Source: Siphonodentalium dalli
Lineage: Eukaryota > Mollusca > Scaphopoda > Gadilida > Siphonodentaliidae
Length of the DNA stretch: 64,000 bases
Assembly: GCA_032622095.1 (NCBI GenBank)
Contig: CP136064.1
Coordinates: 255,295,863 to 255,359,862 of the forward strand
Reading direction: 5' to 3'
Each line of letters opens with the position of its first letter. The first letter of the stretch is position 1. Position numbers and translations under genes: made by a program. The notes below the pieces were generated by a model. The model saw only the letters and a program-made list of their open reading frames with translations, did not search any database and had not been told where the DNA came from. This document shows, one piece after another, positions 1-64,000 of the stretch.

Positions 1-419
1 TACTGAAATCAAAAAGTATAACAGGCTTGTTATGATTCAGAAGTAAATCTCAATTATGTTTTTGAAATGTCTGTGAAAACACCCTTAATAATTGCAAATT
101 CATGATATAAAAATGTTGCACATATTCATGGCATCAGTAATGTTTTGAAGTTTTAGGTACCTACAATACAAATTGTAACATAAATTGGTATTCACAGTGC
201 ATATTTAATCGAACTATCCTGCCCAGAAAGGGTCAATAACTCTAAAATAAAAAAAGGATGGGGAATAGTTTCTATAGTCCTCCCCCCCGAACTTTGAAGA
301 AGTCAGGGAACATTGAGATGAACAAGTGCAACATCAAGTGTGGCATACAGTATGCGCCTGATGCTCATTTTAGACAGTGGAAATTCAAAATATTTGTATA
401 GATAGAAACTTTTCTAAAT

Positions 420-900
420 CCATAAAGTGGGGTGTGTATCCTTTCTTCCTAAACTGGGATAACAACACACTAAAGCCCAACAAAATCTAATAATCAATGC
501 CCAAGTTTACAAAGCTAAATTTTCATACAAACACAAAATTCAGAAATTCCCAAGTCAAACAAAGGCTGTAACTCTGGTGAAAATGAATGGACTGTAAGTC
601 GATATCCGTTCCCTCTAACTAAACAATCACCATAACAAAGCACAACTGATTCCGATTATACATGCCCGAGTTAAAAATCTGAAATGTTCTTCGTTCACAA
701 AATCCAAGAATGTCCAAAATCAAACAAGGGCCATAACTCGGCTTTAAATCTATGGACAAAAGATGTGTTTCACTCAACATGTGTTATCAATATGCCAAAA
801 AACAAAAAAATCAGATAATTGACACCTGAGCTACAAAGTGCTATGTTCCGACGACATAAGGACAGACGGGGGAAGATATCCTGGGGGGGAAGATGACGTG
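420..900 (+). repeat. Degenerate tandem repeat core inside the duplication (also 7042-7522)
   Basis: Two to three diverged copies of a roughly 150-bp core are visible. Compare 'AAGGCTGTAACTCTGG' near 564 with 'AGGGCCATAACTCGGC' near 727; each is preceded by a 'CACAAAATYCA'-like stretch. The block ends in 'GGACAGACGGGGGAAG' near 860. Cores of this style recur across the window and are a common texture of bivalve genomes. No coding capacity is seen. Confidence 0.6.
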
Positions 901-2185
901 TTACACCGGTACTAGTAACTGGAATAAGGAGGGATGGATGGCTGGACAGATAGATGAAGCGATATATATTATATCCCAAATTTGTCTCATGATGGTTAAA
1001 ACATACATGTAATTATGGATTACTGGGCTTGGCTCTCTGTGTAATTAAGGCTTTAAAATCAACATATTGGAATAAAATTTGATTAACACATTGAAAGTTG
1101 GGAGTATTCAGGTAATGAGCCCACATGATGTTCACCAAATGAATGAATGGGATTCATATAACTATTGATCAGTGAGTATCATATCCATTGACATGTAATG
1201 AGATCAATCGTACCATTTTTGCCAGGCAAGACAGACATCTGCATGTCAGTCTCTCATTGAGGAATGCCTTGTCTTCAGAATTAGGCCAAGAACATCAGTG
1301 AGGGTGTACATTGTTTGATAGTCACCAATATTTCAGGCTCCAACACTATCATAGTTGATTCTTTTGGAGAGTTGGCATAAAGTTCTGGTACATAGGTTGT
1401 AGTTCCCCATGTTTCGTCAATAACACCAATTTGTACACACGAACACATAAAATAATCAAGAGGTCAATTATAACACAAGGTGGTTTAAAAATTGAAAAGT
1501 ATGGAGCATGATGTGATTTGAGAACTACCAGCCTACAGAATAATAACATCAGACACAATATATATTTTTTCAAGAGGCTACAAATGCCTAGTTTGATAGC
1601 ACAAGATTAGTTGTTTTATGGAATATAAGCAAGTTCTTGAATATACACCCTTTAAATTTCGACAGTGATAAATTTGATTATTCGTGATTTTGGTGACAAG
1701 TATTTTTTTAATAAAAAAAAGTCGATCCTGAATGTGATGTGGTAATCTAAAAGAATTAAATTTCACATTCTAATAGCATAACAATTCTGATTGACCATGG
1801 GAGCTCACTGCAAAATAAGCATGTGCCAAGAAGTTGTATCAAATGTTGTCAGAAAGCTGGGGACAGATATTGAGAAAATCCTGGGAAATATTAAATGTAT
1901 GACAAGATCAATCAATCAATTGATGTTCTACAAAAAGTGCATATATTTTAGATATAAATCATTATCTAAAAGAAATATTATACTGACCAAAAAAGCCATG
2001 TATAATGGACCATTGAAAAACAAGAAATGATGCATTGTAATCCAAATCCACAGTTGCAAATCTACAACTTGCTACCTGGGGTGGGTTCAGGTTGTGTGCA
2101 TAGCAGCAGAGCTGATGGAGTTTGTCCCCATCTGCATTACTAGTAAATGAAAATCCAGAATGCTAAAATTTCAAATAACTATAAA

Positions 2186-2545
2186 CAAGAGTATCGCTAG
2201 GTTACGGAAAAATACGGCTGTGGTAATTTCATCAACAGACCATAACTCAGGAGAAAATTGGAACCCAAATTTGAACTTGACCTGTATTTTGGGCTAGTAA
2301 ACTCACACATACAAAATTCTATTCAATTCAGACTTACTAAAGTAATCATCCAGAAACGAAAATTATGTGCAAATTCTAACAACAAGACAGTCAATGACTG
2401 CAGGGTCGCTCACCAGACTGTAAAGACGGAGAAGACTGGGACTCTGAAGATACAATTATAGTCAGTTCTTGTGAAATAACTTTAAAACAAGTAGTTCTAA
2501 ACATGGACACATGTAGAGGGTCTTCATTAAACTGTGGGAGGGAAT
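2186..2545 (+). repeat. Interspersed repeat fragment starting 'AACAAGAG.ATCGCTAGG' (also 8808-9167)
   Basis: The start 'AACAAGAGTATCGCTAGG' matches 'AACAAGAGCATCGCTAGG' at about 22,387. Its 3' part (from 'GTCAATGACTG' near 2391 to about 2545) resembles 20,123-20,240, including 'TTCTAAACATGGACA' against 'TTCTAAACAGGGACA'. It is a dispersed, diverged non-coding repeat. It may belong to the pearl/Helentron-derived non-autonomous repeats known from bivalves, but that link is inference. Confidence 0.5.
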
Positions 2546-3196
2546 ATGGGAGTTTCCACCCCTTCCCCAATAGATCATTGCCCATTACCTCCCAATTGGA
2601 CCAAACTAAATTACAACTGGTACCTCGAGATCTCCAACTGTTGGAAATTTATCAAAAACTTACTGGTAATACCGTTATAGACTAAATTATTACATGTAAT
2701 ATAGGAATATACATTTTGTATATACAAGTACCAAACATGAATTCATACATGGTGGGTGTGTGAGTATTAAATCTTGTATCGATGCCAACATTTGAACCAA
2801 ATGTATATCCCAAATCAATGAAATCCATTGATCTAGTAATTTCAAGTGGTCTATTATAACAGTTGAAGCGAGTTAATTTTCCTTAAAATAAGTTACAAAA
2901 TTAAAGGAAGGGTTTTGAACATGGCACCTCTGATACTTGTTCCTTGAAATCATCATAATAAAGACACATCATTATCACAAATGACAAGAAGTCAATAGCC
3001 TATATCAACATAATATTAGAACACTTGCCTGTACAACTGCATAAAACACATCACATGGGAATTAATCTAATGTAAATTGAATGATGACACAAATAACGCT
3101 TTCAGATAAAGATACAATCTCATTTCATCCACAGTAGACATTAGAGAGAATGGCAGGCAGACAAGCTTTATATTGTTAGTGAAAGAGATGAATTCC

Positions 3197-3578
3197 CAAA
3201 TAAACGGCCCAGTAAATATATTTGAAATAAAATCAATATTAAATGATGGAAGCCTTTCCGGACAGGGGTCTTCAGTTCATATTGATTATTTAAAATTTGT
3301 TATTTAAAGAGATAACCCATCTTCAATTGTTTTTATATGACCATTTGGAGAAAAACGGCTTTTTATGTTATTGGTCAAGTCGTCATATATGCAAGGCTCA
3401 AAATGACCGGCCACTTATTTTGAGCCTTGCATGTATGCGGGTCTACTAGCACAAAATACAGGTTAAGTTAGAATTTGGCTTGCGCCCGCCAATTTTCACC
3501 AAAGTTATTCCTCTTTTTGACTCACCTGAGATGAATTCTCCAGTGGAGCTTTTGTCATCACTCCTCGTCCGTCCGTAC
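3197..3578 (+). repeat. 382-bp inverted repeat, left arm
   Basis: This is the reverse complement of 10,095-10,476, with the same 382-bp length at both places. It contains an internal near-palindrome around 3390-3435 ('TGCAAGGCTCAAAAT' ... 'ATTTTGAGCCTTGCA'). Unrelated sequence follows 'CGTCCGTAC' on this side. It is probably an interspersed repeat present twice in opposite orientation; no ORF or target duplication was found. Confidence 0.85.
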
Positions 3579-3828
3579 GAGGAAATTTGATAGTTCCAAC
3601 ATAGAGGCGGAATATCAACTTGAATATGAAATTTGGTGATGATCGGTAAAGGATGTGGCCTGTAGAGTGTGCCAAAGGATTTAGTCATGCAAAGAGTAAA
3701 ATCTATATTTAAACTAAGTCCTATTACTCAACATGGATCATAACACTGGAAAAAAAAATCAATGTATGCAACCTACTGTTTGTGAAAAATACGACAAATA
3801 ATGACTAAGATATAAAGCTTCAAAGTTA
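3579..3828 (+). other. Gap segment with a dispersed repeat motif
   Basis: At 3668-3703 lies 'GTGTGCCAAAGGATTTAGTC' plus 'ATGCAAAGAGTAAAAT'. The same motif recurs at about 28,711-28,752 and 28,852-28,890 on the plus strand, and at about 30,672-30,705 and 30,838-30,870 on the minus strand. Otherwise nothing is recognisable. Confidence 0.4.
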
Positions 3829-6325
3829 CTCTCCCCTGCCTAATAATAGTGATGGCCAAATAATAGTGATGGTGCACATTTTCGGGTGTTATTAATAATA
3901 GTGATGGTGCCAAATAATAGTGATGTCGCACAATGATGGCATTTTACCATATTTCTACTATAAATGAAGCAGAATGTAGGCCTTAATTAATTTGGCATTG
4001 TTGGGCAAGTTCCCATGCATGCAAGTTGTTCTCATTGGCTCCTTTAATAATGACAGTAAGTAATTTGGTAACAGTACCAGTCTGAGTAAGGTAAAGTACT
4101 GTGGTGATTGTAGCCAGGTTGGGTGGAAGCAGGCACGGCTTTCTCAAAATCTGTAGAATTATTTTAAATTCCAGATTGGAAACAAAAACGGAACAATAAC
4201 GGAACGCGCGGTTTGAAATGCTGTAATGGAGCTTATAAAACGGACCACATTAATTCAACCAGTTCTATAATGCGAAAAACAAATATAGTGGGGAAACTTC
4301 TATTATTATTTATGATAAATAAAGTTCGGCATTTTGATCAGTGACAATGAGTAAAAGGTGGAACTTGCGGGAAATTAGTTGGCATATCGGTTGCATCATC
4401 CATCAATATTTCGCTCGAGATGTAAATTAGAGTGATCTTTCTTATGTCGCACATCGGCTATTTAAAATCCGACATAAAACTTAAATCCGACATAAAACGT
4501 AAGTTGTGGTTAATAATGTGGAACTGTTGCCAAGTCATCGCATTCATAATTAAACTGTGCTTTGAATACACGGACATGTTATTGTATTGCTTTATAGAGA
4601 TGGGCGGTATTGAAATTTCGATCTCGGTAACGGTATCGGTAAATTTTCGTCGATTTACCTCGGTATCGGTAATCGGTATTGCTATTAAATTATAAGACCA
4701 GAGCGGTTATTCCCGGTAAATTGTTGTAATTCAAGTTTTTAGCTGAACAATATACATGTATATATGACCACGGTCCACGGATTTACTACATTCGTGACAA
4801 TAGCTAAATTAGGCAACAAAATGACCTATGCAATTAAGTAATATTCACGCATCTGTTTGATGATTTACACGCATGTCGTCGCACTGATTTGAAAAGAATA
4901 AGAGCATGAACGTTCGCACGATGTCATGAAAATCGGCAAACCATGGCAATTTCCGAACTGCAGATGCCCAAACCCGCGTGTGGTTCATATTCTACTCCTT
5001 GCAGCGTGATATACCATTCATGTATACAAGAGTCCCTCTTATGTATAGCACGCAAGCTACCGGTTGCACATGGTGCCCAAGTGTTAATTTAAAGCTATCA
5101 CGCGATTTTTTTTGGTCAGATATAGGCACATATGTATAATATACCGGTAAGTATATATATGTTTAATAAACTCATTTTAATATAGTAGGATATAAACATA
5201 TTTATACCGACATATGTGCACAACTTTCCAAGAAGATGTGCTATTTGCAATTGACAAGATCAGGTTGTATACAAAAAGCTGCATCACCGTCTAATTATAA
5301 TGTAACCTGTGAGAGGTTTCAATTTGTTGTGCACGGCGACCCCCCATAACAAGTGCTTCGATTCCACATGCTTCGATCCAACTTGGGACACGGATTACAG
5401 ACTTGCGGCCTGTATCGAGTTGCCCACACATTTTCCAGTTTGCACGGATACCGAAATTGACACATAACGCTCCAGCTATGAGTAGTCAAACATCATGATG
5501 TTAGTTACACTGTCATTAATATGTCGCAATTCATGCATGTCTCGGCCGCGGTGACAAGGTGACGCACATACGTTGGCAACACATGAATAATTTAATTACC
5601 GAAAATACGGTATTTTTAGTTTTGATTCGGTACGGTAAATCGGTATAACGCGGATACCGATACCGCACAGTAAATACCGAGTACCGCCCATCTCTATTGC
5701 TTTATTGCATAGATTTAAATACATGTTCCTGTGTACACACAGAAGCTACTGCGGTGTCGTAACTTTCCATTTATAGCCAAAACCAGTCACGCATGTGTGC
5801 ACACGACTCACAGCTTCTGTGTCTTCATGATAGCGCATAATTGGGTCACGATAACAGTATTGTTTGGAGAAGTCGGCCACGTCAAGTTAAATTAGTTCAT
5901 CAGTTGTCACTCAGATTAGTTTCACTGATTATTTTATAATATAAGCCTGGTGATGTGATTTTAGCATTAAGTCCCGTTTTGATAGTAGAAGTCGGTTCCG
6001 TCCCAACGATAATTAGTTGTCACTGTGTGATTATAAGCTTTGATGAGTTGTAATTAACTGCGATAATCCGTCTGTTTATACACGGACATCATGATCTAGA
6101 GGCCTAAATCCTGTTAGGAATGAGATTCTCCCACATTCCTGTCAACTTGTCAAGTGCACTTCTATTTTTTTTAGTGAGCTGCACGTTTTTTCTAACTTTT
6201 TGACTGAAAATTCCGCGACTTTGCAAGAACTTTAAATAATCGTGATGGCGCCTAATAATCGTGATGCTGTCGTATTTTTCTTTAAATAAATAAACGTGAC
6301 GTCACGTTTATTTGGCAGGAGAGAG
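3829..6325 (+). mobile_element. Mariner-like MITE, copy 1 (interrupted)
   Basis: The terminal inverted repeat is 'CTCTCCCCTGCC' at the left and 'GGCAGGAGAGAG' at the right, flanked on both sides by TA (3827-3828 and 6326-6327). TA duplication fits the Tc1/mariner superfamily. Subterminal regions carry repeated 'TAATARTGATGG' motifs on the left and 'TAATCGTGATGG' on the right, and a 'AAACGTGACGTCACGTTT' palindrome lies near the right end. A second copy lies at 39,054-40,048. This copy carries a 1102-bp hAT-like insertion at 4595-5696 and about 390 bp near 4075-4470 that copy 2 lacks. No transposase is present, so it is non-autonomous. Confidence 0.88.
4595..5696 (+). mobile_element. hAT-like MITE nested in the mariner-like MITE
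   Basis: The terminal inverted repeat is 'TAGAGATGGGCGGTA', perfect over 15 bp at both ends. The flanks are an 8-bp target duplication 'TTGCTTTA' at 4587-4594 and 5697-5704. The empty site is preserved in the second host-element copy near 39,417-39,430, where 'TTGCTTTA' occurs once. Length is 1102 bp with no transposase ORF. Subterminal DNA is full of 'CGGTA' and 'TACCG' motifs. An 8-bp duplication and TAGAG-type ends are characteristic of hAT elements. Confidence 0.92.
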
Positions 6326-6327
6326 TA

Positions 6328-6622
6328 TGGATGGACGGACAGTCAAGAGCCAATTTTTACATCCCCAGCAAAACTGGTAATAGGAAACTGAATATTACAC
6401 GCTCATATGAAATGAAAGAAAATGCAAAACAGTAATCTTTGTACTCACCTTTGACATTGCATCTTAGCCCGATGTGTCATGGCACCAAACTGAAGAAATA
6501 AACATCTGATTGCTTGTAAGCACCAAAATGAAGCTTGTTTATGTAGTCATTGATTATTTCTGGGGCCATAAATCTCTTGCTCCCCTGCCTTGAAGTTGAT
6601 GTGATGTCAATTTCATTGGTAT
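6328..6622 (+). other. Unannotated spacer before duplication copy 2
   Basis: AT-rich, with no ORF and no repeat I could match elsewhere in the window. It begins with 'TGGATGGACGGACAG', the kind of end seen on several interspersed repeats here. Confidence 0.5.
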
Positions 6623-9600
6623 TACTGAAATCAAAAAGTATAACAGGCTTGTTATGATTCAGAAGTAAATCTCAATTATGTTTTTGAAATGTCTGTGAAA
6701 ACACCCTTAATAATTGCAAATTCATGATATAAAAATGTTGCACATATTCATGGCATCAGTAATGTTTTGACGTTTTAGGTACCTACAATACAAATTGTAA
6801 CATAAATTGGTATTCACAGTGCATATTTAATCGAACTATCCTGCCCAGAAAGGGTCAATAACTCTAAAATAAAAAAAGGATGGGGAATAGTTTCTATAGT
6901 CCTCCCCCCCGAACTTTGAAGAAGTCAGGGAACATTGAGATGAACAAGTGCAACATCAAGTGTGGCATACAGTATGCGCCTGATGCTCATTTTAGACAGT
7001 GGAAATTCAAAATATTTGTATAGATAGAAACTTTTCTAAATCCATAAAGTGGGGTGTGTATCCTTTCTTCCTAAACTGGGATAACAACACACTAAAGCCC
7101 AACAAAATCTAATAATCAATGCCCAAGTTTACAAAGCTAAATTTTCATACAAACACAAAATTCAGAAATTCCCAAGTCAAACAAAGGCTGTAACTCTGGT
7201 GAAAATGAATGGACTGTAAGTCGATATCCGTTCCCTCTAACTAAACAATCACCATAACAAAGCACAACTGATTCCGATTATACATGCCCGAGTTAAAAAT
7301 CTGAAATGTTCTTCGTTCACAAAATCCAAGAATGTCCAAAATCAAACAAGGGCCATAACTCGGCTTTAAATCTATGGACAAAAGATGTGTTTCACTCAAC
7401 ATGTGTTATCAATATGCCAAAAAACAAAAAAATCAGATAATTGACACCTGAGCTACAAAGTGCTATGTTCCGACGACATAAGGACAGACGGGGGAAGATA
7501 TCCTGGGGGGGAAGATGACGTGTTACACCGGTACTAGTAACTGGAATAAGGAGGGATGGATGGCTGGACAGATAGATGAAGCGATATATATTATATCCCA
7601 AATTTGTCTCATGATGGTTAAAACATACATGTAATTATGGATTACTGGGCTTGGCTCTCTGTGTAATTAAGGCTTTAAAATCAACATATTGGAATAAAAT
7701 TTGATTAACACATTGAAAGTTGGGAGTATTCAGGTAATGAGCCCACATGATGTTCACCAAATGAATGAATGGGATTCATATAACTATTGATCAGTGAGTA
7801 TCATATCCATTGACATGTAATGAGATCAATCGTACCATTTTTGCCAGGCAAGACAGACATCTGCATGTCAGTCTCTCATTGAGGAATGCCTTGTCTTCAG
7901 AATTAGGCCAAGAACATCAGTGAGGGTGTACATTGTTTGATAGTCACCAATATTTCAGGCTCCAACACTATCATAGTTGATTCTTTTGGAGAGTTGGCAT
8001 AAAGTTCTGGTACATAGGTTGTAGTTCCCCATGTTTCGTCAATAACACCAATTTGTACACACGAACACATAAAATAATCAAGAGGTCAATTATAACACAA
8101 GGTGGTTTAAAAATTGAAAAGTATGGAGCATGATGTGATTGGAGAACTACCAGCCTACAGAATAATAACATCAGACACAATATATATTTTTTCAAGAGGC
8201 TACAAATGCCTAGTTTGATAGCACAAGATTAGTTGTTTTATGGAATATAAGCAAGTTCTTGAATATACACCCTTTAAATTTCGACAGTGATAAATTTGAT
8301 TATTCGTGATTTTGGTGACAAGTATTTTTTTAATAAAAAAAAGTCGATCCTGAATGTGATGTGGTAATCTAAAAGAATTAAATTTCACATTCTAATAGCA
8401 TAACAATTCTGATTGACCATGGGAGCTCACTGCAAAATAAGCATGTGCCAAGAAGTTGTATCAAATGTTGTCAGAAAGCTGGGGACAGATATTGAGAAAA
8501 TCCTGGGAAATATTAAATGTATGACAAGATCAATCAATCAATTGATGTTCTACAAAAAGTGCATATATTTTAGATATAAATCATTATCTAAAAGAAATAT
8601 TATACTGACCAAAAAAGCCATGTATAATGGACCATTGAAAAACAAGAAATGATGCATTGTAATCCAAATCCACAGTTGCAAATCTACAACTTGCTACCTG
8701 GGGTGGGTTCAGGTTGTGTGCATAGCAGCAGAGCTGATGGAGTTTGTCCCCATCTGCATTACTAGTAAATGAAAATCCAGAATGCTAAAATTTCAAATAA
8801 CTATAAACAAGAGTATCGCTAGGTTACGGAAAAATACGGCTGTGGTAATTTCATCAACAGACCATAACTCAGGAGAAAATTGGAACCCAAATTTGAACTT
8901 GACCTGTATTTTGGGCTAGTAAACTCACACATACAAAATTCTATTCAATTCAGACTTACTAAAGTAATCATCCAGAAACGAAAATTATGTGCAAATTCTA
9001 ACAACAAGACAGTCAATGACTGCAGGGTCGCTCACCAGACTGTAAAGACGGAGAAGACTGGGACTCTGAAGATACAATTATAGTCAGTTCTTGTGAAATA
9101 ACTTTAAAACAAGTAGTTCTAAACATGGACACATGTAGAGGGTCTTCATTAAACTGTGGGAGGGAATATGGGAGTTTCCACCCCTTCCCCAATAGATCAT
9201 TGCCCATTACCTCCCAATTGGACCAAACTAAATTACAACTGGTACCTCGAGATCTCCAACTGTTGGAAATTTATCAAAAACTTACTGGTAATACCGTTAT
9301 AGACTAAATTATTACATGTAATATAGGAATATACATTTTGTATATACAAGTACCAAACATGAATTCATACATGGTGGGTGTGTGAGTATTAAATCTTGTA
9401 TCGATGCCAACATTTGAACCAAATGTATATCCCAAATCAATGAAATCCATTGATCTAGTAATTTCAAGTGGTCTATTATAACAGTTGAAGCGAGTTAATT
9501 TTCCTTAAAATAAGTTACAAAATTAAAGGAAGGGTTTTGAACATGGCACCTCTGATACTTGTTCCTTGAAATCATCATAATAAAGACACATCATTATCAC

Positions 9601-9825
9601 AAATGACAAGAAGTCAATAGCCTATATCAACATAATATTAGAACACTTGCCTGTACAACTGCATAAAACACATCACATGGGAATTAATCTAATGTAAATT
9701 GAATGATGACACAAATAACGCTTTCAGATAAAGATACAATCTCATTTCATCCACAGTAGACATTAGAGAGAATGGCAGGCAGACAAGCTTTATATTGTTA
9801 GTGAAAGAGATGAATTCCCAAATAA
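6623..9825 (+). repeat. Segmental duplication, copy 2
   Basis: Direct-orientation copy of 1-3203. The left junction is at 'GGTAT|TACTGAAATC' and the right junction at 'CCCAAATAA|TATTGCG'. The two copies are separated by 3419 bp that contain a repeat arm, two nested MITEs and about 300 bp of unannotated DNA. The right breakpoint coincides, with 7 bp of shared 'CAAATAA', with the edge of the inverted-repeat arm that follows copy 1. Confidence 0.95.
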
Positions 9826-10094
9826 TATTGCGCCATTAGGAATGTGAAAGTAATACATTTGTAACAGGGGTACTTACTTTTACCCTTCAATTGGCAAGGG
9901 TAACAATCTGATTTTTCTCCCAGACCCCTGCATCAATGGATGTTATAACGTGGTTAGTTTTTAAAAAATATTTAAGATAAAAAAAAATGTGGTTTGCCCA
10001 CATTTGATTTGACCCAGTGACCTCATTTGAACAAATCTGAACCCCAGTTGCTCAAGGACTGTTCATACCAAAGACGAACCAATTTGGCCCAATG
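9826..10094 (+). other. Spacer with a repeat-derived segment
   Basis: Contains 'GACCTCATTTGAACAAATCT' followed by 'GAACCCCAGTTGC'. Close relatives lie at 20,380-20,400 and near 24,033, so this is probably part of a dispersed repeat that runs into the right inverted-repeat arm. No coding signal. Confidence 0.4.
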
Positions 10095-10476
10095 GTACGG
10101 ACGGACGAGGAGTGATGACAAAAGCTCCACTGGAGAATTCATCTCAGGTGAGTCAAAAAGAGGAATAACTTTGGTGAAAATTGGCGGGCGCAAGCCAAAT
10201 TCTAACTTAACCTGTATTTTGTGCTAGTAGACCCGCATACATGCAAGGCTCAAAATAAGTGGCCGGTCATTTTGAGCCTTGCATATATGACGACTTGACC
10301 AATAACATAAAAAGCCGTTTTTCTCCAAATGGTCATATAAAAACAATTGAAGATGGGTTATCTCTTTAAATAACAAATTTTAAATAATCAATATGAACTG
10401 AAGACCCCTGTCCGGAAAGGCTTCCATCATTTAATATTGATTTTATTTCAAATATATTTACTGGGCCGTTTATTTG
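10095..10476 (-). repeat. 382-bp inverted repeat, right arm
   Basis: Reverse complement of 3197-3578. A short frame over the left part (10,027-10,227) is an accidental translation of this repeat and recurs in truncated form on the minus strand of the left arm. A more diverged relative, in the opposite orientation, lies at about 10,731-10,850 ('GCATTTCCGGGCAGG' against 'GCCTTTCCGGACAGG'). Confidence 0.85.
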
Positions 10477-10497
10477 TCTATTTTTAGAACAGACCAG

Positions 10498-10570
10498 TCG
10501 GGTGATACCATATAGCGATAGAGCATTAGACTGTTCCTATGACTACGTATCGAGATTCAAACATCTCAGA
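10498..10570 (+). repeat. tRNA-derived sequence (tRNA pseudogene or SINE head)
   Basis: 'GATAGAGCATTAGACTG' resembles a tRNA D-arm to anticodon-arm stretch (box A). About 30 bases further on, 'GAGATTCAAACATCTC' forms a T-arm-like stem-loop with a box-B-like GATTCAAAC. The box A to box B spacing fits a tRNA. I could not build a convincing acceptor stem, so a functional tRNA is unlikely. A tRNA-derived SINE head or pseudogene is more probable. Confidence 0.45.
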
Positions 10571-11774
10571 TTGATTTGTTGTATTGTTTTATTCCATAGT
10601 TATAAGCGATAATAGGTATAATTAATGTTTATTTGTGACAAAATTACGTAATAAAATTTATGGTCTCTGTTAACAGTAACTACTATTGTTTGTTAGCTAA
10701 ACAACCACACTTTTTTATACCAGAAAATATTCAAAATAAAATAAATATTAATAGATAGGAGCATTTCCGGGCAGGAGTTTTCAACTCAGATCTAATATTT
10801 TATACCCCAGGAACTATATGTTTACAAAGAGATAATCCACCTTTAAAATCAAAATACAGATAATGTCAATTCACAACATTCCACACAGAAATCTAGCAAC
10901 AGTGGTTGGTGGGAGGAGAATGGCAATATTAAATTTCAAAATTTGAAACCACAGTTAAACAACTACAATTTGAATTACTAACATAAAGGTGGTGTATATT
11001 TGTTGGAATAGCTTTTCTTAAATAGATGTTCTTTGGTTGTCAGTGATAAAATTATTTTATCTGCAGAAAATGTCATCACAAAACAAAAAAGTGACACATT
11101 TTAGTCAAGAAAGGTATGTTCTTCCTCTAGGTCGGTTCCTTGTGTGGAGAAGCTCCCCACCCCTCCTCCCACCATTTGATACATGTAGCTACAAAGAGCC
11201 CACCCTCCCAAAAGGCGGTGCATTTTATGGTAACCCAGCATCACAATTCTTTGTAATATAACTCAAGCCATCCATTGATGCCACAATAGCAAGCGCCGCA
11301 ACCTACTATTGTCCAAGGGTTTGATGATGGATGGTGGCTCTCAAGTTACAAGGAGCTTTTTGTGCCTACACCGGTCTCCTTGTTAAAACAGAGGCTGATC
11401 ACAATAATTGTTTTTTCCCTATATCTGTCATATTAAAACATAGGCTGTTCAGATGGATTTTCCCCCTATATCAGTAACGTTAAAACATAGGCTGGTTGAC
11501 ATGCAGCTCTGGTTTGTACCACTAAAATAATTTTGGTTCAGTTCATTAAAACAAATTCCCCTCATCTTGAATCCGGGCTTGGGACCGGCAGACTTATGTC
11601 AGGCAGACTTAGAATTTTTTTTATACATGTACATGATTAAGAAGACACTGATCATTGTTTTCATAATGTTTAAATGTTGATTCAGCTAACAAATCTTCAA
11701 AAACTAATTAGTTATTCAATAAATAATACATACAACTATACATTCTGAATGTGCAACACCTACTACACACACTT
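10571..11774 (+). other. Non-coding flank downstream of the Helentron ORF
   Basis: AT-rich and without a supported gene. It includes the diverged repeat relative at about 10,731-10,850. Around 11,390-11,500 there are two or three similar segments containing 'AAAACAKAGGCTG' ('TTAAAACAGAGGCTGATC', 'TTAAAACATAGGCTGTTC', 'TTAAAACATAGGCTGGTT'), a short degenerate tandem repeat. The Helentron 3' terminus should lie within this stretch, but I could not identify it. Confidence 0.4.
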
Positions 11775-14700
11775 TCAAGTCACAGAACTTATACAAACTG
11801 TTACAGCCTCGTGATAACTGTAGTAGGTTGGTGTTACGGAGGCTGTTATTCTTAATGAGCTTTTAGCATACACATGGTCTATTAAGGTTCCACCTTCGGT
11901 AGTGTTTTCTCTAACTAGTTGTCTGTATCTTTTACCTTCAAACATTTCGCATATGGAAGATCTTTCAGTGTTGTTGAGATTCTGATTAAAATCTCCCAAA
12001 ACTAAGGTGTGCTCATAGTCTGAGAGAATATTAATGAGTTCTTTGAGCTTGTTCAGAAATAAGGCTAAGTCATAGGAAGGAGTTCTATAAATAACTACAA
12101 TTACTAAATCATGTGTCATGTCAATCAAGCTATAGTATTCAAGATTTGTAACATTCAGGGTGAAAGGTCTGATTTGAGAGTTGTCTTGTATATATACACC
12201 CACACCTCCATTTTTTTGTTTTTTTAACTTGCCAAACAGTGACTTAGAGTTGTCATAGGACCAATGCCTTGAATTGTGATGGAGGGTATGATTTTCCCAG
12301 AACAAAACATCACACTGTTCTTGATTTGTAGTTAACCATGTCTCTGTTAGTGCTATACATTGCATAGAACTGAACCTGTGATCTTGCTTCATATCTCCGA
12401 AATGAGCAAATAGTCCCTGAATATTGTGGAGTAAAATATTTGTTTCACCAGATATGACAGGATTATCATCAATGAATTTTGGCATGTCTTCTAATGCCTT
12501 CGAAACAGTATCATCACAATATATTTTAGAGCTCAAGTTCTCCAAATTACAGCCCTCAATTGACAGTCCATTCAGGTTTGTCACTCTGCTCAGTGCAACA
12601 TAGCTCATTCCTGGAGCAAACACATTATCTAATGAAATCACAGCTTTCTCGACAGTGATTCCCTGAACTTTGTGAATTGTACATGCATAACAAATCATGA
12701 GAGGAAATTGTCTTCTGACAGTTCGAACCTTTGTTTCTAGGTTCTCTTCGAGAGCCACGATTTTCACAGCTGATTCTCCACTGCTGGTTGGATATTTATT
12801 ATCTCTGCCAATTGATTTATCATCAAATGCCACTAAGATTTCTTTTGTTTTTATATCATCAGAATCGATATTTCTCAACTCAATTATTTCTCCCATAGAG
12901 CCATTGACTAGCCCTTGACTCAAGTCCAGATTTCTCAATAACATTACTCTGGCACCCACAGCTAGTTGAAGTTCAGGTAACAAAGCATTTTGAACATTCT
13001 GATAAGGTTTATCCCTCTTTATCAAAATACTATCTTCAGATTTAACATAATCTTCTGCTAGACACTCATATATGTTATCAGCAAACTTTTCATTCATCAC
13101 TTGTTTGTTATAAGCATTAACTTTTTTTTTGGTACTACAAATGTGGAGAGCATCTGGGATTTGCTTATTAAAACAACTGGATATTATCTCTTTGTCTGAA
13201 CTATTAAGTTGTTCTGATTTCCCTTTGATTCTACATCTATTCAACATATGAGCAAAGACAGCATCATCTCTCTGACGCATTACTTCAGTCAGCTCAGCTA
13301 TTTCAAATGTTGGATTGAAAATATCCTCTGGATCACTTGTTTTTACAAAGAGCTTTTGGTCATTGGACACTCTGACCGGTGGTAGTTGGTAAAAGTCTCC
13401 AACCAAAATTACAGTCACTCCTCCAAAGAGTACATTATCTGGTGATCTCTTAATCTGAGTAAGCCTCTCATGTAAATACAAAAGTAGTTTTTTGGAAATC
13501 ATGCTGACTTCATCAACAATTATGGCTAACAAACTCCGAAGATTACACCTCATAGTGCTGACAATTTTTTCTGGAAGCCCGTGTGTTGGCATGGGTAGCT
13601 TCATGGGAATAGAGAAGGTAGAATGTAATGTTGACCCTTTGATGTTGTGAGCTGCAGTGCCTGTTGGGGCCATCAAGAGAACAGTTTTATCATCAGGATT
13701 AACAGCCACTTGTGATAGCAGTCTTGTCATTTCATAATAAAGACATTTAATTAAATGTGATTTTCCAACACCAGCCCCTCCTGTCAAAAACAGATGGATA
13801 GGCGGCTTAGATTGTGCGCCTTGGACAATATCTAAACACCAATTTCTAATTTCATAGAATATTGTTCTCTGTTTTTCATTCATAGATCTTAAAAGTGGTA
13901 AAATTTCCAATTTCGTGTATTTAACATCTGCTTTCTCTGAACTTGTACCAAGTGCAAATTCATTTTGACAGTCAAAATTTTCATCATCTTTTACAGTCGA
14001 AGTGACTTTCCCTTTCATTTCTAATCTCTCCAATTCGGACTCGGGACATAGTCTGGCCCATGCATCTTCCATACTAATATTTTTCATCACATCTTGAGCA
14101 TTATCTATATCATTTGTATGAGGCTCAAATGCTTCTCTATTACAATCTACGATGGATTTCACAGATTGCGTCAGGTTACTTCCACTGAGTTTGACATGTC
14201 CATTTTCATAAAAATCACTGAATAGTATGAATGGACTTGGTTTCAACTGTTGATCAGATCTATGTGGCAAATATAATTGCAGAATACCATGGTAAAATTT
14301 TTCTGGTACAGTAGACTTTGGGTATCGTGGAAATTTTAAAATTGCATCTTCAGATCTTGTTCTTTTCTGGATATAACCAAGATTGTTTTGTAATCGGAAC
14401 ACAGTTTCAGTGATATCAGAATCTTTCACATTGTCTGCACCTTTGGGTACCTGTGATTTTGCCAGTACTCTGTACTGAGAACAAAATGTTGCCAAGCTCA
14501 TGCTTTCAAATTCATTCATTGCTGGTCTTTCTTTGTATCTGTCTACCAAATTTGTCATCCAGATGTTGGGTGTGTTTTCAGTTATATATTTCAGTGGTAG
14601 GCTCATTCTTGTGGGATTTTCCCCTACTGGTACAAACTGTACTTTTCTAGAACATTCTTTCATGCTAAGGTTACAAACTCGGAATATGCTCTCTTGAGCA

Positions 14701-17700
14701 GTTATTTCCCTTTTATTGAGATAAGTGCGGCCAAGTTTTCTTAAGGTTTCCTTTGCACTTGTGTTGCCTTCCGCAGCTTCTTTTTTTGTTTGACTCAACA
14801 ATGTACTCATATAACTTTCATTTTTTGATATATAACTGACAACATAACAGATGCAGCTGTAAACATCTGTGACATATTGAATGTCCATGTTCGCATTCCA
14901 ACATCTTAGGAGATCTGCATTGTACTGATTAGTCCAAATGGATTTTGGTGATCGTTTCAAGATAATACTATTTTTGTCAGACACAACATCAAGAATAGTC
15001 TCAAACTCATCCTGAGTGATTTGAGCCTTATCAAACAGCTCATTACATGAAGAGATACAATTGTTTTTATCCAACAGTAGTTTTCCAAGGGTTTCAATTG
15101 TCTGTTTTGCTTTATCTATCATATCTGAATCTCTTGGTTGATCTTTGTCAAATGGTCTCAATAATAAAGTTCGCTCTGATGCCGGCCTTGGAAAATTGAA
15201 CCGACACTTTGTACTCTTTTTGCGACATGAATCAGTGTGTTTCTTACTATGTTGCTGAACATGAGTAACTATTTCATGAAGCTCAGGGTCTGCCCCCTCG
15301 TCAGGTATCTCACATGCAATATATTTATCAATAAACTCAATCACCAACGCATCATCATTGATGTTAAAATGTGGAGCATTGTATATCCAAAATACACAGT
15401 GCCAGTGTTTGGCACCTCTTGAGGAGTCTTCTTGTCTATAGAAGAAGTCTTGCACAACACCTATAGGTGCAGCATCAGATTTGATTATTTTATTCAGAAA
15501 TGTCCTGAACCTGTGTTCAAGCATCCTACACACAGTCACTGGGTTAGATCTCAGTGTCTTACATTTTTCAGACCAATCAAGTTCGATGAATTTACGAGTA
15601 TCACCTCGCTGTATTAATATTGATGTGATAATTTCTGGCCATCGAAACTCTGCAGTTGAAAATGAGCAGAAAAATGTTGGAATACCAATCTGTCTCACCA
15701 TAGCAAACAAATCTTTTTGGACATTTTGCCAGTACGCTGGTGTGCCAGGTATTGACTTCATGAATTTGAAAACCTGGTCTGATTTTAATAATTCAGCCAT
15801 TCTCTCAGTATCTTTCAATACTTCTGCTGTTATTTCATCGCCATCGGATGTTATTGCGTTCCCTTTTCGACAGACAATTGATATCTGAGAAATAACTTTA
15901 TGTAGATCAGATAGGTACTGACTTAAAAATATGAAGTTAATATCTTCAGCAAATCTATTGTCAGCATTCATCAATCTCATGTTGAAATATCTGCTTAGTG
16001 TTATTCGTTCAGATCTATCTTCTTCATGTGTGTTTTTACCATGAGGAAACTGTACTGGGAATGCTTGACACTCAATTCCCTTTGCTCTCAATATATGGAG
16101 AGGATTATTCCCTTCAGCTGGTGCTAGATTAATGATGTCATCAGTTGTATTATCTAAAACAAACTGTTCCATATCATCTGGTTGTAAACATGTTTCAGAT
16201 GGAAAAGCACTATTTTGAGCAACCATTTCATCTTCAGAATCAGTCTCATCTTCTGAATTTATCTCTAGATCATTATTTTGATTTTCATTCGGATCTTCAC
16301 ACCAATCCTCATCAATTGTTACATCATTGAACCACTTATTCTCTCGCTTGAGGAATGTTAAAGCTTTATATAATTTTTCAGGATTCACTTGCTCATATTC
16401 ATAATATCCTTCATAGCATAACTTTCTCTTCAGTCTAACACGTAATAATGAACTTGTGTTCTCTTGTCTGGGTAATCTATTTGTTGTCTTTTTCAGATCA
16501 GACGGCACACAAACAACAGGTCCTTTAACTCCCTGTTGGCCGCCTTTTGGAAGCTTGAGCATTTTGAAAAATGGAATTACTGGTGCTATCAAATGCCTCT
16601 CTAAGCTGTTGAGACAAGCAAGTTCCTCAGGAATTTCTTCCAGACTCATGTTGTTGTAATGAGATTCAGTTGGGATTTTGCCCTTGATAATTTTGTTGTG
16701 GCATGTAGTGCATATCCACTGTTTTGAGCAAGGCATTTCAGAGTATGGACAATCATTTCCACATCCCTTACTGCACTCATGCACATATTTCCTAGAGATG
16801 CAATTGTCAGCAATATCAGTTATGTCTGAACCTTTCTCATCATATATTTCCAAGTTACATTTCTTCACCTGATTTGCGAAGAATATTCGTTCACAGCAAG
16901 AGCATACATACTCTGGCCCATGAGATATCTCATCTCTAAACTTCTTCAGTACATTCAGGTAGACAGAGCTCAAAGTTTTTTCTATTGATTTATTAATTAT
17001 GTATTTCTTTTTGTTCTTATTGATGAGTCTTTGTCTAAACTTCTGATCTCTTCTATATTTGGCTTTAACAGCCAATATCAGTTTTTTTCTGTAAACATTA
17101 TTTCGAGCATATCTTTTTTTGCCACAAATTACTTTCTGTTGTCTGTATGAAAGATCCTTTGAATATCTTTCTCTGTTATCTTTTAACAACTTTGTCCGGA
17201 AAAGAGTATCTGATTCATACCTTTTCTTAGAGAAGTTCTTCACATTTTCTCTGTGCTTCTCATTTTCTCTGTATTTCAGTACAGAATACTTTTTCACCTC
17301 AGCTCTGTGTTTATCATTATTTTTATACTTATCAATAGAAAGTTTTCTCAAGTGATCTCTATGTTTTTCACTCTGTTTATATTTCTGGGATGATGAACTC
17401 TTTTTTGAATCTCTGTAAGCTTTATCTGTTTGATATTTGTGTATGTGATATGTCTTTTTCAAACCTCTATACAAAGGATCATCCTCATATTTCCTTTTCA
17501 TATAATCACTCATGTAATCATTCCAATTAGTATCATTTTTGTGAATAATTTTATTTATTCTGGGTTTCTTTTTGTGACACAATTTAATTGTTTTCCTTTT
17601 TCGCTTTTTTTGTTTATCTTGTTTCCCAGGTTTATAACCCATTGGATTTTCTTGAACCATAGGAGCAATCTGTCCATTGTCAAATCCACTGTCTGAAGTG

Positions 17701-19391
17701 AGAACAACATCATAGTGTGTACCATTGATGTTATGTAAGTAGATAGCTTGGGAGTATGAATTTCGTACCACGTTATCAAAATCTCTTGGTGGATATTTCA
17801 CCCATGATGTGTTGTATGTAAATATATCAATGTCAATTAAATCACAAACAGCAAGTATTTCTACTTCTGTTGCCCATGTCCCTTGTAGTTTCATCCCTGA
17901 ATTATCAACATATTGAACAATGTCATAAACTCCATGTCTTAGCCACTGTTGAAATTTATCTTTTTTTGTAAGCAAGTGTCTCACAACAGATTGTCTGATA
18001 ACATCATGATGTTTTTCTGTGCCAGTGAGAGCAAAAGATATGGCTCTAAAAAAGCAATTTCCATCAGGAGATATTTTCCTCGTTTTGAAATTTTCTTTTA
18101 TTTCATTGCAACTCTCATATAATATTGTTTCTTCAACAGACAATCCAAATGATTTACATGCATCAGCTTGCTGCTGACCATCAAGTGGATTAAACATGAT
18201 AGAATCACTTCTTGAGTGGCCCATTATTGCAAGATCATCAAACAGATCACAAATTATCTCAATATTCATGCCAGTAAGTTCGCATATGGTGGAATCATAG
18301 TTATTCATTGAAACAATTAGCTGGCCAAAGTGGTGGCTAAGAGCAGTCAAATTTTGGAACATCAGGAGAACACTTGTTCCATCTGGAGTCTGCAAACCCA
18401 GGTTATCTCGGGAATGAGAGTCAAATAAGAAAAATATATTTTCTGATTTCCCAACAATCACTGTGTAACCCATAAATGTCACAAAACAATAGTTTGATGT
18501 CTGGAGGATAGAATTTAATGCCTCATGAACAGGAATTAGAGCTAATTCATTAGCTTCTTCACTCGTGCAAAATATTCCTGCCTGAACAGGAGATTGCTGA
18601 CTAAACTTGAATTTCTCACTAAAAGCTTCATATGTTTCAGGAAGTTCTTGAATGTCAAGGTATTGGGGAACGTGTCCCTCCCACTTAGGTTTGTATTTGT
18701 GATCAGGATCAGGATGTCTTAACTGAGAGTACATATCTGTCCCTTGTTGAATGACAATATCCATATCTTCTGCTTTCCATAAATTTAGATTTTTCACTTT
18801 TGAGAAAGCTGCTGCCATGAGGCAAGCTGCAGTACATTGTACACCACGGTATTTGAATATCTGATCTCCTTGATGGCATGTGCCTTGCAATATGCTAAAG
18901 GCTAAAGTGTCACTCATACTTATTTGAGGACTGTCATTCAGACATTCTTCATTTTGTTCAGCAATGATTTCATTTGTCTCAGTTTTTATGTCTTCATTTG
19001 TGACTTTTTTGTCATTTTCATTTTGTTCAAGAACAATTTCATTTGTTTCATTTTGTTCATAAATATCATGATCTGAGTCGGGTGCAGTGCAGTTTTTAGT
19101 CGTGCTCGTTTTGACTACCATGCTTTGTGTCTCATTTTTGTCTAGCTCATCTCTTATTGACGTCGATTCGTGCCAATCTAAATCAACACAGGGAACACGC
19201 ATTGCTGTGTGTTGATCGGGCTTATTTTGTGACGCGGATGAGGGACGAGAGTCCACAAGCATGGCATTTGAGCTTTGTTCTGACTCTGCTTTATTTACTG
19301 CCCTATTAGTTTGACTCTCTGAGCGTAACTTAACCATTCTCTGTTTCTTCTTTCTTCTTCTCGCATCACTACTCATCCCTCTCTTAGGCAT
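11775..19391 (-). CDS. Helentron (Helitron2) Rep-helicase polyprotein with OTU and endonuclease domains
   Basis: Single 2538-codon frame without stops. Order, with residues seen: Arg/Lys-rich start and Asn/Glu-rich linker (1-165); a papain-fold-like segment with Cys186 in 'GVQCTAAC' and Asp324/His326 in 'FDSHSR', resembling UL36/C76-type deubiquitinases; OTU cysteine protease (Asp443, Cys446, His559); an array of basic 'KY....KHR' repeats (about 585-800); Cys-pair zinc-binding region (from about 834); Helitron Rep with the HUH motif His1329-Trp-His1331 and paired tyrosines 1516 and 1520; Pif1-like SF1B helicase with Walker A Gly1876-Lys1877-Ser1878, 'VDEVS' near 1960, 'GDFYQLPPV' near 2000 and 'ALSR' near 2267; and an APE-like endonuclease from about 2318 (Asp2467/Asn2469 in 'GDFN', His2527). 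Rep nicks and joins single strands, the helicase unwinds, and the endonuclease is the hallmark of Helentrons. Odd: the usual Ser-Asp-His endonuclease motif reads Ser-Tyr-His. The ATG directly follows a 'TTTTTAG' acceptor-like sequence, so an upstream intron is possible. Confidence 0.95.
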   Translation of the reverse strand: MPKRGMSSDARRRKKKQRMVKLRSESQTNRAVNKAESEQSSNAMLVDSRPSSASQNKPDQHTAMRVPCVDLDWHESTSIRDELDKNETQSMVVKTSTTKNCTAPDSDHDIYEQNETNEIVLEQNENDKKVTNEDIKTETNEIIAEQNEECLNDSPQISMSDTLAFSILQGTCHQGDQIFKYRGVQCTAACLMAAAFSKVKNLNLWKAEDMDIVIQQGTDMYSQLRHPDPDHKYKPKWEGHVPQYLDIQELPETYEAFSEKFKFSQQSPVQAGIFCTSEEANELALIPVHEALNSILQTSNYCFVTFMGYTVIVGKSENIFFLFDSHSRDNLGLQTPDGTSVLLMFQNLTALSHHFGQLIVSMNNYDSTICELTGMNIEIICDLFDDLAIMGHSRSDSIMFNPLDGQQQADACKSFGLSVEETILYESCNEIKENFKTRKISPDGNCFFRAISFALTGTEKHHDVIRQSVVRHLLTKKDKFQQWLRHGVYDIVQYVDNSGMKLQGTWATEVEILAVCDLIDIDIFTYNTSWVKYPPRDFDNVVRNSYSQAIYLHNINGTHYDVVLTSDSGFDNGQIAPMVQENPMGYKPGKQDKQKKRKRKTIKLCHKKKPRINKIIHKNDTNWNDYMSDYMKRKYEDDPLYRGLKKTYHIHKYQTDKAYRDSKKSSSSQKYKQSEKHRDHLRKLSIDKYKNNDKHRAEVKKYSVLKYRENEKHRENVKNFSKKRYESDTLFRTKLLKDNRERYSKDLSYRQQKVICGKKRYARNNVYRKKLILAVKAKYRRDQKFRQRLINKNKKKYIINKSIEKTLSSVYLNVLKKFRDEISHGPEYVCSCCERIFFANQVKKCNLEIYDEKGSDITDIADNCISRKYVHECSKGCGNDCPYSEMPCSKQWICTTCHNKIIKGKIPTESHYNNMSLEEIPEELACLNSLERHLIAPVIPFFKMLKLPKGGQQGVKGPVVCVPSDLKKTTNRLPRQENTSSLLRVRLKRKLCYEGYYEYEQVNPEKLYKALTFLKRENKWFNDVTIDEDWCEDPNENQNNDLEINSEDETDSEDEMVAQNSAFPSETCLQPDDMEQFVLDNTTDDIINLAPAEGNNPLHILRAKGIECQAFPVQFPHGKNTHEEDRSERITLSRYFNMRLMNADNRFAEDINFIFLSQYLSDLHKVISQISIVCRKGNAITSDGDEITAEVLKDTERMAELLKSDQVFKFMKSIPGTPAYWQNVQKDLFAMVRQIGIPTFFCSFSTAEFRWPEIITSILIQRGDTRKFIELDWSEKCKTLRSNPVTVCRMLEHRFRTFLNKIIKSDAAPIGVVQDFFYRQEDSSRGAKHWHCVFWIYNAPHFNINDDALVIEFIDKYIACEIPDEGADPELHEIVTHVQQHSKKHTDSCRKKSTKCRFNFPRPASERTLLLRPFDKDQPRDSDMIDKAKQTIETLGKLLLDKNNCISSCNELFDKAQITQDEFETILDVVSDKNSIILKRSPKSIWTNQYNADLLRCWNANMDIQYVTDVYSCICYVVSYISKNESYMSTLLSQTKKEAAEGNTSAKETLRKLGRTYLNKREITAQESIFRVCNLSMKECSRKVQFVPVGENPTRMSLPLKYITENTPNIWMTNLVDRYKERPAMNEFESMSLATFCSQYRVLAKSQVPKGADNVKDSDITETVFRLQNNLGYIQKRTRSEDAILKFPRYPKSTVPEKFYHGILQLYLPHRSDQQLKPSPFILFSDFYENGHVKLSGSNLTQSVKSIVDCNREAFEPHTNDIDNAQDVMKNISMEDAWARLCPESELERLEMKGKVTSTVKDDENFDCQNEFALGTSSEKADVKYTKLEILPLLRSMNEKQRTIFYEIRNWCLDIVQGAQSKPPIHLFLTGGAGVGKSHLIKCLYYEMTRLLSQVAVNPDDKTVLLMAPTGTAAHNIKGSTLHSTFSIPMKLPMPTHGLPEKIVSTMRCNLRSLLAIIVDEVSMISKKLLLYLHERLTQIKRSPDNVLFGGVTVILVGDFYQLPPVRVSNDQKLFVKTSDPEDIFNPTFEIAELTEVMRQRDDAVFAHMLNRCRIKGKSEQLNSSDKEIISSCFNKQIPDALHICSTKKKVNAYNKQVMNEKFADNIYECLAEDYVKSEDSILIKRDKPYQNVQNALLPELQLAVGARVMLLRNLDLSQGLVNGSMGEIIELRNIDSDDIKTKEILVAFDDKSIGRDNKYPTSSGESAVKIVALEENLETKVRTVRRQFPLMICYACTIHKVQGITVEKAVISLDNVFAPGMSYVALSRVTNLNGLSIEGCNLENLSSKIYCDDTVSKALEDMPKFIDDNPVISGETNILLHNIQGLFAHFGDMKQDHRFSSMQCIALTETWLTTNQEQCDVLFWENHTLHHNSRHWSYDNSKSLFGKLKKQKNGGVGVYIQDNSQIRPFTLNVTNLEYYSLIDMTHDLVIVVIYRTPSYDLALFLNKLKELINILSDYEHTLVLGDFNQNLNNTERSSICEMFEGKRYRQLVRENTTEGGTLIDHVYAKSSLRITASVTPTYYSYHEAVTVCISSVT

Positions 19392-19640
19392 CTAAAAATT
19401 TCAGAAAATAATACACAGCCATCAAGGCATTTTTTCAGTCATATTATCCATCTTAAGTTAATGTATCATCCAAAAACCAAATGTGAATGGACAAACAGAC
19501 CCAAACTAAAGGTGTGACTGTCCCAATGGGACTAAGGATACCCTCCGTGTTTTTAAAATACTAACATGTTTCACATGTCGGTAAACATTTCGTTAAAATA
19601 ATAAAATAACAGTTCCCATTGCAGGTGCACAAACCTAACC
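19392..19640 (-). other. Presumed 5' flank of the Helentron
   Basis: No ORF. The bases just before the start codon, read on the minus strand, are 'CTGAAATTTTTAG', which resembles an intron 3' end. The element's 5' terminus and promoter could not be placed. Beyond about 19,640 a different dispersed repeat begins. Confidence 0.35.
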
Positions 19641-19644
19641 GTAA

Positions 19645-20096
19645 TCTTATACCTATTGACCGAAAAATGTAGGAATAAAAGCTCGGACAAAATTATGCAT
19701 TTTGCAAAAATGTTTTAAGTCGAAAAAGGGGAATAACTCCACACAAAAAGTCAGACAGACATCATAATCGCAGATGCACAGGTTCCCATGGTACTAAATA
19801 TCAGTGCCAAGATTAAAAAACATTGACCTAAAAATGTAGAAATAAAAGCTCGGACAAAATTAGGCATGCTGCAAAAAAATGTCTAAGTTGAAAAAGGGGG
19901 AATAACTCCAACAAAAAAAGTCCGACAGACGTCACAGGTTCCCATGGTGGTTGATGCCTGTGCCAAGTTTGACGGAAATTGATAAAACAACAGCTGAGAA
20001 AAACTCCGGACAAATTTGTGTCCACGGACGGATGACAGACCGGACGGACAAGCCGACCCCAGTATACGCCCCCTAACTTTGTTGCAGGGGGTATAA
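19645..20096 (+). repeat. Hairpin-ended interspersed repeat with internal tandem core, copy A
   Basis: Two consecutive cores of about 165 bp share 'AAAGCTCGGACAAAATTA' and 'CAGGTTCCCATGG'. They are followed by 'GGACGGACAAGCC' and a terminal hairpin at 20,063-20,095 ('TATACGCCCCC' ... 'GGGGGTATA') that runs into 'ATGAT'. A second, diverged copy with a single core is at 21,536-21,850. No coding capacity. The architecture (tandem cores plus a hairpin end) recalls non-autonomous Helentron-type elements, but the family is not proven. Confidence 0.7.
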
Positions 20097-20099
20097 TGA

Positions 20100-20405
20100 T
20101 AGCTCGATGGACTAATGGACAGTCAATGACTGGAGTTTTCTACTACTACTAGTACATGTACTTGTCAAAATGACTTACAATGTAAGACAAGTATTTCTAA
20201 ACAGGGACATAGCTGGAGGATCTTCGGTGAGCAGGGAACAGATCTCAATCCAAGTCTCCCTAAGACCCAACAAACCAAATATTATACATGTAAACTGAAT
20301 AGGCCTGAATGTTTATGAGAAGACTATTTAAAAGTGCTATGGAGAAAGAGTGATGTCCCTGGTTCCGCCCCTGTATGACCCCATTTGAATAAACCTGAAT
20401 GATTC
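20100..20405 (+). repeat. Dispersed repeat fragment related to 2391-2545
   Basis: From 'CAGTCAATGACTG' to about 20,240 the sequence is a diverged relative of the duplicated segment's 2391-2545. The remainder up to the hAT-like MITE has 'CCCATTTGAATAAACCTGA', similar to 10,022-10,045. No ORF of note. Confidence 0.45.
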
Positions 20406-21523
20406 TAGTGCTGGGCGGTATTTCGGTATACCGATTATAGTCGGTAAGATTTTCAATACCGTTACCGTTATTCTTTCCCATAATCGGTAAACCTTGAAGA
20501 CGGTATTATCGCGGTTACATACCATTACCGAGTATATTGTGGTTTTCCTTTGTCGGGATACAAAGAAATTACTTCGTTTCTTTACACCGTATTTCATCGA
20601 AATCACAATTAAGAGGTAGCGAGTTTGTGCCAGGAGACAGCGTTGCTGTAAATTGGGCTGGAGTAGCTACTAGCGTTGCGGATTCTGTTTACCAAGTCAT
20701 CCCCGAAATTGGTGCAAATATATTTCAAGACTTACGTTGTGTGCCCCATTTTAAAATGACCAGTCCGTTTTAATGATTTGCGTGTGCAAGTTTATGTCAT
20801 TTCCAAACAAAATGCATTCCTTCCCCACCTGGGACAAAATCCAGCCCAACATTATATTGCAAGGTATGATTGCATCATTCTGCGCCTTTTTTAATCGACT
20901 GAATGCATGGGCAGCTTATTATTTCAGGGGTGTTATCGAGTGGGAATAATTGATCACATTCATAAACCTGGATTTAAAAGTATGATTTATAATAATGCAA
21001 CGGGAAGTCAATAATAGTTCTAGAAGTTAAATACTTTGGAAGTAATACACTTCATTTCCCGGCATTTAATAAAATCATCGTACTTATTCTTAAGTTATTC
21101 ACACCCGGCGGAACATTCCAATATCAACGTCACAGCACGTGCTCTGCAAGTCGGCACTGTCAGTTGGGGATTGTTTCAAAGCTCTTGGGTGTATCCAACT
21201 TCGCTGAATGATGCTTGCATTAAATTGTATACATCACAATTATTACCTGTATTTAAGATCAGCTCATGAATCCATGCATGCAGATAATGATACATTCATT
21301 GATTGCATTCCATAATTTAATAAAACGGAGCGTAAATTTCCTTGTTTTATGTAATATGGGTAGCGATTAGATTTCCCTCCATAAACAGTCGACCTGTGCT
21401 CCAAACGAATGCTACAAAACGGGGGTTTTAAGGGATTAGTTTAAATAATCGGTAATACCGTATACCGCGGTATTATTTTAGGATTACCGCGGTATTTTTA
21501 TGGTTAAATACCGCCCAGCACTA
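20406..21523 (+). mobile_element. hAT-like MITE, second member
   Basis: The ends are an 18-bp perfect inverted repeat 'TAGTGCTGGGCGGTATTT'. The element is 1118 bp, non-coding, and rich in 'CGGTATACCG'-type subterminal motifs at both ends. It shares the 'TG.TGGGCGGTA'-like end and size class with the element at 4595-5696. The flanks are 'AATGATTC' and 'CCTGAATC', matching only 5 of 8, so a clean target duplication is not shown. Confidence 0.82.
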
Positions 21524-21535
21524 CCTGAATCCCTA

Positions 21536-21850
21536 ACCCTAGTAATCCTTAACCTCCTGACCTAAAAATTTAGGAACAAAAGCTCGGACAAAATAATGCA
21601 TGTTGCAAAAATGATGAAAAAGGGGGATGACGCCACTAAACAAAGTAGGACAGACATCATAATAAAAAATGTCAGACAGATGTAATATTTGCAGGTGCAC
21701 AGGTTCCCATGGTAGTTGATATTTGTGCCAAATTTCACGGAAAATTATTAAAAAACGACAGAAAAACTGCGGACAAATTTGTGTCTACAGATGACTGACG
21801 GACAAGCTGATTCCAGTATACCCCCCACAAGTTTGTTGCGGGGGTATTAT
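21536..21850 (+). repeat. Hairpin-ended interspersed repeat, copy B
   Basis: Single-core relative of 19,645-20,096. Shared landmarks are 'GACCTAAAAAT', 'AGCTCGGACAAAAT', 'CAGGTTCCCATGGT' and 'GGACAAATTTGTGTC'. The hairpin at 21,817-21,847 ('TATACCCCCC' ... 'GGGGGTATT') is followed by 'ATTAATTG'. Confidence 0.7.
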
Positions 21851-22384
21851 TAATTGAAAAATAAAATTTCAAGACTACATACCGACCCTATTTATTTCCA
21901 GCTGGTATATAAACCCAAACCAGACATATAATTTTCTTTGGCCAAAACATGATATATAATAAAATAAGCACAAATAAATACATGCAACAGTATTTCAACT
22001 GAAAATTCAATATTAACTGGCATGCATGATTTATCTGCATAGTAAGAAAAAAATATTACATGCCTGTATCAGCCATATGATAACTCGAAAATATGAGATA
22101 GCTAAAACTCAAGTACCACTGTACCAGGTTGAAACAATTTCGAAAAACAAGAGCACAATTTTAATATCACAAATTTAACCAAGTCAGTTCTTGGAAACAC
22201 CGAAGTACCCTCAAATTGTTTAGCAGAAATTTATACAAACAGACATATTTTAAGCGCTTTATGAACTGTAAGTTTATTATTATTATTATACCACAGGGAA
22301 ATCAGGATTTCATGCACCAAGGTTTTCCAACAATATTTGTAGAAAAGAAAACCTAACTGACACAATCTAGGAAAATTAACACAA
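21851..22384 (+). other. AT-rich stretch, nothing recognised
   Basis: No ORF above noise, no repeat match elsewhere in the window, and no RNA gene signature seen. Confidence 0.4.
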
Positions 22385-23060
22385 GAAACAAGAGCATCGC
22401 TAGGGCGTGGCAAAATACGCCCTTTAGTCATTCCGAATTTTACTACCGCAAAATAAAATAATAATTTGAGCTTACAAAAATTACCTGATATACTCCCTAA
22501 TTTCAAACCAAAATTCAATCAAATTCAAAGTAAAAAAAAATGTCCGTAACTCATGTGAAAATAATTGGACAGAACCTATATTTGAACTAGGCTTGTAGTT
22601 TTAGCTGGGAGACCCGTATACCAGCTTTGTTTCAGATAAAATAATCCAATCCGGAGTTATCAGCCATAAATGCTAACAGATGGTCAAATTATAAGTCAAA
22701 AATAGGCCAGACCTCATTTAAAAATAATTATATGCAACCCATATTTGAACTTTGACTGTATCTTTAGCTGGGAAATACACATACCAACTTTGGTTCAGAT
22801 CAAATAATTGAAACGAGCTATCGATCGGAAACTATAAATGTTAACCGACGGTCAAATTCGAAGTTGAAAAAAGGGTCGTAACTCATGTAACATTAATTGG
22901 ACGGAAATCATATTCGAACTTGGCCTGTATTTTTAATAGGGAAATACACATACCAACTTAGTTAACTATCAGAAACCAAAAATGTTAACGAATGGACAGA
23001 CAGGAGAAGTTATGACTATAGTTCCACCAGAGACTTCATCTCAGGCGAGCTAAAAAAGGT
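22385..23060 (+). repeat. Pearl-like tandem-core repeat (about 3 cores)
   Basis: Starts 'AACAAGAGCATCGCTAGG' and ends 'CTTCATCTCAGGCGAGCTAA'. Between them lie three diverged cores of about 150-175 bp, each with a 'CGTAACTCATGT' / 'ATTTGAACTW' / 'TAGCTGGGAAAYACACATAC' pattern. The last core is followed by 'GGACAGACAGG'. Tandem cores inside non-coding arms are the architecture of bivalve pearl elements; assignment to them is inference. Confidence 0.6.
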
Positions 23061-24370
23061 CGCCGACCAACGTCCCCCGACCAACGTTGGCTAACTCCAA
23101 GATTCGCAGTGTTTTTTAAATTGGTTAATATTTGTTATTGCACTTAGTGATGTTCCGATAATGAAAAACCCCATCGGACCAATTTCCGATAACAGGAGGG
23201 ACAATCAGCCGATTTACGATTCCGATATATATATATATTGTGAGTTTGTTCCCATAACGGACCTACATTGTATATACAGTCATTGCACTCCCTATCTCTG
23301 TATAGTTTCAAAGGCAAATACATCAAAGAAATATACACACACCAGGGTTTCTGCCGGGGTGGGGGGGGGGGGGGTAATAAATGAGTCCGTATTTCAGCTG
23401 TATTGGGGAAACATAAACGATGGGCCAGGCAGATGTTTAACCCATACCTTGGCGATAGTGATCAGCTATTTTCAGTTTGAACGCGAAAATCCAAAAGCCA
23501 TAGTCTTGTCAAGATACATCCTAAGTATTGATGAGTAGAAAGAAGAACATTCTGCAGAAAAGAATCTGCACACAGGTATGAAAAGATAGAATCTTTACCC
23601 AAGCAAGAAAAAAATCTGCACACAGGTATTATTAAACAGGTAGGATCAAGATTATCCAAGCAAGAGTGATAAAGTGTTCTCTGCAAAATATCGTTATAGA
23701 TCTCAGTTGTGCAGCTTTCTCTGGTAGTTACATGTTAGGTTGTGATGTGTTGGGTCTGATAACAGATGCCTAAATAGCCTTTGCATTGAAAGTGGCTGAC
23801 TGGCTGGCTCTTGTGATAACAAACAAACCATTCTCTACATGGCAGATGAAATGAAGTGATTAAAAACATATCACTTTGTTTCATTTATCAACAGGCAATC
23901 AACAGTGTTCTAAAATCTGACCCATGTCTCACTAATTTTCCCAATTGGCAGTTTAGAAAATTCCAGAGAGGATATACATATAAAATCAGAAGTTATGGAA
24001 TTCTCTTTAAAATTAAATTGATCAAATAACTGAACCCCAGTTGCATAAAGACACTTGAATCTCAAGATTAGCTAAATGATTTTAGCAATGTTCTAAAGCC
24101 CATTTTGGTAACTTAACCTACAAAACCCTTTATTAAACAGCATGTGCTGTGTATTGTTGAAACTTTTTTAAAATTAGATAGCTTTTATCTGCACATTGGC
24201 ATAAGAGACATTAGAAAATAATATAGCCATATTAATAGCTAAGTAGTCCAAAGGCATGGGGATGGAATTGGTGAATATGGCTCCAAACAAATTCACCAGT
24301 AAATGACAATATTTAGGACCGATTTAAACCAAATTTGGTGTGCTGACTCGGGGTGCCCTTGGCGGAGTTA
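23061..24370 (+). other. Unannotated stretch with simple repeats
   Basis: Contains a 14-base G run at 23,361-23,374, a short (TA)n near 23,225, and a local duplication of 'AATCTGCACACAGGTA' (about 23,563 and 23,612). 'GGCAGATGTTTAACCCATAC' with 'TTGGCGATAGT' near 23,430 has a relative near 24,680. No supported gene. Confidence 0.4.
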
Positions 24371-24404
24371 TAATAGTGTTAGTTTTTTTAATTTTATTAT
24401 TTAA

Positions 24405-24620
24405 TTTTTTCGAAAAAGGGCCATAACTGAGTTAAAAAGAGTCCGATCAAACCCATATTCGAACTCGATATGTCTTTTATGCTGAGAAATTCATATACAA
24501 AATTTGGTTCCGATCAGATATAAAATGTTTGAGTTATCGCACCATGCGTCAAGTGTCTACAGACAGACAGCCAAAAAGACAGACGGACGGACTAACGACG
24601 AGTGGTCAATCTGGACAACG
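24405..24620 (+). repeat. Single degenerate repeat core
   Basis: 'AAAAGGGCCATAACTGAG', 'CCCATATTCGAACTCGATAT' and a closing 'AGACAGACGGACGGAC' match the core style of the repeat at 22,385-23,060. Non-coding. Confidence 0.5.
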
Positions 24621-27130
24621 ACACTATGTTTACCATACTATGGTATGAGTAAACATAACGAGAGGCCGATCACGATCGGCAGATGTTAACCCATCCCTTC
24701 TTGGCGATAGTAAATTACTATGATCGGAATCATAAATGAGACCTTTTTTCAAAAAGGGCGTATAAAAATTGTCATTTTCGGCAGTTTTCGGGAGAAAATT
24801 ACCGATAATTATATCTATCTTAAATACATTAAAACTTTCTTGAATGAACATAGTGCCCTTGTAATGAAACCTGAACTTTAGATCACAATTAACTCGGATA
24901 TAGAAAGTTTACGTGTAATTATCAACATGTAATCACGCCTTATAAATGTAATTTCTTGAGTACAAATTGTACTGTGCTATTCTTCTGTAAAATAGCTAAG
25001 GAAATATCGCGATGTGTGTCATTAATTTGGAGCATTAGCCTTCTAATCACAACTTATGAGTGTTATGGTTCTATTTCAAGGTAATCATGGTTGTGACGGT
25101 ACTTTGCATGATATTTATTCGAACAATTTCTGCACTTGGGATTATTTAGTTGTGTGTAAGAAACATTTTAAACCCGATAATAGTTGCGGCGAATGTTACC
25201 GATGTAATCCAACAAGTGTATTAAGAAATAAGAGTATGGCTATCTATTATAACAGAAGTTAGATTAAGTGGTACTACCTTCACTTCGAGTGGCAGATACA
25301 AAATATTGAAAGTCATGTTGGGTATAGGATCATATATAATCGTGCACGCCTGCATAATTGACCCAATGAAATTAGACATCTACTATTATGATATTCTGTT
25401 AATTTAAATGTACATAGCTCATTTGAGCTTCCAAATTTTTTCAAAGTAATTTCTAAGGATTTATAAGATTGGTTGCAAATGCAAGAAATGTTGAGTATAT
25501 ATCCCGGCCTCATTAGCTCTGAGAAATACATACTGCGTTTACAATTTTTTGCACAGGAGTGGAACAAAGGCTCTTTATTTCAACCATATCAAGAATAGAC
25601 TAACACAGAACGCTCTTTTTTGTTCTGCATTGTTGCAGGGTTCACAGGATTGTAGAAAGACACCATTTCGATTACTCTTTTTGGGTTTAAATTATTATTA
25701 TTGTATATGTAAACAGTGTTCTGTCATATGTGAGGAAGGCGCACGCAGTTACTTATTTTAAGTCGATTTGTTTCGTGCATGCGCATATGATAAAATGATA
25801 AATGTATGGGTTTTTGCGTAATGATACAATCACATCAAGGATCCCCATAGTAGATACATTTGCGTTGTATAGTTGTACGTTTTGACATTGCACCAGAGTA
25901 GTTCATTGGAAATGGATTGCATGGTCACAATACCATCTAGTCTGACCTACTTGTGTGTGCGCATTACAACACATGGACAAATCATGTATTATTGAGCAAT
26001 TATGTAAAGTTTAAGACTCGTGGCACCATTTGAACATGACCATCACCATGCCCTGTAGGTGATGTCTAAAACAGGATGTAATGCCATTGAATGCACAGGG
26101 AAGTGGTGTCATTCGATCATTTGGGTATATTCTTAGCAACCATTGATACCGTTAAATACAATTTAGGTTCAATCTTCTGAACTGATACTATCTCCAATTT
26201 CACAATAGGGCATTGAGTGCATAGATAATGCAGTTTTTTAGCGCGGAATTATACGACACTATAAGCAATAACTGCATAATATTGTACCCAGATCATAAAA
26301 TAATCAGTGGTCCATGGGGAACATACCTCTAAAGTTTCCGACATTGACGCCACTTGAACATAAACAACACCATACGTCTAAACACTGGCCACAATATAAA
26401 AAATACCTCTGGGAGCTCAGGGTCAGGGTGTCGATCATTGCGGGGAGCCAGGGTTCAAAGGGTTAAGCGTATTTTGGAGCACAAACCACCAAGTGACTTT
26501 AATTGATAAATGAAGGTCTGTGTTTGAAAGTTCCAGGTGGGATATTTCATCTGTAGTATGCTGTATACAATTACAAATAACATCCCTATTTGACCGCACA
26601 CTAAAAATTGCATTATAGTTTTGGCACTTTTATTTCAAATGGTTACATTGTAATAGTAACATATTGGGTCAATTGAACTCAGTATGTTTCTATTACTGGT
26701 GAAAAGGCGTGTCACCTTTTCACCAGTATTCTGTTTAAACCTTGAACTCCCATTGCAGTAGGATTATTTTATGATAGATACATGTATCTTTAAAACAAAT
26801 CATCAGCGAGGGGGATGAGGCCGAAAACCCCGATATACACAAGGCATCCATTTGATCTGATCAGAAGACATACAAACAAAATAACTCTTGCCCACGATTC
26901 TGTGTGTAAAGTCTGTTTTTGAAGAGTATTTGGACGGGACTCACAAATATTATCTGTGCGGGTATTGAATTCATTGTATTCATTTTTCATTAACAGTGGT
27001 TTATCATGCACTTTATTAACGTAAATATAACATCAGCAGATGCCTCAAACAACCAGCGACAGTGCAGTTAACCAGCTCCCGTCCAATAGGCCATATTATG
27101 GTATATTTCCACTGATGTTATTAGGCATGA
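24621..27130 (+). other. AT-rich stretch without a supported gene
   Basis: All frames are short. A 68-codon plus frame at 25,056-25,262 is Cys-rich (six cysteines within residues 13-50), with an 'AAG' acceptor-like site just upstream near 25,080. It has no recognised family and is not called as a gene. A perfect 13-bp-stem hairpin lies at 26,695-26,727. Confidence 0.35.
26695..26727. repeat. Perfect short inverted repeat
   Basis: 'ACTGGTGAAAAGG', then a 7-base loop, then 'CCTTTTCACCAGT'. The 13-bp stem has no mismatch. No U-run or neighbouring gene suggests a terminator role; it may be the centre of a small fold-back repeat. Confidence 0.7.
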
Positions 27131-27135
27131 TTCAA

Positions 27136-27198
27136 CGATTTGACGATTATTGACGACCGATTATCGATTATCAAAATTAATAATCGTGGCACCTCTAA
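27136..27198 (-). mobile_element. Fragment of a hAT-like terminus
   Basis: Read on the minus strand it begins 'TAGAGGTGCCACGATTATTA' and continues with several 'GATTATCG'/'TCGATAATCG' motifs. TAGAG-type ends with CGAT-rich subterminal repeats are typical of hAT elements. No partner end was identified. Another ATCG-rich stretch ('GAATCGAATATCGAATCGAA') lies at about 27,640-27,700. Confidence 0.4.
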
Positions 27199-27202
27199 TC
27201 AT

Positions 27203-27500
27203 TGGGCACTCTTTTGAAAGTATTCATGATGGCAAACCTCCATACCAAATTTCATTCAGATCCAATAGCCCATTGCTGAGATATCTGCAAATGGACAAAA
27301 AGAAATACTTTTCAGATAAACAAATGCTCTCAAATGGAAAACCTGAATGTCATTTGGCACTCTTTTGAAAGCGGTCATGATGGTGAACCTCTGAACCAAA
27401 TTTCAGGTGGATCCTGTAACCAATGGTTGAGATATATGCAGGTAGCCAGGTACGGATAAAAAACCCACATTTCCAGATAAACAAGAACACAGGGTAGGAA
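27203..27500 (+). repeat. Two-copy tandem repeat, period about 152 bp
   Basis: 'GGCACTCTTTTGAAAG' starts at about 27,205 and again at about 27,357. Each is followed by 'CATGATGG' plus 'AACCTC' and 'CCAAATTTCA', then 'GAGATAT' and 'GCA'. Non-coding and diverged. Confidence 0.7.
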
Positions 27501-27705
27501 CTGCTCCACGAGGCCGATACCTCTTCCGATCTTCGGTCCAGTTCTTATCCGATCTGATCAAGGTCACTGGGAATTTTCCATGGTAAATAACGCAAGTTTT
27601 AAACAACAGAGTAGGGTCATGCGAATTGGAGATTTTGATAGAATTGAATATCGAATCGAGTCAACTAAATTGAATCGAATATCGAATCGAATCATACCTG
27701 TGCAT

Positions 27706-28690
27706 TGCTTTTAGGCATTTAATGTCAATGATTAGACGATTTGTGAAATCATAACTTATATGGCGATCAAAGGTCGTTCCTGATACTATTAACTTCAATT
27801 GAGAATTGTCGAGAAAAAAAAAATTAAAACGTCCATTCGTCATCACAACGATTAAATATATAACCACTAAACGGATTATCGGAATAAAATCACACGTAAT
27901 TTTTAGAGTTTGCATGTACATGCACAATTGCAAATTGGCACTGGGCAACACCCATTGTTATAAACTTGAAGATGCAACAACAGTCGCAGGGTAGCCTGTT
28001 TATGTAGTACTGGATGCTTAGATGGGTCGATGTCCCTAACGCTTGCGATTTATATACCATGTTGCATTCATCACACAAGTAAGTTCCAGCACAGCATGCA
28101 GCTTTAAATTTATCATGTTTAAAATAAACATGAATAACGGACAACAAATTATCAAGTTTCAAGGTACGCTCCGAAACTGAAAGTCAACTTCAAACGAAAA
28201 CTTTTGGATAGTCCAGACTAAATGCATATGAATTCTAGCTTTGAACATGGTAGACCCTACAACAGAGATTTATATCCAGTTCATTTGTTGTATATACATT
28301 GCCAGCTACCTCAACTATCAAGGCAAAGTAAATGTGGAATAGTAGAATTTATCCATTTTAAGAAATGTTCCAGTTCACTATTGATGGGTCCCAGTTCACC
28401 ATTGATAAGATCCGTTCACTACCCGAACATCTTTGCAACAGATTTTTGATAAAATTTAATTGCTAATGGTTATTTTGATACGGTACAAGGTGTAAAGCAT
28501 GTCTGTTTTGGACCAAGTACAAAAAACTTGCAAGTCAACTGGACATGGATTGATAGTGAACTGGACTGAAAATCACAAGAGGATCTTTTCTCGTGGAGCA
28601 AATCATACCCAGTGAAGATAGTTGCTGGCGGTCATGTTTTTTTAAATGACAGCTCCCATCTAGAGGCCATCCAAAAATCCATATGAAGTT
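27706..28690 (+). other. Unannotated stretch
   Basis: No supported gene, RNA or repeat. Short overlapping frames occur on both strands (up to about 96 codons) without any recognisable domain. Confidence 0.35.
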
Positions 28691-28696
28691 CGGATT

Positions 28697-28900
28697 AGGG
28701 ATGTGGCCTGCAGGGTGTGTCAAATGGATTTAGTCATGCAAAGAGTAAAATCCATTTTCACAATATTCTGTTTAAAAAAATGGACAAAACCTGCTGTGTG
28801 TATATACACCCCCCCCCCATGTTGGTTCATATACATGCAGAGCTTCAAGGGTGTGCCAAAGGATTTAGTCATGGAAAGAGTAAAATCAATTTGAACACTA
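28697..28900 (+). repeat. Two-copy tandem repeat with the 'GGATTTAGTCATG' motif
   Basis: 'GGATTTAGTCATGCAAAGAG' near 28,728 and 'GGATTTAGTCATGGAAAGAG' near 28,860, separated by an eight-to-nine-base C run near 28,810. The same motif occurs at 3668-3703 and, on the other strand, at about 30,672 and 30,838. Confidence 0.65.
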
Positions 28901-30640
28901 AGTCCCATTGCATTGCACAATAAAATCTGTACCTCTGGAAAAATTCAACGGATGAAATCAGCTGTTAGTAAATACTATTTCCCCTATGTTGCTTCATAAA
29001 CTTACCCAAGATTGTTAAAATACAACTTACGATGACCAACATGTAGAGCTTCAAGCTGTTACGGACTCAGAGACAGATGGACAGACTCACGGAACCCAGG
29101 GTCATACAAAAAATGGAAAAGTCTTAGAATGAATTTTGGAATACACAACGTATGACTCCTGAGAACTTCCAGTCAAACACTGATTTGTTCGATGACTGTT
29201 TTTCTACTTACCTGTGAATGCCAAAATGTGCATCCCGAAAAAAGTATTTATACCTATTTAATGAAAAAAGCTTCTAACCAATTTAACCTTAACCTATTTA
29301 TAACGCGAAACACAGGACAACAACCAGGTATAATTAGGTGGTGTGCTGGAAGCAAATATATCAATGCGGAAAAAGAAAAACGGCAAATCAGCACAAGCAT
29401 GGACCCGGTAAAGTTGGGTTTATATAAGTGCTGACAAAATCATGTTACGCGACATGCCAAGTACAGTCTGGCAGTGTTCCTCTTCTCTTTTGTGCAGACA
29501 AAATACTGAAAATATCCTAACTGCCACACACGGGGTGAGGTACACGCATTTTACCATTTATCTGTGTTTCAACCAGGCGCAGACAGCATACACACACATC
29601 AACATGGATCTGAAAACTGGACAAATCTCGAACGGGGTACATTAACCTGCTTAATACCACCCCTGGTTAAGTGGTCCTACTAATATGATATGATGCTCAT
29701 GGGTCCTCCTACTGTATTGCTATAATCTTGGTAGGACAAACTGATGCATTTACGAAAAAGTATCTTTATATTTTATCTGTCATTTTCGCTGTGTTAGGAG
29801 ATTTAAGAAAACACTCGAGTCAAACATTTATATGTTTGAGAAATTAAATACTGACTGTGCTGTTGTTTGTAAACTGACATGAATAACCATCTTGGTTTAT
29901 ATAGTAAATTTTAAACAACTAATACAGCCAGCATTAAAATATGTTAGATTTTGAATGCTTCATACACATAATGAATTTTACTGGATATGTTTGAATTATC
30001 AGAACACTGACTTCAGAAAAACTAATAAAAAATAAATTTTCTTGATACCAATCAGCAGGACCCACCGGCATCATCGAACATTAGCAGGACCATTTAGCAG
30101 GGGTGAATACTATTGAACAAGTCAGAGAACAGAATAGTTATACTGCAAGTTTTACCTACATTGAAATTACCTTTATCTATGTGAAGACTGTTGTGTTCTT
30201 GTACTCGTATCTGCACTCAATAACCCAATACACCTGGGAACACCAACAATAACCTACAAAAAGACATAAAAATATCATATTCACAGAAGAACAGAATGCA
30301 TCTGACACTCAAACTTAAAGAGTTGTGAAACACATATACATATAGTTAAATAAATCTCCATTGGTCACTAAATTTTCCCATAGAGTTGAATTGGGTCATA
30401 TCATAACCATTTTCAATTAACAATATTACTTTTTTCTCAACATTTTTACCCAAATATCATAATTGATTGAAACACCGATATAATCAAAAGTGCATAATTA
30501 TCCAAAACAATTTGCTTGTGAAAGTATTAAATAACAGAAAACATTGTAATTTTTATCTCAACTTTACTTTGTAAAGTTTGAGCTATTGCCATGGCTATTT
30601 TCATGGTAGTCCACACACACACAGACGACAAAGCCATGGC
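28901..30640 (+). other. AT-rich stretch, nothing recognised
   Basis: No frame above 80 codons, no domain, no repeat match. It includes one 'GGACAGACTCACGG'-type repeat end near 29,080. Confidence 0.4.
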
Positions 30641-30645
30641 AATAG

Positions 30646-30960
30646 CCAAAAAACATGGCCGCCGGCAGCCATCTTAAATTTTACTCTTTGCATGACTAAA
30701 TCCTTTGACATGGGCTACAGGTCGTACCTTTAGTCTGATCATAAAATTTGTCATGGATGTTAATAATGACATGTAGATGGGAAAGAGTCATTTTGGGGTC
30801 ATTCGGCCAAAAAACATGGCCACCAGCAGCCATCTTGGATTTTAATCTTTGTATGACTAAATCCGTTAGAACGGGGTACAGGTCGACCTTTAGTCCGATC
30901 ATCATAGAATTTGTCATGGATGTTAATATTGACATCTGGGAAAGACAGACAATCCTATAC
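30646..30960 (-). repeat. Two-copy tandem repeat, period 161 bp
   Basis: 'CCAAAAAACATGGCC' begins at 30,646 and at 30,807. Both are followed by 'AGCCATCTT', a 'GACTAAATCC' motif (reverse complement of the dispersed 'GGATTTAGTC' motif) and 'TTTGTCATGGATGTTAATA'. Non-coding. Confidence 0.8.
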
Positions 30961-30984
30961 TGGTAGTTGATAATGAATTCAAGT

Positions 30985-31225
30985 CACAGTTGTTGGCCAT
31001 TATACATAAATAGTAGCCCTTGACGTAACAATAACAGGAAAAGTTGGGAAACATGTTCAAAAAAGCCTTCCCACCTCCCCTGTTGCACTCGAAATCTCAT
31101 CAAAACGAATACGCTTCGGACATGAATAACTACGTATGCATTTATTTTGAACATGTTGTTTCCCAACTTTTCCTATTATTGTTACGTCTAGGACTGCTAT
31201 TTATGTATAATGGCCAACAACTGTG
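30985..31225 (+). mobile_element. 241-bp MITE with ~80-bp terminal inverted repeats
   Basis: The left arm starts 'CACAGTTGTTGGCCATTATA' and the right arm is its reverse complement. The match extends about 80 bp with a few substitutions and one 3-bp gap, leaving a core of about 80 bp. The flanks 'ATTCAAGT' and 'ATTTAAAT' match at 6 of 8 and could be a decayed 8-bp target duplication. The superfamily is uncertain. Confidence 0.85.
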
Positions 31226-31246
31226 ATTTAAATATAAATATAAATA

Positions 31247-31391
31247 TAAATAATGAACGCGGATTCAGCGTGGTCATGGTTTTTGACCGCGATAAAAATT
31301 CAGCAAATTCAGGGTTCATGCAGTTTGTTAAATTTTTCTCGCGGTCAAAATCACATGACTGATGACCACATTGAAACTGCCGTTTATTTCT
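31247..31391 (+). repeat. Fold-back repeat
   Basis: Imperfect inverted repeat of about 55-60 bp per arm. The left contains 'GTGGTCATG' and 'TTTTTGACCGCGATAAAAAT'. The right contains the reverse complement of 'ATTTTGACCGCGAGAAAAAT' and 'GTGGTCATC'. It sits between the 241-bp MITE and the Tc1/mariner element and is preceded by a short (AAATAT)n run. Probably a small MITE. Confidence 0.65.
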
Positions 31392-31904
31392 TATAAACAC
31401 ATCAAAAAAAGAAAGTCCCCCTTAATATAATGTGTATTATTTTCGGAGATATTGGTTGGATTTTGGTTAAACTTTCCACAAATGATGATTGGAGCTAGAG
31501 ACACAATTCGTGCGAAGGACAGCCATGTAAGTGGTGTTATGGACGACTGAGCATGAGTTGATTGGAGGAGGGGTGCTTTTCAAAAATGGCAAACACACAG
31601 GTAGAGTGATATCGGACACAGTATTGTTTCTTGATTACACATTGTGTACTGCCTGTAGTTTTTGTCAGAAAATGATGTTGTGAGTCCCCCTGCATGCTTT
31701 AGAGCATAACTTTGCCGAATGGGAACAGTACTAGTATGTACCCGGTCCATAATCATTCCCTTCAGTCATTCCATACCCCTTTAGCTGGGAAGGTTGAAAT
31801 CCACCAGTAATAGGTCGAATACCAACCCAAAACAGAGGCATAGCTATTGGCCTTTTAGAGATGAATTTCTCCATAAAACATGTTTCCCGCCGCATGGGGT
31901 AATG

Positions 31905-32219
31905 CCAAAAAAACATACATAATTTAAGACAGTGAAACCAGCAGATTGGCAATATTGCAGATCGCCCCAGAACTGGAAGACTGAGGGTTACAACCGCTAG
32001 ACAATATCGTTATTTAACAAATGCTACATTGCGTAGGATGACGACCAGGAGTGGTATGTATCAGCACCACGCATAAGACTAACATCGTCCCGGTTAATGG
32101 AAATCTGAATGTAGGAGCCCAGAACATTTATGGGACCAACTGAAGAGAGCTGTTTATCATCGTGTCAATGACCACGCCATGCTCGGTGACATGCACTGTC
32201 TGTTGCAGGACGAATGGAG
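31905..32219 (+). pseudogene. Tc1/mariner transposase fossil, 5' part
   Basis: Translating about 31,925-32,075 gives a stretch with 'NIADRPRTGRLRVTTARQ' and 'LTNATLR', the classic Tc1-like DNA-binding region. It is broken by an in-frame TGA where a Trp codon is expected (about 31,940) and by a TAA at about 32,076. After a further 'RVNGNL' remnant the sequence jumps to 'EHLWDQLKRAV' (about 32,122) and on to 'LQDEWR'. The central DDE/D catalytic region between these motifs is missing, so the gene is internally deleted and inactive. It is interrupted at codons corresponding to 'DEWR|NIP' by the element starting at 32,220; the remainder is at 40,238. Confidence 0.88.
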
Positions 32220-32639
32220 GGTGATACTATTTACCGAGAACAACCGAGGACAACCGAGGACAACCGAGAACAAGTCTAAAATTATTAATTAAGTCATAAT
32301 AATGTTCAATTATAGTGTGTATATCAATCTTAAGTGAATATTATATCATATTGACTTTTTAAATGACATATATGTATAGTTATTATTGGTATACCGAGAA
32401 CTTGAAACATCGCAGCCTCCGTGCATGTTCTCGGTTGGGGGTGACACAAAGGCATGGGCCGTGCCTATATGTGTTAATTAACTAAGGCTTACTAACTGCA
32501 TGATTGGTCTGTTTGGTGATCAAAATTCATCGATTTGTGTAAAGATTTGTTACTTTCTGAAATGAGCAAGTGAATGTGGATCGAACATTTCATGATATGA
32601 TATGATGAGATATATAGAACTATACATGTATTTGACGTT

Positions 32640-33430
32640 CGAAAGAAAACTAAAAACATATCGGTCCATGAACAACATCATTAAATTATCGACGAACTGA
32701 AAACATTTAGAATTGAATTGAATATATTTTATTATAGTGACCTGTGTATAAATAGAATACATATGTGTACAAAATTTATGTTACATGTCCAATACACCCG
32801 ACTGTTAAGGCCTATAAGTCACTTTAAGTCCAATATTTACATTAAATTGCACTGCGTGGTCTCGAAACTATAGACTGTCTCCTCTCGATTGCTTTATGTC
32901 CGATGTCCACTCCCCTGTTGAACTCAATGAGTCTCAGCGTGATATTTAGAACTGCCAGATCTAACATCGAACATCTTTCTTGACACAATGTTTCTGTATT
33001 TTGTATTCGTGTCCTCGGATGCCTTTGTGCAGTGCGTTCTCAAATAACCCAAACCTTTAGAGGATCAAAGTCGCTCTAAGCTCTATGTGGGCAATGTCTA
33101 GGCCCTGTGACTATAGGCAAAACAACTTTAAAGCTACCAGACACTCTTGTCAAACCGAGAAGGCACTGCAAACCGAGAACAAGCTTAGTTCATTAATGAC
33201 TACCCTCAGCCGATGCGCTGCACGTTGAGGTATAACGATTACAATCGGTTAAGAATATATATGTTGGTTAAATGCATAAAGTTAACATTTTAATGAAAAA
33301 AATGGACGTCTACTGTATATGTCTATAATGTTTCCTGATATTTTAAGTACATGTATATAACACGTTATTTAACGCATATTTGACATTTTAGTCCGTAATC
33401 TTGGCATGAGTTAATTGGTTAAATGCCGTC
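32640..33430. other. Interior of the long-TIR element
   Basis: AT-rich, without an ORF above about 70 codons. The motif 'ACCGAGAACAAG' from the termini recurs near 33,172-33,183. On the minus strand, 33,060-32,860 reads for some distance without stops but shows no recognisable domain. Confidence 0.35.
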
Positions 33431-33690
33431 TGTTTTGCGTAATTATATCAGCTTCTATGAGCTGTCTCATCAAATGTTCGATCCAATTTCACTTGCTGAT
33501 TTAAGAAGAAACATGTCTTTATATACACAACTTAATGAATTTTGATCACCAATCAGACCCATCATGCAGCTAGTTCTTGGTTAATTAACACCTAGGCACG
33601 ACTCATGCCTTTGTGTTACCGCCAACCGAGAACAAGGCGGCTGCGATGTTCCAGGTTCTTCGTATATCGGTATCTACATGTAGTCCAACA
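33430..33690 (-). repeat. Inner part of the long-TIR element's right arm
   Basis: Reverse complement of about 32,395-32,640. Landmarks are 'AACATCGCAGCC', 'TGTTCTCGGTTGG', 'ACACAAAGGCATG', 'GTGATCAAAATTCAT' and 'GGATCGAACATTT'. The outer part of this arm now lies at 40,051-40,236. A 14-bp 'TAGTCCAACAAATT' occurs near 33,680 and, inverted, at about 40,051, bracketing the later insertions. Confidence 0.75.
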
Positions 33691-33695
33691 AATTG

Positions 33696-34221
33696 GACGA
33701 TTCGGATTAAGACCTATTTTAATATTTGGACATTTAAATTATGTGGCCTTAATCCCTCATCGTCCAACAAAGGGCGTGAAAACTTTTAACGCTACGAAGC
33801 CGCAAGATTTATGTGGCAAGGACATGCCCCTTTAACTTACACTGTTCAAGTCCAATGACACAAATAAAACAATAAATAAAAAACACATACCTGTTGTTGG
33901 AATGTTTAGTATCATGACTCAACTAACTAGAATATTTTTTGTCACTTTTAATCCATTAAAATTTGATCAGAATACACACGTCAGAAATATCAACATCGTC
34001 TGCGTGAGCGATTACGCATGCGTCAAGGATCAGAAATCATGGATTTTTTTTAGGCCACACCAAACTTATTTCGCAGTTTCATTGTTCCAAACCACGTAGG
34101 AGCAGGCTGATTTTTATAGACATTATGGGATCTATATCCTTACAATTTTTCGGAGTGAATGATTTTTGTTCACATCTATATATTAAGTATATATGTAATA
34201 AGCGCTAGATAAAAACGCTAA
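33696..34221. other. Unannotated spacer
   Basis: No repeat match and no supported gene; two short plus-strand frames (76 and 65 codons) lack any recognisable domain. Confidence 0.35.
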
Positions 34222-35585
34222 GGCCTAAAAAAAAAATACGTTTGTTTCCGCTAACCCGACCGACCCTATTTTAAACCCCCAACCCTAAACTTTTTATTGA
34301 CATTGCAAAAAAAAAAAAATTGGACCAAAAAAAAACAAACAAAAAATTGTATTTTAAATTTTTTTTTTTTTTAAATTTAGGTCCCAATTCATATCATAAC
34401 AAGATGCAAAACATTTATATATTTATATATATTGACATAAGAAATTTAAGTTTACAAAAAGATTTAAGTTTAACAGTTGGAATCTTTGGCTTTATCTAGT
34501 TTTCATCTGTGAAAATTTCAAATAATTTGAGTTCAGGTATGTTATCATTCAGCGTTCAGACTTCAGTATTTCAATCAATTACAGCACAGGAACATTAACA
34601 ATTTGATCAAATCAACCTGGTTATATCAAGTGGGATCTCATAATACCAAATGAAAAATTAACATAGAGATTAGTACCATATATAGTCATTACTACCTTAA
34701 TACATGTACATTGTTTCTGTACTACATGTACATGTAGTATTTATGTACTACATGTACATGTAGTATATTATGTACGGTATGTGTCTCACTTGAATTTTAT
34801 AAAATAGTCTATTTATGAACTAGAGTGATAATGGCAAGTCTCATTTCAAGCAGGATAAGCATAATCCATTGAACCAAAAGATATCTGACAACAACGTATA
34901 AGCATTTCCAATCCATACATATATAAAAAGTTCCAAAGTTATGCTTGAGAAACTTGATCAAATTGACCTATCAGTAAAATTCAAAATACTGACTCAAAGA
35001 GCCTTAGATTAGCTCTAAATGCAATGGATTTTCAAACAATTTCCAGGGGGGCGAATCCCCACCATCATCAGGGAGTCACCCTTCCCAAACATACCTCCGA
35101 TCAGGCCTTCAGGTTATGCCTTTTGGCATATCATTGCCAAAAAATAGGTGTCCCCAAAAAATACCTAGATCCTTCACTGAATGCGGAGGAGAAGGTGGTG
35201 TTGTGAAGCCATCCTTAAGAGATCGATACAAGACGGTCACTCCAATATGTGAACAGTGCAGTGGTGCTGGATTGACTCCAGTTGTCGCCAGATCATATGG
35301 GAAATATTAGGATTATCAAAGACTATATTAGTATATAGACTAGTATATATGTAAATATTAAAGCATATGTAAGATTGAATTGGAGTGTCTAGTTCCTCTG
35401 TCATCTGGGTTAACCTGATTGGGGCTAAGAAGTGCATAGTTTGGGTTATTGACAAGTATTATACAGTTATTTTTAAAGATACTGAAGAAAAAAAAAGTTA
35501 ACAAAAAAAAAAGAGTTAAGCCTACCTACCTACCCTAATATTTTTTAGCTCGTTAGCGGAAACAAAGGTATTTTTTGTTTAGGCC
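34222..35585 (+). mobile_element. Harbinger-like non-autonomous element
   Basis: The ends are inverted copies starting 'GGCCTAAA', followed by an A-rich run and 'TTTGTTTCCGCTAAC' (about 35 bp matching), flanked by TAA on both sides (34,219-34,221 and 35,586-35,588). A 3-bp TWA duplication and G-rich ends fit PIF/Harbinger. Length is 1364 bp, with no transposase or Myb-like ORF visible. It contains two 20-bp palindromes at 34,720-34,765. Confidence 0.78.
34720..34765. repeat. Two identical 20-bp perfect palindromes
   Basis: 'TACTACATGTACATGTAGTA' occurs at 34,720-34,739 and again at 34,746-34,765, separated by 6 bases. Each is self-complementary over its full length, and the pair can also form a larger cruciform. 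Confidence 0.95.
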
Positions 35586-35588
35586 TAA

Positions 35589-35977
35589 CTGGCTGTCAAG
35601 CCACATACAGTACAAAGACGCAAGGAAAGCTATAGTGGATGGGTGTCGAGTAGGCCTTCAGTTTCAACAATTGGAAAGTTTATGCCAAACATGTTGAATT
35701 TGTTTTGATATGCGAGTATTACTGTGGTCATATATTTAATGTGAAATTTGTAGTGATAAATCTAGATATATATAAACACATATATATAAATAGCATCATC
35801 GTCGAAATTGCTAGAAGTTCCATAGCAGACGTCTACATGTAAATGCGATTTTGAGCGCAATTTATTACCGGATGGGAATATAATCGCCGCCACGTGGTCA
35901 CATATAAAAACGAGATTCGCTTTGATAATTGAGAATGACACAGCTATGAAAATGCATATATGTATATGAGTTCAATT
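35589..35977. other. Unannotated spacer
   Basis: AT-rich with short (TA)n and 'TATATAAA' runs; no gene or repeat match. Confidence 0.35.
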
Positions 35978-36562
35978 ATCTATACTATATATTTTGAAAA
36001 CTCCGTATATATATATGTATGTGGGTACTTCATAGAATCCAAAACGCGTGTATTAATTGAGCTCAAACTTCCTATGTAAGTGTCAAATCCCACCGACACG
36101 ACCGTGGTCGCGGTTTAGAGAAGCTCAGAGCACCCGTTCTCCAATCTCAAATCACCGCAAAGGCACGGCGTGGGTTAATCAAGTGATTATTTAATGAGCG
36201 TTTGTTTTTGACGCATCTCTATAAAGAGCGTCGGTTTCCCATTCAACGTTATTAGCATGCATCTGCAGAGTTAAGTGCTTGCCTATGCGGGCAGATTTAT
36301 TGGAGCTCTTACAACATCATTGTTATAGTATGTATGACACTTAGGTCAGGGCTTAGGGGGGGTAGTTATAGGCATAATGCTTCTCAGAAATCCCGGTTAC
36401 AAACCAACACTCACAATTTCGTATTTACGCAAACGTTATCGCTCGAAATTTATTCCGAAATCATCCCAGATAATCACGAATATAGCATCAGATTTCTCCC
36501 CAGATATACCGTTATAAAGCTACTGGAATCTGCCAATCTATACTATATATTTTGAGAACTAC

Positions 36563-36612
<50 letters not shown>

Positions 36613-36870
36613 ATATATGTGGGTACTTCATAGAATCGAAAACGCGTGTAGGAACGGGCATCCCCACGGCAATGTCGGCTTATAAGACATCTTTACTACA
36701 CATGACAGCCGATGGACAATTGGTCTCTATATATGTACCAAAATTACGCCGCGTTGGTGACTGGGAAATTCCAGGGAATGCCGATTGAGCTCAAACTTGC
36801 TACCTACGGGAAGTGTCATATATATGTGTGTGTCCTTTATAGACTCGAACCGATTGAGCTCAAATTTGAA
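35978..36870 (+). repeat. Direct repeats and (TA)n(GT)n microsatellite
   Basis: 'TCTATACTATATATTTTGA' followed by 'GTGGGTACTTCATAGAATC' and 'AAAACGCGTGTA' occurs near 35,979 and near 36,537. 'TTGAGCTCAAACTT' is found near 36,057 and 36,786, and in shortened form near 36,857. A (TA)n run at about 36,564-36,600 joins (GT)6 at 36,601-36,612. Non-coding. Confidence 0.8.
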
Positions 36871-37060
36871 AACCAAAAAAAAATCGGGTAAAATTTAAAA
36901 ACAAAATTAAAAAGACACAATTAACTCCTTGAAAAACCAAAAAAAATCGGGTAAAATTTAAAAACAAAAAATTAAATTAAAAAATTTTAAAAAGCACAAT
37001 TAACTCATTGAAAAACAAAATAATTAACTCATTGAAAAACAAAAAATTAAATTAAAATTG
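36868..37060 (+). repeat. A-rich short tandem repeats
   Basis: Degenerate units built from 'GAAAAACCAAAAAAAATCGG', 'GTAAAATTTAAAAACAAAA' and 'CACAATTAACTC.TTG', with about two full and two partial copies. Confidence 0.8.
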
Positions 37061-37581
37061 TCATGTTTCTGACTATTGCCGAAATTTGCTGCAAATGCAG
37101 CACAAGTGTCTCGGAACCTGTTGCAATTGCTTTTTCGAACAAAGCCATGGGACGAATGCCGCCAGCGGCGGGCTAACCGGCTAGTTCTATATAATTTGTA
37201 GCCGCCACACAGATGTGATATTTGTAAGCTCTGTGTGCGTACAGGTACGATTTTAGTCGAGCGACTGAATATGATTGGCTACTTCCAATAAATAGTACGA
37301 CTCAATCGTAAAAAATCTAAATATCGAAAATAAACCTATATAATCCGGCTTTTGGTGACAATTTGGTCATAGTTTTCGACTTGTGAACATTTCATGGGGC
37401 AGGTGGTCGTTGAATTCATCGATTACAACTGATTTACTTACTTCTCCGAGATTAAACTAACAAATCTGTAATTCTGACAACGTTTATATCACAATCTATG
37501 TTTGAACATAAAGAATACTATCTCCGCTACAAGTAAGACTCCTGTATTTGTAGAAAATTTCAGATAGAATGGTATTTCGAA

Positions 37582-38905
37582 TAGAGCTGAAACGGTTGAC
37601 CCATTCTTCTAACCGGTTAACCATCGGGGTTAACCGGATTTCAACCGGTTAACCGCTAAATTTCTAGCGGACTTCTCTCACACTAATTATGTCGACATTA
37701 TGCCATGCTCCAGGGACAAACCTAGGTGTGAAGTAGTAGCTGAAATAAAGACCTTATTCACGGCATTTAACGATATTCAAAAACACGCATTCATTGTTCT
37801 TTTGCTGGATCTCGTGATGGGGAATGAGCAAGTGAAATTTGTGAATGGCAGGAGAGATCGCTTATTTGCCGTGATCAGCATATGTTTGGGCATTTGTAAA
37901 ACGAGTAAAATAGTATGGGTATTGGTAAAACGAGTAACAAAACTATATATTAAAGATCTGTAATATATCACTATCATCATTGGTATATCCTCCAATGCAT
38001 TATATATACAGACAAGAAAGTAATAACTAGAGAACAAAAAGGAAGGTCATGCAGTTAGTCCAGACTCGCAGTCCTATTCCGTATTCGAGCTATTCGTCGG
38101 TATCACTATCATGATAGCGGACACTAGTGTTGGGAGGTTATATAATTTACGTTTCGGTTTCGGTTTTAGTATGCAATCACTTAACATATAGCAATTACTG
38201 CCAAATTGAGTGTTAATTAGTCCCACAGGCACAACCAGTTACAGAGTAGCATGGAGCATCAATTTCCTTGATAAAAGGGAAGATTATTGAAGAAGTGTTG
38301 GGTTGCTTCAACTACGATGTCTGTTTGGTCACTCAATTGAATTGATCATATTAAATCACAACAGGGAGGAAGAACGGGAAGAGTGAAGACATTGTGCAGC
38401 TGATCTCAATCTTCAAACTTTGTCGACTTACATAGTTTTTATAAACCCCACTGTAAAACAGTTTTATATATAGTATGTCGTGGTGTGGTTCCAATTTGAA
38501 TCCATGTTGCTTTCGTGCAGTATGCCACACAACGCCACTTTTACGTTGTCACTTCCTTGTGTGCATTCAGGCTTGATACACAGTGACTGCACACGTGCTT
38601 TTGTCGGAAGAAAACTTCAAAGGGTCGGAATTGATTGAAGGTCGCCGACACTTCCAGACAGTTCGAGAATTGCTACTAAGTATCTGATACTACCGCGTAT
38701 ACCAATTAATGCTTGCATTGCACTCTACTATCGGTGACACAGGATTTAGTATTAGTTTTGCATCATTTAACCTAATATTTTGAGGATTATTCACGTTCAC
38801 ATTCAACTGACAACGGGATGCGGTTACGTCCGGTTCATTTTTTTCTAACCGGTTACGTCGCTAACCGGATGCTAACCGGTTAACCGTCTAACCGTTTCAG
38901 CTCTA
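37582..38905 (+). mobile_element. hAT-like element with 8-bp target duplication
   Basis: The ends are inverted copies of 'TAGAGCTGAAACGGTT', flanked by 'ATTTCGAA' at 37,574-37,581 and 38,906-38,913, an exact 8-bp duplication. Both subterminal regions are dense in 'AACCGGTTA' motifs, likely transposase-binding repeats. Length is 1324 bp. An 87-codon plus frame (37,700-37,963) inside has no recognised domain and is too short for a hAT transposase, so the element is treated as non-autonomous. Confidence 0.93.
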
Positions 38906-39053
38906 ATTTCGAAGGGGTTATATCGGTGGTCACTGGTGTTGACCTGCTTCAAAATTCGTGCTAACTTGCCTTTCAGCTCTTTTATTAGACTAGAAGGGTT
39001 AAGATAATCGTAAATGTCCAAATATGAAAATATATCTTGACCCGAATAGTCTA

Positions 39054-40048
39054 CTCTCCCCTGCCTAATAATAGTGATGGCCAAATAATAGTGATGGTGC
39101 ACATTTTCGGGTGTTATTAATAATAGTGATGGTGCCAAATAATAGTGATGGCGCACAATGATGGCATTTTACCATATTTCTACTATAAATGAAGCAGAAT
39201 GTAGGCCTTAATTAATTTGGCATTGTTGGGCAAGTTCCCATGCATGCAAGTTGTTTTCATTGGCTCCTTTAATAATGACATTAAGTAATTTGGTAACAGT
39301 ACCGACATAAAACTTAAATCCGACATAAAACGTAAGTTGTGGTTAATAATGTGAAACTGTTGCCAAGTCATCGCATTCATAATTAAACTGTGCTTTGAAT
39401 ACACGGACATGTTATTGTATTGCTTTATTGCATAGATTTAAATACATGTTCCTGTGTACACACAGGAGCTACTGCGGTGTCGTAACTTTCCATTTATAGC
39501 CAAAACCAGTCACGCATGTGTGCACACGACTCACAGCTTCTGTGTCTTCATGATAGCGCATAATTGGGTCACGATAACAGTATTGTTTGGAGAAGTCGGC
39601 CACGTCAAGTTAAATTAGTTCATCAGTTGTCACTCAGATTAGTTTCACTGATTATTTTATAATATAAGCCTGGTGATGTGATTTTAGCATTAAGTCCCGT
39701 TTTGATAGTAGAAGTTGGTTCCGTCCCAACGATAATTAGTTGTCACTGTGTGATTATAAGCTTTGATGAGTTGTAATTAACTGCGATAATCCGTCTGTTT
39801 ATACACGGACATCATGATCTAGAGGCCTAAATCCTGTTAGGAATGAGATTCTCCCACATTCCTGTCAACTTGTCGAGTGCACTTCTATTTTTTTTAGTGA
39901 GCTGCACGTTTTTTCTAACTTTTTGACTGAAAATTCCGCGACTTTGCAAGAACTTTAAATAATCGTGATGGCGCCTAATAATCGTGATGCTGTCGTATTT
40001 TTCTTTAAATAAATAAACGTGACGTCACGTTTATTTGGCAGGAGAGAG
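39054..40048 (+). mobile_element. Mariner-like MITE, copy 2
   Basis: Same ends as 3829-6325 ('CTCTCCCCTGCC' / 'GGCAGGAGAGAG'), flanked by TA at 39,052-39,053 and 40,049-40,050. It lacks the hAT-like insertion and shows the empty target site. It also carries a deletion of about 390 bp joining 'GGTAACAGTACC' to 'GACATAAAACTTAAATCC'. Apart from that it is very similar to copy 1, so both insertions are recent. Confidence 0.9.
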
Positions 40049-40237
40049 TAATTTGTTGGACTAATCGGTACCCATAATAATTACATATATGTCATCTAAA
40101 AGGTCAAACATGGTACGGTATAATATTCACTTCTGATTGATACATATACACTATAATTGAACATTATTATGACTTAACTATTAATTTTAGACTTGTTCTC
40201 GGTTGTCCTCGGTTGTTCTCGGTAAATAGTATCTCCG

Positions 40238-40340
40238 CGAATGGAGGAACATTCCAAAGCGTAGAATCGCCCCTCTCATCAACAGCATGCTACCCCGATG
40301 TTAGCAGGTTATCCCGCGACACGGTGGCTACACGCAATAT
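40238..40340 (+). pseudogene. Tc1/mariner transposase fossil, 3' part
   Basis: Continues the reading frame interrupted at 32,219: 'EWRNIPKRRIAPLINSM' then, after one in-frame TAG (about 40,306), 'QVIPRHGGYTQY'. This is the conserved C-terminus of Tc1-like transposases. The first nine bases repeat the end of the 5' part because of the target duplication. Confidence 0.88.
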
Positions 40341-40606
40341 TGATTCATTGAATAAAAACTCATTATCTTTTTTGTCATTTATAAAATCTACCCCACTCCC
40401 ATTCAATCGATGCTCAGTCAGCCGTACTAGTAACACCACGCACATGGGCCATGACTGTCCTTCGCATGGATTGTGTCTCTAGCTCTAATAAGCATTTGTG
40501 AAAAGTTTCATCAAAATCCACCCACTATCTGAGTATCTCCGTAAATATTACATATTATATTAGGCAATTTAGGGGGGGGGGGGACTTTCTTTTTTTTATG
40601 TGTTTA

Positions 40607-42018
40607 TTATTTTCCCAGTCCTGCTGACGTGACAAACCTCAGGCTCAACGCTTTGTAACATTACTGTAATACCATACTCACCGATCAACAAAATAATTGG
40701 AATATCTTCAATTCTGTTCAAAATATCTGCATCATGTCACGAGAAAGCAAAATATGGCATCCGATTCGGGCGACACGTGTGATTATAGCTATAAGTCTGA
40801 TCATGCCATACTACTGTGCCAACGACCTTGGCCTTGATGTAGAATGTCAACCTTCACCCCCTGCTCTAGATTCGGCCGAGGGAATTTTCGGCTGGTTTTT
40901 ATGTGGAAATAATTTTTATTAAATTTTTACATGAATAAATCATAGTTACTTCTATGATGTTTTGTCATTATTTTGTTTGACATATTTTATGAGATTATTT
41001 TATGATGATAAAGAAAGTTTATTCGGCGAATAAACTTTTCTTATCATAAGCCTTTTTTGAGTGAATCATTGATATTTTGTATGAATAAATCGAAGTTATT
41101 ACTTACAAATTGTGTTGTAAATCCAAAATCACGTTCGAGCACAATAAGATAACATACAAGATGCGTTTCCATGGTCTTTGACACATATATTGATGTAGGA
41201 CAACCTACACCTAAAAATAAACAGGAATACATGATATAGGCCTATACCGGTATATGTGATATACATGCAGGGATGTGGCTAGAGGTTACACACAACTAAT
41301 TATTTTCCATAGGCGACAGTGTTAACTAAAAGTCCAGCCGGCCATGGGTTAAGCCTATTTGAACAAGTGGTCAATTTTCCCTTAGAACGTCATCCTCTGC
41401 ACCAGTATGTCTTTTTCGGTATTGTTTTCAAACGATAATCTTGCATTTCCACAACTACCCCATTTACTGCACAAAAATCAGCAGCATAAAAATACTCAGA
41501 CCCCTTCCCTAACTTCTGGACACCACTAGACTCTTCCTGGAGATCTAGACATACATGATCGCCATATTTACGTAGGCTATGATTTTCTGTTCCCGATTAG
41601 GTATATTTCCCTCAATGATAATCAACCAATCAGCAGCCAGATTTTTTTTATGCTGACTCTATATAATTAGTTGCTTGTAACCTATAAATTTATTTTGTAA
41701 AGAAAATCGACATTTGATCGTGTAAACCGCGCCAATTTTACAAAAAAAAGCTTTACTGTGATACGATAGTAATATAGGAGTAATTGAACATCCTATTATC
41801 TCCCAGTTGTACTTTAACCCACATACCCCGTTTTAAAATTAATTATTTTGGGTAAGAAATAGCACCAATAATCGATTCATGATAACTCTGGAAGCACAGT
41901 TTAGTAGAAAAGATACTAATGTCTCATATCATGCTTGCCATAGACAAATATACTGCACAGTGTCGCATGTCCCATGTCCATCCACTCACTAATGGGAATA
42001 TTATGACCACAAATCTGA
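40607..42018 (+). other. Unannotated stretch between two transposons
   Basis: No supported gene. An imperfect 49-bp hairpin at 41,002-41,050 contains 'AAGTTTATTCG|G|CGAATAAACTT'. 'TAATTAGTTGCTTGTAACCT' near 41,665 has a relative, 'TTATTAGTTGCTTGTAACCT', near 45,901 on the far side of the LINE, suggesting the LINE inserted near or within an older repeat. Confidence 0.4.
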
Positions 42019-42136
42019 CCACATCCAAATTTCAGGGTTTTTCATCATAATTTAATTTGTAAAATCCGACTCGCGTGCATAACGCACACGATAGAAAGGC
42101 ATATGATGGGTTGAATTTTGTGGCAGTATCTTCAAT

Positions 42137-45100
42137 ATGCAATCGAATGTAGTATTTATATCCATATATATTCCTCCTGCGAACTCGACTTTCTGGGCTC
42201 ATAGTAGCAATTACGATTCCGTGTACGACAGCATTGAAACACTTTTAAAAGATTGTAAGTCGGACGACTTTGTTATCTTGGGAGGGGATTTTAACTCGAG
42301 AACAGCGAAACGGCCGGATTATGTTACAGACGATTGCGATAGGTATGGCCCCCTTCCCAATACGTATAAAGTTGATGAAATCGCTGCACGAGAAAGTTTA
42401 GATGATAAAGTAAACCATTTTGGGCGACAACTCCTCTCATTATGTAAAGCTGCGTCACTGCGTATACTCAATGGAAGAACACCCGGCGATTCTTTTGGGA
42501 ACTTTACGAGTTGTCAATATAATGGGTGCAGTGTAGTCGATTATATTATAGTGTCAGAGAAATATCTATCGGACGTGTCCTATTTCTGTGTCAAAAATCC
42601 AAATGAATTTTCAGATCACAGCCAGCTTGCTGTTCACTTAGAATATTTTCAAGAGAGTAGTAATTGTGATAACATGTTTATATATGAATATACTGTACCG
42701 AAATATTCATTGAAATGGACTAAAGATAGTGCAAACAAGGCAATAATGACTGTTAACAGCAAATGTTTCCAAGACGAATTATCGAGGTTAAGAGTATCGC
42801 GTTATGAAGAAACCGCAAATGACACAGAAAAAGCTGTAACTGACTTTACGGAACTTCTTAAAAGATTGAATAAGTCGGCATCCAAAACTGTAAAGAATGG
42901 TAAAATTAAGCAATATAAAAAACGTAGGTGGTTTAATGATAAGTGTAAAACACTAAAATGCATAATGCAAAAAGCTGTGCGCGAAATGAGAGAGCAGCCG
43001 CTGAACAAAAGTTTAATTGAAAAATTTTGCGCAGCCAAAAAAGCATATAAAAGGGAAACTAAATATAGAGCTAAATTATTCCGACACAAATTTGCAATAG
43101 AACTTGAAAACATGGAAACGTCAGATCCGAGTGAATACTGGAAGTTTATTAAAAAAATGAGAGATGATAGTAGGAAAGATAACGACGATCTTGATCCAGA
43201 CATTAGTGTTAAATTCTTTAATGATTTATATTGCAATAGCGCTAATCGGGATAAAGATACTTTTATATGTAAAACAGACAAACCTAAGATCATTTGCGAT
43301 CTCAATAATGATGAAATTTCGACCCTGGAAGTAATAGGCGTTCTGAAGAGTTTGAAAAATAATAAATCTCCAGGCAGTGACGGGCTGCGGAATGAACTAT
43401 TGAAAGCCGTCGGACCGATTATGGCACAAGATTTAACAAAGTTGTTTAATTTGGTTCTGAACTCTTCATATTATCCTACATGTTGGAGCGAGTCCACACT
43501 GACACCTATCTATAAAAAAGGTGATCGTCACGATCCAAACAATTATAGAGCTATAGCTTTGAGCAGTTCTATAAGTAAAATATTTAACAAAATAATCAAT
43601 ACACGAATTTCCAAATTTTTGGATGATAATGATATTATAAGTGATAATCAATATGGATTTAGAAAAAATAGAAGCACGATTGATAGTGCGTTCATTTTAA
43701 AATCGCTAACTACTAAGTACCTGAAAGAGGCAAAACCTCTATATGCAGTATTTGTAGACTTCCGTAAGGCATTTGATACTGTCCACCGAGAGACAATGTT
43801 TACTAAATTGAAACATGTTGGTATCAATGGCAATATTATGAAAACTATTGAATCTATGTATGCGTCAAGTGCTTATTCGGTACGAACTAGCCAAGGTTAT
43901 GGGCCTCATATGATTTCAAATATTGGCGTTAGACAAGGATGTATTATTTCTCCCACAATTTTCAAAATATTTATTGATGACATTAGCGCCGAATTTGATG
44001 ATTCGTGCAAACCGGTTAAAGTTGGCGAAAAATCTCTAAGTCATATGCTATTTGCAGATGATCTGGTTATGCTATCTGAAACTGCTGAAGGTATGCAAAG
44101 ATGTTTGAATAAATTGGAGAATTACAGCATAAGGAACAAAGTAGAAGTGAATCTTCAGAAAACTAAATGCCTGATATTCAGGAAACGAGCAACAAAAAAA
44201 CTAACTGCCTTTAAATTAAGCAACACTCCGTTGGAAACAGTTAAGGAATATACCTATCTTGGTATTAAATTTTGTGCGAATGGAAAATTTTGCAAAGCCC
44301 AGATAGATGTTAACAACAAAGGGTTAAAAGCAATGTATAGTTTAATGTCATCCTTGCGCAAACATGAAATTTTCTCAGTACGCATTTGGTGTAAACTATT
44401 TGACAAGCTGATAAAACCTATCGTTTTATATGGTTGCGAAATATGGGCATCGCATATTAATATTAACAAGCTCGAATCTATTCCATGTGAAATTACACAT
44501 GTTAAATTTTGTAAATCAGTGTTGGGTTTAAATAGAATGGCGTCTAATCACGCGACAAGAGCAGAATTGGGCAGATTTCCGATAGCACATGATGCGATAA
44601 TGAATGCTGTAAGATATATGCTTAAACTGTCTGAAAGAAAACCGAATATGTTACTTCAGAATTCTGCCCAAATATGCGAGGAATATATAATTCCACCGTT
44701 TTTGGCAGAAGCACTTCACATGCCAAAAATAAGCGATTTAGAGAATAACCTATCGCTGGAATATCTCAATAAAGTCCGGGAAGAATTAAAATGCGTTCAT
44801 ATTCTAACGTTCAAAAACGAAATATTCGATGACAACAAGAAAAATGGTATGAATAAATTAAGAACGTATCGTTGTTTCAAAGAACAATATGAAATTGAAC
44901 CATACTTACTCCAAATTACTAATTTTTATACGAGATCGTGTTTCAGTAAGCTTAGAGTAAGCAATCATAAGTTGCAGGTAGAGGTTGGGCGACACGCTCA
45001 GCCAAAAATACCTTACGAGAAACGCATATGTAAAAAATGTGAAGCAAATGAAATTGAAACGGAAGAACACTTTATAATGAGATGTGAAAAACATAACCAT

Positions 45101-45256
45101 TTGCGGAAGAGATTTTTCACTGAAATAGGAGTTCACCAACCAATTTTCGTAAACTTTGATGAAATAGAAAAGTTCATATTCCTCATGAAGGCTGAACACC
45201 CGAGTATATGCAATCTGATCTGTAACATGGTTCGGCAGTTTTCCGCAAATAAATGA
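42137..45256 (+). CDS. LINE ORF: partial APE endonuclease, reverse transcriptase, CCHC
   Basis: 1039 codons, no stops. Residues 1-175 are the C-terminal half of an APE-type endonuclease: Asp51/Asn53 in 'GGDFNS' and Asp160/His161 in 'FSDHSQ'. A Lys-rich linker follows. The reverse transcriptase domain is at about 400-700: 'SPGSDGL' (about 412), 'VDFRKAFD' with Asp541, 'GVRQGCIISP', and the catalytic 'FADD' with Asp641/Asp642. The C-terminal region has a zinc knuckle-like Cys965-x2-Cys968-x9-His978-x4-Cys983. It would copy its own RNA at a nicked chromosomal site. The start Met is only the first ATG in this frame; the true protein began upstream in a frame now shifted. The intact RT suggests a young copy, yet the broken endonuclease makes it probably immobile by itself. 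Confidence 0.93.
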   Translation: MQSNVVFISIYIPPANSTFWAHSSNYDSVYDSIETLLKDCKSDDFVILGGDFNSRTAKRPDYVTDDCDRYGPLPNTYKVDEIAARESLDDKVNHFGRQLLSLCKAASLRILNGRTPGDSFGNFTSCQYNGCSVVDYIIVSEKYLSDVSYFCVKNPNEFSDHSQLAVHLEYFQESSNCDNMFIYEYTVPKYSLKWTKDSANKAIMTVNSKCFQDELSRLRVSRYEETANDTEKAVTDFTELLKRLNKSASKTVKNGKIKQYKKRRWFNDKCKTLKCIMQKAVREMREQPLNKSLIEKFCAAKKAYKRETKYRAKLFRHKFAIELENMETSDPSEYWKFIKKMRDDSRKDNDDLDPDISVKFFNDLYCNSANRDKDTFICKTDKPKIICDLNNDEISTLEVIGVLKSLKNNKSPGSDGLRNELLKAVGPIMAQDLTKLFNLVLNSSYYPTCWSESTLTPIYKKGDRHDPNNYRAIALSSSISKIFNKIINTRISKFLDDNDIISDNQYGFRKNRSTIDSAFILKSLTTKYLKEAKPLYAVFVDFRKAFDTVHRETMFTKLKHVGINGNIMKTIESMYASSAYSVRTSQGYGPHMISNIGVRQGCIISPTIFKIFIDDISAEFDDSCKPVKVGEKSLSHMLFADDLVMLSETAEGMQRCLNKLENYSIRNKVEVNLQKTKCLIFRKRATKKLTAFKLSNTPLETVKEYTYLGIKFCANGKFCKAQIDVNNKGLKAMYSLMSSLRKHEIFSVRIWCKLFDKLIKPIVLYGCEIWASHININKLESIPCEITHVKFCKSVLGLNRMASNHATRAELGRFPIAHDAIMNAVRYMLKLSERKPNMLLQNSAQICEEYIIPPFLAEALHMPKISDLENNLSLEYLNKVREELKCVHILTFKNEIFDDNKKNGMNKLRTYRCFKEQYEIEPYLLQITNFYTRSCFSKLRVSNHKLQVEVGRHAQPKIPYEKRICKKCEANEIETEEHFIMRCEKHNHLRKRFFTEIGVHQPIFVNFDEIEKFIFLMKAEHPSICNLICNMVRQFSANK

Positions 45257-45380
45257 GAATATAGTGTTGAGTTACAAATACATGTTATATATATATTTTA
45301 TATGAAATTGTCTTGACTTGTGTTTAAATTATCTGTATTATGACAACTGCCCCGCGTGGGTGTATTATGTCAATAAAAAA

Positions 45381-45405
45381 TGTTATGTTATGTTATGTTA
45401 TGTTA
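45381..45405 (+). repeat. (TGTTA)5 tail of the LINE
   Basis: Five perfect TGTTA units directly after 'CAATAAAAAA'. Short tandem tails at the 3' end, rather than poly(A), are known in several LINE clades and mark the end of the element. Confidence 0.85.
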
Positions 45406-45419
45406 TGTATAACTTTTGA

Positions 45420-48355
45420 AAACTAGTTACGTATCTCTACCATACGCTTTAAGGAATTTATCTGATTTTGAACAGTACAATGTTTAATTGGATTTGAAAT
45501 AGACCCCCCCCCCCCTCAAAATTTCACAATCCGACAATGATTTGGTTCAATGATAGGCGGATCCATGTCCCTTTCAGTACTTTTTGGGAGTTTGAGTCGA
45601 ATTCCTATTAGAGAAACTTCCATCACCTCGATTGTGTTATTTGAACATTAAATGTCCACCCATATGCACAAAATTGATGATTTTCATAAAGTTTCGCCTC
45701 CAGAAAAAGTTGAAGTTCCGGCGACAGAGGGTTAATAAATGTCTCGCATAATCTGAAATGATTCGGTAGGGCGTAAAAATACCATAGCTCAACAAAACGA
45801 GACAGTCTTTGTTTATCAGTGCTTCTAAATTCGCTGCCTTGAACGATATTTGAAAAATGTGAATTTTCTGCCTATATAATTCAAGAAGCGTAACTCTATA
45901 TTATTAGTTGCTTGTAACCTATAGGGTCTCCGTTGGGGGTGTCCACCTTGGGAAATTCCAATTGCACCCCCCCCCCCCTGAATCAGAATCACAGTCCAAA
46001 CACAAGTTTTGCATAATTCCATTTGCACCACCCCCCTTGAATTAGAATCACAGACCAAACACAAGTTTTGCATAATTCCATTTGCACCCCCTTGCACATC
46101 AGTCCTCAGGCCTAATATCATATGCATTCATAAACTATGTTGTTCTATATGCCCGGTATAAGAAAATTCAGATCTATACTTTAACCTGAGAATTGCATAA
46201 ATCCTAACATCTAGTAGCCTACTCCAGACAAATGCACACGGCTGCGGGTAAGAGACGAGGACATTGTGTCCGTCCATGTTTGTTCAGCCCGGTGTGAGAA
46301 AATTTGGAAAACTATACAAGAAAATCGCAAATCCTAGTATCTAGACTGGCCTCAACTGAAGCTTCCCTAGTGTTGGAAATTTCAAACCTCATTCTCCATC
46401 TTAGGTTGGAAAATTCTCCAACTGATGACCATTTCAATCCACAAGTTGGACTGAATGTACTAAACTATTGTTTTGTTAAACTAATTAGCAGTTTTGTATT
46501 GGAAATTTTAAAGATGTAGAATATCGAATTAGTTGATGTATTGCTCGCCCCGGGCCAACTCGGTCGAAGGGATATAATGTCTTTATATTTAAGTTTTCTT
46601 TGGTGTCTTTTTGCTCGCCGCTCCTCTCGGTGCATTCTTCTTCAAATATAATGAAGCAGACTTCTTTGGGAATGCTCTAGGTCGACGGCTAGGACGTTTT
46701 GGGATGATTAAAAGTCAAACTGCGATCTGGAGGCTGAGTCCCGTAAAATGTGTAGATCCATGTCCAGCATGAGTATGGCGTTAAACATGGTATGGGACTC
46801 TAGCCTACATAAGGGAGTTGCCCGGCAATAACAAGTAAGCAAGAACATCGGGGATAGCATAAGAAAACAGTCCTATATAAGACCATATACCGGAACACAC
46901 CCATACGCCTCCTACCATCACAAACCAATGGATTAAAAATTATTATTGACTGATGTGGGCTGTGATATGATGCATCTAGACATACGGACATTATAAGGTC
47001 GCAGCATGAGAAGGAGCTTGGTATTGCATGACCAATTATATCATTGCAACATGACAAATATACTGTGAACTGTGACGTACATGCCCACACCCCTCCCATC
47101 TCCTGCCCACATCCCTTGCATACCCATCCCCAAAATCGTTATAGTTGTCGCACATCATTGCACCACCTGTAAATGTATATACACAGCAACTTTAAATAAT
47201 ATTAATGTAAAATATTGGTATAAGGGTCCTGCCCTCATCTGCCATCATAAGCCCATGCAGTGTTTGTGGGGTCCTGTTGTATATAAAATGTTATTATTCG
47301 ATCATATCAAACACAACTTATTGAACTTGAACTTATCTATATCGCGATGTTCTGTAAACTCTGAGGTGTTTTATAATAACTAATAAACTGTCATGATATT
47401 GAATCATTTGGGGAATGATATATGTGCATGGCAGCTTATACCTACACATTCCATGTACAATTCGCTTAATTTTGGTGTGATTCATATTCTTGAATACATG
47501 CAGGTGGTGAATTAGTAGGCGCGTTAAGACATATTTGTGTATATTTTCCGATTAGCGGACGAACGAACGACGACGTTATCTGACTCTTCGTAAGTTATAA
47601 CACTTTGCATTACGTCTCGTCCAATTAATACGAAATATGCAATCGACGATCTTAACAATCAGATATAAAGTCATATATGTTCACTCGTGATACATACAGA
47701 TGATAAAGAGACAGTTTTTAAATGGTCATATCTGAATTCAACAAACCTATGCTATATACCAGATGGGAAACCAATACCAAACCGCAGATAGTCACGTTCC
47801 GAAATTATGATACCAAAATTATCAACTTAGGGGCGGAAGGTTGGGGTATGGGACGGTATGCGCTGACACTCATTCATTCAATTTAAAAATATCATATATT
47901 AAAATGGTTTACGGGCACGCGAACGGATAGAAAATAGTTTCAATTCAATTGAGAACTGCAAGCGAAAGTCCGCGCATAAGACGGATTGTGCTTTATGAAA
48001 ATGTGGTCCATGCCGAGAAGTCTTATAACATTATACGGCTGACACCACAGTTTCGTTCATTTTCAAATATAAAAGTCGAGAATTTTTTTTGTAAAAAATG
48101 GGCGTTTTAAAAAAAGTGAAAACAAAACGAACTACTATTCTAAAACTAATGAATTTTGAGCGTTTTTGGACTCAAAATATGTCAATTTTAAGCCGCACCG
48201 CGATAAAACCGCAGAATCACGACCGGCTGACAAGACAGACAGCCGACATAGAGTGATTACCCATTAGCCAATATAACAATTAACGCAGTGCGCCGAACAG
48301 GAATGGATGTTGAAATAATTATATCGCCAGTGGTCATTGGTGGAATTTTTAAAAT
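45420..48355 (+). other. Unannotated stretch before the satellite
   Basis: No supported gene. It contains C runs (about 45,505 and 45,968), a tandem repeat of about 60 bp with 2.3 copies at 45,954-46,095 ('AATTCCA.TTGCACC', 'AAACACAAGTTTTGCATAAT') and otherwise AT-rich DNA with only short frames on both strands. Confidence 0.45.
45954..46095 (+). repeat. Minisatellite, period ~60 bp
   Basis: Units begin at about 45,954, 46,015 and 46,074 (the last partial). Length differences lie in the C run. A minus-strand 100-codon frame across it is merely a translation of the repeat. Confidence 0.8.
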
Positions 48356-51300
48356 TCAAAATTTCCTGGTTTGGTCTTCTGTCTATGTTTAAGACGCTCA
48401 CATAGACCAAATCCAGCTGTTGCGCTTCGTCTAGGAGAAGATCTGGGCACAAGCACTTTCTACACATGGACTTTATTAGTACATTTTTTGATGTGTTATA
48501 ACTTGGCCATTTCTCAACCGATTTACAAAATTCTTTCACGAGTAGCATCAGAACGTCCTATAGATACACGACAGTAAAAATGGTTGGAATCGGTGACAAG
48601 AAAAAAATTGACAAATTTTGCACCCCTCCCCAGGTCAACAAATTGTTTTCGGACCTTGGTGAAAATTCCCCCGATTTGTACCCTTTCGTTAGTTAACACG
48701 ATTACGAGAACCGAATTCAGCTGCTTTGCTTTTTATAGGAGAAGATCTGGCCACAAACATTTTCCAAAAAAAAATTGTAAGGGGCATAACTCTGGAAAGC
48801 AAGTTGGGACATAAAACTAAATGCTTCGATTCCATGTAGCTTGGCAAGGTGCGTATACCTACTAAATTTCAATGTTCCACCTTTTAAACTTTCTGAGATA
48901 TAAGGGTTACAAAATATATTAAGAAGCATAATAATAATAGGAAAAATAAAAAATTGAATAACAATATACTTCCATATTAAAATATGGAAGTATAATAAGG
49001 GAATCGCGCGGAATTGATTGGAATGTCGATAGTATGGTTTATTGACATTTCTGTGTTCAGTTGGAACGTTCTGTTGTGACCCCCACCGATGCCTCGAAAT
49101 TTGACGACGCGGGTAGAAAATTCGCCATATATCGGCCAATTTTCGAGATAACGAGCTAATTTTTGCGTAATTGTGTTCGTATTTGATGCCCCTTTAATAT
49201 TTAGCAGGGTTCTGGTGAGGTATTGTGGCGATATTTTACTATGTAGGCCAATATGTATGTTGTTCAGTACATACTTTTCGAATATCTCTGGCCTCCATCG
49301 ACATATTACGGCAAGTGTGTAATCGTTTAGAAGTACTAACAATTCCCCATCGAATGACACCAAATACGTGACGATTGGTTGAAGGAATTTAAATTCATAG
49401 TGCATTTTCTGTAAACTTGAAGAAAAGGAAGGGGCCACAATTTCTACATTTGTCAACCGATTCATAAAATTCACTCATAATGACACTCAGTACATCTTAT
49501 AGATACCTCACAACCATTTTGGTTCAAATCGGCGACAAAAAAAAATTGACAAATTTTGCCCCTCCCCTAGCCCCGAAAAATTTGAGCGGACCTTTGTCAA
49601 AATTTCCTGGTTTGGTCTTCTGTCTATGTTTAAGACGCTCACATAGACCAAATCCAGCTGTTGCGCTTCGTCTAGGAGAAGATCTGGGCACAAGCACTTT
49701 CTACACATGGACTTTATTAGTACATTTTTTGATGTGTTATAACTTGGCCATTTCTCAACCGATTTACAAAATTCTTTCACGAGTAGCATCAGAACGTCCT
49801 ATAGATACACGACAGTAAAAATGGTTGGAATCGGTGACAAGAAAAAAATTGACAAATTTTGCACCCCTCCCCAGGTCAACAAATTGTTTTCGGACCTTGG
49901 TGAAAATTCCCCCGATTTGTACCCTTTCGTTAGTTAACACGATTACGAGAACCGAATTCAGCTGCTTTGCTTTTTATAGGAGAAGATCTGGCCACAAACA
50001 TTTTCCAAAAAAAAATTGTAAGGGGCATAACTCTGGAAAGCAAGTTGGGACATAAAACTAAATGCTTCGATTCCATGTAGCTTGGCAAGGTGCGTATACC
50101 TACTAAATTTCAATGTTCCACCTTTTAAACTTTCTGAGATATAAGGGTTACAAAATATATTAAGAAGCATAATAATAATAGGAAAAATAAAAAATTGAAT
50201 AACAATATACTTCCATATTAAAATATGGAAGTATAATAAGGGAATCGCGCGGAATTGATTGGAATGTCGATAGTATGGTTTATTGACATTTCTGTGTTCA
50301 GTTGGAACGTTCTGTTGTGACCCCCACCGATGCCTCGAAATTTGACGACGCGGGTAGAAAATTCGCCATATATCGGCCAATTTTCGAGATAACGAGCTAA
50401 TTTTTGCGTAATTGTGTTCGTATTTGATGCCCCTTTAATATTTAGCAGGGTTCTGGTGAGGTATTGTGGCGATATTTTACTATGTAGGCCAATATGTATG
50501 TTGTTCAGTACATACTTTTCGAATATCTCTGGCCTCCATCGACATATTACGGCAAGTGTGTAATCGTTTAGAAGTACTAACAATTCCCCATCGAATGACA
50601 CCAAATACGTGACGATTGGTTGAAGGAATTTAAATTCATAGTGCATTTTCTGTAAACTTGAAGAAAAGGAAGGGGCCACAATTTCTACATTTGTCAACCG
50701 ATTCATAAAATTCACTCATAATGACACTCAGTACATCTTATAGATACCTCACAACCATTTTGGTTCAAATCGGCGACAAAAAAAAATTGACAAATTTTGC
50801 CCCTCCCCTAGCCCCGAAAAATTTGAGCGGACCTTTGTCAAAATTTCCTGGTTTGGTCTTCTGTCTATGTTTAAGACGCTCACATAGACCAAATCCAGCT
50901 GTTGCGCTTCGTCTAGGAGAAGATCTGGGCACAAGCACTTTCTACACATGGACTTTATTAGTACATTTTTTGATGTGTTATAACTTGGCCATTTCTCAAC
51001 CGATTTACAAAATTCTTTCACGAGTAGCATCAGAACGTCCTATAGATACACGACAGTAAAAATGGTTGGAATCGGTGACAAGAAAAAAATTGACAAATTT
51101 TGCACCCCTCCCCAGGTCAACAAATTGTTTTCGGACCTTGGTGAAAATTCCCCCGATTTGTACCCTTTCGTTAGTTAACACGATTACGAGAACCGAATTC
51201 AGCTGCTTTGCTTTTTATAGGAGAAGATCTGGCCACAAACATTTTCCAAAAAAAAATTGTAAGGGGCATAACTCTGGAAAGCAAGTTGGGACATAAAACT

Positions 51301-54300
51301 AAATGCTTCGATTCCATGTAGCTTGGCAAGGTGCGTATACCTACTAAATTTCAATGTTCCACCTTTTAAACTTTCTGAGATATAAGGGTTACAAAATATA
51401 TTAAGAAGCATAATAATAATAGGAAAAATAAAAAATTGAATAACAATATACTTCCATATTAAAATATGGAAGTATAATAAGGGAATCGCGCGGAATTGAT
51501 TGGAATGTCGATAGTATGGTTTATTGACATTTCTGTGTTCAGTTGGAACGTTCTGTTGTGACCCCCACCGATGCCTCGAAATTTGACGACGCGGGTAGAA
51601 AATTCGCCATATATCGGCCAATTTTCGAGATAACGAGCTAATTTTTGCGTAATTGTGTTCGTATTTGATGCCCCTTTAATATTTAGCAGGGTTCTGGTGA
51701 GGTATTGTGGCGATATTTTACTATGTAGGCCAATATGTATGTTGTTCAGTACATACTTTTCGAATATCTCTGGCCTCCATCGACATATTACGGCAAGTGT
51801 GTAATCGTTTAGAAGTACTAACAATTCCCCATCGAATGACACCAAATACGTGACGATTGGTTGAAGGAATTTAAATTCATAGTGCATTTTCTGTAAACTT
51901 GAAGAAAAGGAAGGGGCCACAATTTCTACATTTGTCAACCGATTCATAAAATTCACTCATAATGACACTCAGTACATCTTATAGATACCTCACAACCATT
52001 TTGGTTCAAATCGGCGACAAAAAAAAATTGACAAATTTTGCCCCTCCCCTAGCCCCGAAAAATTTGAGCGGACCTTTGTCAAAATTTCCTGGTTTGGTCT
52101 TCTGTCTATGTTTAAGACGCTCACATAGACCAAATCCAGCTGTTGCGCTTCGTCTAGGAGAAGATCTGGGCACAAGCACTTTCTACACATGGACTTTATT
52201 AGTACATTTTTTGATGTGTTATAACTTGGCCATTTCTCAACCGATTTACAAAATTCTTTCACGAGTAGCATCAGAACGTCCTATAGATACACGACAGTAA
52301 AAATGGTTGGAATCGGTGACAAGAAAAAAATTGACAAATTTTGCACCCCTCCCCAGGTCAACAAATTGTTTTCGGACCTTGGTGAAAATTCCCCCGATTT
52401 GTACCCTTTCGTTAGTTAACACGATTACGAGAACCGAATTCAGCTGCTTTGCTTTTTATAGGAGAAGATCTGGCCACAAACATTTTCCAAAAAAAAATTG
52501 TAAGGGGCATAACTCTGGAAAGCAAGTTGGGACATAAAACTAAATGCTTCGATTCCATGTAGCTTGGCAAGGTGCGTATACCTACTAAATTTCAATGTTC
52601 CACCTTTTAAACTTTCTGAGATATAAGGGTTACAAAATATATTAAGAAGCATAATAATAATAGGAAAAATAAAAAATTGAATAACAATATACTTCCATAT
52701 TAAAATATGGAAGTATAATAAGGGAATCGCGCGGAATTGATTGGAATGTCGATAGTATGGTTTATTGACATTTCTGTGTTCAGTTGGAACGTTCTGTTGT
52801 GACCCCCACCGATGCCTCGAAATTTGACGACGCGGGTAGAAAATTCGCCATATATCGGCCAATTTTCGAGATAACGAGCTAATTTTTGCGTAATTGTGTT
52901 CGTATTTGATGCCCCTTTAATATTTAGCAGGGTTCTGGTGAGGTATTGTGGCGATATTTTACTATGTAGGCCAATATGTATGTTGTTCAGTACATACTTT
53001 TCGAATATCTCTGGCCTCCATCGACATATTACGGCAAGTGTGTAATCGTTTAGAAGTACTAACAATTCCCCATCGAATGACACCAAATACGTGACGATTG
53101 GTTGAAGGAATTTAAATTCATAGTGCATTTTCTGTAAACTTGAAGAAAAGGAAGGGGCCACAATTTCTACATTTGTCAACCGATTCATAAAATTCACTCA
53201 TAATGACACTCAGTACATCTTATAGATACCTCACAACCATTTTGGTTCAAATCGGCGACAAAAAAAAATTGACAAATTTTGCCCCTCCCCTAGCCCCGAA
53301 AAATTTGAGCGGACCTTTGTCAAAATTTCCTGGTTTGGTCTTCTGTCTATGTTTAAGACGCTCACATAGACCAAATCCAGCTGTTGCGCTTCGTCTAGGA
53401 GAAGATCTGGGCACAAGCACTTTCTACACATGGACTTTATTAGTACATTTTTTGATGTGTTATAACTTGGCCATTTCTCAACCGATTTACAAAATTCTTT
53501 CACGAGTAGCATCAGAACGTCCTATAGATACACGACAGTAAAAATGGTTGGAATCGGTGACAAGAAAAAAATTGACAAATTTTGCACCCCTCCCCAGGTC
53601 AACAAATTGTTTTCGGACCTTGGTGAAAATTCCCCCGATTTGTACCCTTTCGTTAGTTAACACGATTACGAGAACCGAATTCAGCTGCTTTGCTTTTTAT
53701 AGGAGAAGATCTGGCCACAAACATTTTCCAAAAAAAAATTGTAAGGGGCATAACTCTGGAAAGCAAGTTGGGACATAAAACTAAATGCTTCGATTCCATG
53801 TAGCTTGGCAAGGTGCGTATACCTACTAAATTTCAATGTTCCACCTTTTAAACTTTCTGAGATATAAGGGTTACAAAATATATTAAGAAGCATAATAATA
53901 ATAGGAAAAATAAAAAATTGAATAACAATATACTTCCATATTAAAATATGGAAGTATAATAAGGGAATCGCGCGGAATTGATTGGAATGTCGATAGTATG
54001 GTTTATTGACATTTCTGTGTTCAGTTGGAACGTTCTGTTGTGACCCCCACCGATGCCTCGAAATTTGACGACGCGGGTAGAAAATTCGCCATATATCGGC
54101 CAATTTTCGAGATAACGAGCTAATTTTTGCGTAATTGTGTTCGTATTTGATGCCCCTTTAATATTTAGCAGGGTTCTGGTGAGGTATTGTGGCGATATTT
54201 TACTATGTAGGCCAATATGTATGTTGTTCAGTACATACTTTTCGAATATCTCTGGCCTCCATCGACATATTACGGCAAGTGTGTAATCGTTTAGAAGTAC

Positions 54301-57300
54301 TAACAATTCCCCATCGAATGACACCAAATACGTGACGATTGGTTGAAGGAATTTAAATTCATAGTGCATTTTCTGTAAACTTGAAGAAAAGGAAGGGGCC
54401 ACAATTTCTACATTTGTCAACCGATTCATAAAATTCACTCATAATGACACTCAGTACATCTTATAGATACCTCACAACCATTTTGGTTCAAATCGGCGAC
54501 AAAAAAAAATTGACAAATTTTGCCCCTCCCCTAGCCCCGAAAAATTTGAGCGGACCTTTGTCAAAATTTCCTGGTTTGGTCTTCTGTCTATGTTTAAGAC
54601 GCTCACATAGACCAAATCCAGCTGTTGCGCTTCGTCTAGGAGAAGATCTGGGCACAAGCACTTTCTACACATGGACTTTATTAGTACATTTTTTGATGTG
54701 TTATAACTTGGCCATTTCTCAACCGATTTACAAAATTCTTTCACGAGTAGCATCAGAACGTCCTATAGATACACGACAGTAAAAATGGTTGGAATCGGTG
54801 ACAAGAAAAAAATTGACAAATTTTGCACCCCTCCCCAGGTCAACAAATTGTTTTCGGACCTTGGTGAAAATTCCCCCGATTTGTACCCTTTCGTTAGTTA
54901 ACACGATTACGAGAACCGAATTCAGCTGCTTTGCTTTTTATAGGAGAAGATCTGGCCACAAACATTTTCCAAAAAAAAATTGTAAGGGGCATAACTCTGG
55001 AAAGCAAGTTGGGACATAAAACTAAATGCTTCGATTCCATGTAGCTTGGCAAGGTGCGTATACCTACTAAATTTCAATGTTCCACCTTTTAAACTTTCTG
55101 AGATATAAGGGTTACAAAATATATTAAGAAGCATAATAATAATAGGAAAAATAAAAAATTGAATAACAATATACTTCCATATTAAAATATGGAAGTATAA
55201 TAAGGGAATCGCGCGGAATTGATTGGAATGTCGATAGTATGGTTTATTGACATTTCTGTGTTCAGTTGGAACGTTCTGTTGTGACCCCCACCGATGCCTC
55301 GAAATTTGACGACGCGGGTAGAAAATTCGCCATATATCGGCCAATTTTCGAGATAACGAGCTAATTTTTGCGTAATTGTGTTCGTATTTGATGCCCCTTT
55401 AATATTTAGCAGGGTTCTGGTGAGGTATTGTGGCGATATTTTACTATGTAGGCCAATATGTATGTTGTTCAGTACATACTTTTCGAATATCTCTGGCCTC
55501 CATCGACATATTACGGCAAGTGTGTAATCGTTTAGAAGTACTAACAATTCCCCATCGAATGACACCAAATACGTGACGATTGGTTGAAGGAATTTAAATT
55601 CATAGTGCATTTTCTGTAAACTTGAAGAAAAGGAAGGGGCCACAATTTCTACATTTGTCAACCGATTCATAAAATTCACTCATAATGACACTCAGTACAT
55701 CTTATAGATACCTCACAACCATTTTGGTTCAAATCGGCGACAAAAAAAAATTGACAAATTTTGCCCCTCCCCTAGCCCCGAAAAATTTGAGCGGACCTTT
55801 GTCAAAATTTCCTGGTTTGGTCTTCTGTCTATGTTTAAGACGCTCACATAGACCAAATCCAGCTGTTGCGCTTCGTCTAGGAGAAGATCTGGGCACAAGC
55901 ACTTTCTACACATGGACTTTATTAGTACATTTTTTGATGTGTTATAACTTGGCCATTTCTCAACCGATTTACAAAATTCTTTCACGAGTAGCATCAGAAC
56001 GTCCTATAGATACACGACAGTAAAAATGGTTGGAATCGGTGACAAGAAAAAAATTGACAAATTTTGCACCCCTCCCCAGGTCAACAAATTGTTTTCGGAC
56101 CTTGGTGAAAATTCCCCCGATTTGTACCCTTTCGTTAGTTAACACGATTACGAGAACCGAATTCAGCTGCTTTGCTTTTTATAGGAGAAGATCTGGCCAC
56201 AAACATTTTCCAAAAAAAAATTGTAAGGGGCATAACTCTGGAAAGCAAGTTGGGACATAAAACTAAATGCTTCGATTCCATGTAGCTTGGCAAGGTGCGT
56301 ATACCTACTAAATTTCAATGTTCCACCTTTTAAACTTTCTGAGATATAAGGGTTACAAAATATATTAAGAAGCATAATAATAATAGGAAAAATAAAAAAT
56401 TGAATAACAATATACTTCCATATTAAAATATGGAAGTATAATAAGGGAATCGCGCGGAATTGATTGGAATGTCGATAGTATGGTTTATTGACATTTCTGT
56501 GTTCAGTTGGAACGTTCTGTTGTGACCCCCACCGATGCCTCGAAATTTGACGACGCGGGTAGAAAATTCGCCATATATCGGCCAATTTTCGAGATAACGA
56601 GCTAATTTTTGCGTAATTGTGTTCGTATTTGATGCCCCTTTAATATTTAGCAGGGTTCTGGTGAGGTATTGTGGCGATATTTTACTATGTAGGCCAATAT
56701 GTATGTTGTTCAGTACATACTTTTCGAATATCTCTGGCCTCCATCGACATATTACGGCAAGTGTGTAATCGTTTAGAAGTACTAACAATTCCCCATCGAA
56801 TGACACCAAATACGTGACGATTGGTTGAAGGAATTTAAATTCATAGTGCATTTTCTGTAAACTTGAAGAAAAGGAAGGGGCCACAATTTCTACATTTGTC
56901 AACCGATTCATAAAATTCACTCATAATGACACTCAGTACATCTTATAGATACCTCACAACCATTTTGGTTCAAATCGGCGACAAAAAAAAATTGACAAAT
57001 TTTGCCCCTCCCCTAGCCCCGAAAAATTTGAGCGGACCTTTGTCAAAATTTCCTGGTTTGGTCTTCTGTCTATGTTTAAGACGCTCACATAGACCAAATC
57101 CAGCTGTTGCGCTTCGTCTAGGAGAAGATCTGGGCACAAGCACTTTCTACACATGGACTTTATTAGTACATTTTTTGATGTGTTATAACTTGGCCATTTC
57201 TCAACCGATTTACAAAATTCTTTCACGAGTAGCATCAGAACGTCCTATAGATACACGACAGTAAAAATGGTTGGAATCGGTGACAAGAAAAAAATTGACA

Positions 57301-60167
57301 AATTTTGCACCCCTCCCCAGGTCAACAAATTGTTTTCGGACCTTGGTGAAAATTCCCCCGATTTGTACCCTTTCGTTAGTTAACACGATTACGAGAACCG
57401 AATTCAGCTGCTTTGCTTTTTATAGGAGAAGATCTGGCCACAAACATTTTCCAAAAAAAAATTGTAAGGGGCATAACTCTGGAAAGCAAGTTGGGACATA
57501 AAACTAAATGCTTCGATTCCATGTAGCTTGGCAAGGTGCGTATACCTACTAAATTTCAATGTTCCACCTTTTAAACTTTCTGAGATATAAGGGTTACAAA
57601 ATATATTAAGAAGCATAATAATAATAGGAAAAATAAAAAATTGAATAACAATATACTTCCATATTAAAATATGGAAGTATAATAAGGGAATCGCGCGGAA
57701 TTGATTGGAATGTCGATAGTATGGTTTATTGACATTTCTGTGTTCAGTTGGAACGTTCTGTTGTGACCCCCACCGATGCCTCGAAATTTGACGACGCGGG
57801 TAGAAAATTCGCCATATATCGGCCAATTTTCGAGATAACGAGCTAATTTTTGCGTAATTGTGTTCGTATTTGATGCCCCTTTAATATTTAGCAGGGTTCT
57901 GGTGAGGTATTGTGGCGATATTTTACTATGTAGGCCAATATGTATGTTGTTCAGTACATACTTTTCGAATATCTCTGGCCTCCATCGACATATTACGGCA
58001 AGTGTGTAATCGTTTAGAAGTACTAACAATTCCCCATCGAATGACACCAAATACGTGACGATTGGTTGAAGGAATTTAAATTCATAGTGCATTTTCTGTA
58101 AACTTGAAGAAAAGGAAGGGGCCACAATTTCTACATTTGTCAACCGATTCATAAAATTCACTCATAATGACACTCAGTACATCTTATAGATACCTCACAA
58201 CCATTTTGGTTCAAATCGGCGACAAAAAAAAATTGACAAATTTTGCCCCTCCCCTAGCCCCGAAAAATTTGAGCGGACCTTTGTCAAAATTTCCTGGTTT
58301 GGTCTTCTGTCTATGTTTAAGACGCTCACATAGACCAAATCCAGCTGTTGCGCTTCGTCTAGGAGAAGATCTGGGCACAAGCACTTTCTACACATGGACT
58401 TTATTAGTACATTTTTTGATGTGTTATAACTTGGCCATTTCTCAACCGATTTACAAAATTCTTTCACGAGTAGCATCAGAACGTCCTATAGATACACGAC
58501 AGTAAAAATGGTTGGAATCGGTGACAAGAAAAAAATTGACAAATTTTGCACCCCTCCCCAGGTCAACAAATTGTTTTCGGACCTTGGTGAAAATTCCCCC
58601 GATTTGTACCCTTTCGTTAGTTAACACGATTACGAGAACCGAATTCAGCTGCTTTGCTTTTTATAGGAGAAGATCTGGCCACAAACATTTTCCAAAAAAA
58701 AATTGTAAGGGGCATAACTCTGGAAAGCAAGTTGGGACATAAAACTAAATGCTTCGATTCCATGTAGCTTGGCAAGGTGCGTATACCTACTAAATTTCAA
58801 TGTTCCACCTTTTAAACTTTCTGAGATATAAGGGTTACAAAATATATTAAGAAGCATAATAATAATAGGAAAAATAAAAAATTGAATAACAATATACTTC
58901 CATATTAAAATATGGAAGTATAATAAGGGAATCGCGCGGAATTGATTGGAATGTCGATAGTATGGTTTATTGACATTTCTGTGTTCAGTTGGAACGTTCT
59001 GTTGTGACCCCCACCGATGCCTCGAAATTTGACGACGCGGGTAGAAAATTCGCCATATATCGGCCAATTTTCGAGATAACGAGCTAATTTTTGCGTAATT
59101 GTGTTCGTATTTGATGCCCCTTTAATATTTAGCAGGGTTCTGGTGAGGTATTGTGGCGATATTTTACTATGTAGGCCAATATGTATGTTGTTCAGTACAT
59201 ACTTTTCGAATATCTCTGGCCTCCATCGACATATTACGGCAAGTGTGTAATCGTTTAGAAGTACTAACAATTCCCCATCGAATGACACCAAATACGTGAC
59301 GATTGGTTGAAGGAATTTAAATTCATAGTGCATTTTCTGTAAACTTGAAGAAAAGGAAGGGGCCACAATTTCTACATTTGTCAACCGATTCATAAAATTC
59401 ACTCATAATGACACTCAGTACATCTTATAGATACCTCACAACCATTTTGGTTCAAATCGGCGACAAAAAAAAATTGACAAATTTTGCCCCTCCCCTAGCC
59501 CCGAAAAATTTGAGCGGACCTTTGTCAAAATTTCCTTGTTTGGTCTTCTGTCTATGTTTAAGACGCTCACATAGACCAAATCCAGCTGTTGCGCTTCGTC
59601 TAGGAGAAGATCTGGGCACAAGCACTTTCTACACATGGACTTTATTAGTACATTTTTTGATGTGTTATAACTTGGCCATTTCTCAACCGATTTACAAAAT
59701 TCTTTCACGAGTAGCATCAGAACGTCCTATAGATACACGACAGTAAAAATGGTTGGAATCGGTGACAAGAAAAAAATTGACAAATTTTGCACCCCTCCCC
59801 AGGTCAACAAATTGTTTTCGGACCTTGGTGAAAATTCCCCCGATTTGTACCCTTTCGTTAGTTAACACGATTACGAGAACCGAATTCAGCTGCTTTGCTT
59901 TTTATAGGAGAAGATCTGGCCACAAACATTTTCCAAAAAAAAATTGTAAGGGGCATAACTCTGGAAAGCAAGTTGGGACATAAAACTAAATGCTTCGATT
60001 CCATGTAGCTTGGCAAGGTGCGTATACCTACTAAATTTCAATGTTCCACCTTTTAAACTTTCTGAGATATAAGGGTTACAAAATATATTAAGAAGCATAA
60101 TAATAATAGGAAAAATAAAAAATTGAATAACAATATACTTCCATATTAAAATATGGAAGTATAATAA
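48356..60167 (+). repeat. Satellite array: ~9.5 head-to-tail copies of a 1241-bp unit
   Basis: Identical landmarks recur at exactly 1241-bp steps, for example 'ATAATGACACTCAGTACATC' near 49,478, 50,719, 51,960 and so on to 59,406. The only unit-to-unit difference I found is G to T at 59,537. The array starts abruptly inside a unit at 48,356 ('TCAAAATTTCCTGG') and ends at 60,167, just past a unit's hairpin. Within a unit two diverged sub-blocks start 'AAAAAAATTGACAAATTTTG' (about 230-310 bp apart). Repeated frames of 165, 140, 112, 93 and 76 codons overlap on both strands; I do not call them genes. Confidence 0.98.
48965..48994. repeat. 30-bp near-palindrome in each satellite unit
   Basis: 'TATACTTCCATATTA' followed by 'AAATATGGAAGTATA' gives a 14-bp stem with essentially no loop. 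It repeats at 50,206, 51,447, 52,688, 53,929, 55,170, 56,411, 57,652, 58,893 and 60,134. It is always followed by 'ATAA', and at the array end by a longer (TAA)n run. The equivalent hairpin in the neighbouring repeats is 'ATACTTCC.TGGT...ACCA.GGAAGTAT'. Confidence 0.95.
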
Positions 60168-60180
60168 TAATAATAATAAT

Positions 60181-61893
60181 GAAAAATAATCGAAAAAGGG
60201 CCATAACTCTGTCAAAATATATTGGACCAACATCCGGATAGCATTATTTTTAGTAGACCTTAGATGCCTACATTCGCTAGAGATTTCGCGGTCCTCCTCC
60301 CATTAGTTTCTGAGTATTTCCAATTAAACAGAAAACGGCCGCAGTAGAAAAACAATATACTTCCTTGGTTACACCATGGAAGTATAATAATAGGGCAAAT
60401 CATGAGCTCAATAAATCGCAGTTAAGGGACGGAAAATATGAATTAGGATGATTATATCTTTCCCTTAACATGTGTGGGTTGATCTCAAGTGTTTGGGAGT
60501 GACCCCACCCCTGCCTCGAAATTGGGTGACGGGATTGGGAAATAGTCAAACCCGGCCCAAAATGCGAATTTTGAGAGCCCGTAACTCCGTTATTTTCCAA
60601 TGGATTTAAAAATTGTTTTTAGTATTGTGATCAGCTACTTACATTGATTATTTGTTATAAATTTTGTCTGATTCAGAGACGAATAACATTTTGTTTATTG
60701 GAAAGAATACGGGCCCACATTCAAAGTTTGAGGGCCCAAATCTCCGCCATTTTTTAACGGATTTACAATCTGTTTTCAGTTTTATGATCAACGTGTATGG
60801 TATATGTTATATATCAAGTTTCATATGATTCGGAGACGAAATAAATTTTGGTACCCCGGACCACCCCTCCCCTGACCCACAACACTGAACCGACACTGGC
60901 AAAATTTGGCTCATCGCGTGCTCTCTTCAGACCGCACGCATTGGCGTATCAGTTGACATCCAAAGTTTGACATCTTCGGAGGAGATGTGATCACAAGCAT
61001 ATGGGGCCAAATTTGCATTGTTTGAAGGCCCACAACTCTGACATTTTTCAATGGATTTTCGAAATTCTTTCAGTTTCTAGATCGGTTGGCGGTATGGATG
61101 TTATATTCCAAGTTTCATCCGATTCGGAAAAGAATACAAAATTGGTACCCCGGACCACCCCTCCCCTGACCCACAACACTGAACCGACACTGGCAAAATT
61201 TGGCCCATCGCGTGCTCTCTTCAGACCGCACGCACTGGGATATCAGACGACATCCAAAGTTCGACATCTTCGGAGGAGATAGGGTCACAAGCACATGGGA
61301 CCGACACTTGCAAACTTTGAGGGCCCGTAACTCTTGCATTTCTTCTCGGATTACAAAAATCCTTTCCGGTATGGGTTTGTTTTCGTTCAGGGAATCTACA
61401 TACTTAAATAGATGAATGTCAATAATAAAAAAAAATTGCGAAAATATTGCCCCCACCCCAGTGTAAAAATATATGTCCAACCCTGTCAAATTTTCTTCCT
61501 CGGACTAAGCTGACAACGGTCAACACGACTACAAAAACCAAATACAGTTATCTGGAATGATACGGGAGGACAACAGAGTACAATAAAATAGAGGTTTGCC
61601 AACTATGGGCGGTAACTCTTCAGGGAAAGGGCGGACCCAAGTTTTTATGCCCGTGGGCAGTAGTGCATATCGATATGTGCATACGGTCTAATTTTCGATG
61701 CTCTGCTTCTTATAATTTCCGAGATAATAAAATGACATTTTTTCAAATAAAGGGAGATAACTCCTCGGGGAAAACGCGGACAATATTCGTTATGCGACGA
61801 TGGCATACAACTCTTTGATCCCAAGATACGTACCAAGTTTTAGTGTGCTACTCCTGGTACTTTTCGAGTAATAAGGGTTGCAAAAGTGTCCAG

Positions 61894-61926
<33 letters not shown>
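60181..61926 (+). repeat. 2183-bp-spaced repeat, copy 1 (short sub-unit plus long block)
   Basis: Begins with a 212-bp sub-unit (60,181-60,392) that starts 'GAAAAATAATCGAAAAAGGG' and ends with the 'TACTTCCTTGG...GGAAGTATAATA' hairpin. A block of about 1.53 kb follows and ends in (TAA)n at about 61,896-61,926. The long block has an internal 294-bp direct repeat (for example 'GTACCCCGGACCACCCCTCC' at 60,851 and 61,145). Its first part shares 'GTGACCCC.ACC' and 'TGCCTCGAAATT' with the 1241-bp satellite unit. Non-coding. Confidence 0.93.
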
Positions 61927-61928
<2 letters not shown>

Positions 61929-62149
61929 AAAATAATCGAAAAAGGGCCATAACTCTGTCAAAATATATTGGACCAACATCCGGATAGCATTATTTTTAGT
62001 AGACCTTAGATGCCTACATTCGCTAGAGATTTCGCGGTCCTCCTCCCATTAGTTTCTGAGTATTTCCAATTAAACAGAAAACGGCCGCAGTAGAAAAACA
62101 ATATACTTCCTTGGTTACACCATGGAAGTATAATAATAATAATAATAAT
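61927..62149 (+). repeat. ~215-bp hairpin sub-unit, extra tandem copy 1
   Basis: Same sequence as 60,181-60,392, from 'GAAAAATAATCG' to the terminal hairpin, ending in a longer (TAA)n run (to 62,149). Confidence 0.93.
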
Positions 62150-62363
62150 GAAAAATAATCGAAAAAGGGCCATAACTCTGTCAAAATATATTGGACCAAC
62201 ATCCGGATAGCATTATTTTTAGTAGACCTTAGATGCCTACATTCGCTAGAGATTTCGCGGTCCTCCTCCCATTAGTTTCTGAGTATTTCCAATTAAACAG
62301 AAAACGGCCGCAGTAGAAAAACAATATACTTCCTTGGTTACACCATGGAAGTATAATAATAAT
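62150..62363 (+). repeat. ~215-bp hairpin sub-unit, extra tandem copy 2
   Basis: A further identical sub-unit joined through (TAA)n. With 61,927-62,149 and 62,364-62,575 it forms a run of three, whereas copy 1 of the larger repeat has only one. Confidence 0.93.
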
Positions 62364-64000
62364 GAAAAATAATCGAAAAAGGGCCATAACTCTGTCAAAA
62401 TATATTGGACCAACATCCGGATAGCATTATTTTTAGTAGACCTTAGATGCCTACATTCGCTAGAGATTTCGCGGTCCTCCTCCCATTAGTTTCTGAGTAT
62501 TTCCAATTAAACAGAAAACGGCCGCAGTAGAAAAACAATATACTTCCTTGGTTACACCATGGAAGTATAATAATAGGGCAAATCATGAGCTCAATAAATC
62601 GCAGTTAAGGGACGGAAAATATGAATTAGGATGATTATATCTTTCCCTTAACATGTGTGGGTTGATCTCAAGTGTTTGGGAGTGACCCCACCCCTGCCTC
62701 GAAATTGGGTGACGGGATTGGGAAATAGTCAAACCCGGCCCAAAATGCGAATTTTGAGAGCCCGTAACTCAGTTATTTTCCAATGGATTTAAAAATTGTT
62801 TTGAGTATTGTGATCAGCTACTTACATTGATTATTTGTTATAATTTTTGTCTGATTCAGAGACGAATAACATTTTGTTTATTGGAAAGAATACGGGCCCA
62901 CATTCAAAGTTTGAGGGCCCAAATCTCCGCCATTTTTTAACGGATTTACAATCTGTTTTCAGTTTTATGATCAACGTGTATGGTAGATGTTATATATCAA
63001 GTTTCATATGATTCGGAGACGAAATAAATTTTGGTACCCCGGACCACTCCTCCCCTGACCCACAACACTGAACCGACACTGGCAAAATTTGGCTCATCGC
63101 GTGCTCTCTTCAGACCGCACGCATTGGCGTATCAGATGACATCCAAAGTTTGACATATTCGGAGGAGATGTGATCACAAGCATATGGGGCCATATTTGCA
63201 TTGTTTGAAGGCCCACAACTCTGTCATTTTTCAATGGATTTTCGAAATTCTTTCAGTTTCTAGATCGGTTGGCGGTATGGATGTTATATTCCAAGTTTCA
63301 TCCGATTCGGAGAAGAATAAAAAATTGGTACCCCGGACCACCCCTCCCCTGACCCACAACACTGAACCGACACTGGCAAAAGTTGGCCCATCGCGTGCTC
63401 TCTTCAGACCGCACGCATTGGCGTATCAGATGACATCCAAAGTTCTACATCTTCGGAGGAGATGTGCGCACAAGCACATGGGACCAAATTGCAAACTTTG
63501 AGGGCCCGTAACTCTTGCATTTCTTCTCGGATTACAAAAATCCTTTCCGGTATGGGTTTTTTTTCGTTCAGGGAATCTACATACTTAAATAGATGAATGT
63601 CTAATAATAAAAAAAATTGCGAAAATTTTGCCCCCACCCCAGTGTAAAAATATATGGCCAACCCTGTCAAATTTTCTTCTTCGGACTAAGCTGACAACGG
63701 TCAACACGACTACAAAAACCAAATACAGTTATCTGGAATGATACGGGAGGACAACAGAGTACAATAAAATAGAGGTTTGCCAACTATGGGCGGTAACTCT
63801 TCAGGGAAAGCGCGGACACAAGTTTTTATGCCCGTGGGCAGTAGTGCATATCGAGATGTGCATACGGTCTAATTTTCGATGTTCTGCTTCTTATAATTTC
63901 CGAGATAATAAAATGACATTTTTTCAAATAAAGGGAGATAACTCATCGATGAAAGCGCGGACAAAATCGTTATGGGCCATAGGCATAGAACTCATGTACC
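62364..64000 (+). repeat. 2183-bp-spaced repeat, copy 2 (cut by window end)
   Basis: Repeats 60,181-61,817 at an offset of 2183 with scattered substitutions (for example near 62,772, 62,805, 63,048 and 63,186). It is thus clearly more diverged than the 1241-bp satellite units are from each other. It starts with a 212-bp sub-unit (62,364-62,575) ending in the hairpin. Confidence 0.93.

Follow-up and report, generated by a model that had tools for sequence, protein, structure and literature searches.

Tandem centromeric Helitrons of plants were reportedly described by Xiong et al. in 2016. Such arrays are built from canonical elements without their 3' ends, and a rolling-circle origin has been proposed for them (PMC8268682); for Helraiser, the 5' end is described as essential and the 3' end as dispensable at a reduced rate, with circles being formed (PMC4778049). 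HINE / DINE-1 elements, the non-autonomous partners of Helentrons, are described as inserting in TT without target duplication and as carrying subterminal inverted repeats of 11-15 bp that lie 2-4 nt inside the 5' terminus and, on the other side, tens of nt before the 3' terminus (~38-60 nt in mite HINEs), a palindrome separated from the 3' end by 8-35 nt, a 5' microsatellite and internal tandem repeats (PMC4067079). In the Pacific oyster, Cg_HINE arrays are reported as central repeats of elements on all chromosomes, with two arrays in some elements (PMC7492417). FoHeli1/2 of Fusarium, which belong to Helitron2, have 12-bp terminal inverted repeats, and their joined ends have been detected (PMC5148889). 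Related satellites are already known; at the locus described here, every repeat bears the predicted starting hairpin of the element itself.

We analysed a window of 64,000 nucleotides from the scaphopod Siphonodentalium dalli (assembly of 2.23 Gb in 9 contigs). Self-comparison at a lag of 1,241 over 48356-60167 confirmed that a 1,241-bp unit is repeated head to tail ~9.5 times in near-identical form, as the original prediction had described, with a single mismatch (58296 G vs 59537 T) within the final copy; the number of copies given here is that of the assembly. In an exact string search, the 28-nt palindrome ATACTTCCATATTAAAATATGGAAGTAT matched perfectly ten times at a spacing of 1,241, from 48966 to 60135. 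This palindrome has 12-nt arms and a 4-nt loop, and it corresponds to the one 30-bp palindrome per unit noted earlier when the flanking T/A pair is included. The array begins mid-unit, at unit position 599 (numbering from GGGAATC), and stops at a palindrome, again as first read. Because of the length and identity of the array, a chance origin is excluded, and its homogeneity is consistent with either recent amplification or conversion. The features of the window are as follows.

11775-19391, minus strand: Helentron
47337..48355, minus strand: left-flank remnant derived from the 3' half of the element, with the CTAG end missing in the window copy (84-89% identity to the C9, C8 and C1 flanks)
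48356..60164, minus strand: A array of 1,241-bp units (0.5 + 9), each read as the element's 5' part (lag identity, one mismatch)
48966..48993, minus strand: hairpin 1 of 10 (exact string search)
Starts at 50207, 51448, 52689, 53930, 55171, 56412, 57653 and 58894, minus strand: further hairpins, step 1,241 bp
60135..60164, minus strand: final hairpin plus AA, read as the 5' terminus of the A element (TTATACTTCC... in element orientation), the boundary at 60164 being set by analogy with the L060 empty site and the nested elements described below
60165..60387, minus strand: (ATA)n and B module with a hairpin at 60357-60385, arranged as in C4 elements 2 and 3
60393..64000, continuing to 67766 beyond the window, minus strand: C units, 2183, 1731 and 1944 bp from start to start, with 1 to 3 B modules each
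61886..61938, minus strand: unbroken C body - (ATA)n - B junction

Neither a coding unit nor a known structured RNA could be recognized. The best Pfam match among three open frames from the A unit (158 and 165 aa) and the C unit (129 aa) had an E-value of 0.094, below the cut-off, and no Rfam family reached its gathering threshold in 47300-64000, so that both candidates were rejected. In a separate search of window positions 1-48000, we found 0 TATAAT-edged hairpins, compared to an average of 1.2 after mononucleotide shuffling.

On sequence grounds, the array hairpin reads as the 5' (start) end of a minus-strand non-autonomous Helitron-like element, not as its terminator. In its own orientation, this element has the layout 5'-TT-ATACTTCC...GGAAGTAT, (TAT)n, body, second subterminal repeat, palindrome, CTAG-3', with the outer pattern TTATACTTCC ... 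GGAAGTATC ... CTAG, and the 12-13-bp subterminal repeat ATACTTCC...GGAAGTAT folds into the 5' hairpin. Both ends and matching subterminal inverted repeats, lying 2 nt inside the 5' terminus and, in C4 element 2, 34 nt before the 3' terminus, were present in all five complete elements (C4 elements 2 and 3, two on C8, and the solitary 1,462-bp relative L060). The proposal of a hairpin-ended mobile element turned tandem is upheld. Hairpins were predicted in 5/5 typed 5' ends and beside CTAG in four of the five 3' ends, where the palindrome lies 6-11 nt ahead of CTAG; the predicted fold of the remaining 3' end lacked the palindrome hairpin, which counts against this reading. We rejected CTAG as the end of a separate canonical Helitron, since the subterminal repeats and the nesting make it the element's own 3' end. 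Array units contain the 5' end without the 3' terminator (palindrome plus CTAG), which occurs once per array read far enough, past the left flank, and is missing in the window copy. Across the assembly, the exact 5' pattern had 9,252 occurrences, compared to 457 for the 3' end, or 1,511 when its pattern was relaxed, a rough ratio of ~20 or ~6 between exact patterns that are unequal in strictness.

The original prediction had further called for single dispersed copies ending at the hairpin, and solitary copies with hairpin-defined ends were indeed found. The loci L051-L070 and L072-L087 are the earliest matches by coordinate on C1, including some duplicates. For L060, 10/10 fetched paralogues (40 scored) were contiguous across the junction, with no target duplication, and the empty site read AA^T in eight and AA^C in two of them, the two counting against the Helitron-like reading. 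AA preceded 16/16 fetched 3' ends, corresponding to TT after CTAG. The ATAA earlier noted behind the palindrome is divided: the hairpin is an element end as supposed, but AA are the final element bases and T-A-A is host or microsatellite sequence. Elements were often inserted in (ATA)n adjoining the hairpins of other copies, and a split unit enclosing two nested elements (C4 elements 2 and 3) was predicted beforehand and then found.

The left flanks of the window, C8, C1, C1 subtelomeric and C9 arrays are mutually related; the C8 counterpart extends over 3.1 kb and terminates in palindrome and CTAG, and the C9 array alignment continues through the same left boundary as the window array. Since the C8, C1 and C1 subtelomeric arrays start at the near-equal unit positions 594, 604 and 596 and share a related left flank, the mid-unit start is not arbitrary. 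To the right of the array, (ATA)n, a B module of 210-223 bp and C units of 1.7-2.2 kb follow without gaps, and this B/C region, which extends to 67766 in window numbering, carries a related hairpin. By analogy with the nested elements, the A element would have landed in the (ATA)n of an older C unit, of which 60165..60387 would be the 5' module; the left half of this presumed split C unit is not preserved at the window locus. The unbroken junction at 61886..61938 is the in-place counterpart of an empty site.

Compared to HINE / DINE-1 as described, the elements share the subterminal inverted repeats, the 2-nt distance of the 5' repeat from its terminus, the 3' palindrome and its position near the end, a microsatellite, here (TAT)n near the 5' end, the lack of target duplication and T-rich surroundings, but insertion is AA^T (A^TT in element orientation) where Helentrons prefer TT, and the tandem unit includes the 5' end itself, unlike the internal central repeats of HINEs (PMC4067079). 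Cg_HINE offers satellite-like arrays in non-autonomous Helentrons, with a 5' repeat, inverted repeat and microsatellite and a 3' palindrome, whereas the units found here are 1.24-2.2 kb long with the hairpin end as part of them, and reach a ~350-kb block at a contig end (PMC7492417). The proto-Helentron of Phytophthora has the same 5' TT, 3' CTAG and A/T insertion without target duplication, but is described as autonomous and ~14 kb long (PMC4067079), and it is not known to carry a satellite. Helitron2, including FoHeli, likewise has asymmetric terminal inverted repeats and hairpins at both ends, but it encodes a Rep-helicase, has other end sequences and inserts at TTTT^T/C or TNAT^, and the TTTT^T/C insertion was not seen here (PMC5148889). 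With canonical Helitrons (Helitron1) the elements share a 3' CTRR (CTAG) with a hairpin 6-11 nt upstream and A/T insertion (A^T in 8/10, A^C in 2/10), but the 5' end defined by the L060 empty site is TTATACTTCC, with TT rather than the canonical TC, a further point against the Helitron-like reading. Tandem plant Helitrons also form arrays without 3' ends to which a rolling-circle model is applied; those are canonical, in contrast to the hairpin-ended elements in an animal-type genome found here (PMC8268682).

We therefore consider it probable that the array is the tandem 5' part of a minus-strand non-autonomous Helitron-superfamily transposon, with Helentron/HINE- or Helitron2-like ends, and that it arose by rolling-circle replication after terminator loss. 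A helper Rep-helicase would generate circles, which would lose the 3' terminator through recombination between repeated 5' ends. Replicated as rolling circles in this shortened form, they would give rise to head-to-tail units, which would insert or be joined to a 5' end already in place, and the copies would stay identical through recency or conversion. By analogy with the proposal for plant centromeric Helitrons, amplification of such a circle seems the most likely mechanism. The rolling circle of the original prediction is thus retained in altered form: reading past the terminator fits less well than its loss from a circular template, because the hairpin marks the 5' start and the 3' terminator is not in the units.

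The main competing explanation, a real possibility if somewhat short of an even chance, is that the units, though derived from the same transposon, were multiplied without a rolling circle, the hairpins or (ATA)n tracts serving as the sites of unequal crossing-over, slippage or conversion. Units are more alike within arrays than between them, units and flanks have differing histories, and the short terminal modules (B and mini-modules of ~37-50 bp) also occur in tandem, with (ATA)n that varies, as expected of slippage. Against this, A-unit starts abut a hairpin at the loci examined, and tandem junctions (...GATTCCCTTA^TTATACTTCC in element orientation) lie precisely at the 5' terminus, at one unit position across diverged families (GGGAATC, GGGCAAATC, GGGATTC); such a conserved junction could also be an ancient one that unequal crossing-over has maintained, which counts against the rolling circle. 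On C8, two units of 97.6-97.8% are flanked by units of ~90%, resembling an incoming block, an arrangement that conversion could also explain. The single substitution in 11.8 kb might instead reflect assembly expansion or collapse, which we regard as improbable: other arrays of the same assembly retain unit differences (1,238-1,253 bp, with 97-98% or 90% identity to the window unit, and 99.6-99.8% among the units of the C9 array), and the window array is bounded by a left flank common to other arrays. A LINE-mobilised SINE-like sequence with a 3' hairpin and (ATA)n tail, truncated at its 5' end on the left, would account for the hairpin beside (ATA)n of variable length and for the mid-unit start, but is very hard to reconcile with arrays starting at an equal unit position in other loci, and the fixed opposite end (palindrome plus CTAG) and the empty site without target duplication led us to reject such a retrotransposon tail.

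We additionally searched for an autonomous helper of the favoured terminator-less circle. Helentron ORFs are present in the genome, and its Rep-helicase ORFs measure ~1,600 aa and ~2,500-2,900 aa, but no autonomous partner with the same ends was found, and among the element ends listed, 0/45 Rep matches on C1 and C2 lay within 20 kb of one; this counts against the favoured explanation. The window Helentron was set aside as a helper, as its ends could not be delimited. Its 3' flank contains a dispersed 500-bp element, and the likeness of the C4 element 2 flank to this region, which falls within that element, was discounted. One of its three close copies, on C8, also shares the flank and therefore looks like a segmental duplication.

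A more speculative extension, which we hold to be rather unlikely, is a self-feeding satellite generator, in which the (ATA)n/hairpin edge would be a favoured landing site and the 5' end alone would suffice for copying. Complete copies would nest, while terminator-less circles would roll out into identical 5'-end arrays, giving blocks of hundreds of kb at a chromosome end and inside chromosomes.

Taken together, a route from transposon to satellite is readable here from the sequence, which shows where the element starts and stops, where it lands, what an empty site looks like and which part the tandem unit lacks. The terminator-loss rolling-circle model becomes testable outside plants, and a hairpin within a satellite need not be a terminator but can mark where a mobile element starts.

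The assembly comprises 2.23 Gb in nine contigs (C1-C9), and the window corresponds to C4:255295863-255359862. The original prediction of a homogeneous 1,241-bp array with one palindrome per unit was borne out, as window positions 48356-60167 are identical at a lag of 1,241 except for one base and contain ten palindromes. This array of head-to-tail A units is bordered by the following features, in window numbering:

47337-48355: left flank of the A array, 84-89% identical to the flanks of the C9, C8 and C1 arrays
Right of the A array to 67766: (ATA)n followed by a B module and by C units, with a related hairpin

The A units are divergent relatives of the C units and resemble them in patches at the start, middle and end. 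The arrays begin close to one common unit position, 599 in the window, 594 on C8, 604 on C1 and 596 in a C1 subtelomeric block, and the C9 array alignment continues through the same left boundary.

We read the junction ATAA/CTAGA at six places and excluded the site at 38027, which carries it without the remaining motif. At each of the five 3' ends kept, a palindrome and then GATACTTCCATRT come after CTAGA; read on the minus strand, this gives ...GGAAGTATC - palindrome - 6 to 11 nt - CTAG-3'. At the 5' end the element reads 5'-TT-ATACTTCCATAT-TTTA-ATATGGAAGTAT, with (TAT)n ~30 nt further inward. A 12-13-bp repeat co-varies between both ends (ATAT type, ATGTT type) in all five complete elements read, namely C4 elements 2 and 3, which neighbour each other right of the window, two from C8, and the solitary element L060. 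Hairpins were predicted in 5/5 5' ends and, adjoining CTAG, in 4/5 3' ends (in one case with a 6-bp stem); the remaining 3' end is predicted to pair its subterminal repeat instead. Among the 3'-end matches listed for the strict and looser patterns, the palindrome slot near CTAG holds several dissimilar sequences. A further 3'-end family, CTAGCTTTCAAATTCCATGTGGGAAATTTGGATACTTCCATA, occurs on C1 and other contigs, dispersed along C1, among the looser-pattern matches listed.

The array very probably derives from a non-autonomous element of the Helitron superfamily. Its layout is common to HINE and DINE-1 as described in PMC4067079 and to oyster Cg_HINE as described in PMC7492417. Helitron2, according to PMC5148889, has ends with hairpins and asymmetric repeats. 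TT...CTAG ends and A^T insertion are reported for the proto-Helentron of Phytophthora (PMC4067079). L060 spans 1,462 bp, CTAG...TATAA, within a dispersed host repeat. When its flanks were joined, the match spanned the junction in all 40 scored candidates (of 1,080), and host sequence was uninterrupted, without duplication or loss, in 10/10 paralogues retrieved. This empty-site junction is preceded by AA in all ten and followed by T in eight and C in two; CTAG is likewise preceded by AA in 16/16 3' ends retrieved.

We had set beforehand the expectation that B right of the A array would be what is left where an older C unit was interrupted within its (ATA)n, and this pattern was found in two neighbouring elements, in the order C unit ...GTCCAGTATAATAATAATAATAA, element 2 (67767-73413), TAATAATAATAA, element 3 (73426-81873), TAATGAAAAATAATCG..., where TAATGAAAAATAATCG is the B start. 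An unsplit C junction is present from window position 61886 onward; at the window's own A element, only the right half of the presumed split C unit survives. Of the same 16 retrieved 3' ends, a non-random sample that includes duplicates, 13 adjoined A, B or C sequence (BLAST), one (L086) adjoined a degenerate hairpin by eye, and two (L085, L087) were located elsewhere.

Across the whole assembly, the exact 5' pattern gave 9,252 matches (4,862 + 4,390; reversed control 0), the 3' end 457 by a strict pattern (control 1) and 1,511 by a looser one (control 47); the units therefore carry far more 5' than 3' ends, with an excess of about 20-fold or 6-fold depending on the 3' pattern used. A-unit starts numbered 2,742. 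ATAATAA is followed by the base A or C in 478 5' ends; of 20 read, 15 enter DNA without family matches and five enter further family modules. TATAA is followed by a non-T base in 266 cases, and the 100 listed comprise C in 77, A in 22 and G in one; four of the C cases, checked against the strict 3'-end matches, coincide with a nested element's CTAG (C1:288551, C1:5518498, C2:2713286, C2:93366008). Every 5' match listed for the initial 350 kb of C1 has minus-strand orientation, its hairpin side facing the contig start, which itself (L039, C1:1-1700) lies inside a C/B unit of the satellite, without telomere repeats. The C3 start (L042, C3:1-1500) consists of CCCTAA repeats, 247 in 1.5 kb; those of C2 (L041, C2:1-1500) and C4 (L043, C4:1-1500) hold other tandem repeats, dissimilar to A/B/C units.

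A PF14214 profile search of the assembly for a helper gave at least 151 matches (150 scored of 457 candidates), some of them in ORFs of about 1,600 aa or about 2,500-2,900 aa. Among the matches listed, a Rep match lay within 20 kb of the element ends listed for C1 and C2 in 0/45 cases on these contigs, the closest of those listed at 37 kb. The window itself contains:

11775-19391, minus strand: open Helentron frame of 2,538 aa with OTU, DUF6570, Helitron_like_N and PIF1 helicase

Its endonuclease match is weak, below cut-off, and related frames occur at C8:4875782, C3:184092828 and elsewhere. Adjoining it is a dispersed element of ~500 bp with inverted repeats (about 10347-10847), with dozens of matches at 85-90% among 40 scored candidates. 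Also present are a LINE frame of 1,049 aa (RVT_1, Exo_endo_phos_2; 42107-45256, plus strand) followed by (ATGTT)n at 45380, a direct duplication of 1-3203 and 6623-9825 (99.9% identity), and a reverse match of 3197-3578 to 10095-10476 (100%).

Units are 99.6-99.8% identical to one another on C9, 99.6% between two near-intact C8 units, 99.4% between these and C9, and 97.4-97.8% between C8 or C9 units and the window unit; a third C8 unit and a flank-linked partial one reach about 90-91% to the latter. Flanks of the window and other arrays share only 84-89%, below the units. Unit and flank histories are therefore different, which fits block addition or conversion. We give growth of the array by rolling circle a roughly even chance, with crossing-over or conversion as a serious competitor. 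For Helraiser, PMC4778049 describes a 5' end that is essential, a 3' end that is not required but whose absence reduces the rate, a 3' hairpin acting as terminator, and the formation of circles. Tandem Helitrons are mentioned in plants and bats (PMC5876387); among the open-licence papers listed, titles and abstracts yielded neither an animal satellite with a 5' hairpin end inside its unit nor self-nesting in an element's own (ATA)n. In the plant model of Xiong et al. 2016, as told in PMC8268682, recombination between repeated 5' ends removes the terminator from a circular template, and the following round yields a tandem array without 3' ends. The anatomy of the array and element matches the prediction of this terminator-loss model.
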